A stretch of DNA of 59,972 nucleotides from a virus (IMGVR_UViG_3300041402_000464:1-59972); one strand, 5' to 3'; positions 1 to 59,972 are shown, numbered from the stretch's first letter. Made by a program: numbers and translations. The notes: generated by a model from the sequence alone, not told the origin.

Positions 1-127
1 TAAAAAATAATGCGGCGAAAGTATCTCTCGATGCAGCCGTTGATATGAATGTGGCAACGCAGATAAAGGAATCAGAAAAGACGGCTAACTCTGTATTCGT
101 GAGGGAAAACGGACGCAAGGTCTGGTA
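1..127. repeat. Terminal direct repeat, left copy (contig circularity overlap)
   Basis: Bases 1-127 are identical to 59846-59972. The giant reading frame continues across the junction without a break, so the repeat marks a circular assembly. A length of exactly 127 matches a common assembler k-mer, so it is more likely an assembly overlap than a biological terminal repeat. The unique genome would then be about 59,845 bp. Confidence 0.93.
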
Positions 128-1754
128 TGACGTAAGTGAGCCCCTTATTTTGGAATCCCTTACCTCTCTTAATTGGGACGGGTTTAATAGCCGGGCGTTA
201 AAGGCTATGAGGAAGTTCAAGAGGGCCTTTACCATAGGCGTCACCGCTTCTCCTGAGTTCAGGATAGCCAACCTCTTGAGAGATACAATACAATCCGTAG
301 CGGTTGGTAAGATGAACTACAATGTGTTTGACAATGTGTTTGGCGCTGGATGGAAGGGAACAAAGAGGGAAAGCATCACTGAGGCGCGTATGATGGCCGG
401 AGGTGGAATGATGCACTTTGGCCATGAATATGGCGCAGACCCCGACGCAGCAAGATTGATGATCGAAAAAGGGATAAAAGATGATTACATTCTCAATAAT
501 CCAAAGGCCTTTAAGGGTGCAAAACAGGCACTTAATACCTTTTGGGACACATGGAGAGAATTTGGATCACGTCTTGAGAATGTGAACAGGGCTGCACTGT
601 ACGAAAAGAGAGTCAAGGAAGTAGGAGAGTTAAAGGCCAACTTTGAAGCAAGAGACCTGATGGACTTCACTAATCATGGCGCGGCCCCGGCGGTTCGCCT
701 TCTCATTCAGGTTGTTCCCTTTCTTAATGCAAGGATGCAGGGACTTTATAAACTCGGCGGCGCGGCCTTTGATAAAGACCAGCAACGACAACTTGCCGCA
801 GTAACCTCCATGGTGGCCTTGGCAAGTATGGCGCTCTTCCTTACCTTTAAGGATGATGACGATTTTAAGGAAAGGGAAGAGTGGGACAGAGATACATACT
901 GGTGGTTCAAGATACCAGGTAGCGATAAAGCTTTCAGGCTACCTAAGCCCTTCGAGGTCGGAGCCATAGGAACTTTGGCAGAAAGAATGTTGGAGCAGAT
1001 AGTAGATGATGAGGCACACGGGGAATTATTCGCTGAACGACTCGGGCATATGATAGTTCAGACATTTGCTTTCAGTGTTGTTCCTCAGATGTTACAGCCT
1101 ACCCTTGATATTTATTCCAATATAAACCCTTTCACGGATAGGCCGATTGAGTCTATGGGAATGGAGAGGCTTTCAAAGACTGAGCGTAAAAAGGCATGGA
1201 CCTCTGAAACGACTATAGCCATAAGCAAGGGTATGGATGCGGTACTCTGGGACAAAGTGGTATTATCCCCTGTGCAAATTGAATATATGGTAAAAGGGTA
1301 TCTTGGATGGATAGGAGCCATGACACTTGGCACTATCGATAATATCTTCATGGAGCCGCTTACGGGAGCCCCTACGGAGCCTACACGGAGAATAGACGAT
1401 TACCCTGCGGTTGGGAGGTTTGTAAGATCGAACCCTGCCAGGAATACAAAATATGCCACACTCTTCTATGAGCAGCTTCAAGAGATGAATACCGCTTACA
1501 GTGATGTTCAGAATTATCGGAAATTGAGAGAGTTTAATAAGGCAAAGGAATCCCGGCAAAAGAACGTAGAGAAGTTGCGCTGGAGAACTTATTTCAATAA
1601 ACAGCAGAAGCGCCTTAGTGGGATTACTGGCAGAATGAAGTTGATTCAGCTTAATAAAGTTATGTCAGCCACACAGAAACGCGCTGAGATCGATTTGCTC
1701 CAAAGGGAAAAGAACAGGATCCTTAAGATCGCAGTAGAGAGAAGAGATATTTAA
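1..1754 (+). CDS. Large polyvalent protein, C-terminal part (LPD38-like)
   Basis: This is the 3' end of the giant gene that starts at 51241 and crosses the contig junction; the reading phase begins at base 3. The segment around 90-330 (VFVRENGRKVWYDV, then FTIGVTASPEFRIANLLRD) resembles the large polyvalent protein-associated domain 38 found near the C-termini of phage polyvalent proteins. A hydrophobic stretch (AAVTSMVALASMALFLTF, about 805-860) is followed by an acidic run and a basic coiled C-terminus. Such proteins are thought to ride in the virion and enter the host with the DNA. An internal ATG at 45 is not the true start, because the frame is open upstream and matches the right end. 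Domain naming is from memory of the family; the continuity of the frame is seen directly. Confidence 0.88.
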   Translation, partial: KNNAAKVSLDAAVDMNVATQIKESEKTANSVFVRENGRKVWYDVSEPLILESLTSLNWDGFNSRALKAMRKFKRAFTIGVTASPEFRIANLLRDTIQSVAVGKMNYNVFDNVFGAGWKGTKRESITEARMMAGGGMMHFGHEYGADPDAARLMIEKGIKDDYILNNPKAFKGAKQALNTFWDTWREFGSRLENVNRAALYEKRVKEVGELKANFEARDLMDFTNHGAAPAVRLLIQVVPFLNARMQGLYKLGGAAFDKDQQRQLAAVTSMVALASMALFLTFKDDDDFKEREEWDRDTYWWFKIPGSDKAFRLPKPFEVGAIGTLAERMLEQIVDDEAHGELFAERLGHMIVQTFAFSVVPQMLQPTLDIYSNINPFTDRPIESMGMERLSKTERKKAWTSETTIAISKGMDAVLWDKVVLSPVQIEYMVKGYLGWIGAMTLGTIDNIFMEPLTGAPTEPTRRIDDYPAVGRFVRSNPARNTKYATLFYEQLQEMNTAYSDVQNYRKLREFNKAKESRQKNVEKLRWRTYFNKQQKRLSGITGRMKLIQLNKVMSATQKRAEIDLLQREKNRILKIAVERRDI

Positions 1755-1808
1755 CTTTCAAAGAAGTCAATTTTTTGATAGAGTTCAGCCATTAAAGGAG
1801 GACTGTAT

Positions 1809-2141
1809 ATGCAGATGGACGATGGAAGTTTCTTAAAATGGGCTACGGGAACTATTATAGGTATACTTAGTATTGTTTTCGGTTCATATAAGTTTACCCA
1901 GAGCCAGATTGACAAACATAAAGCGGCAACCGACAAAAGTATAGAGAAACATAAGGCAGAGGTCCACGCCGCTGAATGTGTCGATGAAAAGAGTTGTAAG
2001 GAAGACAGGGACCATTTAGTTGATCACATGAAGAGAATGGCAACAGATCACGCAACCTCTTCAAAGATTATATTTTTAGAAATTAAAAGTATTAACGATA
2101 AACTCTTTGATATGGCGAAGGATGGCAACCATGGCAAGTAG
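1809..2141 (+). CDS. One-TM protein with charged C-terminus, holin-like candidate
   Basis: This 110-residue protein has one N-terminal membrane segment (about residues 10-28, ending FGSYKF), followed by a long charged helical region rich in Lys, His and Glu. It has a good ribosome site (AAAGGAGG) ahead of the ATG. Its stop overlaps the start of the endolysin at 2131, so the two are translationally coupled. Position and architecture suggest a holin, antiholin or membrane-anchored lysis accessory protein. A second holin candidate lies at 3312, so the division of labour is unclear. Confidence 0.7.
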   Translation: MQMDDGSFLKWATGTIIGILSIVFGSYKFTQSQIDKHKAATDKSIEKHKAEVHAAECVDEKSCKEDRDHLVDHMKRMATDHATSSKIIFLEIKSINDKLFDMAKDGNHGK

Positions 2142-2670
2142 AAGAATAGAAGACCTCGCCCCTGACGTTCAGGTAGCCGCTAATCTCATTATGGGAGCCT
2201 GTGATCACGACGGCGTTGATATTTTAATCTATTGCACTCTCAGGCCGCTGGAAGAGCAAGCAAGGCTTTACAGGCAGTCCAGGGCTTTAGTAGAGATCAG
2301 CTACAAGATTCAGAAGTTCAGAGATAGAGGTTTAGGCTTTTTGGCTGATATTCTGCAAAATACAGCCCCTTGTCATGGACCCAAAAGAACAAATGCGGCG
2401 CCGGGGGAAAGCTGGCACAACTACGCCGAGGCCTTTGACGCTGTGCCGATGGTAGGCGGTAAACCTGCATGGAACTACGACGATGCTCCTTTCGAGTGGG
2501 GAGTTTACGGTCACGCTATAAGGGACGCTGGCCTCAACTGGTCGGGTGATTGGAAGAAGTTTAAAGAGATCGCTCATGCACAGAAACGACACGGGAGCAA
2601 CCCTTTGAAAGAATATTCCCCGGAAAAAATACAGGAGATGTTAATAGCTAATGGATTACTTAAAGCTTAA
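2131..2670 (+). CDS. Endolysin, M15-family peptidase (VanY/L-Ala-D-Glu peptidase type)
   Basis: This 179-residue protein carries the M15 zinc peptidase pattern. SWHNYAEAFD at residues 94-103 corresponds to S-x-H-x-x-G-x-A-x-D, with Ala in place of the usual Gly. It supplies zinc ligands His96 and Asp103, and LNWSGDWKKFKEIAH supplies the distal His149. Members cleave peptide bonds in peptidoglycan stem peptides, as the phage T5 endolysin does. I prefer the ATG at 2131 because AAGGA lies 8 bases upstream; an in-frame TTG at 2107 would add eight residues. No signal peptide is seen, so release should depend on a holin. Confidence 0.88.
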   Translation: MASRRIEDLAPDVQVAANLIMGACDHDGVDILIYCTLRPLEEQARLYRQSRALVEISYKIQKFRDRGLGFLADILQNTAPCHGPKRTNAAPGESWHNYAEAFDAVPMVGGKPAWNYDDAPFEWGVYGHAIRDAGLNWSGDWKKFKEIAHAQKRHGSNPLKEYSPEKIQEMLIANGLLKA

Positions 2671-3307
2671 AATACTGATTGTTTTATTTCTATTTCCTTC
2701 TTTGTCCTACGGGGCAACGCTGGAAATAAAGCTGGTCAAACCTATGAACGGGCATGAATATGATATTTCTTTATCAGATTCAATAGACGCTATCCAGTTA
2801 AAGGCTGAGTACTCCCATAGTGAAATTGAAGGTATACTAGTCGAAGACAAGGGATCTTTAGAAATCTATTATGATAGGCCTATAAATGATAAATGGAAAA
2901 CATGGTTTTTTAATATTGCTAAATACGACAATGTAAATGGAATCAGAGAAAACTACTTGGGTGCTGGGCCCAAGTATTATATATTGAAGGGGGACCATAA
3001 ATTATCGTTCAGCACGGGCATATTGGCCGATTATGACCACATTACAGGCAAATGGAAGGTAAGGGCTTCACATCGACCTGTATACTCTTACAAGGACATT
3101 GTGGAGGCCGTCTATTACTCCCAACCCGACATCAATGATTCGGATGATTACATCGAGAAATACGAAGTTAGTTCTATTGTGCCGTACACTAAAGGAGTCG
3201 GCAAGGTTTATTGCTTGAAGGAATACCGGTCTTTGATCGGGATTATAGAGAAGGAATGTGGGCTTTTATTAACTATTAAATTTGGAGAAACTAGGGAGGT
3301 GAAATAG
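2651..3307 (+). CDS. Secreted protein, DUF481-like outer-membrane beta protein (tentative)
   Basis: This 218-residue protein has a clear Sec signal peptide (ILIVLFLFPSLSYGA, cleavage near residue 22). The mature part alternates polar and aromatic residues in short strands (YLGAGPKYYILKGDHKLSF; KWKVRASHRPVYSY), as in small outer-membrane barrels of the DUF481/YdiY type. It overlaps the endolysin by 20 bases and sits inside the lysis cluster. It could help disrupt the outer membrane at lysis, or alter the host surface during infection. The export signal is firm; the family assignment is weak. Confidence 0.72.
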   Translation: MDYLKLKILIVLFLFPSLSYGATLEIKLVKPMNGHEYDISLSDSIDAIQLKAEYSHSEIEGILVEDKGSLEIYYDRPINDKWKTWFFNIAKYDNVNGIRENYLGAGPKYYILKGDHKLSFSTGILADYDHITGKWKVRASHRPVYSYKDIVEAVYYSQPDINDSDDYIEKYEVSSIVPYTKGVGKVYCLKEYRSLIGIIEKECGLLLTIKFGETREVK

Positions 3308-3311
3308 AAAA

Positions 3312-3491
3312 ATGACTAATATTAGAACAACAGCAACAGCCGTGGTAACACTCTTATCAGTATTTGCACCAAAATTTTTAGGCTATGAGATTGATGCCGA
3401 GACTCAGCTTGCTATGGTGACAGTAGGTGTAACCATTATCGGCTTACTGGCCAAGGATAGCAATGTAACCGGCGGTACAAAACGGCAGTAA
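3312..3491 (+). CDS. Small two-TM protein, probable holin
   Basis: The ATG at 3312 opens a 59-codon frame with two hydrophobic segments (AVVTLLSVFAPKFLG and AMVTVGVTIIGLLA), separated by a short acidic turn and ending in a polar tail containing Asn, Thr, Gly and Lys-Arg. Length, topology and position between lysis genes match small class II holins. A purine-rich ribosome site (GGGAGGTGA, about 3295-3303) precedes it. Confidence 0.68.
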   Translation: MTNIRTTATAVVTLLSVFAPKFLGYEIDAETQLAMVTVGVTIIGLLAKDSNVTGGTKRQ

Positions 3492-3515
3492 TTAATTTTA
3501 ACAAAAGGAGAAAAA

Positions 3516-3857
3516 ATGTTTAAGAAAATAAGTATACTTCTAATGTGCGTGGCTTTCTTCTCAGCTTGTGGCTTGAACACATTACCGGCGCCCGAGAGTA
3601 CGCAGGAGAGAATAGCCTATGCAGAGGCTACATTGACCGGCATTACCATCACGGTGACAGACCTGAACGACAATAGGCTCATATCTCTTAAAGATGTCAA
3701 GTCTATGGATAAGATGATCACCGATACCGAAGACCTATTGCAGCTCGCCAAGGCAGCATTATTCGCGGCAGATGAGGCCAAGGCCAAAGGCAATCTCATA
3801 GCAGCCTTGACGCTATTAACAGAGCTTAATCGAATTATAACCGCAAGGGGGCAATGA
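3516..3857 (+). CDS. Small lipoprotein, helical, lysis cluster
   Basis: The 113-residue product begins with a lipoprotein signal peptide ending FFSAC, so Cys18 is the probable lipidated residue. The mature part is predicted helical, with Leu/Ala-rich heptads (QLAKAALFAADEAKAKG). In a Gram-negative host it would be anchored in a membrane facing the periplasm. A role as an outer-membrane spanin component is possible from context but unproven. Its ATGA stop/start overlap couples it to the next gene. Confidence 0.72.
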   Translation: MFKKISILLMCVAFFSACGLNTLPAPESTQERIAYAEATLTGITITVTDLNDNRLISLKDVKSMDKMITDTEDLLQLAKAALFAADEAKAKGNLIAALTLLTELNRIITARGQ

Positions 3858-4072
3858 TGAATGCAATAACAGTAACGACAGGGTTAAACGTATTACTTAC
3901 AGTCCTCAGTAAGGCCGCTGAATTGTCTACGCTCATACAAAAAGCCAGGGACGAGGACAGGGATATCAGCGCGGAAGAGTGGAAACAATTAGATCTTGAC
4001 CAAGCCGAAGCTCATGCCAGTCTTAAGGAATCCATAAAGAAACGCGAAGATGAAGATTTAATCAACAGGTGA
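3854..4072 (+). CDS. Small helical protein, lysis cluster
   Basis: This 72-residue protein overlaps the upstream lipoprotein gene by four bases (ATGA). The N-terminus has a weakly hydrophobic helix (TTGLNVLLTVLSKAAELSTLI) and the rest is a charged amphipathic helix. No family is recognised. The pairing with a lipoprotein invites a spanin-like reading, but there is no clear transmembrane anchor. Confidence 0.6.
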   Translation: MMNAITVTTGLNVLLTVLSKAAELSTLIQKARDEDRDISAEEWKQLDLDQAEAHASLKESIKKREDEDLINR

Positions 4073-4095
4073 GCTAAGAAGCTCTCATTTTTTTA

Positions 4096-4131
4096 AAGCC
4101 CCCATGGAAAATAGACCGTGGGGGCTTTTTT
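4096..4131 (+). terminator. Rho-independent terminator after lysis cluster
   Basis: A 12-bp stem (left arm 4096-4107, right arm 4116-4127, with one G-U pair) is followed by a T run. A weaker GAGC/GCTC hairpin with T-tract lies just upstream at 4071-4094. Confidence 0.88.
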
Positions 4132-4180
4132 GTCAAAAATTCCTTTAAAACAATCACTTACAAAGTAATAAAATAAAAAC

Positions 4181-4210
4181 TTGACTATTCATAGTTCGCC
4201 CTGATAGAAT
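4181..4210 (+). promoter_or_regulatory. Sigma70-type promoter for the regulator operon
   Basis: The -35 TTGACT (4181-4186) and -10 TAGAAT (4205-4210) are separated by 18 bases, just after the lysis terminator and 32 bases before the regulator ATG. Confidence 0.72.
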
Positions 4211-4241
4211 CTTATTAAGTCAAAAGCGAACAAGGAGACGT

Positions 4242-4439
4242 ATGAGAATAGGATTACAAATAAAGATAGCTATGGTTGGGGAGGAATTAAGCGCAGCTGA
4301 TTTAGCTCGTAAGGTAGGGATGTCCAGGGCTCATTTAAGTGAGGTTCAATCGGGCAAGAAGAATCCATCTATTGTTACAATAAATAAGCTTTGCGAGGCT
4401 TTAGGGTACGACTTAATGCTGGTTAAAAAGGAGGCTTGA
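4242..4439 (+). CDS. XRE/Cro-type helix-turn-helix regulator
   Basis: The 65-residue protein is a single Cro/C1-type DNA-binding domain: ADLARKVGMSRAHLSEVQSG is the HTH and NPSIVTINKLCEALGYDL the following helices. It has a strong ribosome site (AAGGAGA). As first gene after a promoter it is likely a regulator of this early operon, possibly a Cro-like repressor. No CI-like companion or integrase was found, so it does not by itself indicate lysogeny. Confidence 0.85.
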   Translation: MRIGLQIKIAMVGEELSAADLARKVGMSRAHLSEVQSGKKNPSIVTINKLCEALGYDLMLVKKEA

Positions 4440-4604
4440 GTGGATAGCAAAGACAAGAAAGATACAAACGACGTAGTTGTATGCGGGGCTAGAAGTTGCA
4501 CCTACAATAAAGATAGTAAGTGTGGAGGCCTTATGGCTGGAGTTATTACAGTAATAGGTATCGATGGTCAGTGCATTAGATTTGAAGTGCAGGCAGGAAA
4601 ATGA
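4440..4604 (+). CDS. DUF1540-like cysteine-motif mini-protein
   Basis: A GTG directly abutting the previous stop opens a 54-codon frame. The cysteine spacing (C-G-A-R-S-C-T-Y-N, C-G-G, and a distal C near the end) resembles DUF1540, a small metal-binding-type motif. Function unknown. It overlaps the next ATG by four bases (ATGA). Confidence 0.6.
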   Translation: MDSKDKKDTNDVVVCGARSCTYNKDSKCGGLMAGVITVIGIDGQCIRFEVQAGK

Positions 4605-4789
4605 ATCTTCTCTGGGTAAGTATTAATTGCTGGCATGAGGGACACGACGACCTTGCCGATGAATTAATGGACCGGGTAGATGATGAAGGGGCTTGGTGGC
4701 TTTACTACGATTTGTGTGTGTCAATATTAGATAAATCAACAATGAAGGGGTGTTTATGCCTGATAATGACGATCATTCCCTTGATATAG
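4601..4789 (+). CDS. Small hypothetical protein
   Basis: This 62-residue frame starts with an ATGA overlap on the preceding gene and overlaps the next gene (start 4756) by 34 bases. The N-terminal 45 residues are acidic and Trp-rich; the hydrophobic tail falls in the overlap. No family is recognised, and the C-terminus may not be under selection. Confidence 0.45.
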   Translation: MNLLWVSINCWHEGHDDLADELMDRVDDEGAWWLYYDLCVSILDKSTMKGCLCLIMTIIPLI

Positions 4790-4926
4790 AGGAAGAGAAG
4801 GAAGCTACTGAGCAGACAGCGCCTTTCGAGCATTGTCCTGATTGCGGCACAAGAACAGGGGGCGGCAGGTGTGGGTTTTGTAGAGAATTAAGTTTTGATT
4901 GGGGAGAGAGTCAATGTCACAGGTAA
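4756..4926 (+). CDS. Zinc-ribbon mini-protein
   Basis: The ATG at 4756 follows AAGGGG by six bases and gives 56 residues: an acidic N-terminus, then CPDCGTRTGGGRCGFC, a compact four-cysteine zinc knuckle. Likely a small nucleic-acid- or protein-binding adaptor. Function unknown. Confidence 0.6.
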   Translation: MPDNDDHSLDIEEEKEATEQTAPFEHCPDCGTRTGGGRCGFCRELSFDWGESQCHR

Positions 4927-5081
4927 GTAAAGATAAAGAGCTACACGAAAATAAAGAGTGTGACCCTCTATACTGCCCTTTTTGCGAAAAGATAGCGATA
5001 AGGGCTAGGGATTGGGATGAAGGTAAGGCCGATTTCCGGCTTCACGAAAAGATAGATGATGAAGGAGAAGATCATGACTAA
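4914..5081 (+). CDS. Small cysteine-motif protein
   Basis: This 55-residue frame from the ATG at 4914 has GGGAGAG upstream. It contains C-D-P-L-Y-C-P-F-C (half a zinc ribbon) and a distal His. It overlaps the previous gene by 13 bases. No family is recognised. Confidence 0.55.
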   Translation: MSQVSKDKELHENKECDPLYCPFCEKIAIRARDWDEGKADFRLHEKIDDEGEDHD

Positions 5082-5244
5082 AGAAGAAATAGTAGTGGCA
5101 GACATGTTGTTGGAGGCAATTAACAAAGCAGCGAGTGATGCAACAACGGGAGGAACATTCACACCAAGATCACAGGCAATATCAGACTACGAGAGATTTA
5201 TTTTAGCAGCCTCTATCCGGGCAAACATAAAAAATTCAGATTGA
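5074..5244 (+). CDS. Small hypothetical protein
   Basis: The ATG at 5074 is preceded by AAGGAG at a good distance, giving 56 residues; an upstream in-frame ATG at 5056 lacks such a site. The sequence is helical (VVADMLLEAINKAASDA) with a Tyr-Arg-Phe-Ile segment near the end. It overlaps the preceding gene by eight bases. Confidence 0.58.
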   Translation: MTKEEIVVADMLLEAINKAASDATTGGTFTPRSQAISDYERFILAASIRANIKNSD

Positions 5245-5346
5245 TGACGCAGGACCAAATCAATAAATCAAGAGGAGGTGGCTTATGCACTCATAAAATA
5301 AAGGGTTCCGGCATACCTTAGCCGAGTTGCATTTTGGAAGTTACTT

Positions 5347-5383
5347 AAGGGGGAGAGTGATGGGTCGCCCTCCCCCTTATTTT
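5347..5383 (+). terminator. Stem-loop terminator
   Basis: A perfect 9-bp stem (5347-5355 with 5370-5378, AAGGGGGAG/CTCCCCCTT) is followed by ATTTTA. It closes the run of tiny early genes. The 145 bases from 5245 hold no other gene. Confidence 0.65.
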
Positions 5384-5427
5384 AAAGCTTATGAGTCTTT
5401 GTATATCTTCTCTTGGAGGGTATACCA

Positions 5428-5662
5428 AGTTTCATAAATCAAAAGAGTGTGAGGTTGATATGAAAATGTTGGGAAAATTATTATTTACATTACTGTTCCC
5501 GTGGTGGCTGTTTAAAGCAATTATATTTTGGAAGAAGAATACAGCATTTATGTTTGTACAATACGGGATGCTATATGAAAATATGTTTGTCGGTAAAGAA
5601 GGATTCAAGGATTGGGTTGACATTACATTTTCGCTAAAATAGTAGGAGTTTCATAAATCAAA
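5428..5662 (+). repeat. Pair of 16-bp direct repeats in leaders of consecutive small genes
   Basis: AGTTTCATAAATCAAA occurs at 5428-5443 and 5647-5662, each shortly before the ribosome site of a small gene (starts 5460 and 5681). A shared leader or protein-binding site is possible. Confidence 0.6.
5460..5642 (+). CDS. Small membrane-associated protein
   Basis: The ATG at 5460 with GAGG upstream gives 60 residues. An aromatic hydrophobic N-terminal segment (LLFTLLFPWWLFKAIIFW) is followed by a short cytoplasmic-type tail. Probably inserted in the inner membrane. Function unknown. Confidence 0.58.
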   Translation: MKMLGKLLFTLLFPWWLFKAIIFWKKNTAFMFVQYGMLYENMFVGKEGFKDWVDITFSLK

Positions 5663-5680
5663 CTAATAGGAGGGTAGAGT

Positions 5681-5725
5681 ATGCAGGATTTTGAAAGGGT
5701 AATAGAAGAGGGGGCGATCTCTTAA
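5681..5725 (+). other. 5' fragment of a frame-shifted small gene
   Basis: A strong ribosome site (AGGAGGG) precedes ATG 5681, but the frame stops after 14 codons (MQDFERVIEEGAIS). A shift of -1 at the run of five G (5710-5714) would join it in frame to the gene at 5731, through GDLLKG, giving one protein of about 80 residues. The downstream ATG at 5731 has no usable ribosome site of its own. Confidence 0.6.
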
Positions 5726-5730
5726 AGGGT

Positions 5731-5925
5731 ATGCTTAGAGATTACCAGAAAGATATCAAGAAGGCCTATCTCAAGACTGAGGATATGACAATAAACCTTG
5801 GTCTTAAGCTGACTCCAAGCGATACCGGAGTGAAAATTGAAACCAAGATAAACTTCGTGGAATCAAAGATTACCGATACCGCAACCATACTGGTATCAGA
5901 CACAAAGGATATGTTCCGGGAATAA
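5731..5925 (+). CDS. Small phage protein, main part (needs a -1 shift to join its start)
   Basis: The 64-residue frame from ATG 5731 encodes a helix followed by a beta-rich part (TINLGLKLTPSDTGVKIETKINF and following), like small phage proteins encoded near RecT/exonuclease operons. Its true start is probably at 5681 in the neighbouring frame (see that entry). Either an indel, an assembly error, or programmed frameshifting at the G-run explains the split. Confidence 0.65.
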   Translation: MLRDYQKDIKKAYLKTEDMTINLGLKLTPSDTGVKIETKINFVESKITDTATILVSDTKDMFRE

Positions 5926-5953
5926 AATATTAAAAAGAAAGGGGTAGATGATC

Positions 5954-7222
5954 ATGGATGAGAAGAATGAAATACAGGTAGTTGATTTTGAAAAGTTGCC
6001 AATAGATTACAGCGATACTGGTGTAACGGAAGCAGTATTGACGAAACTAAAGGAGGACTACGGTGTAGCTCCTGACTGTAGCACGAAAGAAGGATATGCT
6101 ATAGCAAAGGCAGGCCTTACGTTACTTCGGACGCTCAGGGTTAAAATAGAAGCAAAGCGTAAGAAAAATAACGCCGGGGCCGTTTCGTATAAAAAGAGGA
6201 ACGATGGTGAGGCAGCAGGCTATATTTCTTTCATAGTTGCCTTAGAGGAGCCCATGAAAGCAGGAAAGCAGGTTCAGGACGCCATCAAGGAAGAAGAAAA
6301 GAGGGTTAAGGCCGAGAAAGAGAAGGAGAGGGTAGCCGCCATCGAGAAGGATATCAACACGATAAGGAACGTCGTTCTTGACTGCCATGGTAAAACCTCT
6401 CTTGAATTGTCCGGGATAATCGGATCTCTTGAGGAAACTGAGATCGCCTTAGATCGCTTTGCCGAGCATACACCTATAGCCGAGGCTGCAAAGATTGAGG
6501 CTATTGAGAAGCTTGAAGAAATGAGAGATCAGGCTTTGATTACTGAAAAGGCCGACGAAGAGCGCATAGCCGAGGATGCAAGGTTGGTTGCGGAGCGTGA
6601 AAAGCTTGAGGAAGAACGCAAGATTGAGGATAAAAGGCTGGACGATGAGCGTGAAAAACTTAGGCTTGAAGGACTTGAAGCTGGTCGTATATCAAAGATC
6701 AAAGATAAGATTCAGGCCATAAAGGACCGGGGCGCCTATGACCCAGATGCGACGGCAGAGAAGATATTGGGCCGGATTCATGTTTTAGAAAATACACGGG
6801 CAAGTAAAGAGGTCTTTGAAGAATTCACCGAAGATGCTCACATGGCCTGTGGTCTCGCGCTGTCTGCGCTTAAAGATTTCCATACCGTGAGAGTTGAGAA
6901 AGAGAGGTTGACAGCGGTAGCGGCCGAGGAAGCTATTAAGGCCGACGAAGAGGCTGCGGAGTTAGAGGCTTCTAATACTGAGGCACCCGAGGAAGAACCT
7001 CTTTCTGGTGAAGATGATGAGGTTGTTGATGCCGAGTTTGTTGAGGAAGAAAATCAGGTAGACGCGGTAAAGACAAACGAAGATATCGAATTTGCAGATC
7101 GTATGGCTTTCGTTGATGCCCTTGTCAAACTCTTCCCTGCTGTTCCCACTCCAACCGCGAACGGTATTTATCGCGCCATGAAAGAGGGTAAGATACCTTT
7201 TAAATTCATAGGAGGTGAATAA
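5954..7222 (+). CDS. DUF1351-like coiled-coil protein of the recombination operon
   Basis: About 422 residues, highly charged. The N-terminal 90 residues form a folded region; residues 100-270 form a long coiled coil (repeats of EERIAEDARLVAEREKLEEE type); the C-terminus has an acidic linker and a small domain (FPAVPTPTANGIYRAMKEGKI). The length and the place just upstream of nuclease and RecT genes resemble DUF1351-type recombination accessory proteins. I chose ATG 5954 because AAAGGGG lies nine bases ahead; ATG 5948 is too close. Exact role unknown. Confidence 0.75.
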   Translation: MDEKNEIQVVDFEKLPIDYSDTGVTEAVLTKLKEDYGVAPDCSTKEGYAIAKAGLTLLRTLRVKIEAKRKKNNAGAVSYKKRNDGEAAGYISFIVALEEPMKAGKQVQDAIKEEEKRVKAEKEKERVAAIEKDINTIRNVVLDCHGKTSLELSGIIGSLEETEIALDRFAEHTPIAEAAKIEAIEKLEEMRDQALITEKADEERIAEDARLVAEREKLEEERKIEDKRLDDEREKLRLEGLEAGRISKIKDKIQAIKDRGAYDPDATAEKILGRIHVLENTRASKEVFEEFTEDAHMACGLALSALKDFHTVRVEKERLTAVAAEEAIKADEEAAELEASNTEAPEEEPLSGEDDEVVDAEFVEEENQVDAVKTNEDIEFADRMAFVDALVKLFPAVPTPTANGIYRAMKEGKIPFKFIGGE

Positions 7223-7560
7223 TGTCCCAGATAAATGATCTATGCCGTAAGGCGCACGAAACAGCCAAGGAGAAAGGCTGGCATGAAAAGGAGGTACCGG
7301 TATCTGAATTTATCTCTAATACTCATGGCGAGCTATCAGAGGCCTTTGAAGAATACAGAAAAGGGTTCCCTTTGAGAGCAATATATTATTCTGGCGAGGA
7401 AAAGGAGAAGCCAGAGGGTTTTTCTGTTGAACTCGCTGATGCAGTTGTCAGAATTTTCGACTTCTGCGGTCTCCATGGTATTGATCTCGAAAAAGCCATA
7501 CAGATAAAAATGGCTTTCAATAAAACCAGATCATACCGCCACGGGGGGAAGATCGTATGA
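7222..7560 (+). CDS. MazG-like nucleotide pyrophosphohydrolase
   Basis: The 112-residue protein has the all-alpha NTP pyrophosphatase pattern: GELSEAFEEYRKG (the E-x-x-E metal site near residues 36-42), KPEGFSVELADAVVRIFD (second E-x-x-D site), and the C-terminal KTRSYRHGGK typical of phage MazG-like proteins. It would hydrolyse nucleoside triphosphates to monophosphates, cleaning the nucleotide pool or lowering alarmone effects. It overlaps the previous stop by one base and the next start by four. Confidence 0.83.
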   Translation: MSQINDLCRKAHETAKEKGWHEKEVPVSEFISNTHGELSEAFEEYRKGFPLRAIYYSGEEKEKPEGFSVELADAVVRIFDFCGLHGIDLEKAIQIKMAFNKTRSYRHGGKIV

Positions 7561-8408
7561 GTGATATCCCGGAGAAGATAATCCTTGAGCCAGGTATCTA
7601 TCCAGATATCTCCAATGAAGACTATCACAATAAAATTGAGGGGGTAAGCAACTCTTGGCTGCAAAAATTCAAGTATTGCCCTGCTAATGCCATACTTCAA
7701 CAGAATAGTGAGGCAGATCACTTTGTTTTCGGACGAGCCTTTCACGCCTTAGTCTTGGAAGGCCCCGTTGTTTTCAATAACGAGTTTGCTGTTTCTCCTG
7801 ACCCGCCCTGCCCTGCCGATAGAAACCCTAAAGGATGGCGTAATACAACTGATTATAAGGCTGCCATAGCAAAATTTAAGGCTCAAAATATAGGCAAAGC
7901 TCTCATAAGCTTGGAAGACTACAAACACCTCAAAGGGATGGACTCTGCGGTCAAGAAACATCCTCTAAGCAAAGAGGTCTTAAAAGACGGTATTCCTGAG
8001 CAAACTGTTATCTGGATAGATGAAGACACGGGGCTAAGGTGTAAGTGTAGACCTGATTGGATACCCACTGGTGACAACAATGCTTTAGCTGATCTTAAAT
8101 CTGCGAAGGGTGCGGCCTACCATGCATTCAAAAGATCTATGTGGGATTATGGTTATGATCGGCAGGCTGCTTTTTATCTTGATGGATACAATGCGGCAAC
8201 AGGTTCAGAGTTTGATGCCTTTGTTTTCCCTGTAGTAGAGAAGAAACCTCCATATCTAACAGGTTGTTATCCTGTGGGCGAAGAAAGTATGACCAGGGGG
8301 AGAGTGGAATATAAAAAGCTTTTAGGCCAGGTAAAGGAATGTATGGAAACCGGATACTGGCCACCTTATGTTCTTGATTGGCGAGAGCCAGATCAAAGCG
8401 AACTTTAA
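7557..8408 (+). CDS. PD-(D/E)XK exonuclease, RecE/DUF3799-like
   Basis: The 283-residue protein begins with the typical ISNEDYHN...VSNSWLQKFKYCPA lead-in of phage PD-(D/E)XK exonucleases. It has FGRAFHALVLE, then the active-site core CRPDWIP...ALADLKSAK (Asp, then D-L-K) and a following helix with DRQAAFYLDGY. Members degrade one strand of duplex ends to make 3' tails for the annealing protein. With RecT downstream it forms a two-part recombination system. Translationally coupled to the MazG-like gene by ATGA. Confidence 0.86.
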   Translation: MSDIPEKIILEPGIYPDISNEDYHNKIEGVSNSWLQKFKYCPANAILQQNSEADHFVFGRAFHALVLEGPVVFNNEFAVSPDPPCPADRNPKGWRNTTDYKAAIAKFKAQNIGKALISLEDYKHLKGMDSAVKKHPLSKEVLKDGIPEQTVIWIDEDTGLRCKCRPDWIPTGDNNALADLKSAKGAAYHAFKRSMWDYGYDRQAAFYLDGYNAATGSEFDAFVFPVVEKKPPYLTGCYPVGEESMTRGRVEYKKLLGQVKECMETGYWPPYVLDWREPDQSEL

Positions 8409-8430
8409 TAATTCAATAAAGGATAATAAA

Positions 8431-8643
8431 ATGAAATCGTATATAGGATGCAAGATAATACAAGCAGAAAAAATGACACAGGGCGCTTTTTTAGATGAAA
8501 AAGAAGCTCCTGTACCTACCGAGGCCGTTGGAAGGAAAGGCTATAAGGTAAAATACCCGGACGGATATACAAGCTGGTCTCCCAAAGAAGCTTTTGAATT
8601 AGCTTATAGGAAAATAACTGATTCAGAAAAAGAACTAATTTAA
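8431..8643 (+). CDS. Small conserved phage protein (SWSP motif)
   Basis: The ATG at 8431 with AAGG upstream gives 70 residues. The pattern YIGCKIIQAEKMT ... GYKVKYPDGYTSWSPKEAFE is a widespread small phage protein of unknown function, found in many temperate phage early operons. It follows the exonuclease by 22 bases. Confidence 0.72.
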   Translation: MKSYIGCKIIQAEKMTQGAFLDEKEAPVPTEAVGRKGYKVKYPDGYTSWSPKEAFELAYRKITDSEKELI

Positions 8644-8649
8644 TTCAAT

Positions 8650-8762
8650 TTGATGGGGTGAGGTGAAGCTAAAACAATAGTGTTGGAACTTCATACTCTG
8701 AGGCAATGGTGTCTTGCAAAGCATTTGATGTGCGTTATCTTGTAGGATATAGCCCCCATCAA
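8650..8762. other. Structured intergenic element A (long-range 9-bp stem)
   Basis: TTGATGGGG (8650-8658) is exactly complementary to CCCCATCAA (8754-8762), closing a 113-nt element that fills the gap between the small phage protein and recT. Internal short hairpins are possible, but no tRNA T-arm is seen. It shares the flank TAATTCAATTTG with element B at 9839-9850, downstream of recT. Confidence 0.45.
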
Positions 8763-8794
8763 TCTTTTAAATACAATAACGAAAGGAGAAAATT

Positions 8795-9841
8795 ATGTCT
8801 GAAAGAAAACAGTTTGAACTGATGGCGCTGGAGGCTAAAGGTGCCTTCTTAAAGGTTTCCGATGAGGCAACTTTCAGTAAGGAGATTATGTATGCCTTGC
8901 AGATATTAAGGGGGAGTTCGTACTTACAAAGATGTGCGCCTCAAACGATTAAAAACGCTGTCACAAACATAGCTTTGACAGGTGCAACATTAAATCCTGC
9001 GCTACAACAGGCGTTTCTTATACCTAGAAATATAATGGTAGACGGCAAAAAAGTAATGTCCTGCTGCCTAGATTTCTCTTACAGGGGCCTCATTAAGATT
9101 GCAACCGATACCGGAAGCGTTACCCATTGGGATGCTGTAGAGGTTTTCGAGGGTGACGACTTTGGAATAATACAGGGTTCCGAAAATCCTCACGTTCATC
9201 ATATCCCAAAATTCCCACGCGACCCACAAGCTCCATTAATAGCTGTTTATTCCAGAGCAACCCTGCATAACGGGGATAAGTCTTTTCTGGTCATGGAGAG
9301 GCATGAAATTGAGGCCACAAGGAAGACCTCTCAATGCCCTGAATCCCCAGCTTGGAAAAATCAATACGGGGAGATGTCTAAAAAAACGGTAATGAAACGG
9401 CACTACAAGACTCTACCCCAGACAGATCGCATGGCCGAGGCTATTCAGGTCTTAAATGAGCATGAGGGCTTCGAGGTCAAAAAGAAGGGTGATAAGGCTA
9501 AAGATATCCTCAATAGATTCGGCTGTGATAATTCGGAAGAGGCTGAATACACAGATATGAACGAGACTCCAAGAGGTGAAGAGGCGTCGGTAGAGAAGAA
9601 ACCGGAAGCAGCCCCTGGAAGCCCCGAGAAGAAGGAAGCTGCCAAACCAAAGGGTAGTGCCTCTCCTGCACAGATCAAGAAGATTCAAACCGTTATGAGC
9701 GAGATGGGCCTTAAGTCCGAAGACGAGCAGCTTGATTGGATTACTTTCAACTTCGAGATCAAGATACCTGCGGTTGACGGCCTAAGTAAAGATCAGGCTA
9801 ATCAGATCATCAAAGGTCTTGAGAAAACAGGTAAAAAGTAA
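8795..9841 (+). CDS. recT: RecT-family single-strand annealing protein
   Basis: The 348-residue protein carries the RecT core: LQRCAPQTIKNAVTNIALTGATLNPALQQAFLIPR, then CLDFSYRGLIKIA, VYSRATLHNG and KKTVMKRHYKTLP, all hallmark RecT/Red-beta-superfamily segments. It binds ssDNA produced by the upstream exonuclease and anneals complementary strands. The C-terminal 100 residues are a charged linker (KPEAAPGSPEKKEAAKPKG) and a small helical tail. AAAGGAG lies just ahead of the ATG. Confidence 0.93.
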   Translation: MSERKQFELMALEAKGAFLKVSDEATFSKEIMYALQILRGSSYLQRCAPQTIKNAVTNIALTGATLNPALQQAFLIPRNIMVDGKKVMSCCLDFSYRGLIKIATDTGSVTHWDAVEVFEGDDFGIIQGSENPHVHHIPKFPRDPQAPLIAVYSRATLHNGDKSFLVMERHEIEATRKTSQCPESPAWKNQYGEMSKKTVMKRHYKTLPQTDRMAEAIQVLNEHEGFEVKKKGDKAKDILNRFGCDNSEEAEYTDMNETPRGEEASVEKKPEAAPGSPEKKEAAKPKGSASPAQIKKIQTVMSEMGLKSEDEQLDWITFNFEIKIPAVDGLSKDQANQIIKGLEKTGKK

Positions 9842-9847
9842 TTCAAT

Positions 9848-10032
9848 TTGTGAGGTGGCGGAATAGGTAAACGCAGGTGTCTAATTTCTACAACCTTGTC
9901 GATGTCGCAATAGTAGAGGCAGAAGAGAGTAATGGCAATTGCAGGGTGACTATACAGGTAACAAATTGATAGCCACAAATAAAACGGAGACAATGGCTGG
10001 CGCTCCATCCTGTCAAATCCCTGCCCTCACAA
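9848..10032 (+). ncRNA. Structured element B: tRNA-Leu-like with interrupted T-loop
   Basis: A closing stem (TTGTGAGG 9848-9855 with CCTCACAA 10025-10032) is followed by TG-GCG-GAATAGGTAAA-CGC (9856-9874), which matches the class II tRNA-Leu D-arm. The T-stem halves CAGGG (9942-9946) and CCCTG (10019-10023) are present, but about 65 nt (9948-10012) separate the bases that would form a normal TTCAAAT T-loop. The anticodon region does not fold into a standard 7-nt loop. It looks like a tRNA relic or a tRNA-mimic RNA rather than a functional tRNA. Confidence 0.45.
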
Positions 10033-10050
10033 TTCATTTAAGGAGATATT

Positions 10051-10458
10051 ATGGGTAAGCGTGGTGAGATTCATCCGGTATACGGTATGACGGAAGCGGC
10101 TTTCTTTGGTAAGTTTAGAGCAGCCATAAGGAAGGAATGGCGCAATAGTAAAATGTATAAAGATGTAGTCTTAAAGGCACGAATACCATGCACCGACGGT
10201 AGTAGAAAGAAGTGGGTAGTGCCTTGCGCTGACTGCGGTACGTTATATTATCTTGACCAAAGAATTAAGGTTCCTACTGCCGATGGCAAGAAGATGAAAG
10301 ATGTTCCGGCATACCAAAGAGATCATAAGACTGACGCTGGTTCATGTAGGACGTTTAAAGAGATAGGGGAGTTTGCTGAGAAAATGAATTGTCCATCTGA
10401 AGAGTTGCAGATAATGTGCTACCACTGTCACTATAAGAAAACACATAAAAAGGAGTAG
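10051..10458 (+). CDS. HNH-like zinc-binding protein
   Basis: The 135-residue protein has a CADCG knuckle (about residue 57), a central YQRDHKTDAGSC (Asp-His of an HNH active site) and a C-terminal CYHCHYKKTH (second Cys pair and the final His). This order matches compact HNH nucleases with a structural zinc. A nuclease role in recombination or junction processing fits its place between recT and ssb. ATG 10051 follows AAGGAGA. Confidence 0.68.
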   Translation: MGKRGEIHPVYGMTEAAFFGKFRAAIRKEWRNSKMYKDVVLKARIPCTDGSRKKWVVPCADCGTLYYLDQRIKVPTADGKKMKDVPAYQRDHKTDAGSCRTFKEIGEFAEKMNCPSEELQIMCYHCHYKKTHKKE

Positions 10459-10464
10459 GTTGCC

Positions 10465-10947
10465 ATGGCAAGTGAATCAACTCAGTTCAAAGAAGGCGAG
10501 GAACACACCAACTGGAAAGGTGGATATTATTATGATGCTTGTGGATACAAAAGAATATTAATATCCAAAAATACCTATCGGTGTGAGCATGTACTTGTCA
10601 TGGAAAAACATCTTGGCAGAAACCTGTTAGCAGATGAGATTGTCCATCATAAAAATGGGGTAAGGGACGATAACAGGTTAGAAAATTTAGAGTTGATGTC
10701 TCGGAGCCAGCACAACCGACTTCATCAAACCGGGAAAAAGGCTTCGGAAGAAACAAGGGCAAAATTTAGGCGTCTCAGGAAGGGTACAAATCAAAAAGAA
10801 AGTCATAACCAGTGGAGGTCTGATATAACTAAAGACAAAGTAATAGATGTTATCGCGCAAACAAAAACATTTAAAGAGGCAGCTAAATTTTTAAATATAA
10901 CTGCCGATGCACTAAGGATACGACGAAAATATTATAATTTAAAATAA
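10465..10947 (+). CDS. HNH homing endonuclease
   Basis: The 160-residue protein has the HNH_3 signature: EHVLVMEKHLGRNLLADEIVHHKNGVRDDNRLENLELMSR-type sequence (His-His-x-Asn-Gly near residues 58-66), followed by SQHNRLH. The C-terminal part (TKTFKEAAKFLNITADALRIRRK) is a helix-turn-helix for target recognition. It is a free-standing mobile gene inserted between phage genes; homologous modules appear at 53635-54243. Confidence 0.88.
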   Translation: MASESTQFKEGEEHTNWKGGYYYDACGYKRILISKNTYRCEHVLVMEKHLGRNLLADEIVHHKNGVRDDNRLENLELMSRSQHNRLHQTGKKASEETRAKFRRLRKGTNQKESHNQWRSDITKDKVIDVIAQTKTFKEAAKFLNITADALRIRRKYYNLK

Positions 10948-10959
10948 GGAGGTTTAAAT

Positions 10960-11397
10960 ATGTCAGGTTTAAATAAGGTCCAGCTCATTGGTAATGTGTG
11001 TCATGACCTTGAAGTGAGATACACAAAAAGCGGCCAGGCCGTGACGAGTTTTAGTCTTGCAACTAATGAAAGGTGGACGAAAAAAGACGGCACAAAAGAG
11101 GACAAGACAGAATTTCATCGCATTGTGATCTGGGGGAAGCTGGCTGAAATATCAGGGGAATATCTCTCTAAAGGAAAACAAATTTACGTCGAGGGTAAAA
11201 ATCAGACAAGGGAGTGGGACGATAAAGAGGGTAATAAGAAGCAGACTACAGAGGTTGTGTGTCACGTTATGACTATGCTTGGTCAGGCTTCGGGTTCTTC
11301 CTCTCCGTCTACTGGTGACAGTTCTGCTTCGTCTGGTGGCCAACAAAGCTCAAGCGATGGAGAACCAGACTTCGAGGACGACGACATCCCTTTTTGA
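10960..11397 (+). CDS. ssb: Single-stranded DNA-binding protein
   Basis: The 145-residue protein begins with the canonical SSB OB-fold (SGLNKVQLIGNVCHDLEVRYT; FHRIVIWGKLAEISGEYLSKG; YVEGKNQTREWDDKEGNKK), then a Ser/Gly/Gln linker and the acidic tip DDDIPF that recruits host replication proteins. Its length and ending are like bacterial SSB. AAGGAGG precedes the ATG. Confidence 0.95.
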   Translation: MSGLNKVQLIGNVCHDLEVRYTKSGQAVTSFSLATNERWTKKDGTKEDKTEFHRIVIWGKLAEISGEYLSKGKQIYVEGKNQTREWDDKEGNKKQTTEVVCHVMTMLGQASGSSSPSTGDSSASSGGQQSSSDGEPDFEDDDIPF

Positions 11398-11403
11398 TCT
11401 ACA

Positions 11404-11560
11404 ATTTGTGAGGTGGCAACAAAGCCTGTCAATCAACTGTCAATTGCATTGATACCTAACGGGCCTCACGATCCTTAATTTCATTGAATCCACTATTACA
11501 GTGGATTCATTAAAGGGAAGGATAACGCCATTATCAGCGGCCGCATTTAGAAGGGAGACC
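11404..11560. other. Structured intergenic element C before the cassette array
   Basis: It opens with TTGTGAGGTGGC, identical to the start of element B, and GTGAGG pairs with CCTCAC near 11465-11470. Further on, GAATCCACT and AGTGGATTC (11485-11507) form a perfect 9-bp hairpin with a 5-nt loop, flanked by ATCCTT/AAGGAT. No gene is seen here. ACCTAAC at about 11453 could be a decayed attC R'' box. Confidence 0.45.
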
Positions 11561-11561
11561 T

Positions 11562-11876
11562 ATGAACACTGAAACGGGAACAGAAAGCAACACAGATCAA
11601 AGTGAGACAACGGTTAGCGGTCGGTTGCATAAATTTGTTATGCCTGTCGTGCTTGGAGAAGGTAAAAAGTGGGATCGGACAATCCCCTTCTCAAAACTAA
11701 GCGAGGAACTGGCTGAAAGGAAACTCGGGCAAACTTTAAAACAACTGATGGAGTGTGGTGGGGTATCCCCCAGCGAAGCAATAGCTATTATGGAGGGCGA
11801 CGCTTGGAATCATGTATCCGATAAAATTGGTTTAGAGATATTAAACCATATATTCTATGCAGCACCAAAGGCATAA
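11562..11876 (+). CDS. Cassette 1 gene, hypothetical protein
   Basis: The 104-residue frame starts at ATG 11562 behind AAGGGAG. An alternative start is the ATG at 11640, which lies within the cassette border GTTATGCC and would give the shorter protein beginning MPVVLGEG. The core (KLSEELAERKLGQTLKQLMECGGVSPSEAIAIME) is helical with no family recognised. The stop codon TAA sits inside the right border GGCATAAC, as is usual for integron cassette genes. Confidence 0.7.
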   Translation: MNTETGTESNTDQSETTVSGRLHKFVMPVVLGEGKKWDRTIPFSKLSEELAERKLGQTLKQLMECGGVSPSEAIAIMEGDAWNHVSDKIGLEILNHIFYAAPKA

Positions 11877-11998
11877 CGACCAAGATCAGGGGCTTGCGGG
11901 CCACCTGAGACAAAGGAGGAATTAAGACAATGACTGAAGAAGCGAAAACCCCAGACGAAACTAGTGGTAGCGAGTCCCTTGCAGCGCCTGGTTCTGCC
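11870..11998 (+). repeat. attC-like site between cassettes 1 and 2 (partly overwritten)
   Basis: R'' GGCATAAC and L''-like GACCAAGATCAGG are followed by a hairpin: TCAGGGGC 11886-11893 pairs with GCC-A-CCTGA 11900-11908, with one extrahelical A. The matching 3' half appears displaced to CCTTGCAGCGCC-TG-GTTCTGCC (11977-11998), beyond a new ribosome site and start codon at 11930. Confidence 0.55.
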
Positions 11999-12211
11999 GC
12001 GCCTAGATATTTTACCGTGGGGGAACTTTGGGGGCCATGCCCATGCTTAGTGGATGGATGCCCGAGTTATCTGGCTTGGACTATTAAATTGACTGCCGAG
12101 GAAAATAATAAGCTACCCGAGCAATCTGGACCGGAAGCTGTAAAATATATATTCAAGCATAAATTAGGAATACCAATGTGTGAAAGTTGCTTGGGAAAAG
12201 AAAAGCGGTAG
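11930..12211 (+). CDS. Cassette 2 gene, Cys-rich hypothetical protein
   Basis: This 93-residue protein starts at ATG 11930 behind AAAGGAGG. The first 25 residues (Glu/Thr/Ser/Ala-rich) are encoded upstream of the putative cassette border at 11991 and look like a late-added extension. The core (YFTVGELWGPCPCLVDGCPSY ... PMCESCLGKEKR) has Cys pairs that could bind zinc. The TAG stop lies in the right border GGTAGAAC. Confidence 0.68.
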   Translation: MTEEAKTPDETSGSESLAAPGSAAPRYFTVGELWGPCPCLVDGCPSYLAWTIKLTAEENNKLPEQSGPEAVKYIFKHKLGIPMCESCLGKEKR

Positions 12212-12244
12212 AACAATTAAGCTCAGGGTCTTCGGACGCTGGAG
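12207..12244 (+). repeat. attC-like 5' half after cassette 2
   Basis: GGTAGAAC (12207-12214) is followed by CTCAG-G-GTC (12222-12230), a TTCG loop and GAC-G-CTGGAG (12235-12244), a stem with extrahelical G. A candidate 3' half, CCTTGCAGCGCC then GTTATCTG, occurs only at 12394-12415, inside the next gene. Confidence 0.5.
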
Positions 12245-12255
12245 GAGGCGGAAAG

Positions 12256-12570
12256 ATGGATTGTGTAAATACAGAATGTGATGGATATGATGAAAACTGT
12301 GTGGATAACTGTAGTGCGTCAGATATGTATAAAGCTGAAGAGTGTTGTGACTATAAACCCCTTAAAGCCCAGACAGAACCCGTGGCCGAAGTACCTTGCA
12401 GCGCCGGGTTATCTGTGGAGCTATTAAAAGAAAGATGTGAGGGACTAGAAACCATTCAAACCTGTTTCGAAGATGCGGCAAAAAATGTGATTACCGGATG
12501 GGAATCGGATGATAAGCAAATGTTTATTAGAGGGATAAAGGGATTGCAGATATTAATGGGGAACAGATAA
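12256..12570 (+). CDS. Cassette 3 gene, Cys-rich N-terminus fused to helical core
   Basis: The 104-residue frame starts at ATG 12256 behind GGAGGAGG. The N-terminal 50 residues carry many cysteines (CVNTECDGYDENCVDNC; EECCDY). The rest (ELLKERCEGLETIQTCFEDAAKN) is helical. The cassette border GTTATCTG (12408) falls inside the gene, so the original cassette protein may have begun at GTG 12414; the Cys-rich part would then be a fusion. The stop is inside the right border CAGATAAC. Confidence 0.66.
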   Translation: MDCVNTECDGYDENCVDNCSASDMYKAEECCDYKPLKAQTEPVAEVPCSAGLSVELLKERCEGLETIQTCFEDAAKNVITGWESDDKQMFIRGIKGLQILMGNR

Positions 12571-12620
12571 CTATGAATTCAGAGCGAGCGTTAGCGATGC
12601 GCTGCAATGGCGTGTTATGG
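12564..12620 (+). repeat. attC site between cassettes 3 and 4
   Basis: R'' CAGATAAC (12564-12571) and R' GTTATGG (12614-12620) enclose partly complementary arms (ATTCA-GA-GCG with CGCTGCAAT) with unpaired extra bases. Length is about 57 bp, within the usual attC range. Confidence 0.72.
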
Positions 12621-12647
12621 CACATGATTATCTAGGAGGATAAAAAA

Positions 12648-12848
12648 ATGGGGTTGGTAAACGGATTATTAAGATGTAAAAACTCTACAAGTGGAGAACA
12701 TTCTTGGAGAGGCTCGGACGAACAGAGAGCGCCTAGAGACAGAGGCAAGCCCGAAGTGTGTAGCTTATGCAATCAATTTCTTGAAACCGTAAAGAAGAGA
12801 ACAGAAGATTATCGTCAAGCCCTAGAAGAAGGGCGCGAAACATTTTAG
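12648..12848 (+). CDS. Cassette 4 gene, small zinc-finger-like protein
   Basis: The 66-residue frame starts at ATG 12648 behind AGGAGG, 27 bases after the left border GTTATGGCAC. It contains C-x(8)-H near the N-terminus and CSLCNQF in the middle, with charged flanks (RGSDEQRAPRDRGKPE), suggesting a small zinc-binding protein. Unknown family, as is usual for cassette genes. Confidence 0.7.
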   Translation: MGLVNGLLRCKNSTSGEHSWRGSDEQRAPRDRGKPEVCSLCNQFLETVKKRTEDYRQALEEGRETF

Positions 12849-12852
12849 GATT

Positions 12853-12925
12853 GTGCCATAACTGTGAGCTAAATCGCTGACATAAACGAAGTGTTGGCAG
12901 TCGAAATTTCAGCGCTTTGTTATGC
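12853..12925 (+). repeat. attC site between cassettes 4 and 5
   Basis: GTGCCATAAC (12853-12862) and GTTATGC (12919-12925) flank arms with interrupted pairing (GAGCT-AAAT-CG-CTG with CAG-TCG-AAATTTC-AGCGC). Length is about 70 bp. Confidence 0.75.
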
Positions 12926-12948
12926 GCTGGCTAATTAAGGAGGATAAA

Positions 12949-13152
12949 TTGGAAGAGATGATAAATAAGATATGCGGTCAATTGCCGGAAGGCTGGGAAA
13001 TAAACTTGTGCATGGAAAACGGTGCGGCCTGGGTGGAGTTAATTAGCCAGAACGGAAACGGAGGAGAGGACATGCATATAGATGGGGGAGATAAAACCCT
13101 TGAAGAGCAATTAAATGAGGCATTGTGTGTTGCTAACGGGTTTAGCGCATAA
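12949..13152 (+). CDS. Cassette 5 gene, small acidic protein
   Basis: A TTG at 12949 directly follows AAGGAGG with a short spacer and gives 67 residues. An ATG at 12922 inside the border GTTATGCGC is in frame but has no ribosome site. The product (EEMINKICGQLPEGWEINLCMENGAAWVELIS) looks like a small alpha/beta protein. The TAA stop is part of the right border GCGCATAAC. Confidence 0.66.
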   Translation: MEEMINKICGQLPEGWEINLCMENGAAWVELISQNGNGGEDMHIDGGDKTLEEQLNEALCVANGFSA

Positions 13153-13275
13153 CGATGGAGCTAACCAGCCACGGGGTAAAGGCTAAAGCCCTCAAGTTAG
13201 CATTATTATTTATTAACCTTTCCCTTATCCAACTTGACACCTCTGTTAGTGGTCTGGTTGAGCGTGGGGTTAGGT
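13145..13275 (+). repeat. attC site between cassettes 5 and 6 (long type)
   Basis: R'' GCATAAC (13147-13153) and R' GTTAGGT (13269-13275) frame a 129-bp site. L'' GCTAACCAGCCAC (13160-13172) pairs completely with L' GTGGTCTGGTTGAGC (13249-13263), apart from two extrahelical bases, the hallmark of folded attC DNA. Confidence 0.82.
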
Positions 13276-13796
13276 GATGAAGCGTTGGTTGAAATATCTT
13301 CCTTTTGCGGCAACGGTTCGGCTGTTTTTTTATGAAGAGCCGATGACTGAGAAGCGGATACTTCTTGAGACACTGTATTTTTCATTTTTGCTTGGAGGTA
13401 TATCGTGCCCATTGACGCTGTGGCTGCTATTAAAGCTCCAAGCAGGGCACCAATGAAAGCAAAAATTGCTAATTTTTTAGATAAAGCAATTTGCTTGCCG
13501 TGAATTTCAAGAGTGAGGTCTTCTTGTTTCTGATAAATTTCACGTGTAAGTTCAGCTTGTTTATCGTGAAGACGTCTAGCAGAAGAAGATTGATCGGAGG
13601 CAAGATTATGGTTGGCGCGAAGTTGTTCTTCAAGAAGTTGTTCGTTGAGACTATGTTGCTCTTCAAGTGACTTGTTTTTTAGAACAAGTTTAATAATCTC
13701 GAAGTCTGAGCTGGTGCCACCAAGTTGAGCAATAGCATGACAAAGATCAGATGGTTGCATGGAACTATAATATAAAAATTTTTCTGATGGATTCAT
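13206..13796 (-). CDS. Cassette 6 gene, reversed: coiled-coil membrane protein
   Basis: The 196-residue protein is read against the direction of the other cassette genes. Residues 45-100 form a Gln/Glu/Leu-rich coiled coil (LEEQHSLNEQLLEEQL; KQAELTREIYQKQEDLTLEI). Residues about 110-132 form one membrane helix (LAIFAFIGALLGALIAATAS), and the remainder is a low-complexity polar tail. The last 23 codons read through the 3' half of the attC site (13206-13275), so the C-terminus is probably not conserved. Its ribosome site AGGTG lies in the border at 13805. Function unknown; a membrane-acting cassette protein is a reasonable guess. Confidence 0.68.
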   Translation of the reverse strand: MNPSEKFLYYSSMQPSDLCHAIAQLGGTSSDFEIIKLVLKNKSLEEQHSLNEQLLEEQLRANHNLASDQSSSARRLHDKQAELTREIYQKQEDLTLEIHGKQIALSKKLAIFAFIGALLGALIAATASMGTIYLQAKMKNTVSQEVSASQSSALHKKTAEPLPQKEDISTNASSPNPTLNQTTNRGVKLDKGKVNK

Positions 13797-13804
13797 ATTT
13801 TAAA

Positions 13805-13876
13805 CACCTAACGAAAAAGCTAACCCTGTTGGCTGAACGGAGTGAAGACAATCCGTGGTTGAGCGCGGGGTTAGAC
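13805..13876 (+). repeat. attC site between cassettes 6 and 7
   Basis: R'' CACCTAAC (13805-13812), arm GCTAACC (13819-13825) and distal ACGGA pair with TCCGT-GGTTGAGC, then R' GTTAGAC (13870-13876). It shares GGTTGAGCG-GGGGTTAG (one variable base) with the attC at 13255-13273, showing the two sites are related. Confidence 0.82.
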
Positions 13877-13891
13877 AAAATGGAGGTTGAC

Positions 13892-14095
13892 ATGGGATGG
13901 TTAACAAGGTTATTTGGGCAGAGTGGGAAAGTAAGGTTTGAAGGCGTGACTATCGAAGGGCAAAAATTTACAGGGAAAGTTAAAATAGAAATATTTAACA
14001 TGGACAAAGAGGAAATTGAAGCCAAGCTGAAAGATATGCTTTATGTAGAAACTGGACAGAAAGCAAGAGAGCTTCATATTGTGGCTTTTGTCTAA
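13892..14095 (+). CDS. Cassette 7 gene, small beta-rich protein
   Basis: The 67-residue frame starts at ATG 13892 behind GGAGG. An upstream ATG at 13880 lacks a site. The sequence (MGWLTRLFGQSGKVRFEGVT...KFTGKVKIEIF) has alternating hydrophobic strands and a final helix, a compact fold typical of small cassette proteins. The stop TAA lies in the right border GTCTAAC. Function unknown. Confidence 0.72.
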   Translation: MGWLTRLFGQSGKVRFEGVTIEGQKFTGKVKIEIFNMDKEEIEAKLKDMLYVETGQKARELHIVAFV

Positions 14096-14154
14096 CGACC
14101 AAGATCACCGGAAGGCACCGCAGGTGACTTTCCGTGTGAAGCGCATTGTTATCT
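14090..14154 (+). repeat. attC site between cassettes 7 and 8
   Basis: R'' GTCTAAC (14090-14096), then GACCAAGATCAC. TCAC-CGGAA pairs with TTCCG-TGTGA with one extrahelical base, then AGCGCATTG and R' GTTATCT (14148-14154). It is 65 bp long and the most canonical-looking attC of the array. Confidence 0.83.
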
Positions 14155-14181
14155 TGCGCTATTAATAGAGAGGATAAGTCA

Positions 14182-14361
14182 ATGAATGATTTTATAAAGT
14201 TATTGAAGAAGTTACTTGTTGCCGAAAACAATAAAACAGAGGAAGAAGCTGAAAGGATTGTGAAGAAGCATCCTAACATTGTGACGCAGGGGATTATGAG
14301 CAACAGATTGAGAGCGACAGCTATGGCATTAGAAATGGCCGAAGATAAGGAAGCAAGATAA
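14182..14361 (+). CDS. Cassette 8 gene, small helical protein
   Basis: The 59-residue frame starts at ATG 14182 behind AGAGGA. It is wholly helical and charged (MNDFIKLLKKLLVAENNKTEEEAERIVKKHPNIV..., shown in part). The stop is inside GCAAGATAAC, which is complementary to the left border GTTATCTTGC. Beyond it no complete attC 3' half is visible, so the array ends here. Confidence 0.7.
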   Translation: MNDFIKLLKKLLVAENNKTEEEAERIVKKHPNIVTQGIMSNRLRATAMALEMAEDKEAR

Positions 14362-14398
14362 CCTTAGAATATGTGGACATTTAATCTTGAGATAGATT

Positions 14399-14770
14399 GT
14401 GGATAAGTTTGCTAAACATAAGAAACTTAGAAAGAATCAGCGTAATAGGAAGCAATATTTGCGCTTAAATTCTGACGAGCCTATTCGAGAACCATATTAT
14501 CAGCCACCCCAGTTAAGAGGTATCAGGATTTACGGCGACATGGATATGGGATATCTCAGGCTTATCTATATTTCCTTATGGAATAGCGGAAGGATCGACT
14601 CATATTTTGTCAGAAGAGAAAAGCCTGAGAATATAGGCCATAGACCTAAACTGGATGATGATCATAAAGGCTGGTGGTTGGACGATGGAGGCAATAAAAA
14701 GAAATATGGCAAGGTCAACCTTGATAAAGAGATTAGACGCGCTATGCCTGGAATAAGAAGGTTTGATTAG
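14399..14770 (+). CDS. Hypothetical basic protein
   Basis: A GTG at 14399 opens a 123-residue frame with a very basic N-terminus (KFAKHKKLRKNQRNRKQYLR) and a mixed core rich in Tyr, Arg and Asp-Gly turns. No family is recognised. The ribosome site is weak. It directly follows the cassette array and precedes a promoter. Confidence 0.6.
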   Translation: MDKFAKHKKLRKNQRNRKQYLRLNSDEPIREPYYQPPQLRGIRIYGDMDMGYLRLIYISLWNSGRIDSYFVRREKPENIGHRPKLDDDHKGWWLDDGGNKKKYGKVNLDKEIRRAMPGIRRFD

Positions 14771-14772
14771 GC

Positions 14773-14801
14773 TTGACAATTACAAGAGTAAACCATAGGA
14801 T
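14773..14801 (+). promoter_or_regulatory. Sigma70-type promoter for the replication operon
   Basis: TTGACA (14773-14778), a 17-base spacer and TAGGAT (14796-14801). It lies upstream of the leader ORF and hairpin. Confidence 0.68.
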
Positions 14802-14852
14802 TAAGTATCGTTGAGTTTTGGCGATCTTCAAATACCTTTTGCGAGGACTGAA

Positions 14853-14966
14853 ATGAAAAAATACTTTAAACATAGAACCCCCTTGTTATGGATGCTGGTT
14901 GCTGAAAGGCGCTGGAGCGGTCATTTCCCGTTCGCAAACTCCATGACAAGGGGGTTGTGCGTTTAA
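14853..14966 (+). CDS. Leader peptide ORF overlapping a strong hairpin
   Basis: ATG 14853, with GAGG eight bases ahead, opens 37 codons (basic, Trp-containing) that span the whole hairpin at 14876-14956 and end 11 bases before the next gene. Translation of this leader would melt the stem, so it may act as an attenuator or translational switch. No protein family is expected. Confidence 0.4.
   Translation: MKKYFKHRTPLLWMLVAERRWSGHFPFANSMTRGLCV
14876..14956 (+). promoter_or_regulatory. Long hairpin in the 5' leader of the replication operon
   Basis: AACCCCCTTGTTATGGA (14876-14892) pairs over 17 bp, with a single G-U, to 14940-14956, enclosing about 47 nt. It lies between the promoter and the ribosome site of the next gene. 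Confidence 0.6.
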
Positions 14967-14977
14967 GGGAGACTGTT

Positions 14978-15355
14978 ATGGAGATAAAGGAATGCCCAAA
15001 ATGTAAGTCCACGAAAGGTTACTATTTTAAAAACACGGGAAGCTATAAAGAGGCCCACTTATTCAACATTTGTGCACCTAGAGACGAGAGATTCAAAGAC
15101 ATGCACGGCTCTTTAAAGGTGTCGAGTTTAGGTAAAAACGCTTTTTGTATAACTTGTGACAGAAGGTTAGAGGAATTAGACAGGAGTCCCGACATGAAAG
15201 AGAAAAAGTTAGAGTATTATAAGGTGATCGCAGACGGCAAAGATCAAGGCATTATATTAAAAACCCACAAGCAGAAAGTGCGCACTATGAAAGTCCTCAG
15301 AGGAATAAAATTAGTTACAGCTACCGAAGAAGACATTAAAAGATACAACGGATAA
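14978..15355 (+). CDS. Zinc-finger-like hypothetical protein
   Basis: The 125-residue frame from ATG 14978 (AAGGGAGA upstream) has CPKCKSTKGYYF at the N-terminus and a second Cys pair (FCITCDRRLEE) near residue 60, forming a likely zinc ribbon. The C-terminal half is basic. It is the first structural gene of the replication operon. No family is recognised. Confidence 0.65.
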   Translation: MEIKECPKCKSTKGYYFKNTGSYKEAHLFNICAPRDERFKDMHGSLKVSSLGKNAFCITCDRRLEELDRSPDMKEKKLEYYKVIADGKDQGIILKTHKQKVRTMKVLRGIKLVTATEEDIKRYNG

Positions 15356-15364
15356 AGGTATTAA

Positions 15365-16162
15365 ATGAAACATAATTACGTCCCAGATGGATGCTTTCTC
15401 TTAGCCAGACAGATATTTGAATCTGCTATATGGAGAGATGATCCGCACGTCCTGAAGTTGTTTATTTATTTGATGGGACAGGCTCGACATAATACGAAGC
15501 CTAAAAAATATCCTTCTTTTGAGGTCAAGCGGGGGGAACTGGTAACAAGTCTTGCAAAAATCTCTGAAGAAAATGAGTATAGCCAGAACGGAACTATCAA
15601 AACTTGGCCCCGAATGAAGATATCTAGGATGCTTGATTTACTAGAAAAACAGGGTTACGTTAAGAAGCTTTGTGACACCTATGGTACACATATAAGTATA
15701 TGTAATTACAACACTTATCAGGATATCAACAACTACAAGTGTGACAGTGGTGGTACACAAGTGTTACAGGACTGTTACAGCGGTGTTACAGGGGTGTTAC
15801 TAAACAAGAATGTAAAGAAAGGTAAGAATGTAAAGAAAGAACCGTCAGTAGGGTTTGAAGATTTCTATAAAGCATACCCTAAAAAGAAAAGCAAAGGTCA
15901 AGCTGAGAAAACTTGGCATAAGCTTTCCCCTGATAGCGATCTTTTAAAAGAAATACTAATAGGCTTAGAGTCAGCTAAGAAGTCTGAGGACTGGACCAAG
16001 GACAATGGTAAGTATATTCCTCACCCATCAACGTGGCTAAATGCTAAAGGATGGGAAGACGAAATAACCGAGTCTAAAGACTATGAAGTAATTATAGACG
16101 GCGTATCTACTCCCATGACCGAAACAGAGTATAAGCAATGGAAGGTTGATAATGAAAGATGA
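15365..16162 (+). CDS. Replication initiator-like protein (phage O/DnaT-like)
   Basis: The 265-residue protein has an N-terminal winged-helix region (GCFLLARQIFESAIWRD...; RMKISRMLDLLEKQGYVKKL), as in phage replisome organizers. A Lys-rich linker leads to a C-terminal module (FYKAYPKKKSKGQAEKTWHKL...YIPHPSTWLNAKGW) common in lambda O-like and primosomal proteins. It should bind the origin and load the helicase encoded next. Confidence 0.78.
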   Translation: MKHNYVPDGCFLLARQIFESAIWRDDPHVLKLFIYLMGQARHNTKPKKYPSFEVKRGELVTSLAKISEENEYSQNGTIKTWPRMKISRMLDLLEKQGYVKKLCDTYGTHISICNYNTYQDINNYKCDSGGTQVLQDCYSGVTGVLLNKNVKKGKNVKKEPSVGFEDFYKAYPKKKSKGQAEKTWHKLSPDSDLLKEILIGLESAKKSEDWTKDNGKYIPHPSTWLNAKGWEDEITESKDYEVIIDGVSTPMTETEYKQWKVDNER

Positions 16163-17189
16163 CGGATACATGGACGACTTGGCTGCTGAAAATGAAGCTA
16201 TAGACCGTATTGAGCATTTAGAGGGGAAAGTATCCTTGTGGGTACTTCAAGCACATGGCGAGTTTAGATTATCTGAAATTGTTAAGGACTTAGGCATAAC
16301 TTCAAGCGACGATGTTAGCGGTTTGAAGGATGCTCTCTATGGGTTGTGCTGTGCTGGCAAGATCAAGGAGAATAAAAAGAAGAACGGAGTATACAGAAAG
16401 CTTGATATTGAATTAAATAAAATGAAGCGGGTAGAGAACAGGCCCCTGCCGATGGATCTAATTTGGCCACTTAAATTACATGAAAGGGTTATTACTAATA
16501 TTGGATCGCTCATCGTTGTAGCTGGGATTCCTAATTCTGGGAAGAGTTGTTTCTTTTTGAATTTTGCCGATATGAATAAAGATAAATATAAAATCAGATA
16601 TGTTTCGTCTGAGTGGACAAACGCGGAAAGGGATGAACAGCTTGAAAGCTTCGGGGCAGATATCGACGAATGGGACAGTAAGATAGATTTCTACGCAAAA
16701 AAAGATGTAACAAGTTCATTTGATAATTATATCGACCCTGAGAATATTACAATTATAGACTATTTTGAGAGCTATGATGATTATGCAGGCATAGCAGGGG
16801 CATTAAGGGATATTGCCGATAAACTCACTACGGGTATCGCCATTGTAGGACTGCAAAAAAAGATTGGTGCTGCTCATGGTAGCGGAGGTGAGGGAACTAA
16901 AAACAGGGCTCAACTTTATATAAATATAGATAGAAACGAACTTGATCCCCGGAAACGAATTGCTACTATCACGAAACTAAAGAAGGCCACCGATAGAAAG
17001 TACAGCATAGAGCATTTGAGTTGCGAGTTTGAGTACAGCGACAAAGGCCGCATGGTAGAGCAAACAGGATGGGGCAAGATAGTTGAGATGAAGCAGAAGA
17101 ACGTATTGGTGGAGAAATATATCCAGGTAGAGCGTTGGGCTAACCAGAAACCTAAAGAGGAAGAGGAGCCAATATCATGGACCAGGTAA
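16152..17189 (+). CDS. DnaB/RecA-type ATPase, replicative helicase or loader
   Basis: About 345 residues. A winged-helix-like N-terminus precedes a RecA-fold ATPase with Walker A AGIPNSGKS (about residues 124-132) and Walker B ITIIDYFE (about 195). A later LKKATDRKYS segment could supply a sensor or finger function. The protein lacks the canonical DnaB N-terminal domain, so it is better called a RepA- or DnaB-like phage helicase. ATG 16152 has GGAAGG upstream and overlaps the initiator gene by 11 bases. Confidence 0.78.
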   Translation: MKDDGYMDDLAAENEAIDRIEHLEGKVSLWVLQAHGEFRLSEIVKDLGITSSDDVSGLKDALYGLCCAGKIKENKKKNGVYRKLDIELNKMKRVENRPLPMDLIWPLKLHERVITNIGSLIVVAGIPNSGKSCFFLNFADMNKDKYKIRYVSSEWTNAERDEQLESFGADIDEWDSKIDFYAKKDVTSSFDNYIDPENITIIDYFESYDDYAGIAGALRDIADKLTTGIAIVGLQKKIGAAHGSGGEGTKNRAQLYINIDRNELDPRKRIATITKLKKATDRKYSIEHLSCEFEYSDKGRMVEQTGWGKIVEMKQKNVLVEKYIQVERWANQKPKEEEEPISWTR

Positions 17190-17392
17190 GCGAAGCGTAT
17201 TCAGTTGGTGCGGTAAAGGTGATAATGAAAGGATATGTTTCCGGGGGCCTCATGAAACTAAAGAAAGAGTTCCCAGAGGCTTACCGCGATATGGAAATAA
17301 AGCTTGAAAGAAATTTTACTCAGGATGGAGTTGATAAATATGTTAAAGATTTAATCTTCGGGCTAAAAAAAATAGGATATTGGAATGTCTAA
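17177..17392 (+). CDS. Small helical protein of the replication operon
   Basis: This 71-residue protein overlaps the helicase gene by 13 bases and the homing endonuclease start by eight. It has amphipathic helices and an aromatic C-terminus (KDLIFGLKKIGYWNV). No family is recognised. Confidence 0.6.
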   Translation: MDQVSEAYSVGAVKVIMKGYVSGGLMKLKKEFPEAYRDMEIKLERNFTQDGVDKYVKDLIFGLKKIGYWNV

Positions 17393-18086
17393 ACTCACTG
17401 ATTCAGCGATAAAAATTACACGTAAAGACCATCAAATTTGTGTGATTTATAAAATAGTGAATAATACTAACGGTAAAATTTACGTAGGCCAAACGGTTAA
17501 TTTATATGACCGCTACAAGAGACATAAACGCAGCCTTGCGGAAGCAGATGAACATAATAGACCCTTGGTTTCTGCATTTAAGAAATATGGATTTGAAAAT
17601 TTCTCTTTCATGATTCTTGAAAACATTGATTGTGATACAAAAAAAATAACAGAAAGAGAACAGTACTGGATGGATAAATTTCAGAGTTGCAGAAAGAGCA
17701 ATGGATATAATGCTTGTCCTGCGGCTGGGTCTCCTTTCGGATATAAACATTCAGATGAAACAAAAGCTAAAGTGTCAGCGGCTTCAAAAAGGAGAAGGCA
17801 TACAGATGAAACAAAGAAAAAAATGTCTGAGATACAGAAAGGTAAAGTGATAAGTGCTGAAACGAGAAGAAAGATTAGTGAGTCTAAGAAAGGGGTAACT
17901 CCGAATAGGGTATATGGTAAAAAAGTGATTCAGTTTGATAAGGTAACTAATAAACAGATTGCTGAATTTAAAAGTGTAACTAAGGCCAGTAAGGAAATAG
18001 GGGTACATTTATCAAGTATTGCAAGAGCATGTAAAGTTAAAAGATATACCGCTGGTGGTTTTTTTTGGAGATATGCTAATGTCTAA
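17385..18086 (+). CDS. GIY-YIG homing endonuclease with NUMOD repeats
   Basis: The 233-residue protein has the GIY-YIG core near residues 19-75 (VIYKIVNNTNGKIYVGQT, followed by Arg-containing YDRYKRHKR and the EREQYW glutamate). Several NUMOD3 motifs follow (SDETKAKVS, TDETKKKMSE, SAETRRKISESKKG) and a NUMOD1 DNA-binding helix at the C-terminus (IAEFKSVTKASKEIGVHLSS). It is a selfish gene inserted in the replication operon. Confidence 0.93.
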   Translation: MSKLTDSAIKITRKDHQICVIYKIVNNTNGKIYVGQTVNLYDRYKRHKRSLAEADEHNRPLVSAFKKYGFENFSFMILENIDCDTKKITEREQYWMDKFQSCRKSNGYNACPAAGSPFGYKHSDETKAKVSAASKRRRHTDETKKKMSEIQKGKVISAETRRKISESKKGVTPNRVYGKKVIQFDKVTNKQIAEFKSVTKASKEIGVHLSSIARACKVKRYTAGGFFWRYANV

Positions 18087-18363
18087 AATAACGGAGTCTT
18101 CTCGTGGCTCCATCTGCATCAAGTGTGGTGCGCCAAGGGCGTATGCCTGCCACCTAAATGGTCCCCGGCAACATGCCTTCGGGAAGGGTAGGGGACGCAA
18201 AGGGCATGATCTCGTCTCGGCTGAGTTCTGTCACAGATGTGACCAGGAGTTCACAGAGGGGAGTACGGCATTAAGGTGGGAAGATAAATGGCACAGGTCA
18301 GAGGAGTTTCTTTTTTATGTCACTTTAACAAACATTAGACGCTACGAGGAGGGGAGATTATGA
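18079..18363 (+). CDS. YbcO/DUF1364-like putative nuclease
   Basis: The 94-residue frame from ATG 18079 (GGAG eight bases upstream) reads SSRGSICIKCGAPRAYACHL ... GRKGHDLVSAEFCHRCDQEF. This follows the YbcO pattern of an RG-C start, two cysteine pairs, a central His and a distal Cys-His-x-Cys-Asp. Such small zinc proteins are predicted nucleases in lambdoid phages. It overlaps the homing endonuclease end by eight bases. Confidence 0.65.
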   Translation: MSKITESSRGSICIKCGAPRAYACHLNGPRQHAFGKGRGRKGHDLVSAEFCHRCDQEFTEGSTALRWEDKWHRSEEFLFYVTLTNIRRYEEGRL

Positions 18364-18809
18364 AAAATCAGGATATAGAAGAGATAGCGAAAATACCTAA
18401 AGGGTTTCTTTTAACGCAAGAGAAGCTTAAAAAGATTATGGACGTTAGGTTAGGGCAATTTGATTGTTTAACTGAAGAGGAAGTCACAGATATTTTTAAA
18501 GAGAAAGAGATAAGGCCGGAGAACTCAGGAGAAACATGGGAATATTCCCCGAAAGACCTCAAGCTATTTACTTTCACTAATAGCGGCTTAGGGTTATCAG
18601 CTATAGATGAAATTGGACAAACAGGCATAATTCCTCCTGCTATGGTTCATGGTAAAAATGGATACACTCGAATAGATCCACCAGTAGAAGAGGTCTGGGG
18701 TGAAAGTGCAATACAAAATGACAGATATAAGGCGGCTCAAAAGTATGCCAACGAAGTGGCGCGGCAGGCGTTAGAATTTCTTGACGAAATGAAAGAGGAC
18801 AAACCATGA
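18360..18809 (+). CDS. Hypothetical protein
   Basis: The 149-residue protein is coupled on both sides by ATGA-type overlaps. It is acidic and helical at both ends, with a central Gly-rich segment (NSGLGLSAIDEIGQTGIIPP). I do not recognise a family. It lies between a predicted nuclease and a DUF1367 protein in the replication operon. Confidence 0.68.
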   Translation: MKNQDIEEIAKIPKGFLLTQEKLKKIMDVRLGQFDCLTEEEVTDIFKEKEIRPENSGETWEYSPKDLKLFTFTNSGLGLSAIDEIGQTGIIPPAMVHGKNGYTRIDPPVEEVWGESAIQNDRYKAAQKYANEVARQALEFLDEMKEDKP

Positions 18810-19255
18810 AGCTCTATTTTAGAAAAGTAGGCAATGTCTATGTTTTAGACTCCGGCGACGATGATAGCGGTATCAAGCAGGGTGAAATTGTAAGTGCTGA
18901 GATCAAGCGCCTCAGGAACTACCGTTTTCTTAAAAAGTATTTTGCCTTGATGAATTACGCTTTTGGTGTCTGGGAACCTGAATGTTTAGAATATAAAGGG
19001 AAACAAGTAGGCAAGAGCTTTAAGCAGTTCAGGAAGGATATCACCATCTTGGCCGGATACTATACTTTAACAGAGAATGTCAAAGGTGAGGTTCGAGCAG
19101 AAGCAGACAGTATATCTTTTGGGAAAATGGATGATGATAAATTTGAAACTCTCTATTCAAAAACTATTGACGTTCTTCTAAGACTTATTTTCAAGAATTA
19201 CACAAGGGAAGATGTAGATAAGGTAGTTGATAATATAATAGGCTTTGATGGATAG
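18806..19255 (+). CDS. DUF1367 family protein
   Basis: The 149-residue protein matches the DUF1367 pattern: GEIVSAEIKRLRNYRFLKKYFALMNYAF near residues 25-55, FRKDITILAGYY, ADSISFGKMDDDKFETLYSK and a C-terminal helix. DUF1367 proteins are common in phage replication/recombination operons and have no assigned activity. Confidence 0.82.
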   Translation: MKLYFRKVGNVYVLDSGDDDSGIKQGEIVSAEIKRLRNYRFLKKYFALMNYAFGVWEPECLEYKGKQVGKSFKQFRKDITILAGYYTLTENVKGEVRAEADSISFGKMDDDKFETLYSKTIDVLLRLIFKNYTREDVDKVVDNIIGFDG

Positions 19256-19372
19256 CAGGAATAGGCGCGAATCAAAAGATAAGGCATATAGGGAGAATTA
19301 GCGCGATATAGCCAAGGGGATTGCATAGGCCATACGTTTTAAATCGCTTGTAGGGCGAATATAGAGGTTGGA

Positions 19373-19573
19373 ATGAAAACAAATACTGAAATAGATCAGA
19401 TAACTCAAGAAGCCAAAGAAGCTATAGACCGTATAATACAAACAAGAGGCATTACATTGGTGTGTCGTAATGGACATACTGTAAGCGTAAGATATGAACA
19501 AGGGTCTATTGTTGACGGGAAGTATAAAGAGGAATATGTAAGAGAAATAGAACTTGATAATGTCCCTTTTTAA
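19373..19573 (+). CDS. Small hypothetical protein
   Basis: The 66-residue frame behind GAGG has a helical N-terminus and a beta-rich C-terminus (TLVCRNGHTVSVRYEQGSIV). Last rightward gene before the convergent terminator. The 117 bases upstream hold no evident gene. Confidence 0.58.
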   Translation: MKTNTEIDQITQEAKEAIDRIIQTRGITLVCRNGHTVSVRYEQGSIVDGKYKEEYVREIELDNVPF

Positions 19574-19585
19574 GAACAAAGAAAA

Positions 19586-19610
19586 AGGCGGGGATTAACC
19601 CGCCTCTCTT
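19586..19610. terminator. Bidirectional terminator between convergent operons
   Basis: AGGCGGG (19586-19592) and CCCGCCT (19599-19605) form a 7-bp stem. The left flank is A-rich, giving a T5 tail for leftward transcripts; the right flank is pyrimidine-rich for rightward ones. Confidence 0.75.
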
Positions 19611-19767
19611 ACTTCTCTTTCTTTCTGCCTCGGCCTCCTGGCTTCTTCGGGCCTTGATCCCACCTCGGATTATTACAGGCCGGACACGCAGAAGGCCTGC
19701 CAGGTTTCGTAGGCCACCAATCATGCTCACATTTTTGACAGTGACATTTTTCGATTGTCTCTTTCAT
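19609..19767 (-). CDS. Zinc-ribbon mini-protein
   Basis: A 52-codon leftward frame (ATG at 19767) has CHCQKCEHDWWP and CPACNNPRW, a classic two-knuckle zinc ribbon, ending in a Lys/Arg/Gly tail (PKKPGGRGRKKEK). The ribosome site GAGGAGGGG is strong. It overlaps the upstream gene by four bases. A DNA- or RNA-binding role is likely. Confidence 0.68.
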   Translation of the reverse strand: MKETIEKCHCQKCEHDWWPTKPGRPSACPACNNPRWDQGPKKPGGRGRKKEK

Positions 19768-19919
19768 ATCCCCTCCTCAACGCATTTAAAATCTATGCAG
19801 TTATTACTCACTCCAAGCCTTTTGGCTGTTAAAGCTTTACCTTTTAACATCTGAGGTATAGTTAATCCCTCTACTGGCATAGAACAAACTTTTTTCCCTT
19901 TGTAATAAAATTGAATCAT
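19764..19919 (-). CDS. Small hypothetical protein
   Basis: The leftward ATG at 19919, behind AAAGGAG, opens a 51-codon frame: KGKKVCSMPVEGLTIPQMLK and following, ending in TGA that overlaps the next ATG. Small alpha/beta protein with three Cys; no family recognised. Confidence 0.58.
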   Translation of the reverse strand: MIQFYYKGKKVCSMPVEGLTIPQMLKGKALTAKRLGVSNNCIDFKCVEEGI

Positions 19920-20074
19920 AACTTTTTCTCCTTTGATTTAAGTGTAAAGCTGGTTTGCTTGCTTTCAAGTTCATCATCAATAACCTTAAGCCGCCTTTTG
20001 AATTCCTCATAATTAATCAGGTTGGCTCTGTAGTCATAAAAGACTGTGGCGCATCGAACTTTTAAACTATCCAT
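19916..20074 (-). CDS. Small charged helical protein
   Basis: A 52-codon leftward frame from ATG 20074, coupled to the next gene by an ATGA overlap. The sequence is Lys/Glu-rich (EEFKRRLKVIDDELESKQ). No family is recognised. Confidence 0.55.
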   Translation of the reverse strand: MDSLKVRCATVFYDYRANLINYEEFKRRLKVIDDELESKQTSFTLKSKEKKL

Positions 20075-20082
20075 CTGGCCCC

Positions 20083-20418
20083 CTATTTCTTAAAATGCGG
20101 ATCGTCCGGCACTTTCAAGCCATATTTAGCGGCAAGATGTTTGTATTCATGTGCCATACACTCCTCTGGCCAAGGAACATAGCAATGAAGATCGTTTTTA
20201 CTTGAGACAAAGAATCCAGTATATTCGCCTCGCTCACTCATCCCTACCTTTTCCCTATCCCAGCGCCAGTTATAAGTATAGGCGTTTTCCATTGCTACAC
20301 GCGATTCGTGCAGGATTAGAGTGTGCCTACTTATCTCTATCCTCTGGGGCTTATAGGCATGGTGAGCGCATCCGGTTTGTAGTAACAGCATTCCGGTTAA
20401 AACATATCTATGCTTCAA
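20083..20418 (-). CDS. Lipoprotein with HExxH zincin motif
   Basis: The 111-residue protein starts at TTG 20418, six bases after GGAGG. A lipoprotein signal ends at Cys17 (LLQTGC). The mature part contains HEYKH at residues 90-94, within CMAHEYKHLAAKYG, the metal-binding pattern of zinc metallopeptidases. It would sit on the periplasmic face of a membrane. Similar small phage or plasmid lipoproteins with HExxH are common and uncharacterised. Confidence 0.7.
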   Translation of the reverse strand: MKHRYVLTGMLLLQTGCAHHAYKPQRIEISRHTLILHESRVAMENAYTYNWRWDREKVGMSERGEYTGFFVSSKNDLHCYVPWPEECMAHEYKHLAAKYGLKVPDDPHFKK

Positions 20419-20611
20419 TGGATACCTCCTTTCGGTTGCGTTCGTTTATGAATTCGGTTAAATCGTTTTGGTTAAGACCGGCTTGCCATAAAAACTTGTC
20501 TTGGCAGGGTTTACATTGTCCGTGAGATATTCTAGGATCATTTAAGCTTAATAGCCCTTGGTATAATACTTTTTTGCAATGCCCACATACCGCTGTTATT
20601 CTCTCTCCCAT
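20408..20611 (-). CDS. Zinc-ribbon protein
   Basis: The 67-residue protein has CGHCKKVLYQG and CKPCQDKFLWQ, two Cys pairs about 20 residues apart, then a charged helix. AAGGGAGG lies ahead of the ATG. It overlaps the next gene by 11 bases. Confidence 0.63.
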   Translation of the reverse strand: MGERITAVCGHCKKVLYQGLLSLNDPRISHGQCKPCQDKFLWQAGLNQNDLTEFINERNRKEVSIEA

Positions 20612-20689
20612 TGTCTTTGTGCCTCCCTTAAGTTTATTGTTTAATCAATCAAGCCCGACCTCCTCCGAAGAGAAGAGCGGGGGGAGAGA

Positions 20690-20944
20690 TTAAATCTTGT
20701 AAAATTCCTTTTCCGTTAAGTGCTTGGCCTCGTACTTGCCGCCCACTATCCTAAAACAAGCATAGACGGGGAATCCCGCAGCGTTATGAGTCTTGGGCTC
20801 GCCTACAAGAAAGGCGTTGTGCTTCATAGCTTGAGGCGGCAAGGCTCCCAGCATTTCATCGTACATATTCTGTGTTGTAGGTTGCCAGGTCTCTGGGTGT
20901 GCGTCCATAGCGTTCCAAAGGTCGCTCCATTCGTAGCCTTTCAT
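20690..20944 (-). CDS. Hypothetical protein (DUF1419-like, tentative)
   Basis: The 84-residue protein has a Trp-rich N-terminus and MLGALPPQAMKHNAFLVGEP ... YACFRIVGGKYEAKHLTEKEF, a pattern seen in small phage and plasmid proteins of unknown function. GGGAGG precedes the start. Confidence 0.62.
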   Translation of the reverse strand: MKGYEWSDLWNAMDAHPETWQPTTQNMYDEMLGALPPQAMKHNAFLVGEPKTHNAAGFPVYACFRIVGGKYEAKHLTEKEFYKI

Positions 20945-20959
20945 AGTCTCAATCCTCCC

Positions 20960-21331
20960 TTAACAAGCCAGCCTAGAGTCTTTATCTAGGCCATTAGTGT
21001 TTATATGGTTTGCCTCACAGCAATCGAAGCAGATTGAGTCGACATCAAAGCCTGTGTGGTGATCGTTTTTAAGCATTAAAGTGTTTTTATAGGTGAGGTT
21101 ATCATAGTAACGGGTTTTATAATTGTAAGTCATGAGCAAAGCCGCTATCTGTATTGCTGTTTGTGGTTGCGCCTCTGCCCGTCCAGCTTTTACTTCGAAG
21201 CGCAGTCCCGTATTTTCAAGGATATGCTTCATAGCAACATCGTTGATCTTGTCTCCGTCGATAAGAACCAGTAACGGCAGATTCTTTGTGTAGTCCTTCC
21301 CGTTACCGTTTACTCTTGTTATTGTTTCCAT
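20960..21331 (-). CDS. Hypothetical protein
   Basis: The 123-residue protein begins with a beta-alpha segment (NLPLLVLIDGDKINDVAMKHIL) that resembles the start of a Rossmann-like fold. The C-terminal part is Cys/His-containing (ICFDCCEANHINTN). GAGGTGA precedes the ATG. No family is assigned. Confidence 0.63.
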   Translation of the reverse strand: METITRVNGNGKDYTKNLPLLVLIDGDKINDVAMKHILENTGLRFEVKAGRAEAQPQTAIQIAALLMTYNYKTRYYDNLTYKNTLMLKNDHHTGFDVDSICFDCCEANHINTNGLDKDSRLAC

Positions 21332-21471
21332 GATTTCACCTCTTTGTTTAAAGTTATTGCCTTAACAGCCTCAACCCACCCGTGCAGTATGCAAAGAATA
21401 TAATTCCCTTTGCCTTTCTTTACTGCTCCGTTGCCGCATATCGGACAATGTAGGTCTTGTAGGGTTAGCAT
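21319..21471 (-). CDS. Small Cys-motif protein
   Basis: A 50-codon leftward frame from ATG 21471 contains CPICGNGAVKKG and later C-I-L-H, a likely small zinc site. It overlaps the next gene by 13 bases, typical of this tightly packed operon. Confidence 0.55.
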   Translation of the reverse strand: MLTLQDLHCPICGNGAVKKGKGNYILCILHGWVEAVKAITLNKEVKSWKQ

Positions 21472-21475
21472 GGTC

Positions 21476-21715
21476 TTAACCCTTTACCGTTTGAAGCTTA
21501 TTTATGTTTAATCCGTGCCTTACGTTGGCATTGCTGATCCCAGCATTGAAAGCGGTTAGATCCATTTCACCTTCCATCATAGGAAGTAACTCATTGCCTC
21601 CGTGAATAGCGTAGTCATACCCAGCAAAGGCAAGCTCAGTATTTCTTGTAGCTAGTGGCTCACCCTCAATGTTCTTCATACCCTCGTCAATCTCTTTTGC
21701 TATTTGTGCGTTCAT
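21476..21715 (-). CDS. Hypothetical protein
   Basis: The 79-residue acidic protein (LAFAGYDYAIHGGNELLPMMEGEM...) starts behind GGAGGG. No family is recognised. Confidence 0.6.
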   Translation of the reverse strand: MNAQIAKEIDEGMKNIEGEPLATRNTELAFAGYDYAIHGGNELLPMMEGEMDLTAFNAGISNANVRHGLNINKLQTVKG

Positions 21716-21718
21716 GGT

Positions 21719-21820
21719 CTAACCCTCCAAATTAAGTAATAGACTTATAATTACGAATAATACCCAGAAGCGCCAATCTGTGACCGCACTCCATAAAGCT
21801 TTTAATAATAAACAAATCAT
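21719..21820 (-). CDS. 33-residue membrane protein, first gene of leftward operon
   Basis: ATG 21820, behind GGAGG, opens 33 codons with one membrane helix (FWVLFVIISLLLNL) and Trp residues at the interface. The TAG stop overlaps the ribosome site of the next gene. Tiny hydrophobic proteins of this kind are often toxins or membrane modulators; no function is assigned. Confidence 0.5.
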   Translation of the reverse strand: MICLLLKALWSAVTDWRFWVLFVIISLLLNLEG

Positions 21821-21857
21821 ACCGTCCTCCATTTAATTATTCTTATCTCTTGATTAA

Positions 21858-21886
21858 AATATATCTAATAGTATTCACCCTGTCAA
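21858..21886 (-). promoter_or_regulatory. Strong leftward sigma70 promoter
   Basis: Read leftward: TTGACA (21886-21881), a 17-base spacer and TATATT (21863-21858), about 40 bases before the first ATG of the leftward operon. Confidence 0.85.
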
Positions 21887-21895
21887 ATACTATTA
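21866..21895. promoter_or_regulatory. Operator: 10-bp inverted repeat over the leftward promoter
   Basis: TAATAGTATT (21866-21875) and AATACTATTA (21886-21895) are perfect inverted arms separated by 10 bases. They cover the -35 and spacer, so a dimeric repressor bound here would block the leftward promoter. Confidence 0.72.
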
Positions 21896-21919
21896 TGCAC
21901 TCAAACCATAAATGGTTCT

Positions 21920-21975
21920 AAAGAACTATACCCACTAGTCACAAAGAACTACTCCCCTCTAATTATAAAGAACTA
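21920..21975. repeat. Three AAAGAACTA iterons in the divergent control region
   Basis: AAAGAACTA occurs at 21920-21928, 21943-21951 and 21967-21975, with 23- and 24-base periodicity (about two helical turns). The first copy is part of a palindrome (GTTCTAAAGAAC). The stretch from 21821 to 22159 has no gene; it holds this control region. Confidence 0.72.
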
Positions 21976-21985
21976 TAAAAAAGAC

Positions 21986-22015
21986 TTGACAAGCCCCTCT
22001 CTCTCAATGTATATA
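21986..22015 (+). promoter_or_regulatory. Rightward sigma70 promoter
   Basis: TTGACA (21986-21991), an 18-base spacer and TATATA (22010-22015), just after the third iteron, reading towards the small-terminase-like gene. Confidence 0.75.
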
Positions 22016-22159
22016 TCTCTCTGTTCCCTTCTTATTAATAAACGTGATGCTTATTAACTTTAAAAGATATATAGCTGTAATGCTTATTTATATACATATC
22101 TATATAGGGAATTTCTAAATAATTAAAAAAAAAGAAAAAAGAAAGGGTAGATACATCTC

Positions 22160-22783
22160 ATGGAAGACAAAAATACACCACCAGCCAAACCATTATTCTC
22201 CAATCCACCAACAAATAGATTACAATCAATCCAAGAAGAATTAATTAACGAAACTTCATCCGAAATACCTCTCGAAACTATCAAAGATATTCCCTATTCA
22301 ACCAGATCCTCTCGAATAACTACTGCTTTACTTAAACTTGACGACAAACAACGAACCATCGTTAAAGCAAAAACAGAAGGAAAAACCGATAAAGAAGCCT
22401 TAGAATCAGCCGGTTACTCTCCTTCTTATATTAGAAACGAAGGAAAGAAACTTATTGAAAAACCAGCCATACAATCAACTTTGCAAATAATTATGGATAA
22501 TTCAGGCATTACAGATGAATTTATGGTAGGAAAACTCAAAGAAGGAATGGACGCCACTCGAACAATCGTTGTAAAAGGTGGAAAAGACAAACCAGACAAG
22601 ATAATCGAGTCAAGCGATCATTCAGTCCGGCATAAGTTCATCGAGACAGGATTAAAGCTAAAAGGTCACCTCGACAAGAAAGTTGACATAGTTCACCACA
22701 AATCACATGAAGATCAGCTGCGGGAACTCCAAGGCGGTGAGATCATAGATGCAGACTACGATGAAATCCTGCCAGATGCTTGA
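22160..22783 (+). CDS. Terminase small subunit-like protein
   Basis: The 207-residue protein has a proline-rich N-terminus. A helix-turn-helix-type core follows (LDDKQRTIVKAKTEGKTDKEALESAGYSPSYIRNEGKKL), of the kind found in small terminases (adding AGYS, then a helix), and a helical C-terminal region (SVRHKFIETGLKLKGHLDKKV). It would recognise packaging sites. It lies 3.8 kb from the large subunit with unrelated genes between, which is unusual. Confidence 0.68.
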   Translation: MEDKNTPPAKPLFSNPPTNRLQSIQEELINETSSEIPLETIKDIPYSTRSSRITTALLKLDDKQRTIVKAKTEGKTDKEALESAGYSPSYIRNEGKKLIEKPAIQSTLQIIMDNSGITDEFMVGKLKEGMDATRTIVVKGGKDKPDKIIESSDHSVRHKFIETGLKLKGHLDKKVDIVHHKSHEDQLRELQGGEIIDADYDEILPDA

Positions 22784-22990
22784 ATTATCATCAAATAGCC
22801 AAGGGGGTAGCAAGGGTGTCTCTTCTTGAATCGCTTAAATCGAGTATTTGGGCTTCGACATCTTCCCTTCTCTCTTCATTACTATGAAAAAAGGTCAAGA
22901 ATAGTCAAGAGTTTACATAATAAATGTTATAAGACGTAACTTAATCACTTACAAGTCAATGATATCAACGGTTTACAGCGTTTCAAGAGA

Positions 22991-23032
22991 TTATCACCAG
23001 TTATCCACAGGCAATATGACAAGTTATCCACA
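22991..23032. promoter_or_regulatory. Candidate replication origin: DnaA boxes
   Basis: Two perfect DnaA boxes TTATCCACA (23001-23009 and 23024-23032) and one near-match TTATCACCA (22991-22999) lie in the 264-bp AT-rich gap (22784-23047) that holds no other gene. It suggests that host DnaA assists replication initiation. Confidence 0.68.
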
Positions 23033-23047
23033 GTTTGAGGACATAAC

Positions 23048-23365
23048 ATGACCGAATACTCACCAACATTATCACTGATCTTTCCTCGATCATCTTCTAT
23101 TTACTTCTTCTCTATTCGATTCATACTGATAAGCAGCATCATCCTGTCAAGCTGGGCAGCATGCCATCCATTACAAGGAGGAGAAGCAGCGGCCAGCACT
23201 ATAAAGGAGAGCAGCACCATCAAGACCACCATAGCCCACACCCCCCACCACCCATTGACCCCTTCTCTCTCAGGTCCACAGCAATCTTTATATATCGACC
23301 TAGGCTATTCAAACAACTCCTTTTCTACAACAAAGAGGTATAAAAATTTTTCTCCCGATTTTTAA
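23048..23365 (+). CDS. Hypothetical secreted or membrane protein (uncertain)
   Basis: The 105-residue frame follows GAGG. A hydrophobic segment (FILISSIILSSWAAC) could be a lipoprotein signal; the rest is Ser/Thr/Pro/His-rich low complexity. An overlapping 60-codon frame exists at 23161. Composition is unlike neighbouring genes, so coding status is uncertain. Confidence 0.38.
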   Translation: MTEYSPTLSLIFPRSSSIYFFSIRFILISSIILSSWAACHPLQGGEAAASTIKESSTIKTTIAHTPHHPLTPSLSGPQQSLYIDLGYSNNSFSTTKRYKNFSPDF

Positions 23366-23373
23366 GATAATTA

Positions 23374-23625
23374 ATGATTTTATATCACTATACAAAAAAA
23401 GAAAATTTAGAATCTATTTTATTGAATGGATTGAGGCCAAGTGAATTGGGTATTGTTTACTTAACGCCATCTCCTGAGAAGTTAAAAGGTTTTGGAGATA
23501 TTTTATTGGAGGTAGAGACAGGTGATTTAAAATTAACCTGTTTTGAGGATTGTGAGGATTGGGAGGTATTATGCTGGGGTAGTATTGGACCTGAGCAGAT
23601 AAAATTTTTTTCTAATTTTTTTTAA
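23374..23625 (+). CDS. Mini ADP-ribosyltransferase-fold-like protein
   Basis: The 83-residue protein begins ILYHYTKKENLESILLNGLRPSELGIVYLTPSPEK. This resembles the N-terminal motif of small ART-fold proteins (H-x-T then I-x-x-x-G-L, then v-Y-L-t), such as DarT- or Tpt1/KptA-like proteins. The end (EVLCWGSIGPEQIKFF) also fits their last strand. If active it might modify host or phage macromolecules using NAD. It is short, and the key residues of a full fold cannot be confirmed by eye. Confidence 0.55.
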   Translation: MILYHYTKKENLESILLNGLRPSELGIVYLTPSPEKLKGFGDILLEVETGDLKLTCFEDCEDWEVLCWGSIGPEQIKFFSNFF

Positions 23626-23644
23626 CAAAAGGAGGAAATGCAAC

Positions 23645-23824
23645 ATGAAACATATTTTAAAGATAGAGCCAGCAATACCACCGAAGGAGAGACACCGTAT
23701 TGAGAAGTTTTTAGCAGAGGAAATGGGGTACAGATGGAACGGAGGTGGGCAAGCAACTGACGGAAGTTTTTCAGATATATCTTTTGAAAGAGAAGACCCG
23801 AGGGATAAGGATGGGAGGGGTTGA
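23645..23824 (+). CDS. Small hypothetical protein
   Basis: The 59-residue frame from ATG 23645 has AGGAGG eight bases upstream. Acidic and basic mixed (IEPAIPPKERHRIEKFLAEE), ending in an Asp/Arg-rich tail. No family is recognised. Confidence 0.58.
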   Translation: MKHILKIEPAIPPKERHRIEKFLAEEMGYRWNGGGQATDGSFSDISFEREDPRDKDGRG

Positions 23825-23827
23825 AAT

Positions 23828-23995
23828 ATGTGGGGTGTTTTTGAATATGATGAGAGTATCCATATTATCCCATGTGATGAAGATGGTAAAAAATTTTCGC
23901 CCCATGTTGGCCATCAATTGTGCCAGTGTCAACCTGAAGTAATAGCATGGGGTGAAGATGGTCGTATAATTTTTAATCATAATCAAGTTAATTGA
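23828..23995 (+). CDS. Small hypothetical protein
   Basis: The 55-residue frame from ATG 23828 has GGAGGGG upstream, four bases after the previous stop. It contains IHIIPCDEDGKK and CQCQPEV and resembles small phage proteins with a beta-hairpin. Function unknown. Confidence 0.58.
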   Translation: MWGVFEYDESIHIIPCDEDGKKFSPHVGHQLCQCQPEVIAWGEDGRIIFNHNQVN

Positions 23996-24011
23996 TATGT
24001 AGTGAGTAGAT

Positions 24012-24039
24012 TTGACATTGGGAAAGGCTTTGCTATACT
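24012..24039 (+). promoter_or_regulatory. Sigma70-type promoter for the packaging/structural operon
   Basis: TTGACA (24012-24017), a 16-base spacer and TATACT (24034-24039), upstream of the operon leading to the large terminase. Confidence 0.78.
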
Positions 24040-24115
24040 GATAACAAGAGGGAAAAATAAATTTTTTTGTTTTAAACCATATTAGATTGCGCGGGTAGCG
24101 CCGGGAGGTGGCAGG

Positions 24116-24352
24116 ATGGATGTAGTAGAGTTGCTTAAGGATATGAAAGAGGCATGTAAGATTAAGTGTGATTGTAGTATAGAGCTTGAAGATGACAATT
24201 TGATTTTAAAATGGGATGGTAAAGTATGGGGCCACAGGGCTGTTATATCTCCGCTGGACTTACTCAACCCCAACCACCTAAAAATGAGGCTTGAACATTC
24301 TGGCTATGCAATAGGTAAACTGCTATCCGATATAAATAAAGGGGGTGGTTGA
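24116..24352 (+). CDS. Hypothetical protein
   Basis: The 78-residue protein starts behind GGGAGG. A helical N-terminus is followed by a beta-rich centre (IELEDDNLILKWDGKVWG). No family is recognised. Confidence 0.62.
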   Translation: MDVVELLKDMKEACKIKCDCSIELEDDNLILKWDGKVWGHRAVISPLDLLNPNHLKMRLEHSGYAIGKLLSDINKGGG

Positions 24353-24353
24353 T

Positions 24354-24587
24354 ATGTTATTCATAGGCGGGTCACAGGATGGGAAGTATATAGATGTTCC
24401 AAATGGTATGAATGAGAAGGTATATATGCATGGCTCACCATTGTCTAAAACCCCCCCTAACGGGACGTTGGAGAAGTATAGGAGGGTAAGTATATCCCTA
24501 TGCGAGATGATGGTTGTAGAATATTTATCTGTGGGTGAGGTAATACCCCGTCTGATGGGCCACTACAGGCCGGAGGTGGGCTCATGA
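24354..24587 (+). CDS. Small phage protein (GGSQDG type)
   Basis: The ATG at 24354, following GGGGG, gives 77 residues: MLFIGGSQDGKYIDVPNG is a motif found in many small phage proteins of unknown function. One base separates it from the preceding stop. It is coupled to the next gene by an ATGA overlap. Confidence 0.65.
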   Translation: MLFIGGSQDGKYIDVPNGMNEKVYMHGSPLSKTPPNGTLEKYRRVSISLCEMMVVEYLSVGEVIPRLMGHYRPEVGS

Positions 24588-24991
24588 TAGTTGTATTAAA
24601 AGTAGAGACAATAGAGGTTCCCGGTGATGTATACGAGTATGGAGACTTTGGAAAGCCAAGAGTAAATGCCTATCGTCCCGGCGACGTACCGGAAGAACGG
24701 TCTTGCAAGAGAGAATTTATACAAGGCAGGCGTTTTATCGATGAAAACGGGCGTGAGCTTATCATGGGTATGACTAAACAAGCACACTCAAGGTTGGAGG
24801 TTCCGTTTAATGTTATTAGTAATCTACAGGAGTCACTAGCGACACACCGTCAAGACAAGGTGAATCGGGATGCCAGTATAAACAGATATCAGTCCTGTAT
24901 TTCTAAGCTTGGTCGAACGGGTTTTTGGAAACGATTTAAATTTCTCTTCACTGGAATAATGATCGAGGAAGAGCCAAGGCCGAAGGTGTAG
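24584..24991 (+). CDS. Hypothetical protein
   Basis: This 135-residue protein is basic and beta-rich at the N-terminus, with a helical middle (RLEVPFNVISNLQESLATHRQD) and an amphipathic C-terminal segment (FWKRFKFLFTGIMIEEE). No family is recognised. Confidence 0.62.
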   Translation: MIVVLKVETIEVPGDVYEYGDFGKPRVNAYRPGDVPEERSCKREFIQGRRFIDENGRELIMGMTKQAHSRLEVPFNVISNLQESLATHRQDKVNRDASINRYQSCISKLGRTGFWKRFKFLFTGIMIEEEPRPKV

Positions 24992-24993
24992 CC

Positions 24994-25245
24994 ATGATAT
25001 ACGGTAATAAGTCGGTGAGGCCTGAGAGTGTTGGTAAAATCTTTCGTGGGGATAAACACCGGAGACCAGTTGATATTATCACTATCCGGGCCATAAAAGG
25101 GCTCATCTGGGGCTTTTACTCCCCTTCCCCGTGGACGGTATGGATAAGGGTTGCCGCCCTCCCCTACGGGATAGAGGTAACGAGGTTTGGGTATCTGACA
25201 TGGTGGAAGCGTTACGAGGTGAGAGTCTTGAGGGTTACGCCATGA
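24994..25245 (+). CDS. Hypothetical protein, aromatic-rich
   Basis: This 83-residue protein lies two bases after the previous stop and overlaps the next start by four bases. It is rich in Trp, Tyr and Arg (IRAIKGLIWGFYSPSPWTVW; RFGYLTWWKRYEV). Possibly membrane-associated. Confidence 0.55.
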   Translation: MIYGNKSVRPESVGKIFRGDKHRRPVDIITIRAIKGLIWGFYSPSPWTVWIRVAALPYGIEVTRFGYLTWWKRYEVRVLRVTP

Positions 25246-25457
25246 ACCGTAGATCATTCCTGAAACGAACAGCGGCTTTTGTGGCGGTTGCGGTGGGTGT
25301 GCCGGCCACTATGATCCCGAAAGTCTTGGAAGCGGCGCCAGTTGTTCCGGCCTTGACTTTCCCTCCACATGCGGTATATCCTTCTTTTAAGTCATTTATT
25401 CCTGAACTATGGAGTAAGGAATTGTTAAAACAGGCACATAAAGGTTTTTTTCAATAA
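25242..25457 (+). CDS. Tat-signal small protein with capsid-like tail
   Basis: The 71-residue protein starts at ATG 25242 behind GAGGG. NRRSFLKRTAAFVAVAVG is a twin-arginine signal. The short mature part ends FKSFIPELWSKELLKQAHKG, strikingly like the major capsid protein N-terminus (NKFIPEIWSGKLIEKFY at 32911). Export through Tat would be unusual for a phage protein. See findings. Confidence 0.62.
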   Translation: MNRRSFLKRTAAFVAVAVGVPATMIPKVLEAAPVVPALTFPPHAVYPSFKSFIPELWSKELLKQAHKGFFQ

Positions 25458-25490
25458 ATATCACAAACACTAAACGTAAGGGGTAGACTT

Positions 25491-25934
25491 ATGAATAGGA
25501 AAATAATAACCGACGAGAAGTTCTTGACTCAAACAAGTGTCGAGGCCAACCTTGCCATTATCAAGCAGGATTCTCCCATCATTCAAGATCTTATAAAGGT
25601 TGCCGAGGAGAACAAAGATTATTGCCTTTGTCTCACTGGCAACCAGATCGGATACTATGAAAAGGTGCTGGTAATTAAAACCAACGCCGGGTCATGGGCC
25701 GCGATCATCAATCCTACCATCATTGCCAAGCATGGGGGCCGGAAGAAAAGCCGTGAGCTATGCCTTTCCCATCCAGGCAAAAGAATAATCACCAAGAGAT
25801 ATAAAGAGATCACTGTTACATACCATGTTTTTGACGATGATGGTAAGCTGATCGGTCTTAAAAGCAAGTTCAAAGGTCTGCCGGCGGTAACGATACAGCA
25901 TGCCATAGATCATTTCAACGGTGAGGCAATATGA
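25491..25934 (+). CDS. Peptide deformylase-like protein lacking the catalytic Glu
   Basis: The 147-residue protein follows the deformylase motif order. CLTGNQIG (residues 47-54) corresponds to motif I G-x-G-L-A-A-x-Q, ELCLSHPG (89-96) to motif II E-G-C-L-S with Cys91 as metal ligand, and QHAIDHFNG (136-144) to motif III Q-H-E-x-D-H-L-x-G. The metal histidines are kept, but the catalytic Glu is Ala138. It is therefore either inactive as a deformylase or repurposed. Active phage deformylases are known in T5-like and vibriophages. Confidence 0.78.
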   Translation: MNRKIITDEKFLTQTSVEANLAIIKQDSPIIQDLIKVAEENKDYCLCLTGNQIGYYEKVLVIKTNAGSWAAIINPTIIAKHGGRKKSRELCLSHPGKRIITKRYKEITVTYHVFDDDGKLIGLKSKFKGLPAVTIQHAIDHFNGEAI

Positions 25935-26257
25935 GAACTTTTGAAATGGCAATACAGTCAGATTTCGCAACAGGAGAAATAGGATTGTATATTGCCGAAC
26001 GCAGAGATGGCGAACTTTATATTGCACAACCTATCGAATTAGTGTTCGAGCACGTACCAAGAGGCCAACAATCGAAAGGTCCGACCATATCAGTTAATCA
26101 TTTCGATTCTAAGGAATTCTTCGGCGCCATGCAAAAAGTTATGTCTGAAAAAGGAATTGAAACTGAAAGCGAGAGTATGGCAAAGGGTAAACTTGAAGCC
26201 ACTGTTCATCACCTTGAAGACATGAGAACTCTTTTAAAACTTAAAAAGAGAGGTTGA
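25931..26257 (+). CDS. Hypothetical protein of the packaging operon
   Basis: This 108-residue protein overlaps the deformylase-like gene by four bases. Beta-rich N-terminus (FATGEIGLYIAERRDGELYIAQPIE), helical C-terminus. Similar small proteins often precede terminase genes in podoviruses. Function unknown. Confidence 0.65.
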   Translation: MRTFEMAIQSDFATGEIGLYIAERRDGELYIAQPIELVFEHVPRGQQSKGPTISVNHFDSKEFFGAMQKVMSEKGIETESESMAKGKLEATVHHLEDMRTLLKLKKRG

Positions 26258-26258
26258 T

Positions 26259-26354
26259 ATGATTCACTGGACAATAGTATTGCTACTTTGTTCCTTAAGC
26301 GCAAGTCTTGGTTTTCTTCTTGCCGCATGCCTTTCTGCCAGCAAGGAAGGATGA
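26259..26354 (+). CDS. 31-residue one-TM protein
   Basis: The ATG at 26259 (AGAGAGG upstream) opens 31 codons with a single membrane helix (IVLLLCSLSASLGFLLAAC) and a short charged tail. It overlaps the next start by four bases. Small phage membrane proteins of this type are common, with unknown role. Confidence 0.5.
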   Translation: MIHWTIVLLLCSLSASLGFLLAACLSASKEG

Positions 26355-26587
26355 TCGACCTGATCACAAATTTAGGCCAAGTTGCCCCGACCTCTAATGA
26401 AGAAGAGGGAATGGAAGCCAGCTATAAGCGACCTTTTGTAGAAGACTCCGGGGATATGGAAACTTTCGACGCTCCTATTGATGTTATCAGAGATGGTTTA
26501 TCCGAGGCCTGTGTGGAAGCTTTGAAAGTTAATACTACAGGGGATTGGAAAAAAGAAGGATTTGTAGATGTCAGAAAAAAAAGATAA
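26351..26587 (+). CDS. Hypothetical acidic protein
   Basis: The 78-residue frame starts by ATGA overlap with the tiny membrane protein and overlaps TerL by 20 bases. It is acidic (EEEGMEASYKRPFVEDSGDME), with a helical end. No family is recognised. Confidence 0.58.
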   Translation: MIDLITNLGQVAPTSNEEEGMEASYKRPFVEDSGDMETFDAPIDVIRDGLSEACVEALKVNTTGDWKKEGFVDVRKKR

Positions 26588-28340
26588 ACTATCTAAAATA
26601 GCAGAGCTTAAAAAACCTTTCCTTGAGAGCTTTTCCTATTATGCTCCCCGGTGCCTTAAAATCCAGATTGAGGACACTACAAAGGGCTCTAACCTGATTC
26701 CTTTTACACTCAAGACGACTCAGCGCGTCATGGAGGCCATACTTAAAGATATTAAGGCAAAGGGGCGCCTTATCCGTGTTCTCATCCTTAAGGCCAGACG
26801 ACAGGGCCTCAGTACATGGGTTGGTGGCCGTGCCTACTGGCATACGTCGAATAAGTTTAACCGGTATGCCGTGACAGTAACACATGAGCCAGAAGCAACC
26901 GACTTCATCTTTAAGATGACTAAGCGTTTCCATAATCTCGTTCCTGAGATATTCAAGCCCCAAACAAAACAGAATAATGCAAAGCTCCTTGAGTTTAACA
27001 ACAAGGAAGGTACAGGCCTTGACTCTGCCTTTCGTGTGGGTACAGCCGGTAAGAGTGACTATGGTTCTGGACAGCTTATCCACTATCTGCATTGCTCCGA
27101 AGTTGCCAAGTGGCCGAAAGAGACCGCGACGGACCTCTTGACCTCTCTACTACAGACAGTTCCGAAAGATCCGGACACGGAAATATATCTTGAATCGACT
27201 GCCAGGGGGATCGGCGGTGAGTTCCATACACGCTTCAAGGGCGCAAGGTTTAGGTATATAGCCAAGATCAATAAAGAGGGCCGTATATCCTATAGCTCAG
27301 AGATTAATGAAGATGCAGAACTGAGTAATCAGTATTCCATGGTTTTTATTCCTTGGTATATTGACCCTAAATACCAGATGCCTGTATCTGAATATGAGGA
27401 TATGACAAACTCTACCTTCGAGCTTAATGAGGAAGAGCGTCAAATGAAGGATGAGCATAACCTTATTGTAGATCATCTTGTATGGCGTCGATGGGCTATC
27501 TCTAACCTTTGTGGTGGCAATATAGAAACATTTTGGCAGGAATACCCTACCACATGGGAAGAAGCTTTCCTGACTTCCGGTAATCCCCTCTTTGATAATA
27601 AGAAGCTCTCTATTCTCAAAAAGAACGCTCCGACGCCCATCGCCCGATATGATCTTCTTTTCCATAATCATCAATGGACGGTAGAGAAACACGGCAAGCT
27701 CCGAGTGTGGAAAGAACCGGAACCAGGCAGGCATTACATAGTCGGTGCCGATATTTCCGAAGGCCTCACCACGGGAGACTTTAGTTGTGCCGATGTGATT
27801 GATCATCTGACGGGTGAACAGGTGGCACATTGGCACGGCAAGATAGATATAGACCTATTTGCTAAGGTTTTATTCTATTTAGCGACACGCTATAATAACG
27901 CATGGCTGGGACCGGAAAAGAATAACGCAGGAATAGGCGTCATCAATCGTCTGCATAATGATATGGAATATGCCAAACTCTATGTCGAGCAGGTTCCTGA
28001 TCCGCCGAATAAGTCAAAGAAACGCTATGGATGGGTAACAAACAAATCAACTAAATATGAAATGACGCAATATCTCATTGAGGACGTCCGGGAAGACTCC
28101 CACGGCATTAAGTGTGCCGAGACCTTTGAAGAGATGATGAGTTTTAAAGAGCAGGAGAACGGGAAGAGAGAGGCCGATGCCGGATGCTTTGATGACAGGG
28201 TAATGTCTATGGCCATAGCCAAGATACTGAGGGTTAAACTTCCCCCTCCCAGCAGGACAAATAAGCCGGGCGGTTTTCAGCCAAAGGGTAGGATTGGAAG
28301 AGGAAACAGAGGAAGACAGGCCTTAAAGGGGATTGTATGA
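26568..28340 (+). CDS. terL: Terminase large subunit
   Basis: The 590-residue protein has an ATPase domain with Walker A-like KARRQGLST (residues 75-83) and a HCSEVAKW segment with the acidic Walker B/coupling region near 175. An RNase H-like nuclease domain follows (VGADISEGLTTGDFSCADVID, about 415-435; late FDDRVMSMAIA acidic motif). It powers DNA translocation into the prohead through the portal and cuts the concatemer. Confidence 0.93.
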   Translation: MSEKKDKLSKIAELKKPFLESFSYYAPRCLKIQIEDTTKGSNLIPFTLKTTQRVMEAILKDIKAKGRLIRVLILKARRQGLSTWVGGRAYWHTSNKFNRYAVTVTHEPEATDFIFKMTKRFHNLVPEIFKPQTKQNNAKLLEFNNKEGTGLDSAFRVGTAGKSDYGSGQLIHYLHCSEVAKWPKETATDLLTSLLQTVPKDPDTEIYLESTARGIGGEFHTRFKGARFRYIAKINKEGRISYSSEINEDAELSNQYSMVFIPWYIDPKYQMPVSEYEDMTNSTFELNEEERQMKDEHNLIVDHLVWRRWAISNLCGGNIETFWQEYPTTWEEAFLTSGNPLFDNKKLSILKKNAPTPIARYDLLFHNHQWTVEKHGKLRVWKEPEPGRHYIVGADISEGLTTGDFSCADVIDHLTGEQVAHWHGKIDIDLFAKVLFYLATRYNNAWLGPEKNNAGIGVINRLHNDMEYAKLYVEQVPDPPNKSKKRYGWVTNKSTKYEMTQYLIEDVREDSHGIKCAETFEEMMSFKEQENGKREADAGCFDDRVMSMAIAKILRVKLPPPSRTNKPGGFQPKGRIGRGNRGRQALKGIV

Positions 28341-28603
28341 ACAGAAGAGATGCTATTAAGAAGTGTGCCGCGTTATTGGGAGCTGCGATACTTGCCCCTA
28401 AAGTTATGGTAGATTTATTATTTAAGCCCAAACATATACCACTGAGTAATTGTAGCTCAGGGATGAGCACATTGATGGGTAATAAGTATGAATCATTAAC
28501 TCACGATCAGAAAATGGATCTTTGGGCTGAAGAAGCGGCTAAAGAAATGGCGGCAAAGATAGATAGAGATATTTTGGAAGAAATAATTAAGGCTGCGGCA
28601 TGA
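28337..28603 (+). CDS. Small protein with Tat-like or hydrophobic N-terminus
   Basis: This 88-residue protein overlaps TerL by four bases. The N-terminus NRRDAIKKCAALLGAAILAP has twin Arg and a hydrophobic helix, similar in design to the gene at 25242. The C-terminal part is an acidic helix (KMDLWAEEAAKEMAAKIDRD) that again resembles the helical capsid segment MKQKVDQDILGSIY. Export is uncertain because the motif is not canonical. Confidence 0.58.
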   Translation: MNRRDAIKKCAALLGAAILAPKVMVDLLFKPKHIPLSNCSSGMSTLMGNKYESLTHDQKMDLWAEEAAKEMAAKIDRDILEEIIKAAA

Positions 28604-28782
28604 CTGGAAACAGGATAATAGACGAGCATGTTGATGTTGATAAGTTAAACCTCATAACTGAAATCCTTGAAGCAGGTAAGATTCTTGACAACCAGAAAAT
28701 ATCAATGGTAAGTAGGATGGGGATAGACGGAGATGGTAACATTATTGGATTCACCAATAAATATGGAGCGATATTGCCGTGA
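28600..28782 (+). CDS. Small hypothetical protein
   Basis: The 60-residue protein is coupled by ATGA overlap. The sequence (VDKLNLITEILEAGKILDNQKISMVSRMGID) resembles the capsid segment around IIDAGTILDEQNIPETSRF, so this mini-gene and its neighbours may derive from capsid-gene duplication. Function unknown. Confidence 0.58.
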   Translation: MTGNRIIDEHVDVDKLNLITEILEAGKILDNQKISMVSRMGIDGDGNIIGFTNKYGAILP

Positions 28783-28895
28783 TTAAATCAGCCAAAACCC
28801 AGATTAGAGATGTAATCAGGATGCTTGATGGCATAAAAAATAAGCTTAAGAAGATCCTTGATCTTTTGGAGAAAATAGCCCCTGAATTGGATTAA
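28779..28895 (+). CDS. 38-residue coiled-coil protein
   Basis: A GTG overlapping the previous TGA opens 38 codons forming one amphipathic helix (MLDGIKNKLKKILDLLEKIA). It could be a small assembly chaperone; no family is recognised. Confidence 0.45.
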   Translation: MIKSAKTQIRDVIRMLDGIKNKLKKILDLLEKIAPELD

Positions 28896-28975
28896 ACTTG
28901 ATTTTTCATGCCTTAAGTGGTAGTGATTAGTTTGAAAATAACTATTTACCGCCCTTAAAGGTAGGAGGTTTTGAT

Positions 28976-31072
28976 ATGGCATTAGAGGCAATTCCAACAA
29001 GTCCGGCTAGTTCAGCCGGTACTAACGGCCTTATTCGCGTTATGAATAATGAACAAATTAACGCAGCAGAAAAAGCGGCACAGCCCGTAGTTCCCCCTCA
29101 AGAAGAAAATCTTAATCACCTGGCCGGACGCCTCAATCACTATTGGCAACAAGCAAAAACAGCCAAGCAGGAAGTATCGGAGCGACTTTTAAAGTGTAAA
29201 CGTCAAATAGAGGGTGAATATGAACCAGATGTAAAGGCCGCTATCAAAGCCATGGGCGGTTCAGAAATCTTTATGATGATTACAGCACAGAAAAAGCATG
29301 ATCTTATGTCGTGGTTGCTGGATATATTGAAACCAACTGGCCCGAAAGACAGACTTTTTTCCCTCTCCCCTACCCCTATCCCAGACCTTCCCCCAGAAGT
29401 AGAACAAGAAATGTCTCGTCGCGTTATGAACGGCTTAATGCAGGAACTTACCATGCGTGTCGCCGCGACAGGTGAGCAGGTCGATGACGCTCAGATCAAT
29501 GAGCTTATGGGCGCCATGATGGATGACGCCACAGAAAAGATAAAGGTTGCCGTAAACGAGAAGGCCGCAGAAGTCGCAGAGCGCATGAGCGTGAAGATCG
29601 ACGACCAGATGGTAGAGGGTAAATGGTATAGGATTTTCAAAGATGTTATAAATGATTTTTGCAGTTTCCCTTCTGCAATTATGAAAGTTCCTGTAGTTAA
29701 AAGAAAGAAGCGTAAAGCTTATGTCCCAGATCCCGTAACGGGTAAATGGGGTATTCAAGTTAAGAAACAAGTAACGGCTGGGTTTAGCCGAGTATCACCA
29801 TGGAACTTTTTTCCCGGCCCGGATACCAATATCGATGATGAAGGGCAGATATCCGGTTATACTTGGGAGCGCCATAGATATAGCAGGAAGCAGATATCAA
29901 ACCTCATAGGCAATCCGGGCTATAAAGAAGATGCGATCAGGCGTGTTCTACAAAGATATAAAGATGGAGGCCTTAGAGAGTGGCTTTGGGCAGACTCAGA
30001 ACAAGAAAGACTTGATGGTAAGCAAAACTATCATTCATCTGAATTGATCGATGCGCTTGAATTTTACGGGCCTGTGCGCGGACAACTCTTGCTCGATTGG
30101 GGTATGGGTGCAGATAAGGTGCCTGATGCCGATATGGATTATGAGATAACCGCTATAATGATTGGCGGTGAGATTATCAAGGCCATTGTTGAGCCTGATA
30201 AACTGGATAGGAAACCATACCTCATATCTTCATTTGAGAAAGTACCTGGCTCCATATGGGGCAAGTCTCTCCCTGAAAGAATCGAAGATACTCAATCTAT
30301 GTGTAACGTATCGGCAAGATCGCTTCATAACAACGTAGCCATTGCGTCTGGCCCCACAATTGAGATAAACGCAAATAGGGCTGAACTAGACGCTATTTCT
30401 CCATGGATGATAATAAGGGCAACCGAAGACCAGATGAACTCCGGCAAAGCTGTCAACTTCTATCAAACAAGCATGCATGCAAGTGAACTTATGCAGGTTT
30501 ACATACACTATAAGAAAGAGGCCGACAATCAATCAGGAGTGCCGGCTTTTGCTCACGGGGATACTGCGGTGGGTGGTGCAGGGAATACGTCGTCAGGCCT
30601 ATCCATGATGATGTCAGCGGCAGGTAGAGGCATCAAGGCCAGTGTATCCAATATTGATATTGATATCATCGTTGAGGGTACTGAAAGAATGTATGATTTC
30701 AATATGCTCTATGATGAAGATGAGACCATAAAAGGTGATGCCAGGGTTAAGGCCGGCGGCAGCGCCTCTATGATTGCAAAAGAGCAGTTATCCGTAAGAC
30801 AAAAAGAGTTTATGGATTCTTTGGGCGGCAATGAGATGGCTATGCAGCTTGTGGGGCTTGAGGGGCTAGCGTACCAGATAGAGGAAGGGGCCAAGGCGGT
30901 AGAGCTTGACCCGGAGAAGCTACTACAGGGCATCCTTTCGGCAGGAGGTGGTGGCATGCCTATGGGTGGTGTGGCTCCCGGTCAGATGCCGGGCGGTGCA
31001 AATCTATTACCAGACGGATCACCCGCTGGGGGTGAAGCCGCAAAAACAGTATCAAATGAAGGGGGTAGTTAA
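28976..31072 (+). CDS. Portal protein
   Basis: The 698-residue protein follows the large terminase and precedes scaffold and capsid. It has the helical N-terminal wing (AKQEVSERLLKCKRQIEGEYEP), a long stem region and AGFSRVSPWNFFPGPDTNIDDEGQISGYTWERHRYSRKQI-type segments typical of podovirus portals, with a Gly/Met-rich C-terminus (AGGGGMPMGGVAPGQMPGGA). It forms the dodecameric ring for DNA entry. AGGAGG precedes the ATG. Confidence 0.86.
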   Translation: MALEAIPTSPASSAGTNGLIRVMNNEQINAAEKAAQPVVPPQEENLNHLAGRLNHYWQQAKTAKQEVSERLLKCKRQIEGEYEPDVKAAIKAMGGSEIFMMITAQKKHDLMSWLLDILKPTGPKDRLFSLSPTPIPDLPPEVEQEMSRRVMNGLMQELTMRVAATGEQVDDAQINELMGAMMDDATEKIKVAVNEKAAEVAERMSVKIDDQMVEGKWYRIFKDVINDFCSFPSAIMKVPVVKRKKRKAYVPDPVTGKWGIQVKKQVTAGFSRVSPWNFFPGPDTNIDDEGQISGYTWERHRYSRKQISNLIGNPGYKEDAIRRVLQRYKDGGLREWLWADSEQERLDGKQNYHSSELIDALEFYGPVRGQLLLDWGMGADKVPDADMDYEITAIMIGGEIIKAIVEPDKLDRKPYLISSFEKVPGSIWGKSLPERIEDTQSMCNVSARSLHNNVAIASGPTIEINANRAELDAISPWMIIRATEDQMNSGKAVNFYQTSMHASELMQVYIHYKKEADNQSGVPAFAHGDTAVGGAGNTSSGLSMMMSAAGRGIKASVSNIDIDIIVEGTERMYDFNMLYDEDETIKGDARVKAGGSASMIAKEQLSVRQKEFMDSLGGNEMAMQLVGLEGLAYQIEEGAKAVELDPEKLLQGILSAGGGGMPMGGVAPGQMPGGANLLPDGSPAGGEAAKTVSNEGGS

Positions 31073-31073
31073 G

Positions 31074-31307
31074 ATGGCAAATGGTTTTATGTTCTTTGTG
31101 GACGGGAAAAAAGGTGGGGACTCAATAGAGTTCTTAATGAAAAAGGGTTATGCCAAAGGTTTTGCTCAGGACTTGCTTGAGGCAATAGACAAGATGGCTA
31201 AAAGCGATGAGGATATCGTTTTCACTTTCCACGGGAGGCCATTGGCAAAGAGCCAAGTCCTTCTCGAAGAGATCAAAGAGAACTCAAGGAGGATTATTAC
31301 CCATTGA
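31074..31307 (+). CDS. Small protein after portal
   Basis: The 77-residue frame starts one base after the portal stop. It is mixed alpha/beta with KKGYAKGFAQDLLEAIDKM. Unknown head-associated role. The following gene overlaps its stop. Confidence 0.62.
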   Translation: MANGFMFFVDGKKGGDSIEFLMKKGYAKGFAQDLLEAIDKMAKSDEDIVFTFHGRPLAKSQVLLEEIKENSRRIITH

Positions 31308-31564
31308 TGCTACCTAAAGGAAAAGACGAGGTTCGGAAGGGATTACTTCAATCCATAGTTGCGCTTAACAATAACCCCGACTTTGAAGCCGTGATGGAGT
31401 ATCTTGACGAAGCAGGCCACTATTGTGCTGCTCAGGCATGTGTTCAGCAAGACGATAGCCTTGCAAAGAAATGTGCCGGTGGGTTTATCACTCTCCATGA
31501 GTTTAAAAAGCTTGTTGAGGGTGCTGATGAAGAGCTTGAAAGGCTCAAAGGTAGAAAGAAGTAA
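31307..31564 (+). CDS. Small helical protein
   Basis: ATG 31307 overlaps the preceding TGA by one base and has AAGGAGG about 15 bases ahead; a TTG at 31304 is the alternative start. The product, 85 residues, is helical with several Cys (HYCAAQACVQQDDSLAKKCAGG). No family is recognised. Confidence 0.62.
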   Translation: MLPKGKDEVRKGLLQSIVALNNNPDFEAVMEYLDEAGHYCAAQACVQQDDSLAKKCAGGFITLHEFKKLVEGADEELERLKGRKK

Positions 31565-31654
31565 CTTTATTATTGACTTTTAAGCCTATAGGTGCTTTAA
31601 ATAGGCTTTAAGTAACAAAACAGAATTGTCGCACCCTTGGTAACACGCTAGGGC

Positions 31655-31696
31655 AAAGACCACGTTGATGAGGAAATCATTGCGTGGTCTTTTTTT
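31655..31696 (+). terminator. Rho-independent terminator before the scaffold gene
   Basis: A 10-bp stem (AAAGACCACG 31655-31664 with CGTGGTCTTT 31683-31692), with an inner TGAT/ATCA extension, is followed by seven T. It separates portal-side from capsid-side transcripts. Confidence 0.88.
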
Positions 31697-31753
31697 GTTT
31701 AAAGGGCAACCGGAATACCTCTTAGAGACTCCGGGAACCTGAAAATGTAACAA

Positions 31754-31845
31754 GTCGAAGACCGTATAAGGCGGCTCGACACAACAGAACAACCGAAGAC
31801 CGCATAAGACGGCTCGGTAAAGCCAAGACCGTGAAGTCGGCTGGC
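31754..31845 (+). ncRNA. Three tandem covarying hairpins in the scaffold gene leader
   Basis: Hairpins at 31754-31780, 31792-31818 and 31822-31845 share the core A-G-A-CCG / CGG-CT with unpaired A residues and a 6-7 nt loop. Their outer stems differ but stay complementary: GTCGA/TCGAC, ACCGA/TCGGT, GCCA/TGGC. The last ends 14 bases before the scaffold ATG. The gap 31565-31859 contains no gene, only this structure, a terminator and a CCGGA/TCCGG hairpin at 31710-31734. Confidence 0.72.
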
Positions 31846-31859
31846 ATGGAGGAAGTAAG

Positions 31860-32810
31860 ATGATACCAAAGAGCGTTCAAGATCAGGCAAAAAGAGCAGA
31901 TGATTTACTTAAGGCACAGGCTGGTGGAGGCAAAGAAGAAGGAACACCAACAAAGGTTGAAGTTGAACCTGCGAAGGCTCCTGTAGTTGAACCTGCCAAA
32001 GTAGAACCAGTTGCCGCAGTATCGCAACCTGTTATTCCTGTGAAGGGCTCAGAAGATTTCGAGCAGAAGTACAGAGTTATACAGGGCAAGTATAATGCAG
32101 AAATTCCTGCACTACAAACCCAGGTTGAGACTCTTACTGACCAAGTTAAGAAGTTCATGGAGAACAAGCAAGCTGAACCTGCTAAGACGCCTGAAAACTT
32201 CAACGAGGCTGTTAAAGCCATGGAGGATCAATACGGGCCAGAGTTTACCGAAATGGTGAACAATGCGGCAGGGGCAAGGGCGGCAGAGATAGCCAATGGG
32301 ATTGTCGATGAAAGGCTTAAGGACATCAATCATAGGGTTGATACCGTTGCGGAAACGCAGGTCCAGACAGCTTCGGAAAAGTTCTATGGAAATCTCAATA
32401 CTGGTTTATCCAATTGGAAGACGATTAACTCAGACCCTACTTTCTTGGCGTGGCTTAGTAAGCCGATTGATGCCGAGCTTGGAGGTGAAACCTATATGGA
32501 TAAGTTGAAAGCGGCCTACAACTCTCTGAATGATGCAATGGTGCTTACAATCTTCAACAGGCATCTCAAACTTAATCCTCAAGCAGCACAGGATAATACC
32601 TCTAAACTGGAAGAGTTGATTGTTCCTGAAAATCAAGGTGGTGGGGAAGACCTCACTAATCTTAACAAGGAAAAGAAAACTTACACTCAGGCAGAGGTAA
32701 GCCAGTTTTACACAGACAGTGCAGCTGGCAAATACAAAGACAGGCCCGAAGAGAAGGCGCAAATGGAAGCGGATATATTCGCAGCGCAGTCAGAGGGCAG
32801 AATCACATAA
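31860..32810 (+). CDS. Scaffolding protein
   Basis: The 316-residue protein has a Pro/Ala/Val/Glu-rich N-terminal linker (VEPAKAPVVEPAKVEPVAA), a coiled coil (YNAEIPALQTQVETLTDQVKKF) and an otherwise helical body, directly upstream of the major capsid gene, as expected for a phage scaffold. It would guide prohead assembly and be removed. Its leader carries three tandem hairpins, suggesting translational control. Confidence 0.78.
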   Translation: MIPKSVQDQAKRADDLLKAQAGGGKEEGTPTKVEVEPAKAPVVEPAKVEPVAAVSQPVIPVKGSEDFEQKYRVIQGKYNAEIPALQTQVETLTDQVKKFMENKQAEPAKTPENFNEAVKAMEDQYGPEFTEMVNNAAGARAAEIANGIVDERLKDINHRVDTVAETQVQTASEKFYGNLNTGLSNWKTINSDPTFLAWLSKPIDAELGGETYMDKLKAAYNSLNDAMVLTIFNRHLKLNPQAAQDNTSKLEELIVPENQGGGEDLTNLNKEKKTYTQAEVSQFYTDSAAGKYKDRPEEKAQMEADIFAAQSEGRIT

Positions 32811-32812
32811 TC

Positions 32813-32836
32813 AAGCGCAACCATTGGGCTGCGCTT
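32813..32836 (+). promoter_or_regulatory. Hairpin between scaffold and capsid genes
   Basis: AAGCGCA (32813-32819) pairs with TGCGCTT (32830-32836), with an inner ACC/GGG. It has no T-tract, so it is more likely an mRNA-processing or stabilising element upstream of the capsid gene than a terminator. Confidence 0.5.
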
Positions 32837-32856
32837 AAATCTTAGGAGGTTTTAAA

Positions 32857-33789
32857 ATGTCACTAGATAGAGCGGCGGGGCATCCCAATTATTCATCTGA
32901 TGGAACCAATAAGTTTATCCCGGAGATATGGTCCGGCAAGCTTATTGAGAAATTTTACGCAGCCACAGTTTTCGGTGCGATAGCAAATACCGATTATGAA
33001 GGCGAGATCAAGGCGATGGGCGATAAGGTTATAATCAGAACCAGAGCCGATATTACCGTCAAGCCGTATGTGAAGGGAATGGAGCTTGAGTTCGAGAACC
33101 TTGAGTCTCCCAGCAAGGAACTTCTGATCGACAAGGCTTGGTATTTTGCCTTTGCGCTGGATGACGTCGATATGCACCAATCAGACCTTGCCCTTATGAA
33201 TGAGTGGTCTGATGATGCTTCGGAGCAAATGAAGCAGAAGGTAGACCAGGATATTCTTGGCAGTATCTACGCTGATGCCAATGCGTACAACAAGGGAGCT
33301 ACAGCCGGTAAGATTTCAGGCAGTTTTAATATGGGGGAAACCACTGCTCCTGTTGCCATTACCAAGGGAAATATCCTTGATTCTATCATAGATGCCGGTA
33401 CGATTCTCGACGAGCAGAATATCCCTGAGACTAGCAGGTTTCTTGTTATTCCTGCATGGATGGCTGGTCTGATCAAAAAATCTGATCTGAAAGATGCGAG
33501 TCTTTCCGGTGATGGTACTTCCATTATGAGGAACGGAAGGCTTGGTATCATCGACAGGTTTACTCTGTATACATCTAATAATCTTAGCCCTGTATTAGAT
33601 AGCGGTTTTAACTGCTACAACACCCTGTTCGGCCACATCTCTGCTCTGACGTTTGCATCTCAGATCAATAAGGTCAAAAAGGTGGAGCCATCAAAAAGTT
33701 TCACCGAAGGTGTGAAAGGCTTGCAGGTTTATGGATATGAAGTCCTCAAGGATGAATCTCTTGGTGTTCTTTATGCCCGTAAAGGCTAA
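32857..33789 (+). CDS. Major capsid protein (HK97 fold expected)
   Basis: The 310-residue protein lies after scaffold with a strong ribosome site (TAGGAGG). The N-terminus NKFIPEIWSGKLIEKFYAATVFGAIANTD-type sequence and the middle DKVIIRTRADITV...IDKAWYFAFALDDVDMHQSD are typical of podovirus-type major capsid proteins. The long helix (KQKVDQDILGSIYADANAY) and the late FASQINKVKKVEPSKSF also fit. Confidence 0.87.
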   Translation: MSLDRAAGHPNYSSDGTNKFIPEIWSGKLIEKFYAATVFGAIANTDYEGEIKAMGDKVIIRTRADITVKPYVKGMELEFENLESPSKELLIDKAWYFAFALDDVDMHQSDLALMNEWSDDASEQMKQKVDQDILGSIYADANAYNKGATAGKISGSFNMGETTAPVAITKGNILDSIIDAGTILDEQNIPETSRFLVIPAWMAGLIKKSDLKDASLSGDGTSIMRNGRLGIIDRFTLYTSNNLSPVLDSGFNCYNTLFGHISALTFASQINKVKKVEPSKSFTEGVKGLQVYGYEVLKDESLGVLYARKG

Positions 33790-33809
33790 ATCTTAATTAA
33801 TCCATGGTG

Positions 33810-33828
33810 AGGGGCTCAGGCCCCTTTG
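33810..33828 (+). terminator. Stem-loop after the capsid gene (weak terminator)
   Basis: AGGGGC (33810-33815) pairs with GCCCCT (33820-33825) around a TCAG loop, followed by only a short T run. It probably attenuates, leaving some read-through to the next genes. Confidence 0.55.
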
Positions 33829-33866
33829 CCATACCTTTTAACTTAATCCTTTTGGGAGGATAAAAA

Positions 33867-34304
33867 ATGTCTGAAATTACTTCAATGAAAGCTCCTGGCG
33901 CTGGTGAAAAAGGCTGGCAGGCGGTTGATAAACAGTATCTACAGGAAGTTACTCTCGACTTTTCTGATACAGGTGCATTGACTACTGATAGTGTTGTGGT
34001 ATTCAATGTCAAGGCCAAGCAGTTGCTTATGGGCATGCTCGTAGAGGTCGTAACGCCAGAGGGCGCCACAGCAACAATCGATATCGGCCTTACCGGTGGA
34101 GATGTAGACAGGTTCATCGATGGTGCAAATATCAACGGTGCGGCTGGTACGGTCCAGAAGTCTGGTGATGCCGGTACTAAAGAGGTGATCGTTGCCGAAG
34201 GTGGTTATTATTTTTCCGCTGCAGACAACATTGATCTTCTGCCGCTGAATGATCTTGACACGGCAGTTATCAAGGTCTTTGCATGGTTCCAGGACCTTAG
34301 CTAA
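33867..34304 (+). CDS. Head decoration or minor structural protein (tentative)
   Basis: The 145-residue protein directly after the capsid gene is beta-rich with Gly/Thr/Asp turns (TIDIGLTGGDVDRFIDGANINGAAG). Position suggests a decoration or head-fibre protein. GGGAGG precedes the ATG. Confidence 0.6.
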   Translation: MSEITSMKAPGAGEKGWQAVDKQYLQEVTLDFSDTGALTTDSVVVFNVKAKQLLMGMLVEVVTPEGATATIDIGLTGGDVDRFIDGANINGAAGTVQKSGDAGTKEVIVAEGGYYFSAADNIDLLPLNDLDTAVIKVFAWFQDLS

Positions 34305-34309
34305 GGAAT

Positions 34310-34330
34310 GGGGGCTTAGGCCCCTTTTTT
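34310..34330 (+). terminator. Rho-independent terminator
   Basis: GGGGC-TTAG-GCCCC (34311-34324) is followed by six T. Confidence 0.75.
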
Positions 34331-34356
34331 CTTTAAACCTTAAGGAGAGGTGTGAA

Positions 34357-35070
34357 ATGTTTAAAAAATTATCATTATTCGTGATGCTTATATGTCTCAC
34401 GTTGTTTCTAAGCAATCCTGCATATGCCGCATGGCGTAGCGAACTGGCAATTGGGACGCTTGAGCTTCAAGGGAATAGTTCAGGAACTACCCAGACACTT
34501 ATGATAGACAGGTTTGGGAAGATCCTCCTGCAGACAGGTACTACCGTTCCCGCTGACGGGACAACAGGTTTTGCCAAAGGTGGAAAGTTTATTGACACTG
34601 ACGCCGTAAATGCCATGAGGTCTATTTATGAGAACCAAGGTACTACGACCAGCAGCGCCTTTAAAGTTTCCGGTGGAGAAGAACAGGTCCTTGCGGCTAC
34701 ATATGATTTTGCTGTAGACGGTGGGACTCATAATAGTTCTTATGGTCTAGGAATTTCCTTGCCAGACAATGCCATAGTCACTAGATCTTGGTATGAGGTG
34801 CTTACCACTTTCCAAAGTTCTGGTGATATAACCGCAATGTCTTTGGATATACCTACGGATGATGCCGCAGGACTTGTTGCTTTTACTGCCATAAGTACAA
34901 CCGGGGATGTGTGGGATGCTGGATACCATGAAGCCATACAGGTTGGGACGACTGCTACTTTTGCGGAGAAAACCACCGCTGAGAGAGAAATCACTTTTTC
35001 AATCAATAGTAGCGAAAATCTTACCGCAGGGAAGGCAACCTTCTTTATTGAATATGTTGTGACTGAATAA
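34357..35070 (+). CDS. Secreted beta-rich protein (signal peptide)
   Basis: The 237-residue protein has a clear Sec signal peptide (LSLFVMLICLTLFLSNPAYA, cleavage near residue 25). The mature part is a beta-rich, Thr/Gly/Ser-rich structural-type protein (GGTHNSSYGLGISLPDNAIVTRSWYEVLTTF resembles a segment seen in phage minor structural proteins). A signal on such a protein, within the capsid operon, is unexpected. AAGGAGAGG precedes ATG 34357. Confidence 0.68.
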   Translation: MFKKLSLFVMLICLTLFLSNPAYAAWRSELAIGTLELQGNSSGTTQTLMIDRFGKILLQTGTTVPADGTTGFAKGGKFIDTDAVNAMRSIYENQGTTTSSAFKVSGGEEQVLAATYDFAVDGGTHNSSYGLGISLPDNAIVTRSWYEVLTTFQSSGDITAMSLDIPTDDAAGLVAFTAISTTGDVWDAGYHEAIQVGTTATFAEKTTAEREITFSINSSENLTAGKATFFIEYVVTE

Positions 35071-35089
35071 ATTTATTTGTTCAGTAAAA

Positions 35090-35125
35090 GAGGAGGGGCG
35101 GCGTCTACCCCGTTAGCCCCTCCTC
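35090..35125 (+). promoter_or_regulatory. GC-rich 10-bp hairpin between secreted-protein genes
   Basis: GAGGAGGGGC (35090-35099) pairs perfectly with GCCCCTCCTC (35116-35125). No T-tract follows, so it is likely a processing or pausing element, or a partial terminator. Confidence 0.55.
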
Positions 35126-35151
35126 CCACTTAATAATTGTGAGGTGACATT

Positions 35152-35532
35152 GTGAAAAAATATATAACCGGAATACTCTTAGTTCTTCTTTTTATCAGTT
35201 CTGCTTACGCCGGAACGATCATGTTACGTGGCGCTACCGCAACAGGGGAAAGTGGCAGTTTATTTGTTGACGGAGAGAAATACCATACCTTTAATTGCTC
35301 CTTCCTTACTTCGACATCTATCACGGCATTTACCGCTGTGTTACAGGGCTCAATCGACGACGAAACAACTTGGTCTGATCTTGGAACCAACGTCTTTGAT
35401 GCCACAGAACTTTCAAATAGATATAGCATGATGCATCCGGTCAGCAGGGCGGTAGATCATGTCCGGATAAACATAACGGCGCTCACAGGCACAGACCTTG
35501 ATGCTGACTGTTATTACAGGTCAGGGAGGTAA
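35152..35532 (+). CDS. Secreted small protein (signal peptide)
   Basis: A GTG start behind GAGGTGA gives 126 residues. Signal peptide ITGILLVLLFISSAYAG, then a beta-rich domain (FTAVLQGSIDDETTWSDLGT...HVRINITALTGTDLDADCYY) resembling small sandwich domains that detect variation in structural proteins. Second of three consecutive secreted products. Confidence 0.65.
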   Translation: MKKYITGILLVLLFISSAYAGTIMLRGATATGESGSLFVDGEKYHTFNCSFLTSTSITAFTAVLQGSIDDETTWSDLGTNVFDATELSNRYSMMHPVSRAVDHVRINITALTGTDLDADCYYRSGR

Positions 35533-35535
35533 GCC

Positions 35536-36495
35536 ATGAAAAGATTATTTCTAACAAGTCTGTTCCTGCTTTTTACCTGCCTCTATGCCTATGGTGATAC
35601 AGAGGTTGTAGGCCTACCCGGTGGTGGCGGTATTTCCGATGGTGATGATGTTACCTTTGGCTTTGGTGTTTTCAGTACAATCCTTGATGATGCTACAGGA
35701 GATGAAGCTGCCTTAACCGTAAAATATGAAACCAATAAGGCTACATCCGGTATTGATTACGGGATTTTTCTTGACTACACGGACACTAATAGCCCTGGAA
35801 CCAGTTATGCTTTTATGTTTAAAAAAAACGGGGTTGTTACGTTTTCGGTACAATCTAATGGTTTTATGGCTGCTTTAGGCGGTATTACTGCTCCTAAGGT
35901 GGAGCATCCGTCAAACAATGCTCCCCTCCTCTTAAGGTCTAGGCCAACTTTTTCCACAGCAGGAACAGGGGTACGGCTTCAATATGGGTCTACTTCGTCG
36001 GCCTCTACAGGACAATTCAATGCAGTTGCTATAGAGCAGATTTATAATCAATCAGGGAATGCAGGTTATACTGATTTATTCCTCAATCATTCCACTATAG
36101 CCGAAGGTTCGGGGGATAAATATTTCATACAGGCCGCAGAGAATAACGATGTAAGGTTTTCGGTTGATAATCACGGGAGTTCTGATACTGGAGGAGCGGT
36201 TGCCTTCTCAGGAATATCAACCGCAACGGTAGATTATACAATAGGTAATTTTAAAGACGACCCCACATGGTTCATAGAATGTGATGCAACCTTAGGAAAC
36301 ATATCAACTACTCTTCCCCTTGTAGCAGATAAGAAAGGAAGACTGTTGGAAGTCAAATTAATGTCTGCGGCCAATGGTTGTTACTTAGATGGTAATGGAG
36401 CAGAGACTATAGACGGAATAACAGGGCAGGCTATTACAACTCAATATAATATAATAAGCTTAATTGCAGGGGCAACCGAATGGTTGATACGGTAA
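35536..36495 (+). CDS. Secreted fibre-like protein (signal peptide)
   Basis: The 319-residue protein starts three bases after the previous stop. The signal peptide LTSLFLLFTCLYAYGD precedes a Gly-rich start (GLPGGGGISDGDDVTFG) and a long repetitive beta region (NKATSGIDYGIFLDYTDTNSPGTSYAFMF, RFSVDNHGSSDTGGAVAF) as in phage tail fibres. Its end (DKKGRLLEVKLMSAANGCYLDGNGAETIDG) matches the C-terminal domain of many fibre proteins. It has fibre content with an export signal. It may be host-surface displayed or misprocessed. Confidence 0.66.
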   Translation: MKRLFLTSLFLLFTCLYAYGDTEVVGLPGGGGISDGDDVTFGFGVFSTILDDATGDEAALTVKYETNKATSGIDYGIFLDYTDTNSPGTSYAFMFKKNGVVTFSVQSNGFMAALGGITAPKVEHPSNNAPLLLRSRPTFSTAGTGVRLQYGSTSSASTGQFNAVAIEQIYNQSGNAGYTDLFLNHSTIAEGSGDKYFIQAAENNDVRFSVDNHGSSDTGGAVAFSGISTATVDYTIGNFKDDPTWFIECDATLGNISTTLPLVADKKGRLLEVKLMSAANGCYLDGNGAETIDGITGQAITTQYNIISLIAGATEWLIR

Positions 36496-36499
36496 TATT

Positions 36500-37066
36500 A
36501 TGAGTTTAGCAAGAGCAGCAGGATTCAATGATTATCTGGGATCAGGACTAGCCTTACCTAAAGGGGGAGCGAATCAACCATCACTATTGGAGTTTAGGAA
36601 TGGGCTTTATTTAACAGCTTTCACGGGGGTAGGCGGGTCAATAGAAGAAAGTTGGACAAGTTTTCATATCTTGCATGATTATACTCCTGGGAAAAAAGCA
36701 TTCCCCCACGTTCATTGGAGCCACAACAATGCGTCACCTTCCGGGGATGTAGTTTGGAAAATAGATTATTCTGTATCTAAAGGGCATAGCGGCGGGGTAT
36801 TCCCAGCACCTACTACAATCAGTCTGCAACAAACCGCAGAAGCTCAATATACTCATCATATCATAGAAACTTCCGATGGTAACGCCATACCAGCAACAGA
36901 ACTTGAGCCTGATACAGTAGTGATAATAAGGATATATAGGGATCCCACAGATGGAAATGATGATTTTGAAGATAATGCTTTTCTTCTGAATGTTGATTTG
37001 CATTATGAGAGTGATGGTATGCTAACAAATGAAAAAGTTAGACCATTTACAAAGCGGAGATTTTAA
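36500..37066 (+). CDS. Structural protein, fibre-module type
   Basis: The 188-residue protein has SFHILHDYTPGKKAFPHVHWSHNN and IDYSVSKGHSGG, hallmark segments of a conserved phage structural domain usually found in head or tail fibre proteins. The N-terminus MSLARAAGF resembles that of the capsid protein (MSLDRAAGH). No ribosome site beyond purines. Confidence 0.66.
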   Translation: MSLARAAGFNDYLGSGLALPKGGANQPSLLEFRNGLYLTAFTGVGGSIEESWTSFHILHDYTPGKKAFPHVHWSHNNASPSGDVVWKIDYSVSKGHSGGVFPAPTTISLQQTAEAQYTHHIIETSDGNAIPATELEPDTVVIIRIYRDPTDGNDDFEDNAFLLNVDLHYESDGMLTNEKVRPFTKRRF

Positions 37067-37102
37067 GGTGCCTAGAAACGGAAGAAGTTAGAGGGGCTAC
37101 AG

Positions 37103-38941
37103 ATGGAAAAATTAGTAAAATACGGAGAGGAATTTGTTTTCTATATCTCCCTAAAGACAGCCGGTTCTGACGCATATCAGGTTAATCCTACTCTTGCGGC
37201 AGGCGATGTCAAGGTGACTCAGGATGGAGTTGACTTTGGTAATATAGATACTCTTCCGGTAGTAGCCCCAGCAGGAGGAACGCAGGTAAAGGTAACTGTC
37301 TCTGTAGCGGAATTGACCGGTAAACAGATCCAGATTCAATTCATCGATGCGGCTGGGGCTGAGTGGAAGGCAGGTACAATCAATATCTCAACCTATGCCC
37401 ACGCAGACGCGCAACATCCTTATAGGGGAGAAGGTATTTACGACCGAGTTATTACAAGTACTAATCACAATGTCACTAAATCAGCCGCTAAATTTCTCAG
37501 GAGTACTGAAGAGTATCAAGGGTATGAGGGTGGTTTTATTTATATTGATACAGTTAATGGTACGGCTGGCTCAGACCCATATACTAATGGTAAAATTGAC
37601 AAGAAAGTAAATAATTTGGCAGATGCCTTGAGTCTTGGCACAGCTCTAGGGATGAATGACTATCATGTATCGGCAGGGTCTTCTCTCACTTTTGTATCAG
37701 GGCAAGCCGGACGTTCATATATTGGTCACAATTGGTCACTAGATTTAAACGATCAAGCTATAGACGGTATCTATCTTCATGGACCAGCCGTTACTGGAGC
37801 AGCCACCGCCGTCTCAACACCGCCTAAGCTTGAAGATTGTAGCTTGAACGGGGTTACGTTGCCTCCCGGACATTATATTGCTTGCGGTTTTTCTTCCACC
37901 GTGTTAGCTGGAGCAGCAGGAGATTTTTTCTTTACGAATTGTGAATCCGATTTGGCAGGAGGCTACCCATGCTTTGACTTTAACGCATCCATCGGTGATG
38001 TTAATGCCCTGTTTAGAGAGTATCGGGGTGAGATAGAGTTTAAGAATATGGGTCAATTGGGCACAGATTTGGCCAGTGTTGACGGTAATGGTAGAGTTAA
38101 GATGAATGCTACCAGTATTGGAGGCATTATCTCGGTTCAGGGACATCAAGAACTTATAAATAGAGCAGCCTTTATTGCAGCTGGTGGAATTGTTAATGAT
38201 GCCTCAAGGTTTGCAACTGACCAATTGGCAGATGTCGGTACTATTCTTACTCTTGTTGAAGCCATTGATACTTCAACTGAACTAGCAGCAAAATTTGACG
38301 AGATTAAAGGGGCTGGCTGGACAGATGAGACTCTAAGGAGTATCAGGACCTCAATAGGATCAATAGGCGGCATCCAGGGCGCAAATGCTATTACCATTCA
38401 AATATATGAGACCGACACGACGACTCCGATAGTAGATGACACAATTGCCATATGGAATAGCGATCAATCACTTATGTTAGGTACGGCCAAAACAGATTCA
38501 AACGGACAAATTAGTATAGGGCTTGATGATGGTACATACAAGATTGTATCGCAGAAAGCAGGTATTGAATTTGATGTTCCTGAAACAATGGTTGTAACTG
38601 TTCCGGCTACTTTTACTTATTATGGAACGCCTGAGACTTATCCTGTTCCATCTAACCCTGATGCCTGTAATGTTATCTGCGATCTTAAAGATTTTGGATT
38701 AGACCCGAAGGCTGGTGTTACCTTTATCGCAAGACTGACAACTACACCTCAAGCCGTCAGTGGGGCTATTTTAAATGCGGAAGCATGGTCAAGAGATACT
38801 GATGCGGAAGGCCGGGCAATTCTTACCTTGCCACAGGGCGTTAAATTTACTATATTTTCAACAGCACTTGGGGGAGACAGTAAGACCATCCGTATTGACA
38901 CGGCGGCTCTCTCTTCGCTAATATTGGCAGATCAAGTGTAA
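37103..38941 (+). CDS. Tail fibre or receptor-binding-type protein with Ig/CarboxypepD-like domain
   Basis: The 612-residue protein has an N-terminal beta domain (FVFYISLKTAGSDAYQVNP) and a central right-handed beta region with repeated GG/IDG elements. A short helix (ATDQLADVGTILTLVEAIDT) leads to a C-terminal pair of small sandwich domains (IAIWNSDQSLMLGTAKTDSNG; GAILNAEAWSRDTDAEGRAIL) of the carboxypeptidase-regulatory type. Likely a virion appendage protein. Confidence 0.68.
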   Translation: MEKLVKYGEEFVFYISLKTAGSDAYQVNPTLAAGDVKVTQDGVDFGNIDTLPVVAPAGGTQVKVTVSVAELTGKQIQIQFIDAAGAEWKAGTINISTYAHADAQHPYRGEGIYDRVITSTNHNVTKSAAKFLRSTEEYQGYEGGFIYIDTVNGTAGSDPYTNGKIDKKVNNLADALSLGTALGMNDYHVSAGSSLTFVSGQAGRSYIGHNWSLDLNDQAIDGIYLHGPAVTGAATAVSTPPKLEDCSLNGVTLPPGHYIACGFSSTVLAGAAGDFFFTNCESDLAGGYPCFDFNASIGDVNALFREYRGEIEFKNMGQLGTDLASVDGNGRVKMNATSIGGIISVQGHQELINRAAFIAAGGIVNDASRFATDQLADVGTILTLVEAIDTSTELAAKFDEIKGAGWTDETLRSIRTSIGSIGGIQGANAITIQIYETDTTTPIVDDTIAIWNSDQSLMLGTAKTDSNGQISIGLDDGTYKIVSQKAGIEFDVPETMVVTVPATFTYYGTPETYPVPSNPDACNVICDLKDFGLDPKAGVTFIARLTTTPQAVSGAILNAEAWSRDTDAEGRAILTLPQGVKFTIFSTALGGDSKTIRIDTAALSSLILADQV

Positions 38942-38966
38942 AAACACTAAACGGGAGGGTAGTAAA

Positions 38967-39305
38967 ATGACAGATAGATATCTTAAGAAAGACGGGACAA
39001 GGGAGGTTCTTATATTCACAGAGCTTCTTAATAAAAGGCCTGATATGATTGAAATATCAGAGAAGGAAGCAAAGGCGCTTATGTCCGGTAAGGTTGAAGA
39101 GCCGGAAGATAATGATATATCCGTGGCGGCAAGGATGACTCTCATAAAAGAGGCAATAGGTGAACTTGACCCTATAGATGGCTGGACCAAAGGCGGCAAG
39201 GATAATGAAGGTAGTGTTCCAAACTGCATAGCATTGTCAGCGGCTTTAGGTTTTGACGTAAAGGCCAAAGAAAGGGATATTGTTCTTGCTGAAATGGAAG
39301 GGTAA
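38967..39305 (+). CDS. Small phage structural-module protein
   Basis: The 112-residue protein has a Lys/Glu-rich N-terminal part (KRPDMIEISEKEAKALMSGK) and a motif (WTKGGKDNEGSVPNCIALSAALGFDV) found in small proteins between fibre and connector genes of podoviruses. It may be a head-completion factor; function not assigned. Confidence 0.62.
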   Translation: MTDRYLKKDGTREVLIFTELLNKRPDMIEISEKEAKALMSGKVEEPEDNDISVAARMTLIKEAIGELDPIDGWTKGGKDNEGSVPNCIALSAALGFDVKAKERDIVLAEMEG

Positions 39306-39308
39306 AAA

Positions 39309-40010
39309 ATGGATCTCCTTGGAATCAGAACTGATGTAAGGGGCGAACTTGATGATGCTGTTGGGGCTACTGAGTCCCAGCAGCTTTGGAAAGATTCGGA
39401 ACTTAACGGCTATACCAATGAAGCTGTAGATGTCTTTTGTCGAGAGATCCCCCTTATCATCGATTCATCCACAGCGGCAGATGATGATTCTATTGCTCTT
39501 TGTCAGATAACTACTGAGGATGGAACTCAGGATTACGCCCTGAGCCCCAAGGTGGTGGCTATAAGGAGAGCAAAGGTAAGTGGTGAGCTAAGACCCTTGG
39601 TTGAGGCCGAGATGGACCTTCTGGACAAGAATGATTCGTATTGGGACGATGTTTCAGAGAAATACAGGCAGACGCCGCTATATTATCTTCTTGGCAGGGA
39701 GACAGACAAACTCACCCTGATTAGATGTCCTGATGATATCTACACAGTAAATTTGACGGTTCAAAGGTTGCCGCTTGTCGATCTCGCTGCGGATGGCGAT
39801 GTGCCAGAAATAAGCAGCGCATACCACAGGTTGTTATTTTCGTACATTAAATATAAAGCATATATGAAACGCGATGTCGAAACTTTCTCAGAAAGAAAGG
39901 CAGGCGCAGAGTATAAACAGCATTTGATTGATCTCGAAAAAGCAAGGGTTGACGTTATGCGAAAGATTACAAGCAGGCGGGTAGTAGGTATAGGAGCAGC
40001 GTTCAGATAA
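39309..40010 (+). CDS. Head-tail connector (tail accessory factor/gp4-like)
   Basis: The 233-residue protein begins with a helical half (IRTDVRGELDDAVGATESQQLWKDSELNGYTNEAVDVFC), a typical adaptor start. It continues with a beta-rich domain (GTQDYALSPKVVAIRRAKV ... DKLTLIRCPDDIYTVNLTVQ) and helical end (YIKYKAYMKRDVETFSERK), as in phage connector proteins that bind the portal. Its stop overlaps the next start by one base. Confidence 0.74.
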   Translation: MDLLGIRTDVRGELDDAVGATESQQLWKDSELNGYTNEAVDVFCREIPLIIDSSTAADDDSIALCQITTEDGTQDYALSPKVVAIRRAKVSGELRPLVEAEMDLLDKNDSYWDDVSEKYRQTPLYYLLGRETDKLTLIRCPDDIYTVNLTVQRLPLVDLAADGDVPEISSAYHRLLFSYIKYKAYMKRDVETFSERKAGAEYKQHLIDLEKARVDVMRKITSRRVVGIGAAFR

Positions 40011-40924
40011 TGGCCCTCTCCCCTACCCTACGATTTAGACAATTCAAAGGCATTAATAATGTCGATGATCCTGTACGCCTGCATGAAGGTAATAAGGTTT
40101 CCGGTTTGACTTCTTTGGTCGAGGCAGAGAATGTTGATATTGATTCCAGGAGGATGCTATCAAGGCGTGATGGTATGTTGGCGCCACGATATGTAGGGGT
40201 TGTTCATTCTATATGGTCCAATGAGAATGAAGATATTTGTTTCTTTGTCGAAGGCACGGAGCTTAAACAGCTTTTTAGTGATGACACGACAGCGGTTGTA
40301 AAGACAGGGCTTACTCCGGAACTTGAAATGTCTTATGTTGAGGTCAATAATATTGTTGTTATTACAAACAATCAGTTTATTGGATATATCCAGGACGGTG
40401 CGTATAAAGATTTTATTGATCCCGATGGCAGGGGGAAGATAAGGCCCATACCGGGACATCTTATAGAAACATTCCAAAATAAAATATTGGTTGCAGTAGG
40501 TAGTGCGATTTACTTCTCCGATTCTATGATGTTGCACAACTTTGATCGTAGGAAAAATTACCATCAATTCCATGGCGTCATCTCTATGATAAAGGCTGTG
40601 AAAGATGGTGTTTATATATCAGATAGCAAGGATACGTATTTCCTTGCTGGTGGTGATTTCCAAAAGGCAAGGGCAGACAAAGTTGCTGACTATATGTCTT
40701 TCAATGATGGTGCGATAAGGCTTGAAGGGGAAGAATTGGGGCTTGAGGGGTATTCAGGCAAGGTGATCATGTGGGCATCTGAAAAAGGTATCTGTGTGGG
40801 GGCCGACGGGGGGCGCTTTGCCAACATAACTAAACTCGTATATTCACCCGGTTCTACTTGGAATAGAGGGGCCGGGCTTTTCAGGAAAGATAAAAAACAA
40901 TACATCGTATCTTTACACAATTAA
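40010..40924 (+). CDS. Tail hub or stabilisation protein (P22 gp10-like, tentative)
   Basis: The 304-residue protein has LRFRQFKGINNVDDPVRLHEG and a beta-propeller-like body with repeats (VHSIWSNENEDICFFVEGTELKQL; VEVNNIVVITNNQFIGYIQDG; HLIETFQNKILVAVGSAIYFSD). This order is common in podovirus tail hubs encoded after the connector. Its stop lies two bases before a GGAGG ribosome site for the next gene. Confidence 0.7.
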   Translation: MALSPTLRFRQFKGINNVDDPVRLHEGNKVSGLTSLVEAENVDIDSRRMLSRRDGMLAPRYVGVVHSIWSNENEDICFFVEGTELKQLFSDDTTAVVKTGLTPELEMSYVEVNNIVVITNNQFIGYIQDGAYKDFIDPDGRGKIRPIPGHLIETFQNKILVAVGSAIYFSDSMMLHNFDRRKNYHQFHGVISMIKAVKDGVYISDSKDTYFLAGGDFQKARADKVADYMSFNDGAIRLEGEELGLEGYSGKVIMWASEKGICVGADGGRFANITKLVYSPGSTWNRGAGLFRKDKKQYIVSLHN

Positions 40925-40939
40925 TAGGAGGAAAAGGAT

Positions 40940-41695
40940 ATGCCTTTAAGATACAGTAGTGGAGCAGTAGATTTTTTTCAGGAAAACGGAGGTCAAAAAG
41001 AGGCTTTTCACGATGGAATAATCGATATATATTCAGGGTCGCAGCCTGCGTCGGCAGATGCCGCGAAGACGGGTACGCACCTAGCAAGGATTACTCTTGC
41101 TGGTGGAGCTTTTACAGCAGGGGTTAAATCAACCAGAAGGATGGATAAGGCCACGATCACTTATGATCAAGATGGTGATGCCTATGCTCTCGTCATAAAT
41201 GGAACATCTTACAGCTATACTTCCGAGATTGGGAATGATGCCGATGACGTAGCCTTGGCGCTTGCCGCGCTTGTAGATGCAAGTCCTGTAGTGTCGGCCA
41301 CGGCCATAGCCAACGTGATTACCGTAAGGGCGCTTTATGGCGGGGTAGATTACACGATAGCCAACACCGGCACAACTACCGGTGGCAACAACGTGGTAGC
41401 CTCTGTCATAGCCAATGCCAGAATAAACGGCCTACAATGGGGGGATTCGGTCCTTGGTGTCCTTTCCAAAGAGTCCGGGGTGTGGGAAGGGGTTAATCTT
41501 GCCTCTGGGACAGCAGGTTATTTCAGGTTTAAGGCCAATGCCGTAGATGATGATTCGGAAAGTACGTCTCTTGTCAGGCTTGATGGTAATATATCGACAA
41601 GCAATGCGCCGCTTATTATATCCGGGGGCATAAATTTAATAAAAGACGCCATAACAACAGTTCAAGCTGGTACTGGTACAAGGCCAAAGAGCTAA
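40940..41695 (+). CDS. Fibre-type structural protein
   Basis: The 251-residue beta-rich protein contains ITYDQDGDAYALVINGTSYSY and ANVITVRALYGGVDYTIANTGTTTGG, sequences of the repeated module seen in phage tail and fibre proteins. Strong ribosome site AGGAGGAAAAGG. Confidence 0.66.
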   Translation: MPLRYSSGAVDFFQENGGQKEAFHDGIIDIYSGSQPASADAAKTGTHLARITLAGGAFTAGVKSTRRMDKATITYDQDGDAYALVINGTSYSYTSEIGNDADDVALALAALVDASPVVSATAIANVITVRALYGGVDYTIANTGTTTGGNNVVASVIANARINGLQWGDSVLGVLSKESGVWEGVNLASGTAGYFRFKANAVDDDSESTSLVRLDGNISTSNAPLIISGGINLIKDAITTVQAGTGTRPKS

Positions 41696-41698
41696 TAG

Positions 41699-43717
41699 GT
41701 GGCAAAGACTAATCTTTATGGTGACACCGCCATGGCAGGTCTATGGATAGGGTATGCACAGAAGAAGCTTAAAAGACTTAAGGCTTTTATGGCAATGGCT
41801 GACATACCTCTTAAGAGCAGGCGATTTCAGCTTGACGGTGTTACCATATTGGTTAAGTCAAAATTCGGAAGTGATGAAATAAATATCTGGGCAGAAGCGT
41901 TAGGCGGGATCTTCTTCATATGTCATGTAGGAGAAGATACCGGGGCCAATGGATATACTAAAAATGTCTATAAGCTAAAGGGGGATGGATTGGTTGAATT
42001 AGCATCTTCGATTACATCAAAGGCGTTTTCGGTGGCCGGACTTAATCTTATCGATGATGGAAAGTATTTTCTTGATTATGACCTCAACACCTATGACGAT
42101 CCCGACGATTATGATTACAATTTCAACCCTACTGGCCTTGTTGCAGAGGACGGCAGCGGCACGGCGATATCTAAAATATCCGGAAAAAATGGGCGCTTTG
42201 CTCTCAATCAATCTTTCGAGGAAGAGTTTTTCCGTGCTTACGTCAATGATGTAGATGGCACAGACCGGTCTTACCTAGTTCTTGATGACTCTCTTACATT
42301 CAGGCCTTATAAAATCAAAGGCAACCCGGTATTCAATCGATATACCGATGACTCCATTACTTATCTTCATTCGCGAACCAAACATGATCCGTCGAGCCTG
42401 GTTCTAAGGAACGATATGTATAACGCTGGTATCGCTGATGGTTTCGGTGATAGTCTTTTGGTTATCAACAAGCTCTATGATAAAAAACTTGCCTTGGATG
42501 ATGACGATAATGAGGTGAAGACTGAAAAGACGATAAATGATGATGCCAACGGTGCGGCCCTTTACGGGGCAACTAGGTTCTATCTCAATAAACAAACAGA
42601 TCAGGATATAGGAAGAGTAAAGACTTTCGCTGGTGGTGCCAACTTCGCGGAGCCTGCAGTTAGAGAAGTCTATGGAGCAGGCGCCACGGAAGAAACTTTC
42701 CACCGGGCCGACGACCAGAGTACCAACACCTTCTTTATGAGAGGCAACACAGTTTATGGTTCAGATAAAGACCCTGGTGGACACATCAAGATGCCGCCAA
42801 ACTTCCCCCACTTGGCCAACGATATTAAGCTTCCTTACACTTTTACCGATGAAGGTTTGCTCACCTATGTACGGATGCAAAAGAACGACGCATACACAAC
42901 TTTAAATACTGGTCTCTATGTAGCTGGCCAGCTTATAGAAGAATCAGGGATAGAAGATGTGTTGGTGTTTGCCGATGGAACCGGTGGGGTAGCTGATAGC
43001 ACTACAGGCAGATGGATTGCCGAGAATAACGGCCCTATAGTGGTAAAGAAGACGGCTTATACTATTCTTCATGCTCATCACGATGAAAACTTTGACGCTG
43101 TGCTTTACAAGAAGACCGTATACAAGGCCGATTCAGACGAACTCTTACCGTACAGGCAGTTGAATATTTTAGGTGATCAGCTTGACCCGGTAATGGGCCA
43201 GATTAAGAAAACTCTCATTGAATCTGAATCAACCTACTATATAGTTGTAAACGGTGTTATAACACAACTCAAAGATTCTGACGATGTGGCATATAGCTAT
43301 ACATCTAAAGAGTATACCTTAACGGCACAGACGGTTGCAGACGGGGATGGTGGACATCCACAGATATTTATTTTTCAAGACTTACCGTGGGTTGATATTG
43401 ACAATGATGGAAATAGGCAAATAACAAGGATATTCACCACAGCTACCGATAAATCTCTTTTATTTGGCTTTGATGTGTGGGATGCTAAGAGCAAGCATGA
43501 CGTGGTATACAATGATTCAAACCCGGCCTATAAATATCTGTGGTCCGATTATGATACATCGTTTACGGCCTACCCTCCCCTTGTTGACCTTGAGGATATC
43601 GAGGAAAGGAAGTGGTTAATGTTTGATGTTGATGGAGAGTCAAGAGAGATCATTCCTCCAAAAGAAGACGGAATCGATTATAAACGAATTAACGGATTAT
43701 TAATGGTGAACGCATGA
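41699..43717 (+). CDS. Large virion protein, tail region
   Basis: The 672-residue protein (GTG start at 41699) is beta-rich throughout, with acidic turns (NTYDDPDDYDYNFNPTG) and long non-repetitive stretches. It lies in the podovirus tail module. I do not recognise a catalytic motif. It overlaps the following gene by four bases. Confidence 0.68.
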   Translation: MAKTNLYGDTAMAGLWIGYAQKKLKRLKAFMAMADIPLKSRRFQLDGVTILVKSKFGSDEINIWAEALGGIFFICHVGEDTGANGYTKNVYKLKGDGLVELASSITSKAFSVAGLNLIDDGKYFLDYDLNTYDDPDDYDYNFNPTGLVAEDGSGTAISKISGKNGRFALNQSFEEEFFRAYVNDVDGTDRSYLVLDDSLTFRPYKIKGNPVFNRYTDDSITYLHSRTKHDPSSLVLRNDMYNAGIADGFGDSLLVINKLYDKKLALDDDDNEVKTEKTINDDANGAALYGATRFYLNKQTDQDIGRVKTFAGGANFAEPAVREVYGAGATEETFHRADDQSTNTFFMRGNTVYGSDKDPGGHIKMPPNFPHLANDIKLPYTFTDEGLLTYVRMQKNDAYTTLNTGLYVAGQLIEESGIEDVLVFADGTGGVADSTTGRWIAENNGPIVVKKTAYTILHAHHDENFDAVLYKKTVYKADSDELLPYRQLNILGDQLDPVMGQIKKTLIESESTYYIVVNGVITQLKDSDDVAYSYTSKEYTLTAQTVADGDGGHPQIFIFQDLPWVDIDNDGNRQITRIFTTATDKSLLFGFDVWDAKSKHDVVYNDSNPAYKYLWSDYDTSFTAYPPLVDLEDIEERKWLMFDVDGESREIIPPKEDGIDYKRINGLLMVNA

Positions 43718-44634
43718 CTTTAAATCCTTTTGGAACATTCGGGACCGGGTATGATGTAGGTTCATATGGCACGGCCTCACCATTTACTCCTAGACGTACT
43801 GGCAGCGGATCTAGAAGCCACTCTTCCGAGGCGAGTTTAGGGGGGGCTGGGGCTATGGGAGCTTCGGAAGGTGAGGGGGTCGGTGATCCTGATGGTGTAT
43901 GGGGGATGGCAACACCATCCGCAATTCCTCAGTTCTCATATAAATTAAAAGCCAGTAGACGAGTTGATTTTAAAAATGAATCTCTTAATGCCGTGCGTTA
44001 TTTATGGACATTTTATTTTAAACAAACTTCATTTGTTATAGCGGAAACATCTCAAGAGAATCCGGTTTATTTTTATCCTTTTGCCGGCGAGGGGATACAT
44101 ACTTACAATGTAAAGTTGAGGGCCTACAATGCTGATGGTGCTTATGAAGATATTACCATGCAAATTGAAGTTGAAGATCTAGCTCCGGATTGTGACTTCA
44201 CCTATATAGTGAGTGGAACATTGGTAAGATTTACCGATATATCTACTAATATTGATTCTGATTCTCCTTATTGGAGTTTTGGAGACTTTGAAAGTTCAAT
44301 AGAAAATAATCCACATCATACATATGATGGCAATGGCACATATACTGTAAAACTTGTCAAGGGCTCATTCAATAGAACTCAGTTTATCGTAATAGATGCC
44401 GAGGTATTATTATCATGTGATGCCGCTTCAGGCGCTACAGGGTATAAATGGGAGCGTTCCCCTGATGGAGTAGATAATTGGATTGAGTTTGCGGATACAG
44501 AAGATGAGAGCGTAGGAGTTACAGAGGCAATTCATGGGATAGATTCGACGGTAGTAAACTATTTTAGGGTGAAAGCTTATAATACTGGTGGTGATTCCGA
44601 TTATTCAAATATAGCAAATGTGAGGTGTAATTAA
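43714..44634 (+). CDS. Virion protein with PKD-type and FN3-like domains
   Basis: The 306-residue protein has a Gly/Ser-rich N-terminus. PKD-like elements follow (AGEGIHTYNVKLRAYNADGAYEDI; DSDSPYWSFGDFESSIENNPHHTYDGNGTYTV, with the W-x-F-G-D and Y-x-x-x-G-x-Y-x-V signature), then a C-terminal FN3-like segment (ASGATGYKWERSPDG ... NYFRVKAYNTGGDS). Such domains on phage tails help bind carbohydrates or cell surfaces. Coupled to the next gene by a one-base overlap. Confidence 0.75.
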   Translation: MTLNPFGTFGTGYDVGSYGTASPFTPRRTGSGSRSHSSEASLGGAGAMGASEGEGVGDPDGVWGMATPSAIPQFSYKLKASRRVDFKNESLNAVRYLWTFYFKQTSFVIAETSQENPVYFYPFAGEGIHTYNVKLRAYNADGAYEDITMQIEVEDLAPDCDFTYIVSGTLVRFTDISTNIDSDSPYWSFGDFESSIENNPHHTYDGNGTYTVKLVKGSFNRTQFIVIDAEVLLSCDAASGATGYKWERSPDGVDNWIEFADTEDESVGVTEAIHGIDSTVVNYFRVKAYNTGGDSDYSNIANVRCN

Positions 44635-45506
44635 TGTCTTTAGTAATAGCTGATCCAATAACTTGCCCGGCTTCTGTAGATTACATGGAAGTATATGATA
44701 ATATTCTTTACGTTTTAGGGACTAATGGCACGATGTATACGTATAATACAACCAACAATACCTTAATAGACTCATGGACTTTCTGGGGGTCAATGTTTAT
44801 CATCTGCGATGGTTATATCTTTGGGGTGGATGGAAATTATATATGGCGATATGAACTAGACGGAACCTATCTGGACGAGAACAGATTATGGGCTTATTAT
44901 GATGGAGACCGTGTTGTAAGCTCAGGCTACACTAGTGTCCCTGGAGAAAACTATACTTTTACTTTTTTAAATATAAGTAGAGCCGGAACTGATTTAGTAG
45001 GGTGGAATAATTCTGCCTTACTAATATTTAACTACACAACTGGAGTAAAGGTATCCTCTTGGTATTCGAGTTCAAGCCCTCCTGCCAGGAATCAACGCAC
45101 AATTCAATTTGGAGCAACCGATAGTGATTTCTTGTTTCATAATTTTGATGGGGCAAATTTTGATAATATAACAGCTTTGCCCTCAGAACTTGAATTTACC
45201 GTGCCGGCTTGGTCGAATGAGTATATAGCTGCATCGGGTGATAAGATATATCATGTGGATGACACTAAAGTATTAATTAGATCCCTTAGTGGGACTTTAT
45301 TAGAGACTATTAATACAGCATATACCCTAAAGTTTTTAGGCGTAACTTCGGACAATTCGTCTTTATTTGCTGTAGATAGTGATAATCAAGATACTATTCT
45401 TTCTTTTCAGAATATTGAGCCACCTTCAAACCCTACTGGTTTAACAGCAACATGCACCAAAGAGTCTGTTCCACAAATACCGGGATTTACGATTACATTC
45501 GGATAA
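44634..45506 (+). CDS. Beta-propeller-like virion protein
   Basis: The 290-residue protein has recurring strand repeats (VDYMEVYDNILYVLGTNGTMY; FIICDGYIFGVDGNYIWRYE; NEYIAASGDKIYHVDD), as in propeller or WD/NHL-like folds. It lies between two PKD proteins in the tail module. Confidence 0.64.
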   Translation: MSLVIADPITCPASVDYMEVYDNILYVLGTNGTMYTYNTTNNTLIDSWTFWGSMFIICDGYIFGVDGNYIWRYELDGTYLDENRLWAYYDGDRVVSSGYTSVPGENYTFTFLNISRAGTDLVGWNNSALLIFNYTTGVKVSSWYSSSSPPARNQRTIQFGATDSDFLFHNFDGANFDNITALPSELEFTVPAWSNEYIAASGDKIYHVDDTKVLIRSLSGTLLETINTAYTLKFLGVTSDNSSLFAVDSDNQDTILSFQNIEPPSNPTGLTATCTKESVPQIPGFTITFG

Positions 45507-45517
45507 GGAGATTGTAA

Positions 45518-46438
45518 GTGATAGCTAATTTCAATTCAGGACTAGGCAGCGGCTATACCTACCTTTGGGAATTTGGCGACGGTCAATCGTCTACTGATGA
45601 GCAGCCCATACACGATTATCTTTATGCAGGAACGTATGAGGTAAGGCTTACCGTTACAAATGATTTTGGTGATTATGTTTTTACGCAGCCTGTCACGATA
45701 GCCTCTGAGTTTAGTATCGACTTGCCAGTTGCTTCTTTTACTGCCGATGCTCAATCTGGGGCCTCTCCCTTGGCCGTTGTCTTTACCGATACCTCTACCG
45801 GAGATATATCTTCATGGGAATGGTATGTCAATGATGTGCTTGAGAGTTCCGTCCAGGCCTTTAGTCACACCTTTACCGATGATGGGACCTACACGGTTAA
45901 GTTGAAAATCAATGGCGCTGGTGAGGCTATAGCGACGATGGTTGTAATAGCTGGGAGCCTTGCAAGCCTCCCTCCGATAATCACAGAACTTGGTGCTACG
46001 AAAACATCATCCATTACCGGGGAATTAGCAACAACCTTCTCTGCTACAATTAACGGGGACGTAACCGGATATCTCTGGGAGTTCGGGGACGGATATACGT
46101 CAACCGATGATAACCCTGTCCATACATTCAGCAATATAGGCACATATACCGTATCTCTTACCGTGACCAACCTTAATGGACCTACGACCTCTACAATAGA
46201 TATTAGGGTAGTGGATGCCGGATCTTTTACAGGAATGAACCAAGATGCGTATATCAACGGCGTTAAAATAGGCTTTTATGTTGTTGACGCGGTAGACCAT
46301 ACGGTGAGAGTATACAAATCAGAGACAGAACCTATAACCAATTTCGGCTCCATAGGGAATGGAGATGGTCAATTTAACAATCCTACCTCTATTGCGATAG
46401 TGGGGGCCAATAAGCTCTTGGATAGAGTGGAATTATAA
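45518..46438 (+). CDS. PKD-repeat virion protein ending in a partial NHL repeat
   Basis: The GTG start 45518 follows AAGGAG. The protein, 306 residues, carries at least three PKD domains: YLWEFGDGQSSTDEQPIHDY, SFTADAQSGASPLAVVFTDT and YLWEFGDGYTSTDDNPVHTF, each with W-x-F/Y-x-x-G or G-T-Y-x-V. The C-terminus FGSIGNGDGQFNNPTSIAI begins an NHL repeat that stops after 20 residues. The repeat continues in the gene at 47155, implying that an insertion separated them. Confidence 0.76.
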   Translation: MIANFNSGLGSGYTYLWEFGDGQSSTDEQPIHDYLYAGTYEVRLTVTNDFGDYVFTQPVTIASEFSIDLPVASFTADAQSGASPLAVVFTDTSTGDISSWEWYVNDVLESSVQAFSHTFTDDGTYTVKLKINGAGEAIATMVVIAGSLASLPPIITELGATKTSSITGELATTFSATINGDVTGYLWEFGDGYTSTDDNPVHTFSNIGTYTVSLTVTNLNGPTTSTIDIRVVDAGSFTGMNQDAYINGVKIGFYVVDAVDHTVRVYKSETEPITNFGSIGNGDGQFNNPTSIAIVGANKLLDRVEL

Positions 46439-46453
46439 TAAACGGAGGATACC

Positions 46454-47155
46454 ATGGCGGTAACAGCAATCACCAGCGATAGATATAAGTATGCACTCGT
46501 AACAAAACTAATAGACTTAGAGAATGATTCAATAAAGATTCTCTTAATGAGAGATGGATTTATTTTTGATAAAGGAGATCATCGACTCCTTGTAAATATC
46601 AAGCTCAATGTTGTTATAGACGCGACTGGGAATACCATAACGGTAGCTGATGCAGGCAATACGTTTATCAGAACGTCCGGCAGTTTCTTGACTGATGGGT
46701 TTGTGGTAGGAGGTGAGGTAACGACAACCAACTTTACCAATGCGGCCAATAATGGAACGTTCCTTATTTCGGCTATTTCTGCCCTGGTAATGACAGTCAC
46801 GACTACAGCGGGTGGCGATCCGTCTTTGACAGACGAGACAAACACAACCGTCAATAACCTGACGTGGGATCTGGATGATGAACTAGCCACTGGCAACGGG
46901 TATACTCAGGATACCAAGGTGCTGGCTAGTCCGGTTGTGACAGAAGATAATGTAAATCATTACACAAACTGTACCTTTGATGATATAACATGGCTTGCAT
47001 CTGGTGGCATAATAGGTCCATCGCCCGGAGCAATCCTTTACGATGACACAACAACTGAAAACACTATAATAGGATACATCGACTTTGACGGTGATGAATC
47101 GAGGACTGCCGGGCTTGACCTTGATATTAAAAACATAGAGCTTAGGGAGATTTAA
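46454..47155 (+). CDS. Fibre-type structural protein
   Basis: The 233-residue protein behind GGAGG has a beta-rich domain (VADAGNTFIRTSGSFLTDGFVVGGEVTTTNF, then NNGTFLISAISALVMTV) widely seen in phage structural proteins. It sits between the PKD protein and the NHL protein and overlaps the next start by one base. Confidence 0.66.
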   Translation: MAVTAITSDRYKYALVTKLIDLENDSIKILLMRDGFIFDKGDHRLLVNIKLNVVIDATGNTITVADAGNTFIRTSGSFLTDGFVVGGEVTTTNFTNAANNGTFLISAISALVMTVTTTAGGDPSLTDETNTTVNNLTWDLDDELATGNGYTQDTKVLASPVVTEDNVNHYTNCTFDDITWLASGGIIGPSPGAILYDDTTTENTIIGYIDFDGDESRTAGLDLDIKNIELREI

Positions 47156-48207
47156 TGGCTGATGCGACGCCCATACTGGCGCCCCCATTAATTAACACTA
47201 CATATCTCGACGCGGAGACTGACGGCGATATAGTTGGAGTTGTATTTCAAACTCAATCTGTTCTGGGCGCCTCTCTGGTTGCCCTCCTGTATGTAGTTGA
47301 CTCCGGCAATCATCGTATTCAGGCCTTTGATTATCAGGGGAACTTTAAATTTTCCTTTGGTTCTTTTGGGACCGGCAATGGTGAATTTAATGAGCCTTAT
47401 GGTATCTGCACAGATGGAGAGAAGCTTTACGTTACCGATTCTGGAAATAACCGGGTACAGGTCTTTGATCTGTATGGTGCATATCTCTACCAGTTCGGCA
47501 CCTATGGAACTGCCACGGGAGAATTTGACTCACCCCGTGAGATAGCAACGGAAGGTTTATTCCTTTATGTTGCAGATGAACAGAATCATAGATTCCAAGT
47601 TTTCACAATGGATGGGTTGGATCTTCTCGCCATAGGTACTTTCGGAACTGGAGAGAATCAGTTTGAATACCCATACAATATATCCGTTGATTCTGCCTAT
47701 GTTTATGTAACAGATACCGTCAGAACTCAGACCTTTGCAAAAACATGGATACCCGATGTCTATATGGACATGACGATGCCCATGGATACCATGGAAATGG
47801 TGGCCGATACGAGGTATAGCGAGTTATCTCTTGATATGCCTATGGACACTATGGAAATGGTGGCGATCACGTCTTCTTTAGCCACTATGGATGCTGTCAT
47901 GCCGATGGATGAAATGGCAATAGTGGCTAAAATAGCAACACAGATAGCGATCATGGACGCAATAATGCCTATGGATACCATGAGAGTCACTATGGCTTCG
48001 GGTGTTTTGGTAGAATTTAACGCAGTAATGTCTATGGATACCATGAGAATTAAAATGACAACAGGTAGATTGGCAACATTAAATGCTGTCATGCCCATGG
48101 ATAAAATGGCAATAGAGGCACATCAAAGAGGAGAGGCAACCTTGGACTGTGAGATGCCTATGGATTATATGGATATGACAGCTTATTCAGGGGGGGCTTT
48201 CTGTTGA
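47155..48207 (+). CDS. NHL-repeat protein with MPMD tandem repeats
   Basis: The 350-residue protein has at least three NHL repeats in its first 190 residues (LYVVDSGNHRIQAFDYQG; FGTGNGEFNEPYGI; YVTDSGNNRVQVFDLYG; YVADEQNHRFQVFTMDG), a six-bladed-propeller type. Then seven copies of a 21-22 residue unit start with M-P/S-M-D-x-M (MPMDTMEMVADTRY and so on). Likely a tail-tip or surface-binding appendage protein. Confidence 0.76.
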   Translation: MADATPILAPPLINTTYLDAETDGDIVGVVFQTQSVLGASLVALLYVVDSGNHRIQAFDYQGNFKFSFGSFGTGNGEFNEPYGICTDGEKLYVTDSGNNRVQVFDLYGAYLYQFGTYGTATGEFDSPREIATEGLFLYVADEQNHRFQVFTMDGLDLLAIGTFGTGENQFEYPYNISVDSAYVYVTDTVRTQTFAKTWIPDVYMDMTMPMDTMEMVADTRYSELSLDMPMDTMEMVAITSSLATMDAVMPMDEMAIVAKIATQIAIMDAIMPMDTMRVTMASGVLVEFNAVMSMDTMRIKMTTGRLATLNAVMPMDKMAIEAHQRGEATLDCEMPMDYMDMTAYSGGAFC

Positions 48208-48662
48208 GCAAAAAAACAATAGTAATGAATGTTAAGAATAGGGGCGTTACTGAATATACGAATTATTGTTTTAATTCCTTTTGCTGTTTTAATGGAAAAT
48301 ATCTTGGAGCAGATAGCAACGGGATATTTGAATTAAGCGGTGATGACGATAATGGAACAGATATTGACGCTCACATAAAGACCGCTACGGCTGATGTAGG
48401 CAAAGGCCAACCAAAGAAACTCAGGGATGCGTGGATATTCGCTCGAAAAGGTCTTATGACTTTCACCGTTATAGCTGATGAGGACAACGAATTTACTTAC
48501 AATGCCGACGTAGAAAATAGTAAGATCCACGAAGAAAGGGTGAAGATTGGCCGGGGCATTAAAGGCAGGGGCTTTAGTTTTATACTGGCAAACGTAGACG
48601 GTAGTGATTTTGATATAGATAGTGTTACCGTTTTAACCGACAACATAAGAAGAGCGAGGTAA
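48204..48662 (+). CDS. Virion-associated hypothetical protein
   Basis: A TTG at 48204 overlaps the previous stop; an internal ATG at 48225 is an alternative. The 152 residues are beta-rich (CFNGKYLGADSNGIFELSGDD, KGRGFSFILANVDGSDFDIDSV), a pattern seen in small proteins next to phage tail or internal-virion genes. Confidence 0.6.
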   Translation: MSKKTIVMNVKNRGVTEYTNYCFNSFCCFNGKYLGADSNGIFELSGDDDNGTDIDAHIKTATADVGKGQPKKLRDAWIFARKGLMTFTVIADEDNEFTYNADVENSKIHEERVKIGRGIKGRGFSFILANVDGSDFDIDSVTVLTDNIRRAR

Positions 48663-48668
48663 AACATT

Positions 48669-50144
48669 ATGGCTGATGCAGCAGAAGTAGATGCTTTAGT
48701 AGAAGAAAAGATCACCCAGATGGACACCATTTCAACAACTGCGTTGGAAGGCGCTCAGGTCTTCCTTGAGGGTATGCTTGGAGCAATGCCAAGGACGCCA
48801 TCATATGAATTTATCTCTGAAATGCCGCTTGATATGCTGGGAGATCCTATTGATGCAGATGAACCCGAAAGACCCAACATAGACAATCTGGTAGATAGTA
48901 CTGCCTTACCTGATACGGAAGCTATTGTTTTCCCTGATCTTCCCGATGATGAAGATACGGAATTACCGGCAAAGATTATCTTGGAAGATATTGCTACCCC
49001 TGACGATATCAATGTAGAGATAATAACGTTAGATCCTTCCTTGGTTTTTCCTGTAGATACAATGACTGATTCAGATGTCAGTCCTTTTGATTATACTGAA
49101 CTGGAATATCAATCAGATTTACTTGAATCCATTAAAGCCAAGTTTCTTGCCGAGGTAGAAGAAGGGAGTACTGGCCTTACCCCCGAAGCAGAAGCAGCAC
49201 TTTACACATTAAGGGATGAGCGCGATGAGGAAAAATTCGACGATGATCTTACAGCAATAAAAGATGAGTGGTCTCAAAACCTTTTTGGTTTACCAAACGG
49301 TTCACTACAGGCAGCTATAGATGATCATTACCATGAGTATTTTCTTCACAAATTGGACAAGGCAAGAGAAGTTCAGGTTAAGCAGTTCGATTTAATCCAA
49401 GCCAATACACATTTTACTTTAACAACGGCTGTCAATCTTGAGGCTCAGTTAATACAGCATGCAGATAATGTAGCAAACAGGGCTTTAGAGGCTGCAAAGT
49501 CTGTTGTTAATCTAGGGATAGCCCTATTTAACGTACAGTTACTACGATATCAAACGGCACTTGAGGCATATAGAACCGGCGTACAGGTCTTTGTGGAAGA
49601 GTTAAGAGCCGAAGGACTTAAGGTTCAAAACTATACAGCCCAGATGCAAGGAGCTAAAGTTAAGGCTGACGTTCAAGGGCAAAGGATTTCAAATTATACC
49701 GCGCAGATATCCGCTGTGAGTGAGATTTATAATAACTACAAGGTTCAAGTGGAAGCTGCAGGCGTTAAAGCCACCGTCGAGGCCGAGAAGTTAAGGGCCT
49801 TTAAGATCAAGGTGGAGGCAGAGGTTGACAAGGTAAGGGCTCTTGTTGCTATCTACGAGGCAGATACAAGCAGGTATAGAGCAAACGTAAGTAAGGGTTC
49901 GGTAGAGGCAGAATTGAGACTTAGGCAACAAGACCTTATCTCTCGCAACCATGAGGGTAATCTTAAAATTGCAACTGAGACTGCCAGGATGAATCTTGAC
50001 GCTCTTGCTAAAAACTCTCAAATGATAATTAACGCTTCGCTTGGTGGTGCAAGGAATTACTCAATACTTGCCTCAGCCGCGATGGATTCAATTAATTCAG
50101 TGGTACAGCTTGGGTCTACTTCAAGCGTATCAGCAACCGAATAG
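48669..50144 (+). CDS. Helical internal virion/ejection-type protein
   Basis: The 491-residue protein has an acidic N-terminal half (DEPERPNIDNLVDSTALPDTE) and a helical C-terminal half of coiled-coil character (VQNYTAQMQGAKVKADVQGQ, VEAEKLRAFKIKVEAEVDKV). Similar proteins upstream of the large internal protein are thought to be ejected with DNA or to line the tail channel. The first residues (MADAAEVDALVEEKITQMD) are strongly amphipathic. Confidence 0.67.
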   Translation: MADAAEVDALVEEKITQMDTISTTALEGAQVFLEGMLGAMPRTPSYEFISEMPLDMLGDPIDADEPERPNIDNLVDSTALPDTEAIVFPDLPDDEDTELPAKIILEDIATPDDINVEIITLDPSLVFPVDTMTDSDVSPFDYTELEYQSDLLESIKAKFLAEVEEGSTGLTPEAEAALYTLRDERDEEKFDDDLTAIKDEWSQNLFGLPNGSLQAAIDDHYHEYFLHKLDKAREVQVKQFDLIQANTHFTLTTAVNLEAQLIQHADNVANRALEAAKSVVNLGIALFNVQLLRYQTALEAYRTGVQVFVEELRAEGLKVQNYTAQMQGAKVKADVQGQRISNYTAQISAVSEIYNNYKVQVEAAGVKATVEAEKLRAFKIKVEAEVDKVRALVAIYEADTSRYRANVSKGSVEAELRLRQQDLISRNHEGNLKIATETARMNLDALAKNSQMIINASLGGARNYSILASAAMDSINSVVQLGSTSSVSATE

Positions 50145-50163
50145 ATAAAGGGAGGTGACAGGG

Positions 50164-51240
50164 ATGCCATCACATTATAATGATGAAAAAAAGAGATCGA
50201 GGCTTCCGGGACTTAAGCCAGGGGAAGCGCTTACCACGGCAGGCCCAGGTTTAGAGGCAGTTAAAAAAGTAGTTGGCGGTGTAACTGGAGCTATAACTGG
50301 TGGTGAACCAGTAACGCCCTATAGAGGTTATGGTCTAGGGGAAAAAAGAGGTATGGGCTTTATGGAAGCCGGTATACCTATCCCAGAAGATCAGGCAGGG
50401 GTAATGCAAACTATGCCTACTAAACCTGTTGCCTTGGGGGGTATTTCACCAAAAACACCGGGCGTAGTAGATATAACGCCACCAATGGGCGGTGGAGCAG
50501 GAGCTATACCAGGTGCCATGCCTACCGGTCCAGTTGATCTCACGCCTAGATTGGGAGAAATAGAGGCAGGGGTTGAAGGTGCATTACCGGCTGCTTTCGA
50601 TACAGAAAAAGCACATAGGTTGGGGATGGAGAGATATGGAGAAGGGCAGGTTTATCTTCCTCCCGGACAGCGATCAAGATATGCCGATATCATGGATAGT
50701 GTTCTTGGTCCTGCCCCTACCCCTCCGGCTGGCGCAGCCCGACCAATAACAGAAGGGATACCATCTGAAATTACGCCTCCGGCAAGAAGTGGTAATGCAA
50801 TGGTTGACTTATTCCGTTGGGTGTCACACAATAAACGTCTCCAGCAACAAAACAAACAAATGGCCGAGCAGAAACGGTTGAACCTTGAGGCACAGAAGTA
50901 CGAAGGCGAGCAGGAATTTAAAGAGAAAAAGCTTGTCTCTGAGGAAAAGGGTAGGAAAGGAGCATTAGATTTAAGTAGAAGAAAGGCCATCGCCACAGAA
51001 GCTAAAGGGGCTGTAAAGCTAGACCCTTTCGTAAAAAGAGCTAGGGATATTGCCTTAAAGAAAAATCCTGATTTTGCGTACTTGCCTAAAGAGGAACAAG
51101 ATACTATAATACTCCAAGAGATCGAGCGTACCCAGAAGCTACACGGGCAAGATAAAAAGCCAAAGCCCAAAGAAGGGGATACGAAAACGCTTGGAGACAA
51201 AGAATATAAGAAAGTCAACGGTAAGTGGATGGAGGTATAA
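50164..51240 (+). CDS. Internal virion protein, Gly/Pro-rich then coiled-coil
   Basis: The 358-residue protein from ATG 50164 (GGGAGGTGA upstream; a GTG at 50155 is in frame) has a Gly/Pro/Ala/Thr-rich disordered first half (PPMGGGAGAIPGAMPTGPVD). A Gln/Lys/Glu-rich helix follows (NKRLQQQNKQMAEQKRLNLE), and the end is KEYKKVNGKWMEV. It directly precedes the polyvalent gene, whose ribosome site lies in its last codons. Probably ejected with or packed around the DNA. Confidence 0.64.
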   Translation: MPSHYNDEKKRSRLPGLKPGEALTTAGPGLEAVKKVVGGVTGAITGGEPVTPYRGYGLGEKRGMGFMEAGIPIPEDQAGVMQTMPTKPVALGGISPKTPGVVDITPPMGGGAGAIPGAMPTGPVDLTPRLGEIEAGVEGALPAAFDTEKAHRLGMERYGEGQVYLPPGQRSRYADIMDSVLGPAPTPPAGAARPITEGIPSEITPPARSGNAMVDLFRWVSHNKRLQQQNKQMAEQKRLNLEAQKYEGEQEFKEKKLVSEEKGRKGALDLSRRKAIATEAKGAVKLDPFVKRARDIALKKNPDFAYLPKEEQDTIILQEIERTQKLHGQDKKPKPKEGDTKTLGDKEYKKVNGKWMEV

Positions 51241-54200
51241 TTGAAGGAAGTCACTGACCCTAATATATTAAGCCAGCTTGACGCCGAAGAACCAGCAGGG
51301 AAGGAAGTCACCGACCCTGCTATTATTTCTCAACTTGATGCAGGAACGCCAACCGGTAAACCTGTAACAGATCCCAATATATTAAGTCAACTTGAAGCGC
51401 CCTCCCCAGAATTATCAGAACCTAATAGACTTCGGGCTAAGTATGGTTTTCCTCCTATTGAAGATGTGCCGGCTGCTATCCCAGAACCGGGATATGACGT
51501 TCTTGGCGGGGTGGCTGATATAGGTAAGCTCTTATATGATATCCCTATTCAAACTAAAGGTGCCATAGCTCGACTTGCCGAAGAAGAAGATCCTCTTGCT
51601 ACAATCGATTGGCGCGATAGATGGGTTGAAGAGGCCGGGGCCAGAACAGAAAAAAGAATAGAAGAGCTTGGCGAAAAAGGCGAAGAGAAGGTTTTACCTT
51701 GGGTTACAAGAGGTGATATAGCTGAAACATCTGGAAGTACCGGATTCTCTCTTGCAAGTATGGCCGCTGGTGCGGCTGGTGCTGGTGCTGGTTTTATTTC
51801 GCCTGTTCCTGGTGGAGCCGCAATAGGTATGTTGGGCGCCTCGGGTGCGGCAGCCTACAAAATGGATAAGACTGCCTTTACCGCCGATCTGTTTGCTGCT
51901 ACAGAAAATGCTCTTGGCAGAAAAATGACTCCGGTTGAACGCAAAGAGTTACTTGAAAAAACAGCAGATGCAAGAGAAAGCCATGCACTTTGGGAAGCTG
52001 GGCCAGAAGCAATAGGTAATCTTCTTTCTATAGTTGGAGTGGGTCAGATATTTAAAGCGGCAGGTGGTAAAAATGTTATAAAGAAAATCGTCAAAGGTCT
52101 TGCTGGGATATATGGTGGAGAACTTACCACTGAGACTGTTACACAGATTGGACAACAACGAGCCGAAGTAGCCGCTGGTTTGTCAGACGAAGAAGCACGT
52201 TCCTTTTTATCTCTCGAAGATATAGCAACTTCATTTAAGGAAATCGCACCATCCGTAACAGTCTTGTCCTCCCTTATGGCTGGTGGTGGCGCTGTTGCTG
52301 GCGGTGTAAGTAGACAGTTAAAAAAGAAAAAAGAAGAGGCAATCCCCTCCCCTGCCCCCATAGAAGGTCAAGACACCGTTGATGCAGCCATAACAGAAGA
52401 CATCAGAAAACCTACCACGGATGAACTGGTAGAAGAGGCATATCAAAGACAGCAAGCCGCTAGACCTGCCGAGGCTATCCCTGAAAAAGAAACCGATATA
52501 CAGACACTTTTAAGAGAGATCAAGGAAGCGAAGGCCGAAGAAGCAGCACCCGGCAAAAGAGCCAAGGTTCAAGAACTTGTTGAGGAAGCTCACATTAAAC
52601 AGCAGGCCATCCCCACGGAAGCTATTGACTCTCAAGAAACCGTTGACGAGCAGATCAGGGAAGATATAACCAGAGAACCCACCGAAGAAGAAGGGTTGGA
52701 AGAGATCGGACCTGTTGAGGTTTTCCGTGTAGACAATGCCAGCGGTGCTAAAAGAGATCATTTCACTTTTGTCGGTCCCAATGCAAGGGCTGTAGCAGAG
52801 AGGGAAGCCGCGAAACTTGCCACAGCAGAAGGGCAACCTCAAAAGGTTTATGCTGTTCCCCCAGAAGAGGTTTTTGATAAAGGCGGTGTTAAGGTAGGCG
52901 AGTGGGCTCCTGGTGCTGATGTTTATGAAAACAAAGAAAAACTTGATACGGCCAAATTTGAAGCTGTGACAGATGCTATACAGCCTATGTCCGATGAAAG
53001 GATAAGGTCTTTAAATCGACTTAGAGCTATAAAGCAAAGCCCTGAACAGGCAGAAGCAGCAGCGCAGCGTCTTGGAGTAGATAGTTCAGAGATTGTTACA
53101 GCAGCCGAGAACATAGAAAAAAACGGTATGCCTACCAATGATATAGAGAGAGCCCTTGTCAATCTTGCATGGGCCGATGAACTTACCGAACAGGCACAGG
53201 TAGAGGCACCAGCTCCAATAGAAGAAGCGCCGATACAGGCAGCACTTCCTTTTGCTCCCGAAGCGGAGGCTGTGACTCCCGTTGCTCCCGAAATTGAAGA
53301 GATCGAGAGGCCAGCAGGTGTCTTCGATGATCTCTTTGCGGAAGCCAAAAAACCAAAGGCGCCTAAAAAGGTGAAAGCGGAGATCGCGGCTATCCCCACT
53401 AAAAAACCTGTCAAGGCAGAGATAGTGGGCGAGGTTTACGCAGGAGAGAAGGACGGATATAAGCTTTATGTTGATGAGGCCGCTGGTAAGAGGATTATTG
53501 AGCATCCATCTGGATCAAGGCTTGTAGAGACCACTAAAGACGGCAAGAAGACCGTTGAGGTGATCGGCAGCGCAGATGATTTTGGCAAAAGGACCACTGT
53601 TCAGGAATTGGACGACGCCAGGGAGTTAGGTGTTTCACTGGAAGCCAGGAGGCCGGAAGCTGACACCGGCATCTCTAAGCCTACGCGCGATAGTAGTCCT
53701 GCCGACACCAAATTGTTTGGCGATATTTCTAATGCTGAGGCCATCAGAGTACAAGGATTTAAGTCTCTCGACAGGGAGAGGCAACATATGGTGGTCTCTA
53801 GTATGGTTTCCGCGCTTCACGAGAAGAAGATTCTCGATTTTATTATTGAGACCGTTCCCATCAATGTGATGAACAGCCTCATCGGAAAGAAGTTTTCTGC
53901 CAAGGGATTGCTCGATAACCCAGCGATGCTCACCGATAGGCTTGCCATCCCGAGTAACAAAGCGATACCGATGCCTGTAATCAGATTTATTGATTCTTTG
54001 GCGTCCTCGCTCAAAGGTGGACTTACACGCCTTGGTGCAAAAAAATCTAGTTTGATTTTCCCTGTAACCCCAAGCGGTGCTATAGTTGATACCACAATTA
54101 GTGCAGACCAAGACCCTGCTAGACCTGTAACTAGATTGGCACGTCTTGGAGCAGAAGAACTTGATTTGCCCAGACCTGATACGACCATTCCTTCTACTGA

Positions 54201-57200
54201 AGCTATTTCCACAGGTAGAACACACAAGGATTCTCAAATTCATACCTCCGTTATAAACGAACAAGTTGTTAATGTAGATATTAACCCAACCGAAGCCCAA
54301 AAGCAAGCGGGAAATTATCTAAAAGGGACGCTCAATATTCAAGGTCTTAATATTACTATTGAGAATCCTAAAGGTTCCGAGCGCACAGGGAAAGAGGATG
54401 GCGATACATGGACATCCAAGATGCACGTTGACTACGGATACATCAAGGAGTCAGAAGGCGCAGACGGGGAGCACGTGGACGTTTATATCGGCCCTAATCC
54501 TGAAAGCGAAACTGCCTATGCAGTTCACCAGATAGAGCCTGAAACGGGCAAATACGATGAAGACAAGGTAATGATCGGCTTTGATTCCCAGGAGGAGGCA
54601 GAGGCCGCTTACCGGAAGCAGTACGACCAAGGCAAGAAGGATAAGCCAAACAGGATAGGCGCTGTTACCTCTATTGCCATAGAATCTCTCAAGGAGAAGA
54701 TTAAGGCTGATGAAGTTATTGGCGAAGAAGCTATTAAGCAGATTGAGTTTAAACCAGAGGTGGTCAAGGAAGAGGTGGCTGCTCCAACTAAAGAGAAAGT
54801 TCCGGCTCCCCCTTCTCTTCCTTTAACTCAAGAAGGCGATATACTCACCAAGTCTGGTAATCCTTTTAAAACAAGGTCAGCAGCAATAACCGGTATAGTT
54901 GCCAACAAGAAACAAGATCAGGGCTATGTTCCCATAGAGGTCGAAGGTGGTTGGGTAGCAAGATCGGAAAAAGTAGCGCCTAAATTAAAGATCGAGTCCA
55001 TTAAAGCAGAACATGATGGTGAACCTGTTACCAAGACTGAAACAAAAGATATCCTTGATGATGCCAAAGAAGAGGCAAAAGATGAAGGCATTACTCCTGC
55101 GGGACAAAAAACTTTTCTTCTTTCCGAGATTGATGATGGATTAAAGGAAGCTCCAAGCGAGTCTGAATTAGAGGGCGTGGCTCCCAGAGATTATGGCAGG
55201 GTAAAGATCGAAGTTCCCGGAGATGGCACTTTTAACATCATCAATACTAAAGAAGCCCTTACGGAGTTCAAGTCTCTTGTCAAAAAGAACTTCCCCGGCA
55301 AAGAAGCGGCCAAGAAGGTGGCAAAGAGATTTGTGCCTCCTAAGCCTACAGCAGGTAAAGCAAAGGCTCTTAAAGATGTAAGACAAGGTATCTATGAAGG
55401 CAAACCTTACCATACTGATGGGCATGTAATCCTTCTTACAAAGCCTGCTCTCAAACCCAAACAGATAGACGATTCTCGCTGGGAAGACAGACCCACTATT
55501 GATGCCAGTATAATAAAAGATTTAATTCCAAAAAAGGGCGACAAGGTTACAGATATTGAATTTGTCGCTTATGAGGCGGGTGAAAGCCAGAGCATATCTA
55601 ACCTGCCTATACCTGATCTGAGGGAAGATAAGCGATTCACTGGCGCACCGAAGGCCCGTCTTATCAGTGAAAAAGGTGAAGTTTATATTGGGCAAGACTA
55701 TTATAATTATGTCCTGAGACATTTTCCTGATGCCACCTTTCATACTACCGATGAAGTAAGTCCTGTCTTGGTCAAGGATGGCAAAAAAACAGTAGGGATA
55801 GTTATGCCTATTCGCATTGAAGCCGCAGAAGTTGGAGTTAAAGAAGTTCGGATACCGAAGGAAGTTCCCGAAGCTGTGATGTTTAGCCGCGCCGAGGCAG
55901 ATAACATCATCCAAGATAAAACCGAAACTCAAGTACAGATAAATAATCAGTGGTTCCATAAGAGGATGGTTGAAGAGCAAGGATATAATTTTGATGATCT
56001 GAAAATAGGCGAAGAAACAGCCTTTGCTCAAATAGAAAAGAAACCTCCCATAATAACTGAAGCAAGTAAAGTTGTTCCAGCTGAACTTGATACGAGTGAA
56101 TATTCCAAAATATTCAAAGATTCGGATAGTGTTCAAGATCATAATGCCAAGGTAGAAATTCATGAAACGCTAATGACTGGCGGCTTGATGACTGTTGATA
56201 CCTTGATGAATTTGCGAGATCTGAGCGAGAATCTTGAATATGACCTTGAAAGAGTTGGAGATAAAAGGTATATAAGTGAAATTATAGCAGAACATGAAGG
56301 TGAAGAGATTAAAGATGAAATTCCTACACCTCCCGAAGATGTATTTGAAGCGGCCAAGCTTTCTAAAGGAATAACAGATGACATTATGGAGGCAGGTTAC
56401 GTTCTTCCCGATGGAACCTTGTTGGATTTTTCTGGGAAAAGAGATGGTGGCCCAGCGGGAGAAAGAGCCGAAGATCATAGACAACTTGGTTTTGATATTA
56501 TCGGTGATTTTTCTCAGTTTTACAGTGGTGAAATGATAGCCTTCCAGAAGGCCGGTGCCGCAAGAATTGATGCAAATTCTGGTATGATCGATTTGGAAAT
56601 ATTGCCAACAACGGCACAACTTTCCACTATAAGAGAAGTCTTGGAAATAAAAGGTGAAGGCTATATAGATTTACAGGATGGAACTCGGACAACACATCTT
56701 GATATACAGAACCCAAGCAGAGCCGCTGGGCTTATAAAGCGTTTTTATGCCGGTGAGGATGTTGGCGGTAAGCCAGTATTTAAAAAGAAAGACTTTCTCG
56801 GAGAGGGCCTGCCGGTAGAAAAAATTAAAGAAGTCCCGTTGAAGGCTGATATAGAAGCCGCTGTTGATATCATCACTACGAAGTGGAAAAACAGAGATAT
56901 TACGACTGTGAGCAGGATGAATCAACTACCTTCTCATCTCCATGATGCCGTTATTGCGGCCAAGGGGAAGAAAGATGTTGAGGGAATATTCGACCCTGAG
57001 ACCGGAAGAGTTTATCTGATAGCTGAAAATATAGATTCGCTTGAGAGGGCTAAGACTGTTTTATTCCATGAATCCCTTGGGCACTTCGGGATAAGAGGCT
57101 TATTAGGGAAAGACATTACTCCTGTGCTTAATCAGGTCTATATCAAATACCGTGCTGAGGCCCAGAAGATTGCCACAAAGTATAAGTTCGACCTCTCCAA

Positions 57201-59972
57201 AGAACAAGGCAGGCGGCAGGCGGCAGAAGAAGTCCTTGCGAATATAGCACAGACAAATAGCGACCCCGGCATTATAAAGAAAGCAATCGCAGCTATACGG
57301 AATTGGCTGAGAAAGATGGGCTTTGATATTGAGTTATCTGATAGTGATATCCGCTCCATGATGGCCCAAGCCGCAGACTTTACCCGTGAAGGGAAGAAGC
57401 CATTGTCTATGACAGGCATGGTGGCATATGCAAAGAGAGCCCCTGCCCCTATATTCTTCTCCAAACTTCAGGAAACCATAGCCGACAAGATGCCTAGCAA
57501 GGCCCCCGTTGATACCGTGAGGGGTATTATTAGGGACGTTAAAGCCGAAGAGGTCAAGTGGTCCGGTATAGAGGATTATCTTGTTGATAAGAAAACAATA
57601 AAGAAAGATGAATTGCTTGCTTTTCTTCAGGCGAATGAGATACAGATTACGGAAGTATCGAAAGGTGATGTCACAATTAATATGGTATGGGATGGCAATG
57701 AACTGACTATCCCTGATGAGGGCATTACGCCATATTATATAGAACAAGATCCCTCCAGTGATTTATGGGATGTTTATAGTGTTGATGAAGGTGGCGTCGT
57801 TGCGACTGAAACCACAGAAGGTCGAGCAAAGGCTTCGGCGGAAGATTTAGCCAGAACTGAAACTGGTCTATTTGAAGATGAAATTGGGAAAACTAAATAC
57901 TCCCAATACACCCTCCCCGGCGGCGAGAACTACAAGGAGATGTTGCTGACATTGCCTTCGGCGGTACAAACAAAAGATGATATCGCACAATCAATTTTTA
58001 GGCTTAACTATGACCAGCTATTCCCAGGGCAAAAAGCTGATGTTGACGCAAAGATTCCAGCACCATTACCCGGCTTTGAAACCTCCCACTGGGACGAGCC
58101 AAACGTCTTTGCTCATATCCGCTTCAATGAAAGGACCGATGCCGAGGGCAATAAAGTCCTCTTCCTTGAGGAAGTTCAGAGTGATTGGGCGCTTGAGGCC
58201 AGGAAGAAGGGTATTGCCGGGGAAGTCCCTCAAGAACTGAAAGATAACTGGACTGAGGCAACAGAAGCCTTTGAAGCTGCCAGGAATGAATTGTATAAAA
58301 AATATGATATTAGCCCTACGTCAACAATGCCTTGGCCTACATTGTTACAAAAAGCAACAGAGGCAGAAACTAAACCTTTACTCGAACTCAGGGCCGAAAG
58401 AGACAAATTCGGTAGAGAGGTTGATACTTTTCTTCAGGGTGTACCCGCTGCCCCCTTCCTCACGGGCAATAAATGGACAGAGCTGGCCCTCAAGCGGATG
58501 CTCCGCTATGCCTCTGAGAATGGCTTTGACAAGGTTGCATGGATCTCCGGTCAGCAGACTGCGGATAGATATGATCTGAGTAAGGTCTTAGATAAAATAC
58601 TATATAGTCAAAATGAAGATGGCACTTATAACATACTTGGTTTAGAAAAAGGCCAAGAGATAGCGTCTATAGCTCATAAAAACCTATCAGACAGTGATTT
58701 AGAACGCTTTGTTGGTAAAGATGTAGCGACTAAAATAATAAAAGATGAGGGTACTAAAGCAGGGGAGCAAATTTTCAGGCAAGATGCAAGTGAACTCTCT
58801 GGCGAAGACCTCAAAGTAGGCGGCGAGTGGGCCTTTACTCTCTACGATAAAGTCATTCCTAACTTCCTGAAGAAATATGGTAAGAAGTGGGGGGCTAAGG
58901 TTGGGGAGAGTGAGATACCTATAGATAGAGATAAAGCTTTACTCACCTTTGATGAGAGGGAAAGGATGGAGGGGGAAGATATTACCCCTTCAATGACTCA
59001 GCAATCCATCGACATAACTCCCGAAATGAAAGAAGCCGTACTTGAAGGCAGACAGCCGATGTTTGCCCGTAAAGAAGTGGAGCCAGCTTTCCGTAGAGAT
59101 TATACCACTGCACAACAAGAAGCACTTGGAAAGATTGCTCCTGAGATAAAGAAGGAGACAGTAGCGGAAAAGTTGGCTGACTTGAAAGAAAACCTTGGCA
59201 TCAAGATAAAGCAATCAGTTGTCGATCAATACGCCTCTCTTAAAGAACTTACGAAGCATGGATATATGCTTGCGCGTATGAGTAATACGGCATCGGGGAA
59301 GTTGGAAGCTATCTTTAGGCATGGCAAGCTTAGGATGCTAAAAGATGGAGCCATAACTGTTGATACTACCGGTAAAGGGCTTGCCAATATACTTGCTCCT
59401 CTCGGCGGCGAGCTTAACGATTTCTTTGCATGGATCGCGGGGAACAGGGCCGAGGGTTTGGCAAAAGAAGATAGAGAAAGATTATTTGATAAAACGGATA
59501 TCGAAGCATTAAAGGCTCTCAATCAAGGCAAGATGGAAGATGGCAAAGCAAGGCCGATTGTATACGCACAGGTTCATAAGGAATTTAAAGACTTCCAGAA
59601 GTCCGTACTTGATGTTACGGAACAATCAGGTCTTATCAATAAAGAAGAAAGGGCAATCTGGGAGCAGAACTTTTACATACCCTTCTATCGTGTTTTGGAA
59701 GAACAGGCAGATACTCAGGGGCCTAAGACACTTGAATCTCTCACCGGACAGACGGCTATCAAACGTCTTAAAGGGGCAGATATAAAACTTAATGACCTGC
59801 TTTCAAACGTGCTGATGAATTGGAATCATCTTATTGGTGCATCATTAAAAAATAATGCGGCGAAAGTATCTCTCGATGCAGCCGTTGATATGAATGTGGC
59901 AACGCAGATAAAGGAATCAGAAAAGACGGCTAACTCTGTATTCGTGAGGGAAAACGGACGCAAGGTCTGGTA
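51241..59972 (+). CDS. Large polyvalent protein (3,452 codons, wraps across the contig end)
   Basis: A TTG at 51241, five bases after GGAGG in the previous gene, opens a frame without a stop to 59972 that continues to the stop at 1754. Three tandem VTDPxIxSQLxA repeats form residues about 3-50. Hydrophobic Ala/Gly-rich segments lie near 165-205 and 338-358. An inorganic-pyrophosphatase-like domain (GNYLKGTLNIQGLNITIENP) lies near 1021-1125, and a zincin HESLGH near residues 1943-1948. An EEVQSDWALEARKKG module lies near 2290-2560, and LPD38-like sequence at the end. This mosaic is typical of phage polyvalent proteins thought to be injected to counter host defences. The 53.6-54.25 kb part is also an antisense HNH gene. 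Confidence 0.88.
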   Translation, partial: MKEVTDPNILSQLDAEEPAGKEVTDPAIISQLDAGTPTGKPVTDPNILSQLEAPSPELSEPNRLRAKYGFPPIEDVPAAIPEPGYDVLGGVADIGKLLYDIPIQTKGAIARLAEEEDPLATIDWRDRWVEEAGARTEKRIEELGEKGEEKVLPWVTRGDIAETSGSTGFSLASMAAGAAGAGAGFISPVPGGAAIGMLGASGAAAYKMDKTAFTADLFAATENALGRKMTPVERKELLEKTADARESHALWEAGPEAIGNLLSIVGVGQIFKAAGGKNVIKKIVKGLAGIYGGELTTETVTQIGQQRAEVAAGLSDEEARSFLSLEDIATSFKEIAPSVTVLSSLMAGGGAVAGGVSRQLKKKKEEAIPSPAPIEGQDTVDAAITEDIRKPTTDELVEEAYQRQQAARPAEAIPEKETDIQTLLREIKEAKAEEAAPGKRAKVQELVEEAHIKQQAIPTEAIDSQETVDEQIREDITREPTEEEGLEEIGPVEVFRVDNASGAKRDHFTFVGPNARAVAEREAAKLATAEGQPQKVYAVPPEEVFDKGGVKVGEWAPGADVYENKEKLDTAKFEAVTDAIQPMSDERIRSLNRLRAIKQSPEQAEAAAQRLGVDSSEIVTAAENIEKNGMPTNDIERALVNLAWADELTEQAQVEAPAPIEEAPIQAALPFAPEAEAVTPVAPEIEEIERPAGVFDDLFAEAKKPKAPKKVKAEIAAIPTKKPVKAEIVGEVYAGEKDGYKLYVDEAAGKRIIEHPSGSRLVETTKDGKKTVEVIGSADDFGKRTTVQELDDARELGVSLEARRPEADTGISKPTRDSSPADTKLFGDISNAEAIRVQGFKSLDRERQHMVVSSMVSALHEKKILDFIIETVPINVMNSLIGKKFSAKGLLDNPAMLTDRLAIPSNKAIPMPVIRFIDSLASSLKGGLTRLGAKKSSLIFPVTPSGAIVDTTISADQDPARPVTRLARLGAEELDLPRPDTTIPSTEAISTGRTHKDSQIHTSVINEQVVNVDINPTEAQKQAGNYLKGTLNIQGLNITIENPKGSERTGKEDGDTWTSKMHVDYGYIKESEGADGEHVDVYIGPNPESETAYAVHQIEPETGKYDEDKVMIGFDSQEEAEAAYRKQYDQGKKDKPNRIGAVTSIAIESLKEKIKADEVIGEEAIKQIEFKPEVVKEEVAAPTKEKVPAPPSLPLTQEGDILTKSGNPFKTRSAAITGIVANKKQDQGYVPIEVEGGWVARSEKVAPKLKIESIKAEHDGEPVTKTETKDILDDAKEEAKDEGITPAGQKTFLLSEIDDGLKEAPSESELEGVAPRDYGRVKIEVPGDGTFNIINTKEALTEFKSLVKKNFPGKEAAKKVAKRFVPPKPTAGKAKALKDVRQGIYEGKPYHTDGHVILLTKPALKPKQIDDSRWEDRPTIDASIIKDLIPKKGDKVTDIEFVAYEAGESQSISNLPIPDLREDKRFTGAPKARLISEKGEVYIGQDYYNYVLRHFPDATFHTTDEVSPVLVKDGKKTVGIVMPIRIEAAEVGVKEVRIPKEVPEAVMFSRAEADNIIQDKTETQVQINNQWFHKRMVEEQGYNFDDLKIGEETAFAQIEKKPPIITEASKVVPAELDTSEYSKIFKDSDSVQDHNAKVEIHETLMTGGLMTVDTLMNLRDLSENLEYDLERVGDKRYISEIIAEHEGEEIKDEIPTPPEDVFEAAKLSKGITDDIMEAGYVLPDGTLLDFSGKRDGGPAGERAEDHRQLGFDIIGDFSQFYSGEMIAFQKAGAARIDANSGMIDLEILPTTAQLSTIREVLEIKGEGYIDLQDGTRTTHLDIQNPSRAAGLIKRFYAGEDVGGKPVFKKKDFLGEGLPVEKIKEVPLKADIEAAVDIITTKWKNRDITTVSRMNQLPSHLHDAVIAAKGKKDVEGIFDPETGRVYLIAENIDSLERAKTVLFHESLGHFGIRGLLGKDITPVLNQVYIKYRAEAQKIATKYKFDLSKEQGRRQAAEEVLANIAQTNSDPGIIKKAIAAIRNWLRKMGFDIELSDSDIRSMMAQAADFTREGKKPLSMTGMVAYAKRAPAPIFFSKLQETIADKMPSKAPVDTVRGIIRDVKAEEVKWSGIEDYLVDKKTIKKDELLAFLQANEIQITEVSKGDVTINMVWDGNELTIPDEGITPYYIEQDPSSDLWDVYSVDEGGVVATETTEGRAKASAEDLARTETGLFEDEIGKTKYSQYTLPGGENYKEMLLTLPSAVQTKDDIAQSIFRLNYDQLFPGQKADVDAKIPAPLPGFETSHWDEPNVFAHIRFNERTDAEGNKVLFLEEVQSDWALEARKKGIAGEVPQELKDNWTEATEAFEAARNELYKKYDISPTSTMPWPTLLQKATEAETKPLLELRAERDKFGREVDTFLQGVPAAPFLTGNKWTELALKRMLRYASENGFDKVAWISGQQTADRYDLSKVLDKILYSQNEDGTYNILGLEKGQEIASIAHKNLSDSDLERFVGKDVATKIIKDEGTKAGEQIFRQDASELSGEDLKVGGEWAFTLYDKVIPNFLKKYGKKWGAKVGESEIPIDRDKALLTFDERERMEGEDITPSMTQQSIDITPEMKEAVLEGRQPMFARKEVEPAFRRDYTTAQQEALGKIAPEIKKETVAEKLADLKENLGIKIKQSVVDQYASLKELTKHGYMLARMSNTASGKLEAIFRHGKLRMLKDGAITVDTTGKGLANILAPLGGELNDFFAWIAGNRAEGLAKEDRERLFDKTDIEALKALNQGKMEDGKARPIVYAQVHKEFKDFQKSVLDVTEQSGLINKEERAIWEQNFYIPFYRVLEEQADTQGPKTLESLTGQTAIKRLKGADIKLNDLLSNVLMNWNHLIGASLKNNAAKVSLDAAVDMNVATQIKESEKTANSVFVRENGRKVW
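53635..54243 (-). CDS. HNH homing endonuclease, antisense inside the polyvalent gene
   Basis: The protein has two N-terminal zinc ribbons (CSTCGNSFSRR...CSKTC; CTNCGINYSTAWG...CTKAC). The HNH_3 core follows (EHRWVIEQSLGRKLLSDEAVHHIDGNGLNNKIENL with His-His-x-Asp-Gly-Asn, then a distal His), and a C-terminal resolvase-type HTH (SIRNIAKQFGVGRTTIARRL). I prefer ATG 54243 (202 residues), since the longer version to 54306 adds an antisense copy of pyrophosphatase-domain DNA. The sense strand stays open through the whole insert. Very convincing as a real protein. Confidence 0.88.
   Translation of the reverse strand: MNLRILVCSTCGNSFSRRNGRIRSGQIKFFCSKTCQSSYRSSRVLVCTNCGINYSTAWGYRENQTRFFCTKACKSTFERGRQRINKSDYRHRYRFVTRDGKPIGEHRWVIEQSLGRKLLSDEAVHHIDGNGLNNKIENLLLVKRGNHTRDHHMLPLPVERLKSLYSDGLSIRNIAKQFGVGRTTIARRLRDAGVSFRPPGFQ
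59846..59972. repeat. Terminal direct repeat, right copy
   Basis: Identical to 1-127; see the left copy. It closes the circle within the polyvalent gene. Confidence 0.93.

Follow-up and report, generated by a model that had tools for sequence, protein, structure and literature searches.

An array of integron-type gene cassettes in a phage genome, with most cassette genes opposed to their attC sites

Introduction

How does a run of eight small cassette-like units come to lie among the recombination and replication genes of a phage, and why do most of its genes face against the sites by which such cassettes move? Integron cassettes are regarded as a bacterial system, in which the polarity of attC secures expression of the cassette gene from the integron promoter. 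The array discussed here is carried by IMG/VR record IMGVR_UViG_3300041402_000464, whose full 59,972 bp were analysed and are called the window below. The two ends of the record are identical over 127 bp (terminal repeats), and the phage genome is therefore probably complete. By profile, it encodes a RecE-like exonuclease, RecT, a single-strand DNA-binding protein (SSB), a DnaD-like initiator and a DnaB-like helicase, as well as the structural and packaging proteins terminase, portal or head-tail protein and major head protein. PF00589, the tyrosine recombinase family, has no match anywhere in the 59,972-bp genome, and the element hence has no intI; Rfam likewise gave no match in the window. 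DNA comparison of the left 25 kb with known phages found nothing, a search for loci related to its RecT found none, and the only IMG/VR relative near the array locus (L001) has different genes at the equivalent place, on a contig that ends 2.9 kb upstream.

Results

The array (bp 11520–14362) starts shortly past the SSB gene (10960–11397, plus strand; phrog_44, 1.1e-53) and stops just before an ORF at 14399–14770; the DnaD-like replication initiator (15365–16162, plus strand; phrog_270/phrog_2514) lies to its right. It consists of eight consecutive units bounded by inverted GTT/AAC borders, which match exactly over 8–11 nt in seven of the eight and with one mismatch in U2. From the left, U1 (11637–11877) has the borders GTTATGCCT and AGGCATAAC and a plus coding frame at 11562–11876; U2 (11991–12214) has GTTCTGCC and GGTAGAAC, the pair with the mismatch, and a plus-strand ORF at 11930–12211; and U3 (12408–12571) has GTTATCTGT and ACAGATAAC and a plus-strand ORF at 12256–12570. 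Cassette C (12614–12862; ORF 12648–12848, plus strand) has an 11-nt border match, cassette D (12919–13153; ORF about 12949–13152, plus strand) one of 10 nt and cassette E (13269–13812; minus coding frame at 13206–13796) one of 8 nt. Cassette F (13870–14096; ORF 13892–14095, plus strand) is bordered by GTTAGACAAAA and TTTTGTCTAAC, and cassette G (14148–14362; ORF 14182–14361, plus strand) by GTTATCTTGC and GCAAGATAAC. The array region contains eight inverted GTTA/TAAC pairs 8 nt or longer, where 1000 dinucleotide shuffles averaged 0.067 and never exceeded 2; the remainder of the genome has just one. The initial annotation, made from the sequence alone, had described eight small-ORF units with reverse-complement borders, and it is accurate on this point, its coordinates being correct to within one base. 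None of the eight cassette proteins has a significant family in Pfam, PHROGs or NCBIfam. Related loci were sought for cassettes F and G and none were found; tblastn gave no match against plasmids for F and none against phages for G.

A pattern drawn from two of the window attC sites matched bacterial integrons in Rhodocyclaceae, Dechloromonas and others, and matched no viral contig; of four bacterial genomes with window-like attC sites that were examined, three have a strong intI. Alignment of 45 bacterial attC sites from 20 intI-anchored regions gave a covariance model (R1). Run over 17 intI-anchored bacterial loci it found 125 attC sites, every one (125/125) on the strand predicted from intI.

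Single window sites, when folded, became informative only after the two borders of a cassette had been joined again. The canonical attC geometry (R'', a 5-nt spacer, a 3-bp start of L'', an extrahelical base at position 9, L', a spacer of 3–6 nt and R') is satisfied at all eight sites, on the minus strand only. A plus-strand reading of these sites was rejected because the spacer and extrahelical-base geometry fail on that strand. When R1 was run over both strands of the 60 kb, its top five scores were five array sites, all on the minus strand and all within 1.6 kb: the attC sites of cassettes F (13806–13876; 31.8 bits, E 7e-6), E (13147–13275, model match 13150–13272; 25.5 bits unfiltered and 36 bits with default filters), G (14090–14154; 19.5 bits), C (12565–12620; 16.8 bits) and D (12856–12925; 12.9 bits). 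The sixth-best match in the genome is plus-strand noise at 11.2 bits, and under R1 the window sites score lower than bacterial ones. The three left-most sites, also on the minus strand, are long (124–207 nt) and weak. That of U1 (11520–11643, 124 nt) has the geometry and a score no better than noise (7.7 bits), and both the ATG of ORF U1 and its ribosome-binding site lie within it; those of U2 (11871–11997) and U3 (12208–12414, 207 nt) are degenerate and are recognized by geometry only. The ORFs of U1, U2 and U3 begin within these long, decayed sites, and the ORF of cassette E reads through into its attC. Given the minus-strand orientation of the attC sites, the insertion-proximal end of the array is the right one (14362), and the oldest, most decayed sites probably lie at the left (11520); with this orientation, position 14362 is the array end on the attI-like or attG-like side.

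The attC-like folds with extrahelical bases that the initial annotation had noticed thus have the canonical geometry, but in a minus-strand reading. It had proposed an attC covariance-model search, looking for at least four sites, and an IntI search; R1 matched five sites, and the genome-wide lack of PF00589 agrees with the absence of an integrase. Neither of the two observations that it held would speak against cassettes, a lack of attC sites and intergenic hairpins conserved in distant phages, was made. It did overlook polarity. Codon usage places the coding frame on the plus strand for U1, U2, U3, C, D, F and G and on the minus strand for E, and as all eight attC sites are on the minus strand, the gene opposes its own attC in seven of the eight cassettes. 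The agreement of gene and attC direction that is typical of integrons, which lies outside the definition of a CALIN, is thus lacking for seven of the eight ORFs. In the direction calls described below, five window cassettes are against and one along (p = 0.0003 at the bacterial rate). Cassette E, with gene and attC both on the minus strand, is the only one of canonical polarity; it resembles a normal bacterial-type cassette that was probably inserted into an array of opposite polarity, and hence faces against the phage genes.

The polarity of other viral arrays was compared with that of bacterial integrons. A degenerate attC pattern found at least 120 stretches in IMG/VR, in which R1 gave at least 363 attC sites in at least 80 loci; having been drawn, among the matches listed, with a single attC pattern, this sample of metagenomic contigs is biased toward strong sites of proteobacterial type. 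Some of the related phage sites exceed 60 bits under R1. Among the matches listed, 49 contigs were tested, and 17 of them have a terminase large subunit; three have an intI over the cut-off, none of these being among the 17. Direction was called cassette by cassette from a codon-usage score trained on long genes of the same contig, by an identical script for phages and bacteria. In the 17 terminase-bearing contigs, with no IntI over the cut-off, 79 cassettes were against, 2 along and 20 unclear (among the matches listed), and in the same listed set all 17 contigs are mostly against. The bacterial integrons gave the reverse (62 along, 10 against, 19 unclear), and for 79:2, among the matches listed, against 10:62 the Fisher p is about 2e-29. 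Ribosome-binding sites have the same distribution: for the longest ORFs of the phage cassettes among the matches listed, a Shine-Dalgarno motif precedes 68/96 in the against direction and 2/87 in the along direction, and for bacterial ORFs 32/102 along and 11/98 against. The longest ORF as sole criterion of direction, without codon usage or ribosome-binding sites, gave a phage excess of just 61 to 37 (among the matches listed); it was judged too weak a criterion for GC-rich contigs and was replaced by the other two.

The opposite polarity recurs in most of the viral arrays tested. A second terminase-bearing set, obtained partly with another attC pattern and partly from first-scan loci previously unscreened for terminase, gave 16 against and none along, and viral contigs without a detected terminase gave 65 against and 2 along (among the matches listed). 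Some contigs carry arrays in both absolute orientations, and every one of these is mirrored, that is, has its genes inverted relative to attC. The flanking long genes are co-directional with the mirrored ORFs in 30 of 39 cases (among the matches listed).

A border match of 7 nt or more between neighbours was seen in 68% of phage units (among the matches listed), 70% of bacterial units and 10% of mispaired controls; since the phage units reach the bacterial frequency, they are integron-type cassettes. Different phages share array segments with an attC (G199 and G204, 84% identity; G175 and G189, 76%; G204 and MW202573, 89%), and some attC sites are near-identical between phages. Among the largest mirrored cassettes, several carry a DNA methyltransferase gene; a homologous family occurs in a bacterial integron locus (L055), as a plus-strand gene in the canonical direction. 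In two viral contigs, L248 and L249, which may be phage, phage-plasmid or host DNA, intI adjoins a mirrored array, and the cassette genes run toward intI and in line with it, on the same strand. L248 encodes a VapE-like helicase and ParB, and a search for terminase in the two contigs found none in either.

Discussion

Because the phage encodes no tyrosine recombinase, the locus is a phage CALIN, and it has these features of one: at least two close attC sites, complementary R''/R', and extrahelical bases with an unpaired spacer. Phage-borne CALINs have been reported from Tetrasphaera phage TJE1, Pseudoalteromonas phage H101, Polaribacter phage P12002L and Myoviridae MW202573 (Qi et al. 2023, PMC9892861), and five of six sites tested in that study recombined with attI1 through IntI1 (PMC9892861). 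Like the window, these are phage genomes that lack intI and have attC sites with small cassettes; the window differs in its eight cassettes with genes against attC. The suggestion in the initial annotation of an integron-type cassette array in a phage without an integrase therefore stands, with no PF00589 match and five model attC sites in its favour, but it knew of no well-characterized example, and these CALINs had already been reported. Its further suggestions, use of an integrase in the host and spread of cassettes by transduction, may hold. Reversed polarity is absent from the text of PMC9892861. On re-reading the genomes, MW202573 has it (five attC sites on the minus strand, annotated genes on the plus strand, borders matched) and TJE1 (L016) does not, its three attC sites (one by model, two by eye) and annotated ORFs all being on the plus strand; R1 had no matches in P12002L and H101, hence no polarity call for these. 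No description of mirrored cassette polarity in phages was found in the open-access literature searched, and the observation may be new in that respect.

Sedentary chromosomal integron arrays (betaproteobacterial loci L041–L060) share with the window the attC family and the matched R''/R' borders; unlike it, they have intI, and their genes run along attC (62 to 10). The Treponema "reverse integrons" (PMC3607928) have intI and cassette genes on one strand, as do viral contigs L248 and L249. In Treponema, however, intI is flipped toward attI, with cassette genes directed away from it (PMC3607928), whereas in L248 and L249 intI has its usual direction, away from the array, and the cassette genes run toward it. 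A reverse integron of the Treponema type was rejected, as the window has no intI and those of L248 and L249 are not transcribed toward attI. Cassettes can also insert at attG, away from any integron (Loot et al. 2024, cited in PMC12901181), a possible entry route for the first phage cassette; the insertions cited there concern bacterial genomes, and the window has a single boundary, at 14362, with no attG identified.

It is very probable that the locus is a mobile phage array of integron cassettes, with small genes inverted relative to attC and brought together in trans by an integron integrase, and that such mirroring is recurrent in viruses. Each cassette would consist of an attC and a small mirrored gene; that the units would be joined by an integrase in trans follows from the lack of a tyrosine recombinase in the phage. 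The mirrored genes, co-directional with the other phage genes, would be expressed within that run. Cassettes probably move through an integron integrase during infection, and they appear to be exchanged among phages, for which the sharing of cassettes by different phages is indirect evidence.

Two reasons for the mirroring fit. The substrate of integron integrases is the bottom strand of attC in its folded form, which fixes the orientation of a cassette at attI (PMC11023631), and a mirrored gene inside an integron is antisense to the integron promoter; the gene would therefore be silent if its cassette landed in a host integron. Second, the recombinogenic attC bottom strand is the coding strand in a mirrored cassette, and it would be the lagging-strand template if genes and replication are co-directional. 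Recombination rises when the bottom strand lies on the lagging-strand template; in most chromosomal integrons that strand is on the leading-strand template (PMC8946536). We hypothesize that mirroring could have two effects, silencing of the gene in a host integron and higher mobility of the cassette in the phage.

There is another account of the mirroring, which is compatible with a mobile phage array of integron cassettes and which we regard as a serious possibility, if somewhat doubtful: one early inverted array fixed the polarity of all later insertions, and strand logic had no role. Insertion at an existing attC preserves array polarity, so that only mirrored genes would be expressed, and the near-identity of some attC sites between phages would fit such a founder. 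Several phages, however, have arrays in both absolute orientations, all of them mirrored, and the phage backbones are largely unrelated.

It is improbable that the window holds an ordinary phage CALIN, that is, canonical bacterial cassettes caught by chance from a host integron, with nothing special in their polarity. Phage CALINs are known (PMC9892861), TJE1 is canonical and so is cassette E, but mirrored cassettes outnumber canonical ones by 79 to 2 in the 17 contigs (among the matches listed) and by 16 to none in the second terminase-bearing set, where bacteria have 10 to 62; these counts speak against it, as does the five to one of the window itself. Still less probable is it that the repeats are phage intergenic hairpins or terminators merely resembling attC: they do sit between co-directional genes and are weaker than bacterial sites, but model matches fit primary sequence, extrahelical base position and pairing, some related phage sites exceed 60 bits, and borders match at the bacterial frequency. 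Least credible of all is an annotation or direction artefact, with the true genes on the attC strand. Small ORFs are indeed hard to call and length by itself gives a modest phage excess (61 to 37 among the matches listed), but codon usage and ribosome-binding sites concur, the same pipeline gives the opposite in bacteria, several mirrored genes are recognizable as DNA methyltransferases, and the plus frames of the window score best for codon usage.

There is a wider proposal to which we give about even weight, namely that phages have their own pool of mirror-image cassettes, apart from the bacterial pool and exchanged via integron integrases of host or virus, in which the gene would be expressed in the phage and silent in a host integron, with the recombinogenic strand of attC as coding strand. 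The mirroring touches on the questions of cassette origin and of how array polarity is maintained. As several mirrored cassettes encode DNA methyltransferases, such a pool may protect against host restriction. A systematic flip in phages, if true, would amount to a second, virus-adapted cassette pool and would provide a testable rule on the passage of cassettes between phages and bacteria.

Cassette content and arrangement in other viral contigs

At five loci in viral contigs, mirrored phage cassettes, in which the gene is inverted relative to its own attC, carry DNA methyltransferase genes that belong to different families (N6/N4, C5 and MT-A70): L205 (1519–2313), L217 (5594–6355), L197 (6876–7496), L196 (16757–17299) and L070 (2686–3186). 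Two further viral contigs carry intI together with an attC array, L248 (IMGVR_UViG_3300044858_004705, 8264–14350) and L249 (IMGVR_UViG_3300037311_000474, 1–4581). In both, the cassette genes point toward intI and lie on the same strand as it, a geometry unlike that of either canonical integrons or the "reverse integrons" of Treponema.

Surroundings and left end of the array

To the left of the array in the window, two short ORFs lie between RecT and SSB (10051–10947); read by eye, they are putative HNH-type endonucleases. As in the window, an ssb gene adjoins the cassette array of phage TJE1 (L016, 77–1530), possibly by coincidence. Directly to the right of the window's array is an inverted repeat, AACCCCCTTGT.TGG / CCA.GACAAGGGGGTT (14865–14967), which is not an attC site and might be a regulatory hairpin. 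Beyond it, the DnaB-like helicase (16146–17189) is related to just two proteins from the collection of named phages, each belonging to a virus of methanogenic archaea, whereas the remainder of the replication module is bacterial in look.

Within the array, decayed attC sites contain the starts of ORFs U1, U2 and U3 (11562–12570), and two of these three ORFs share the identical stretch CTTGCAGCGCC. Since the ORFs begin within decayed attC sites, their first codons derive from old recombination-site sequence.
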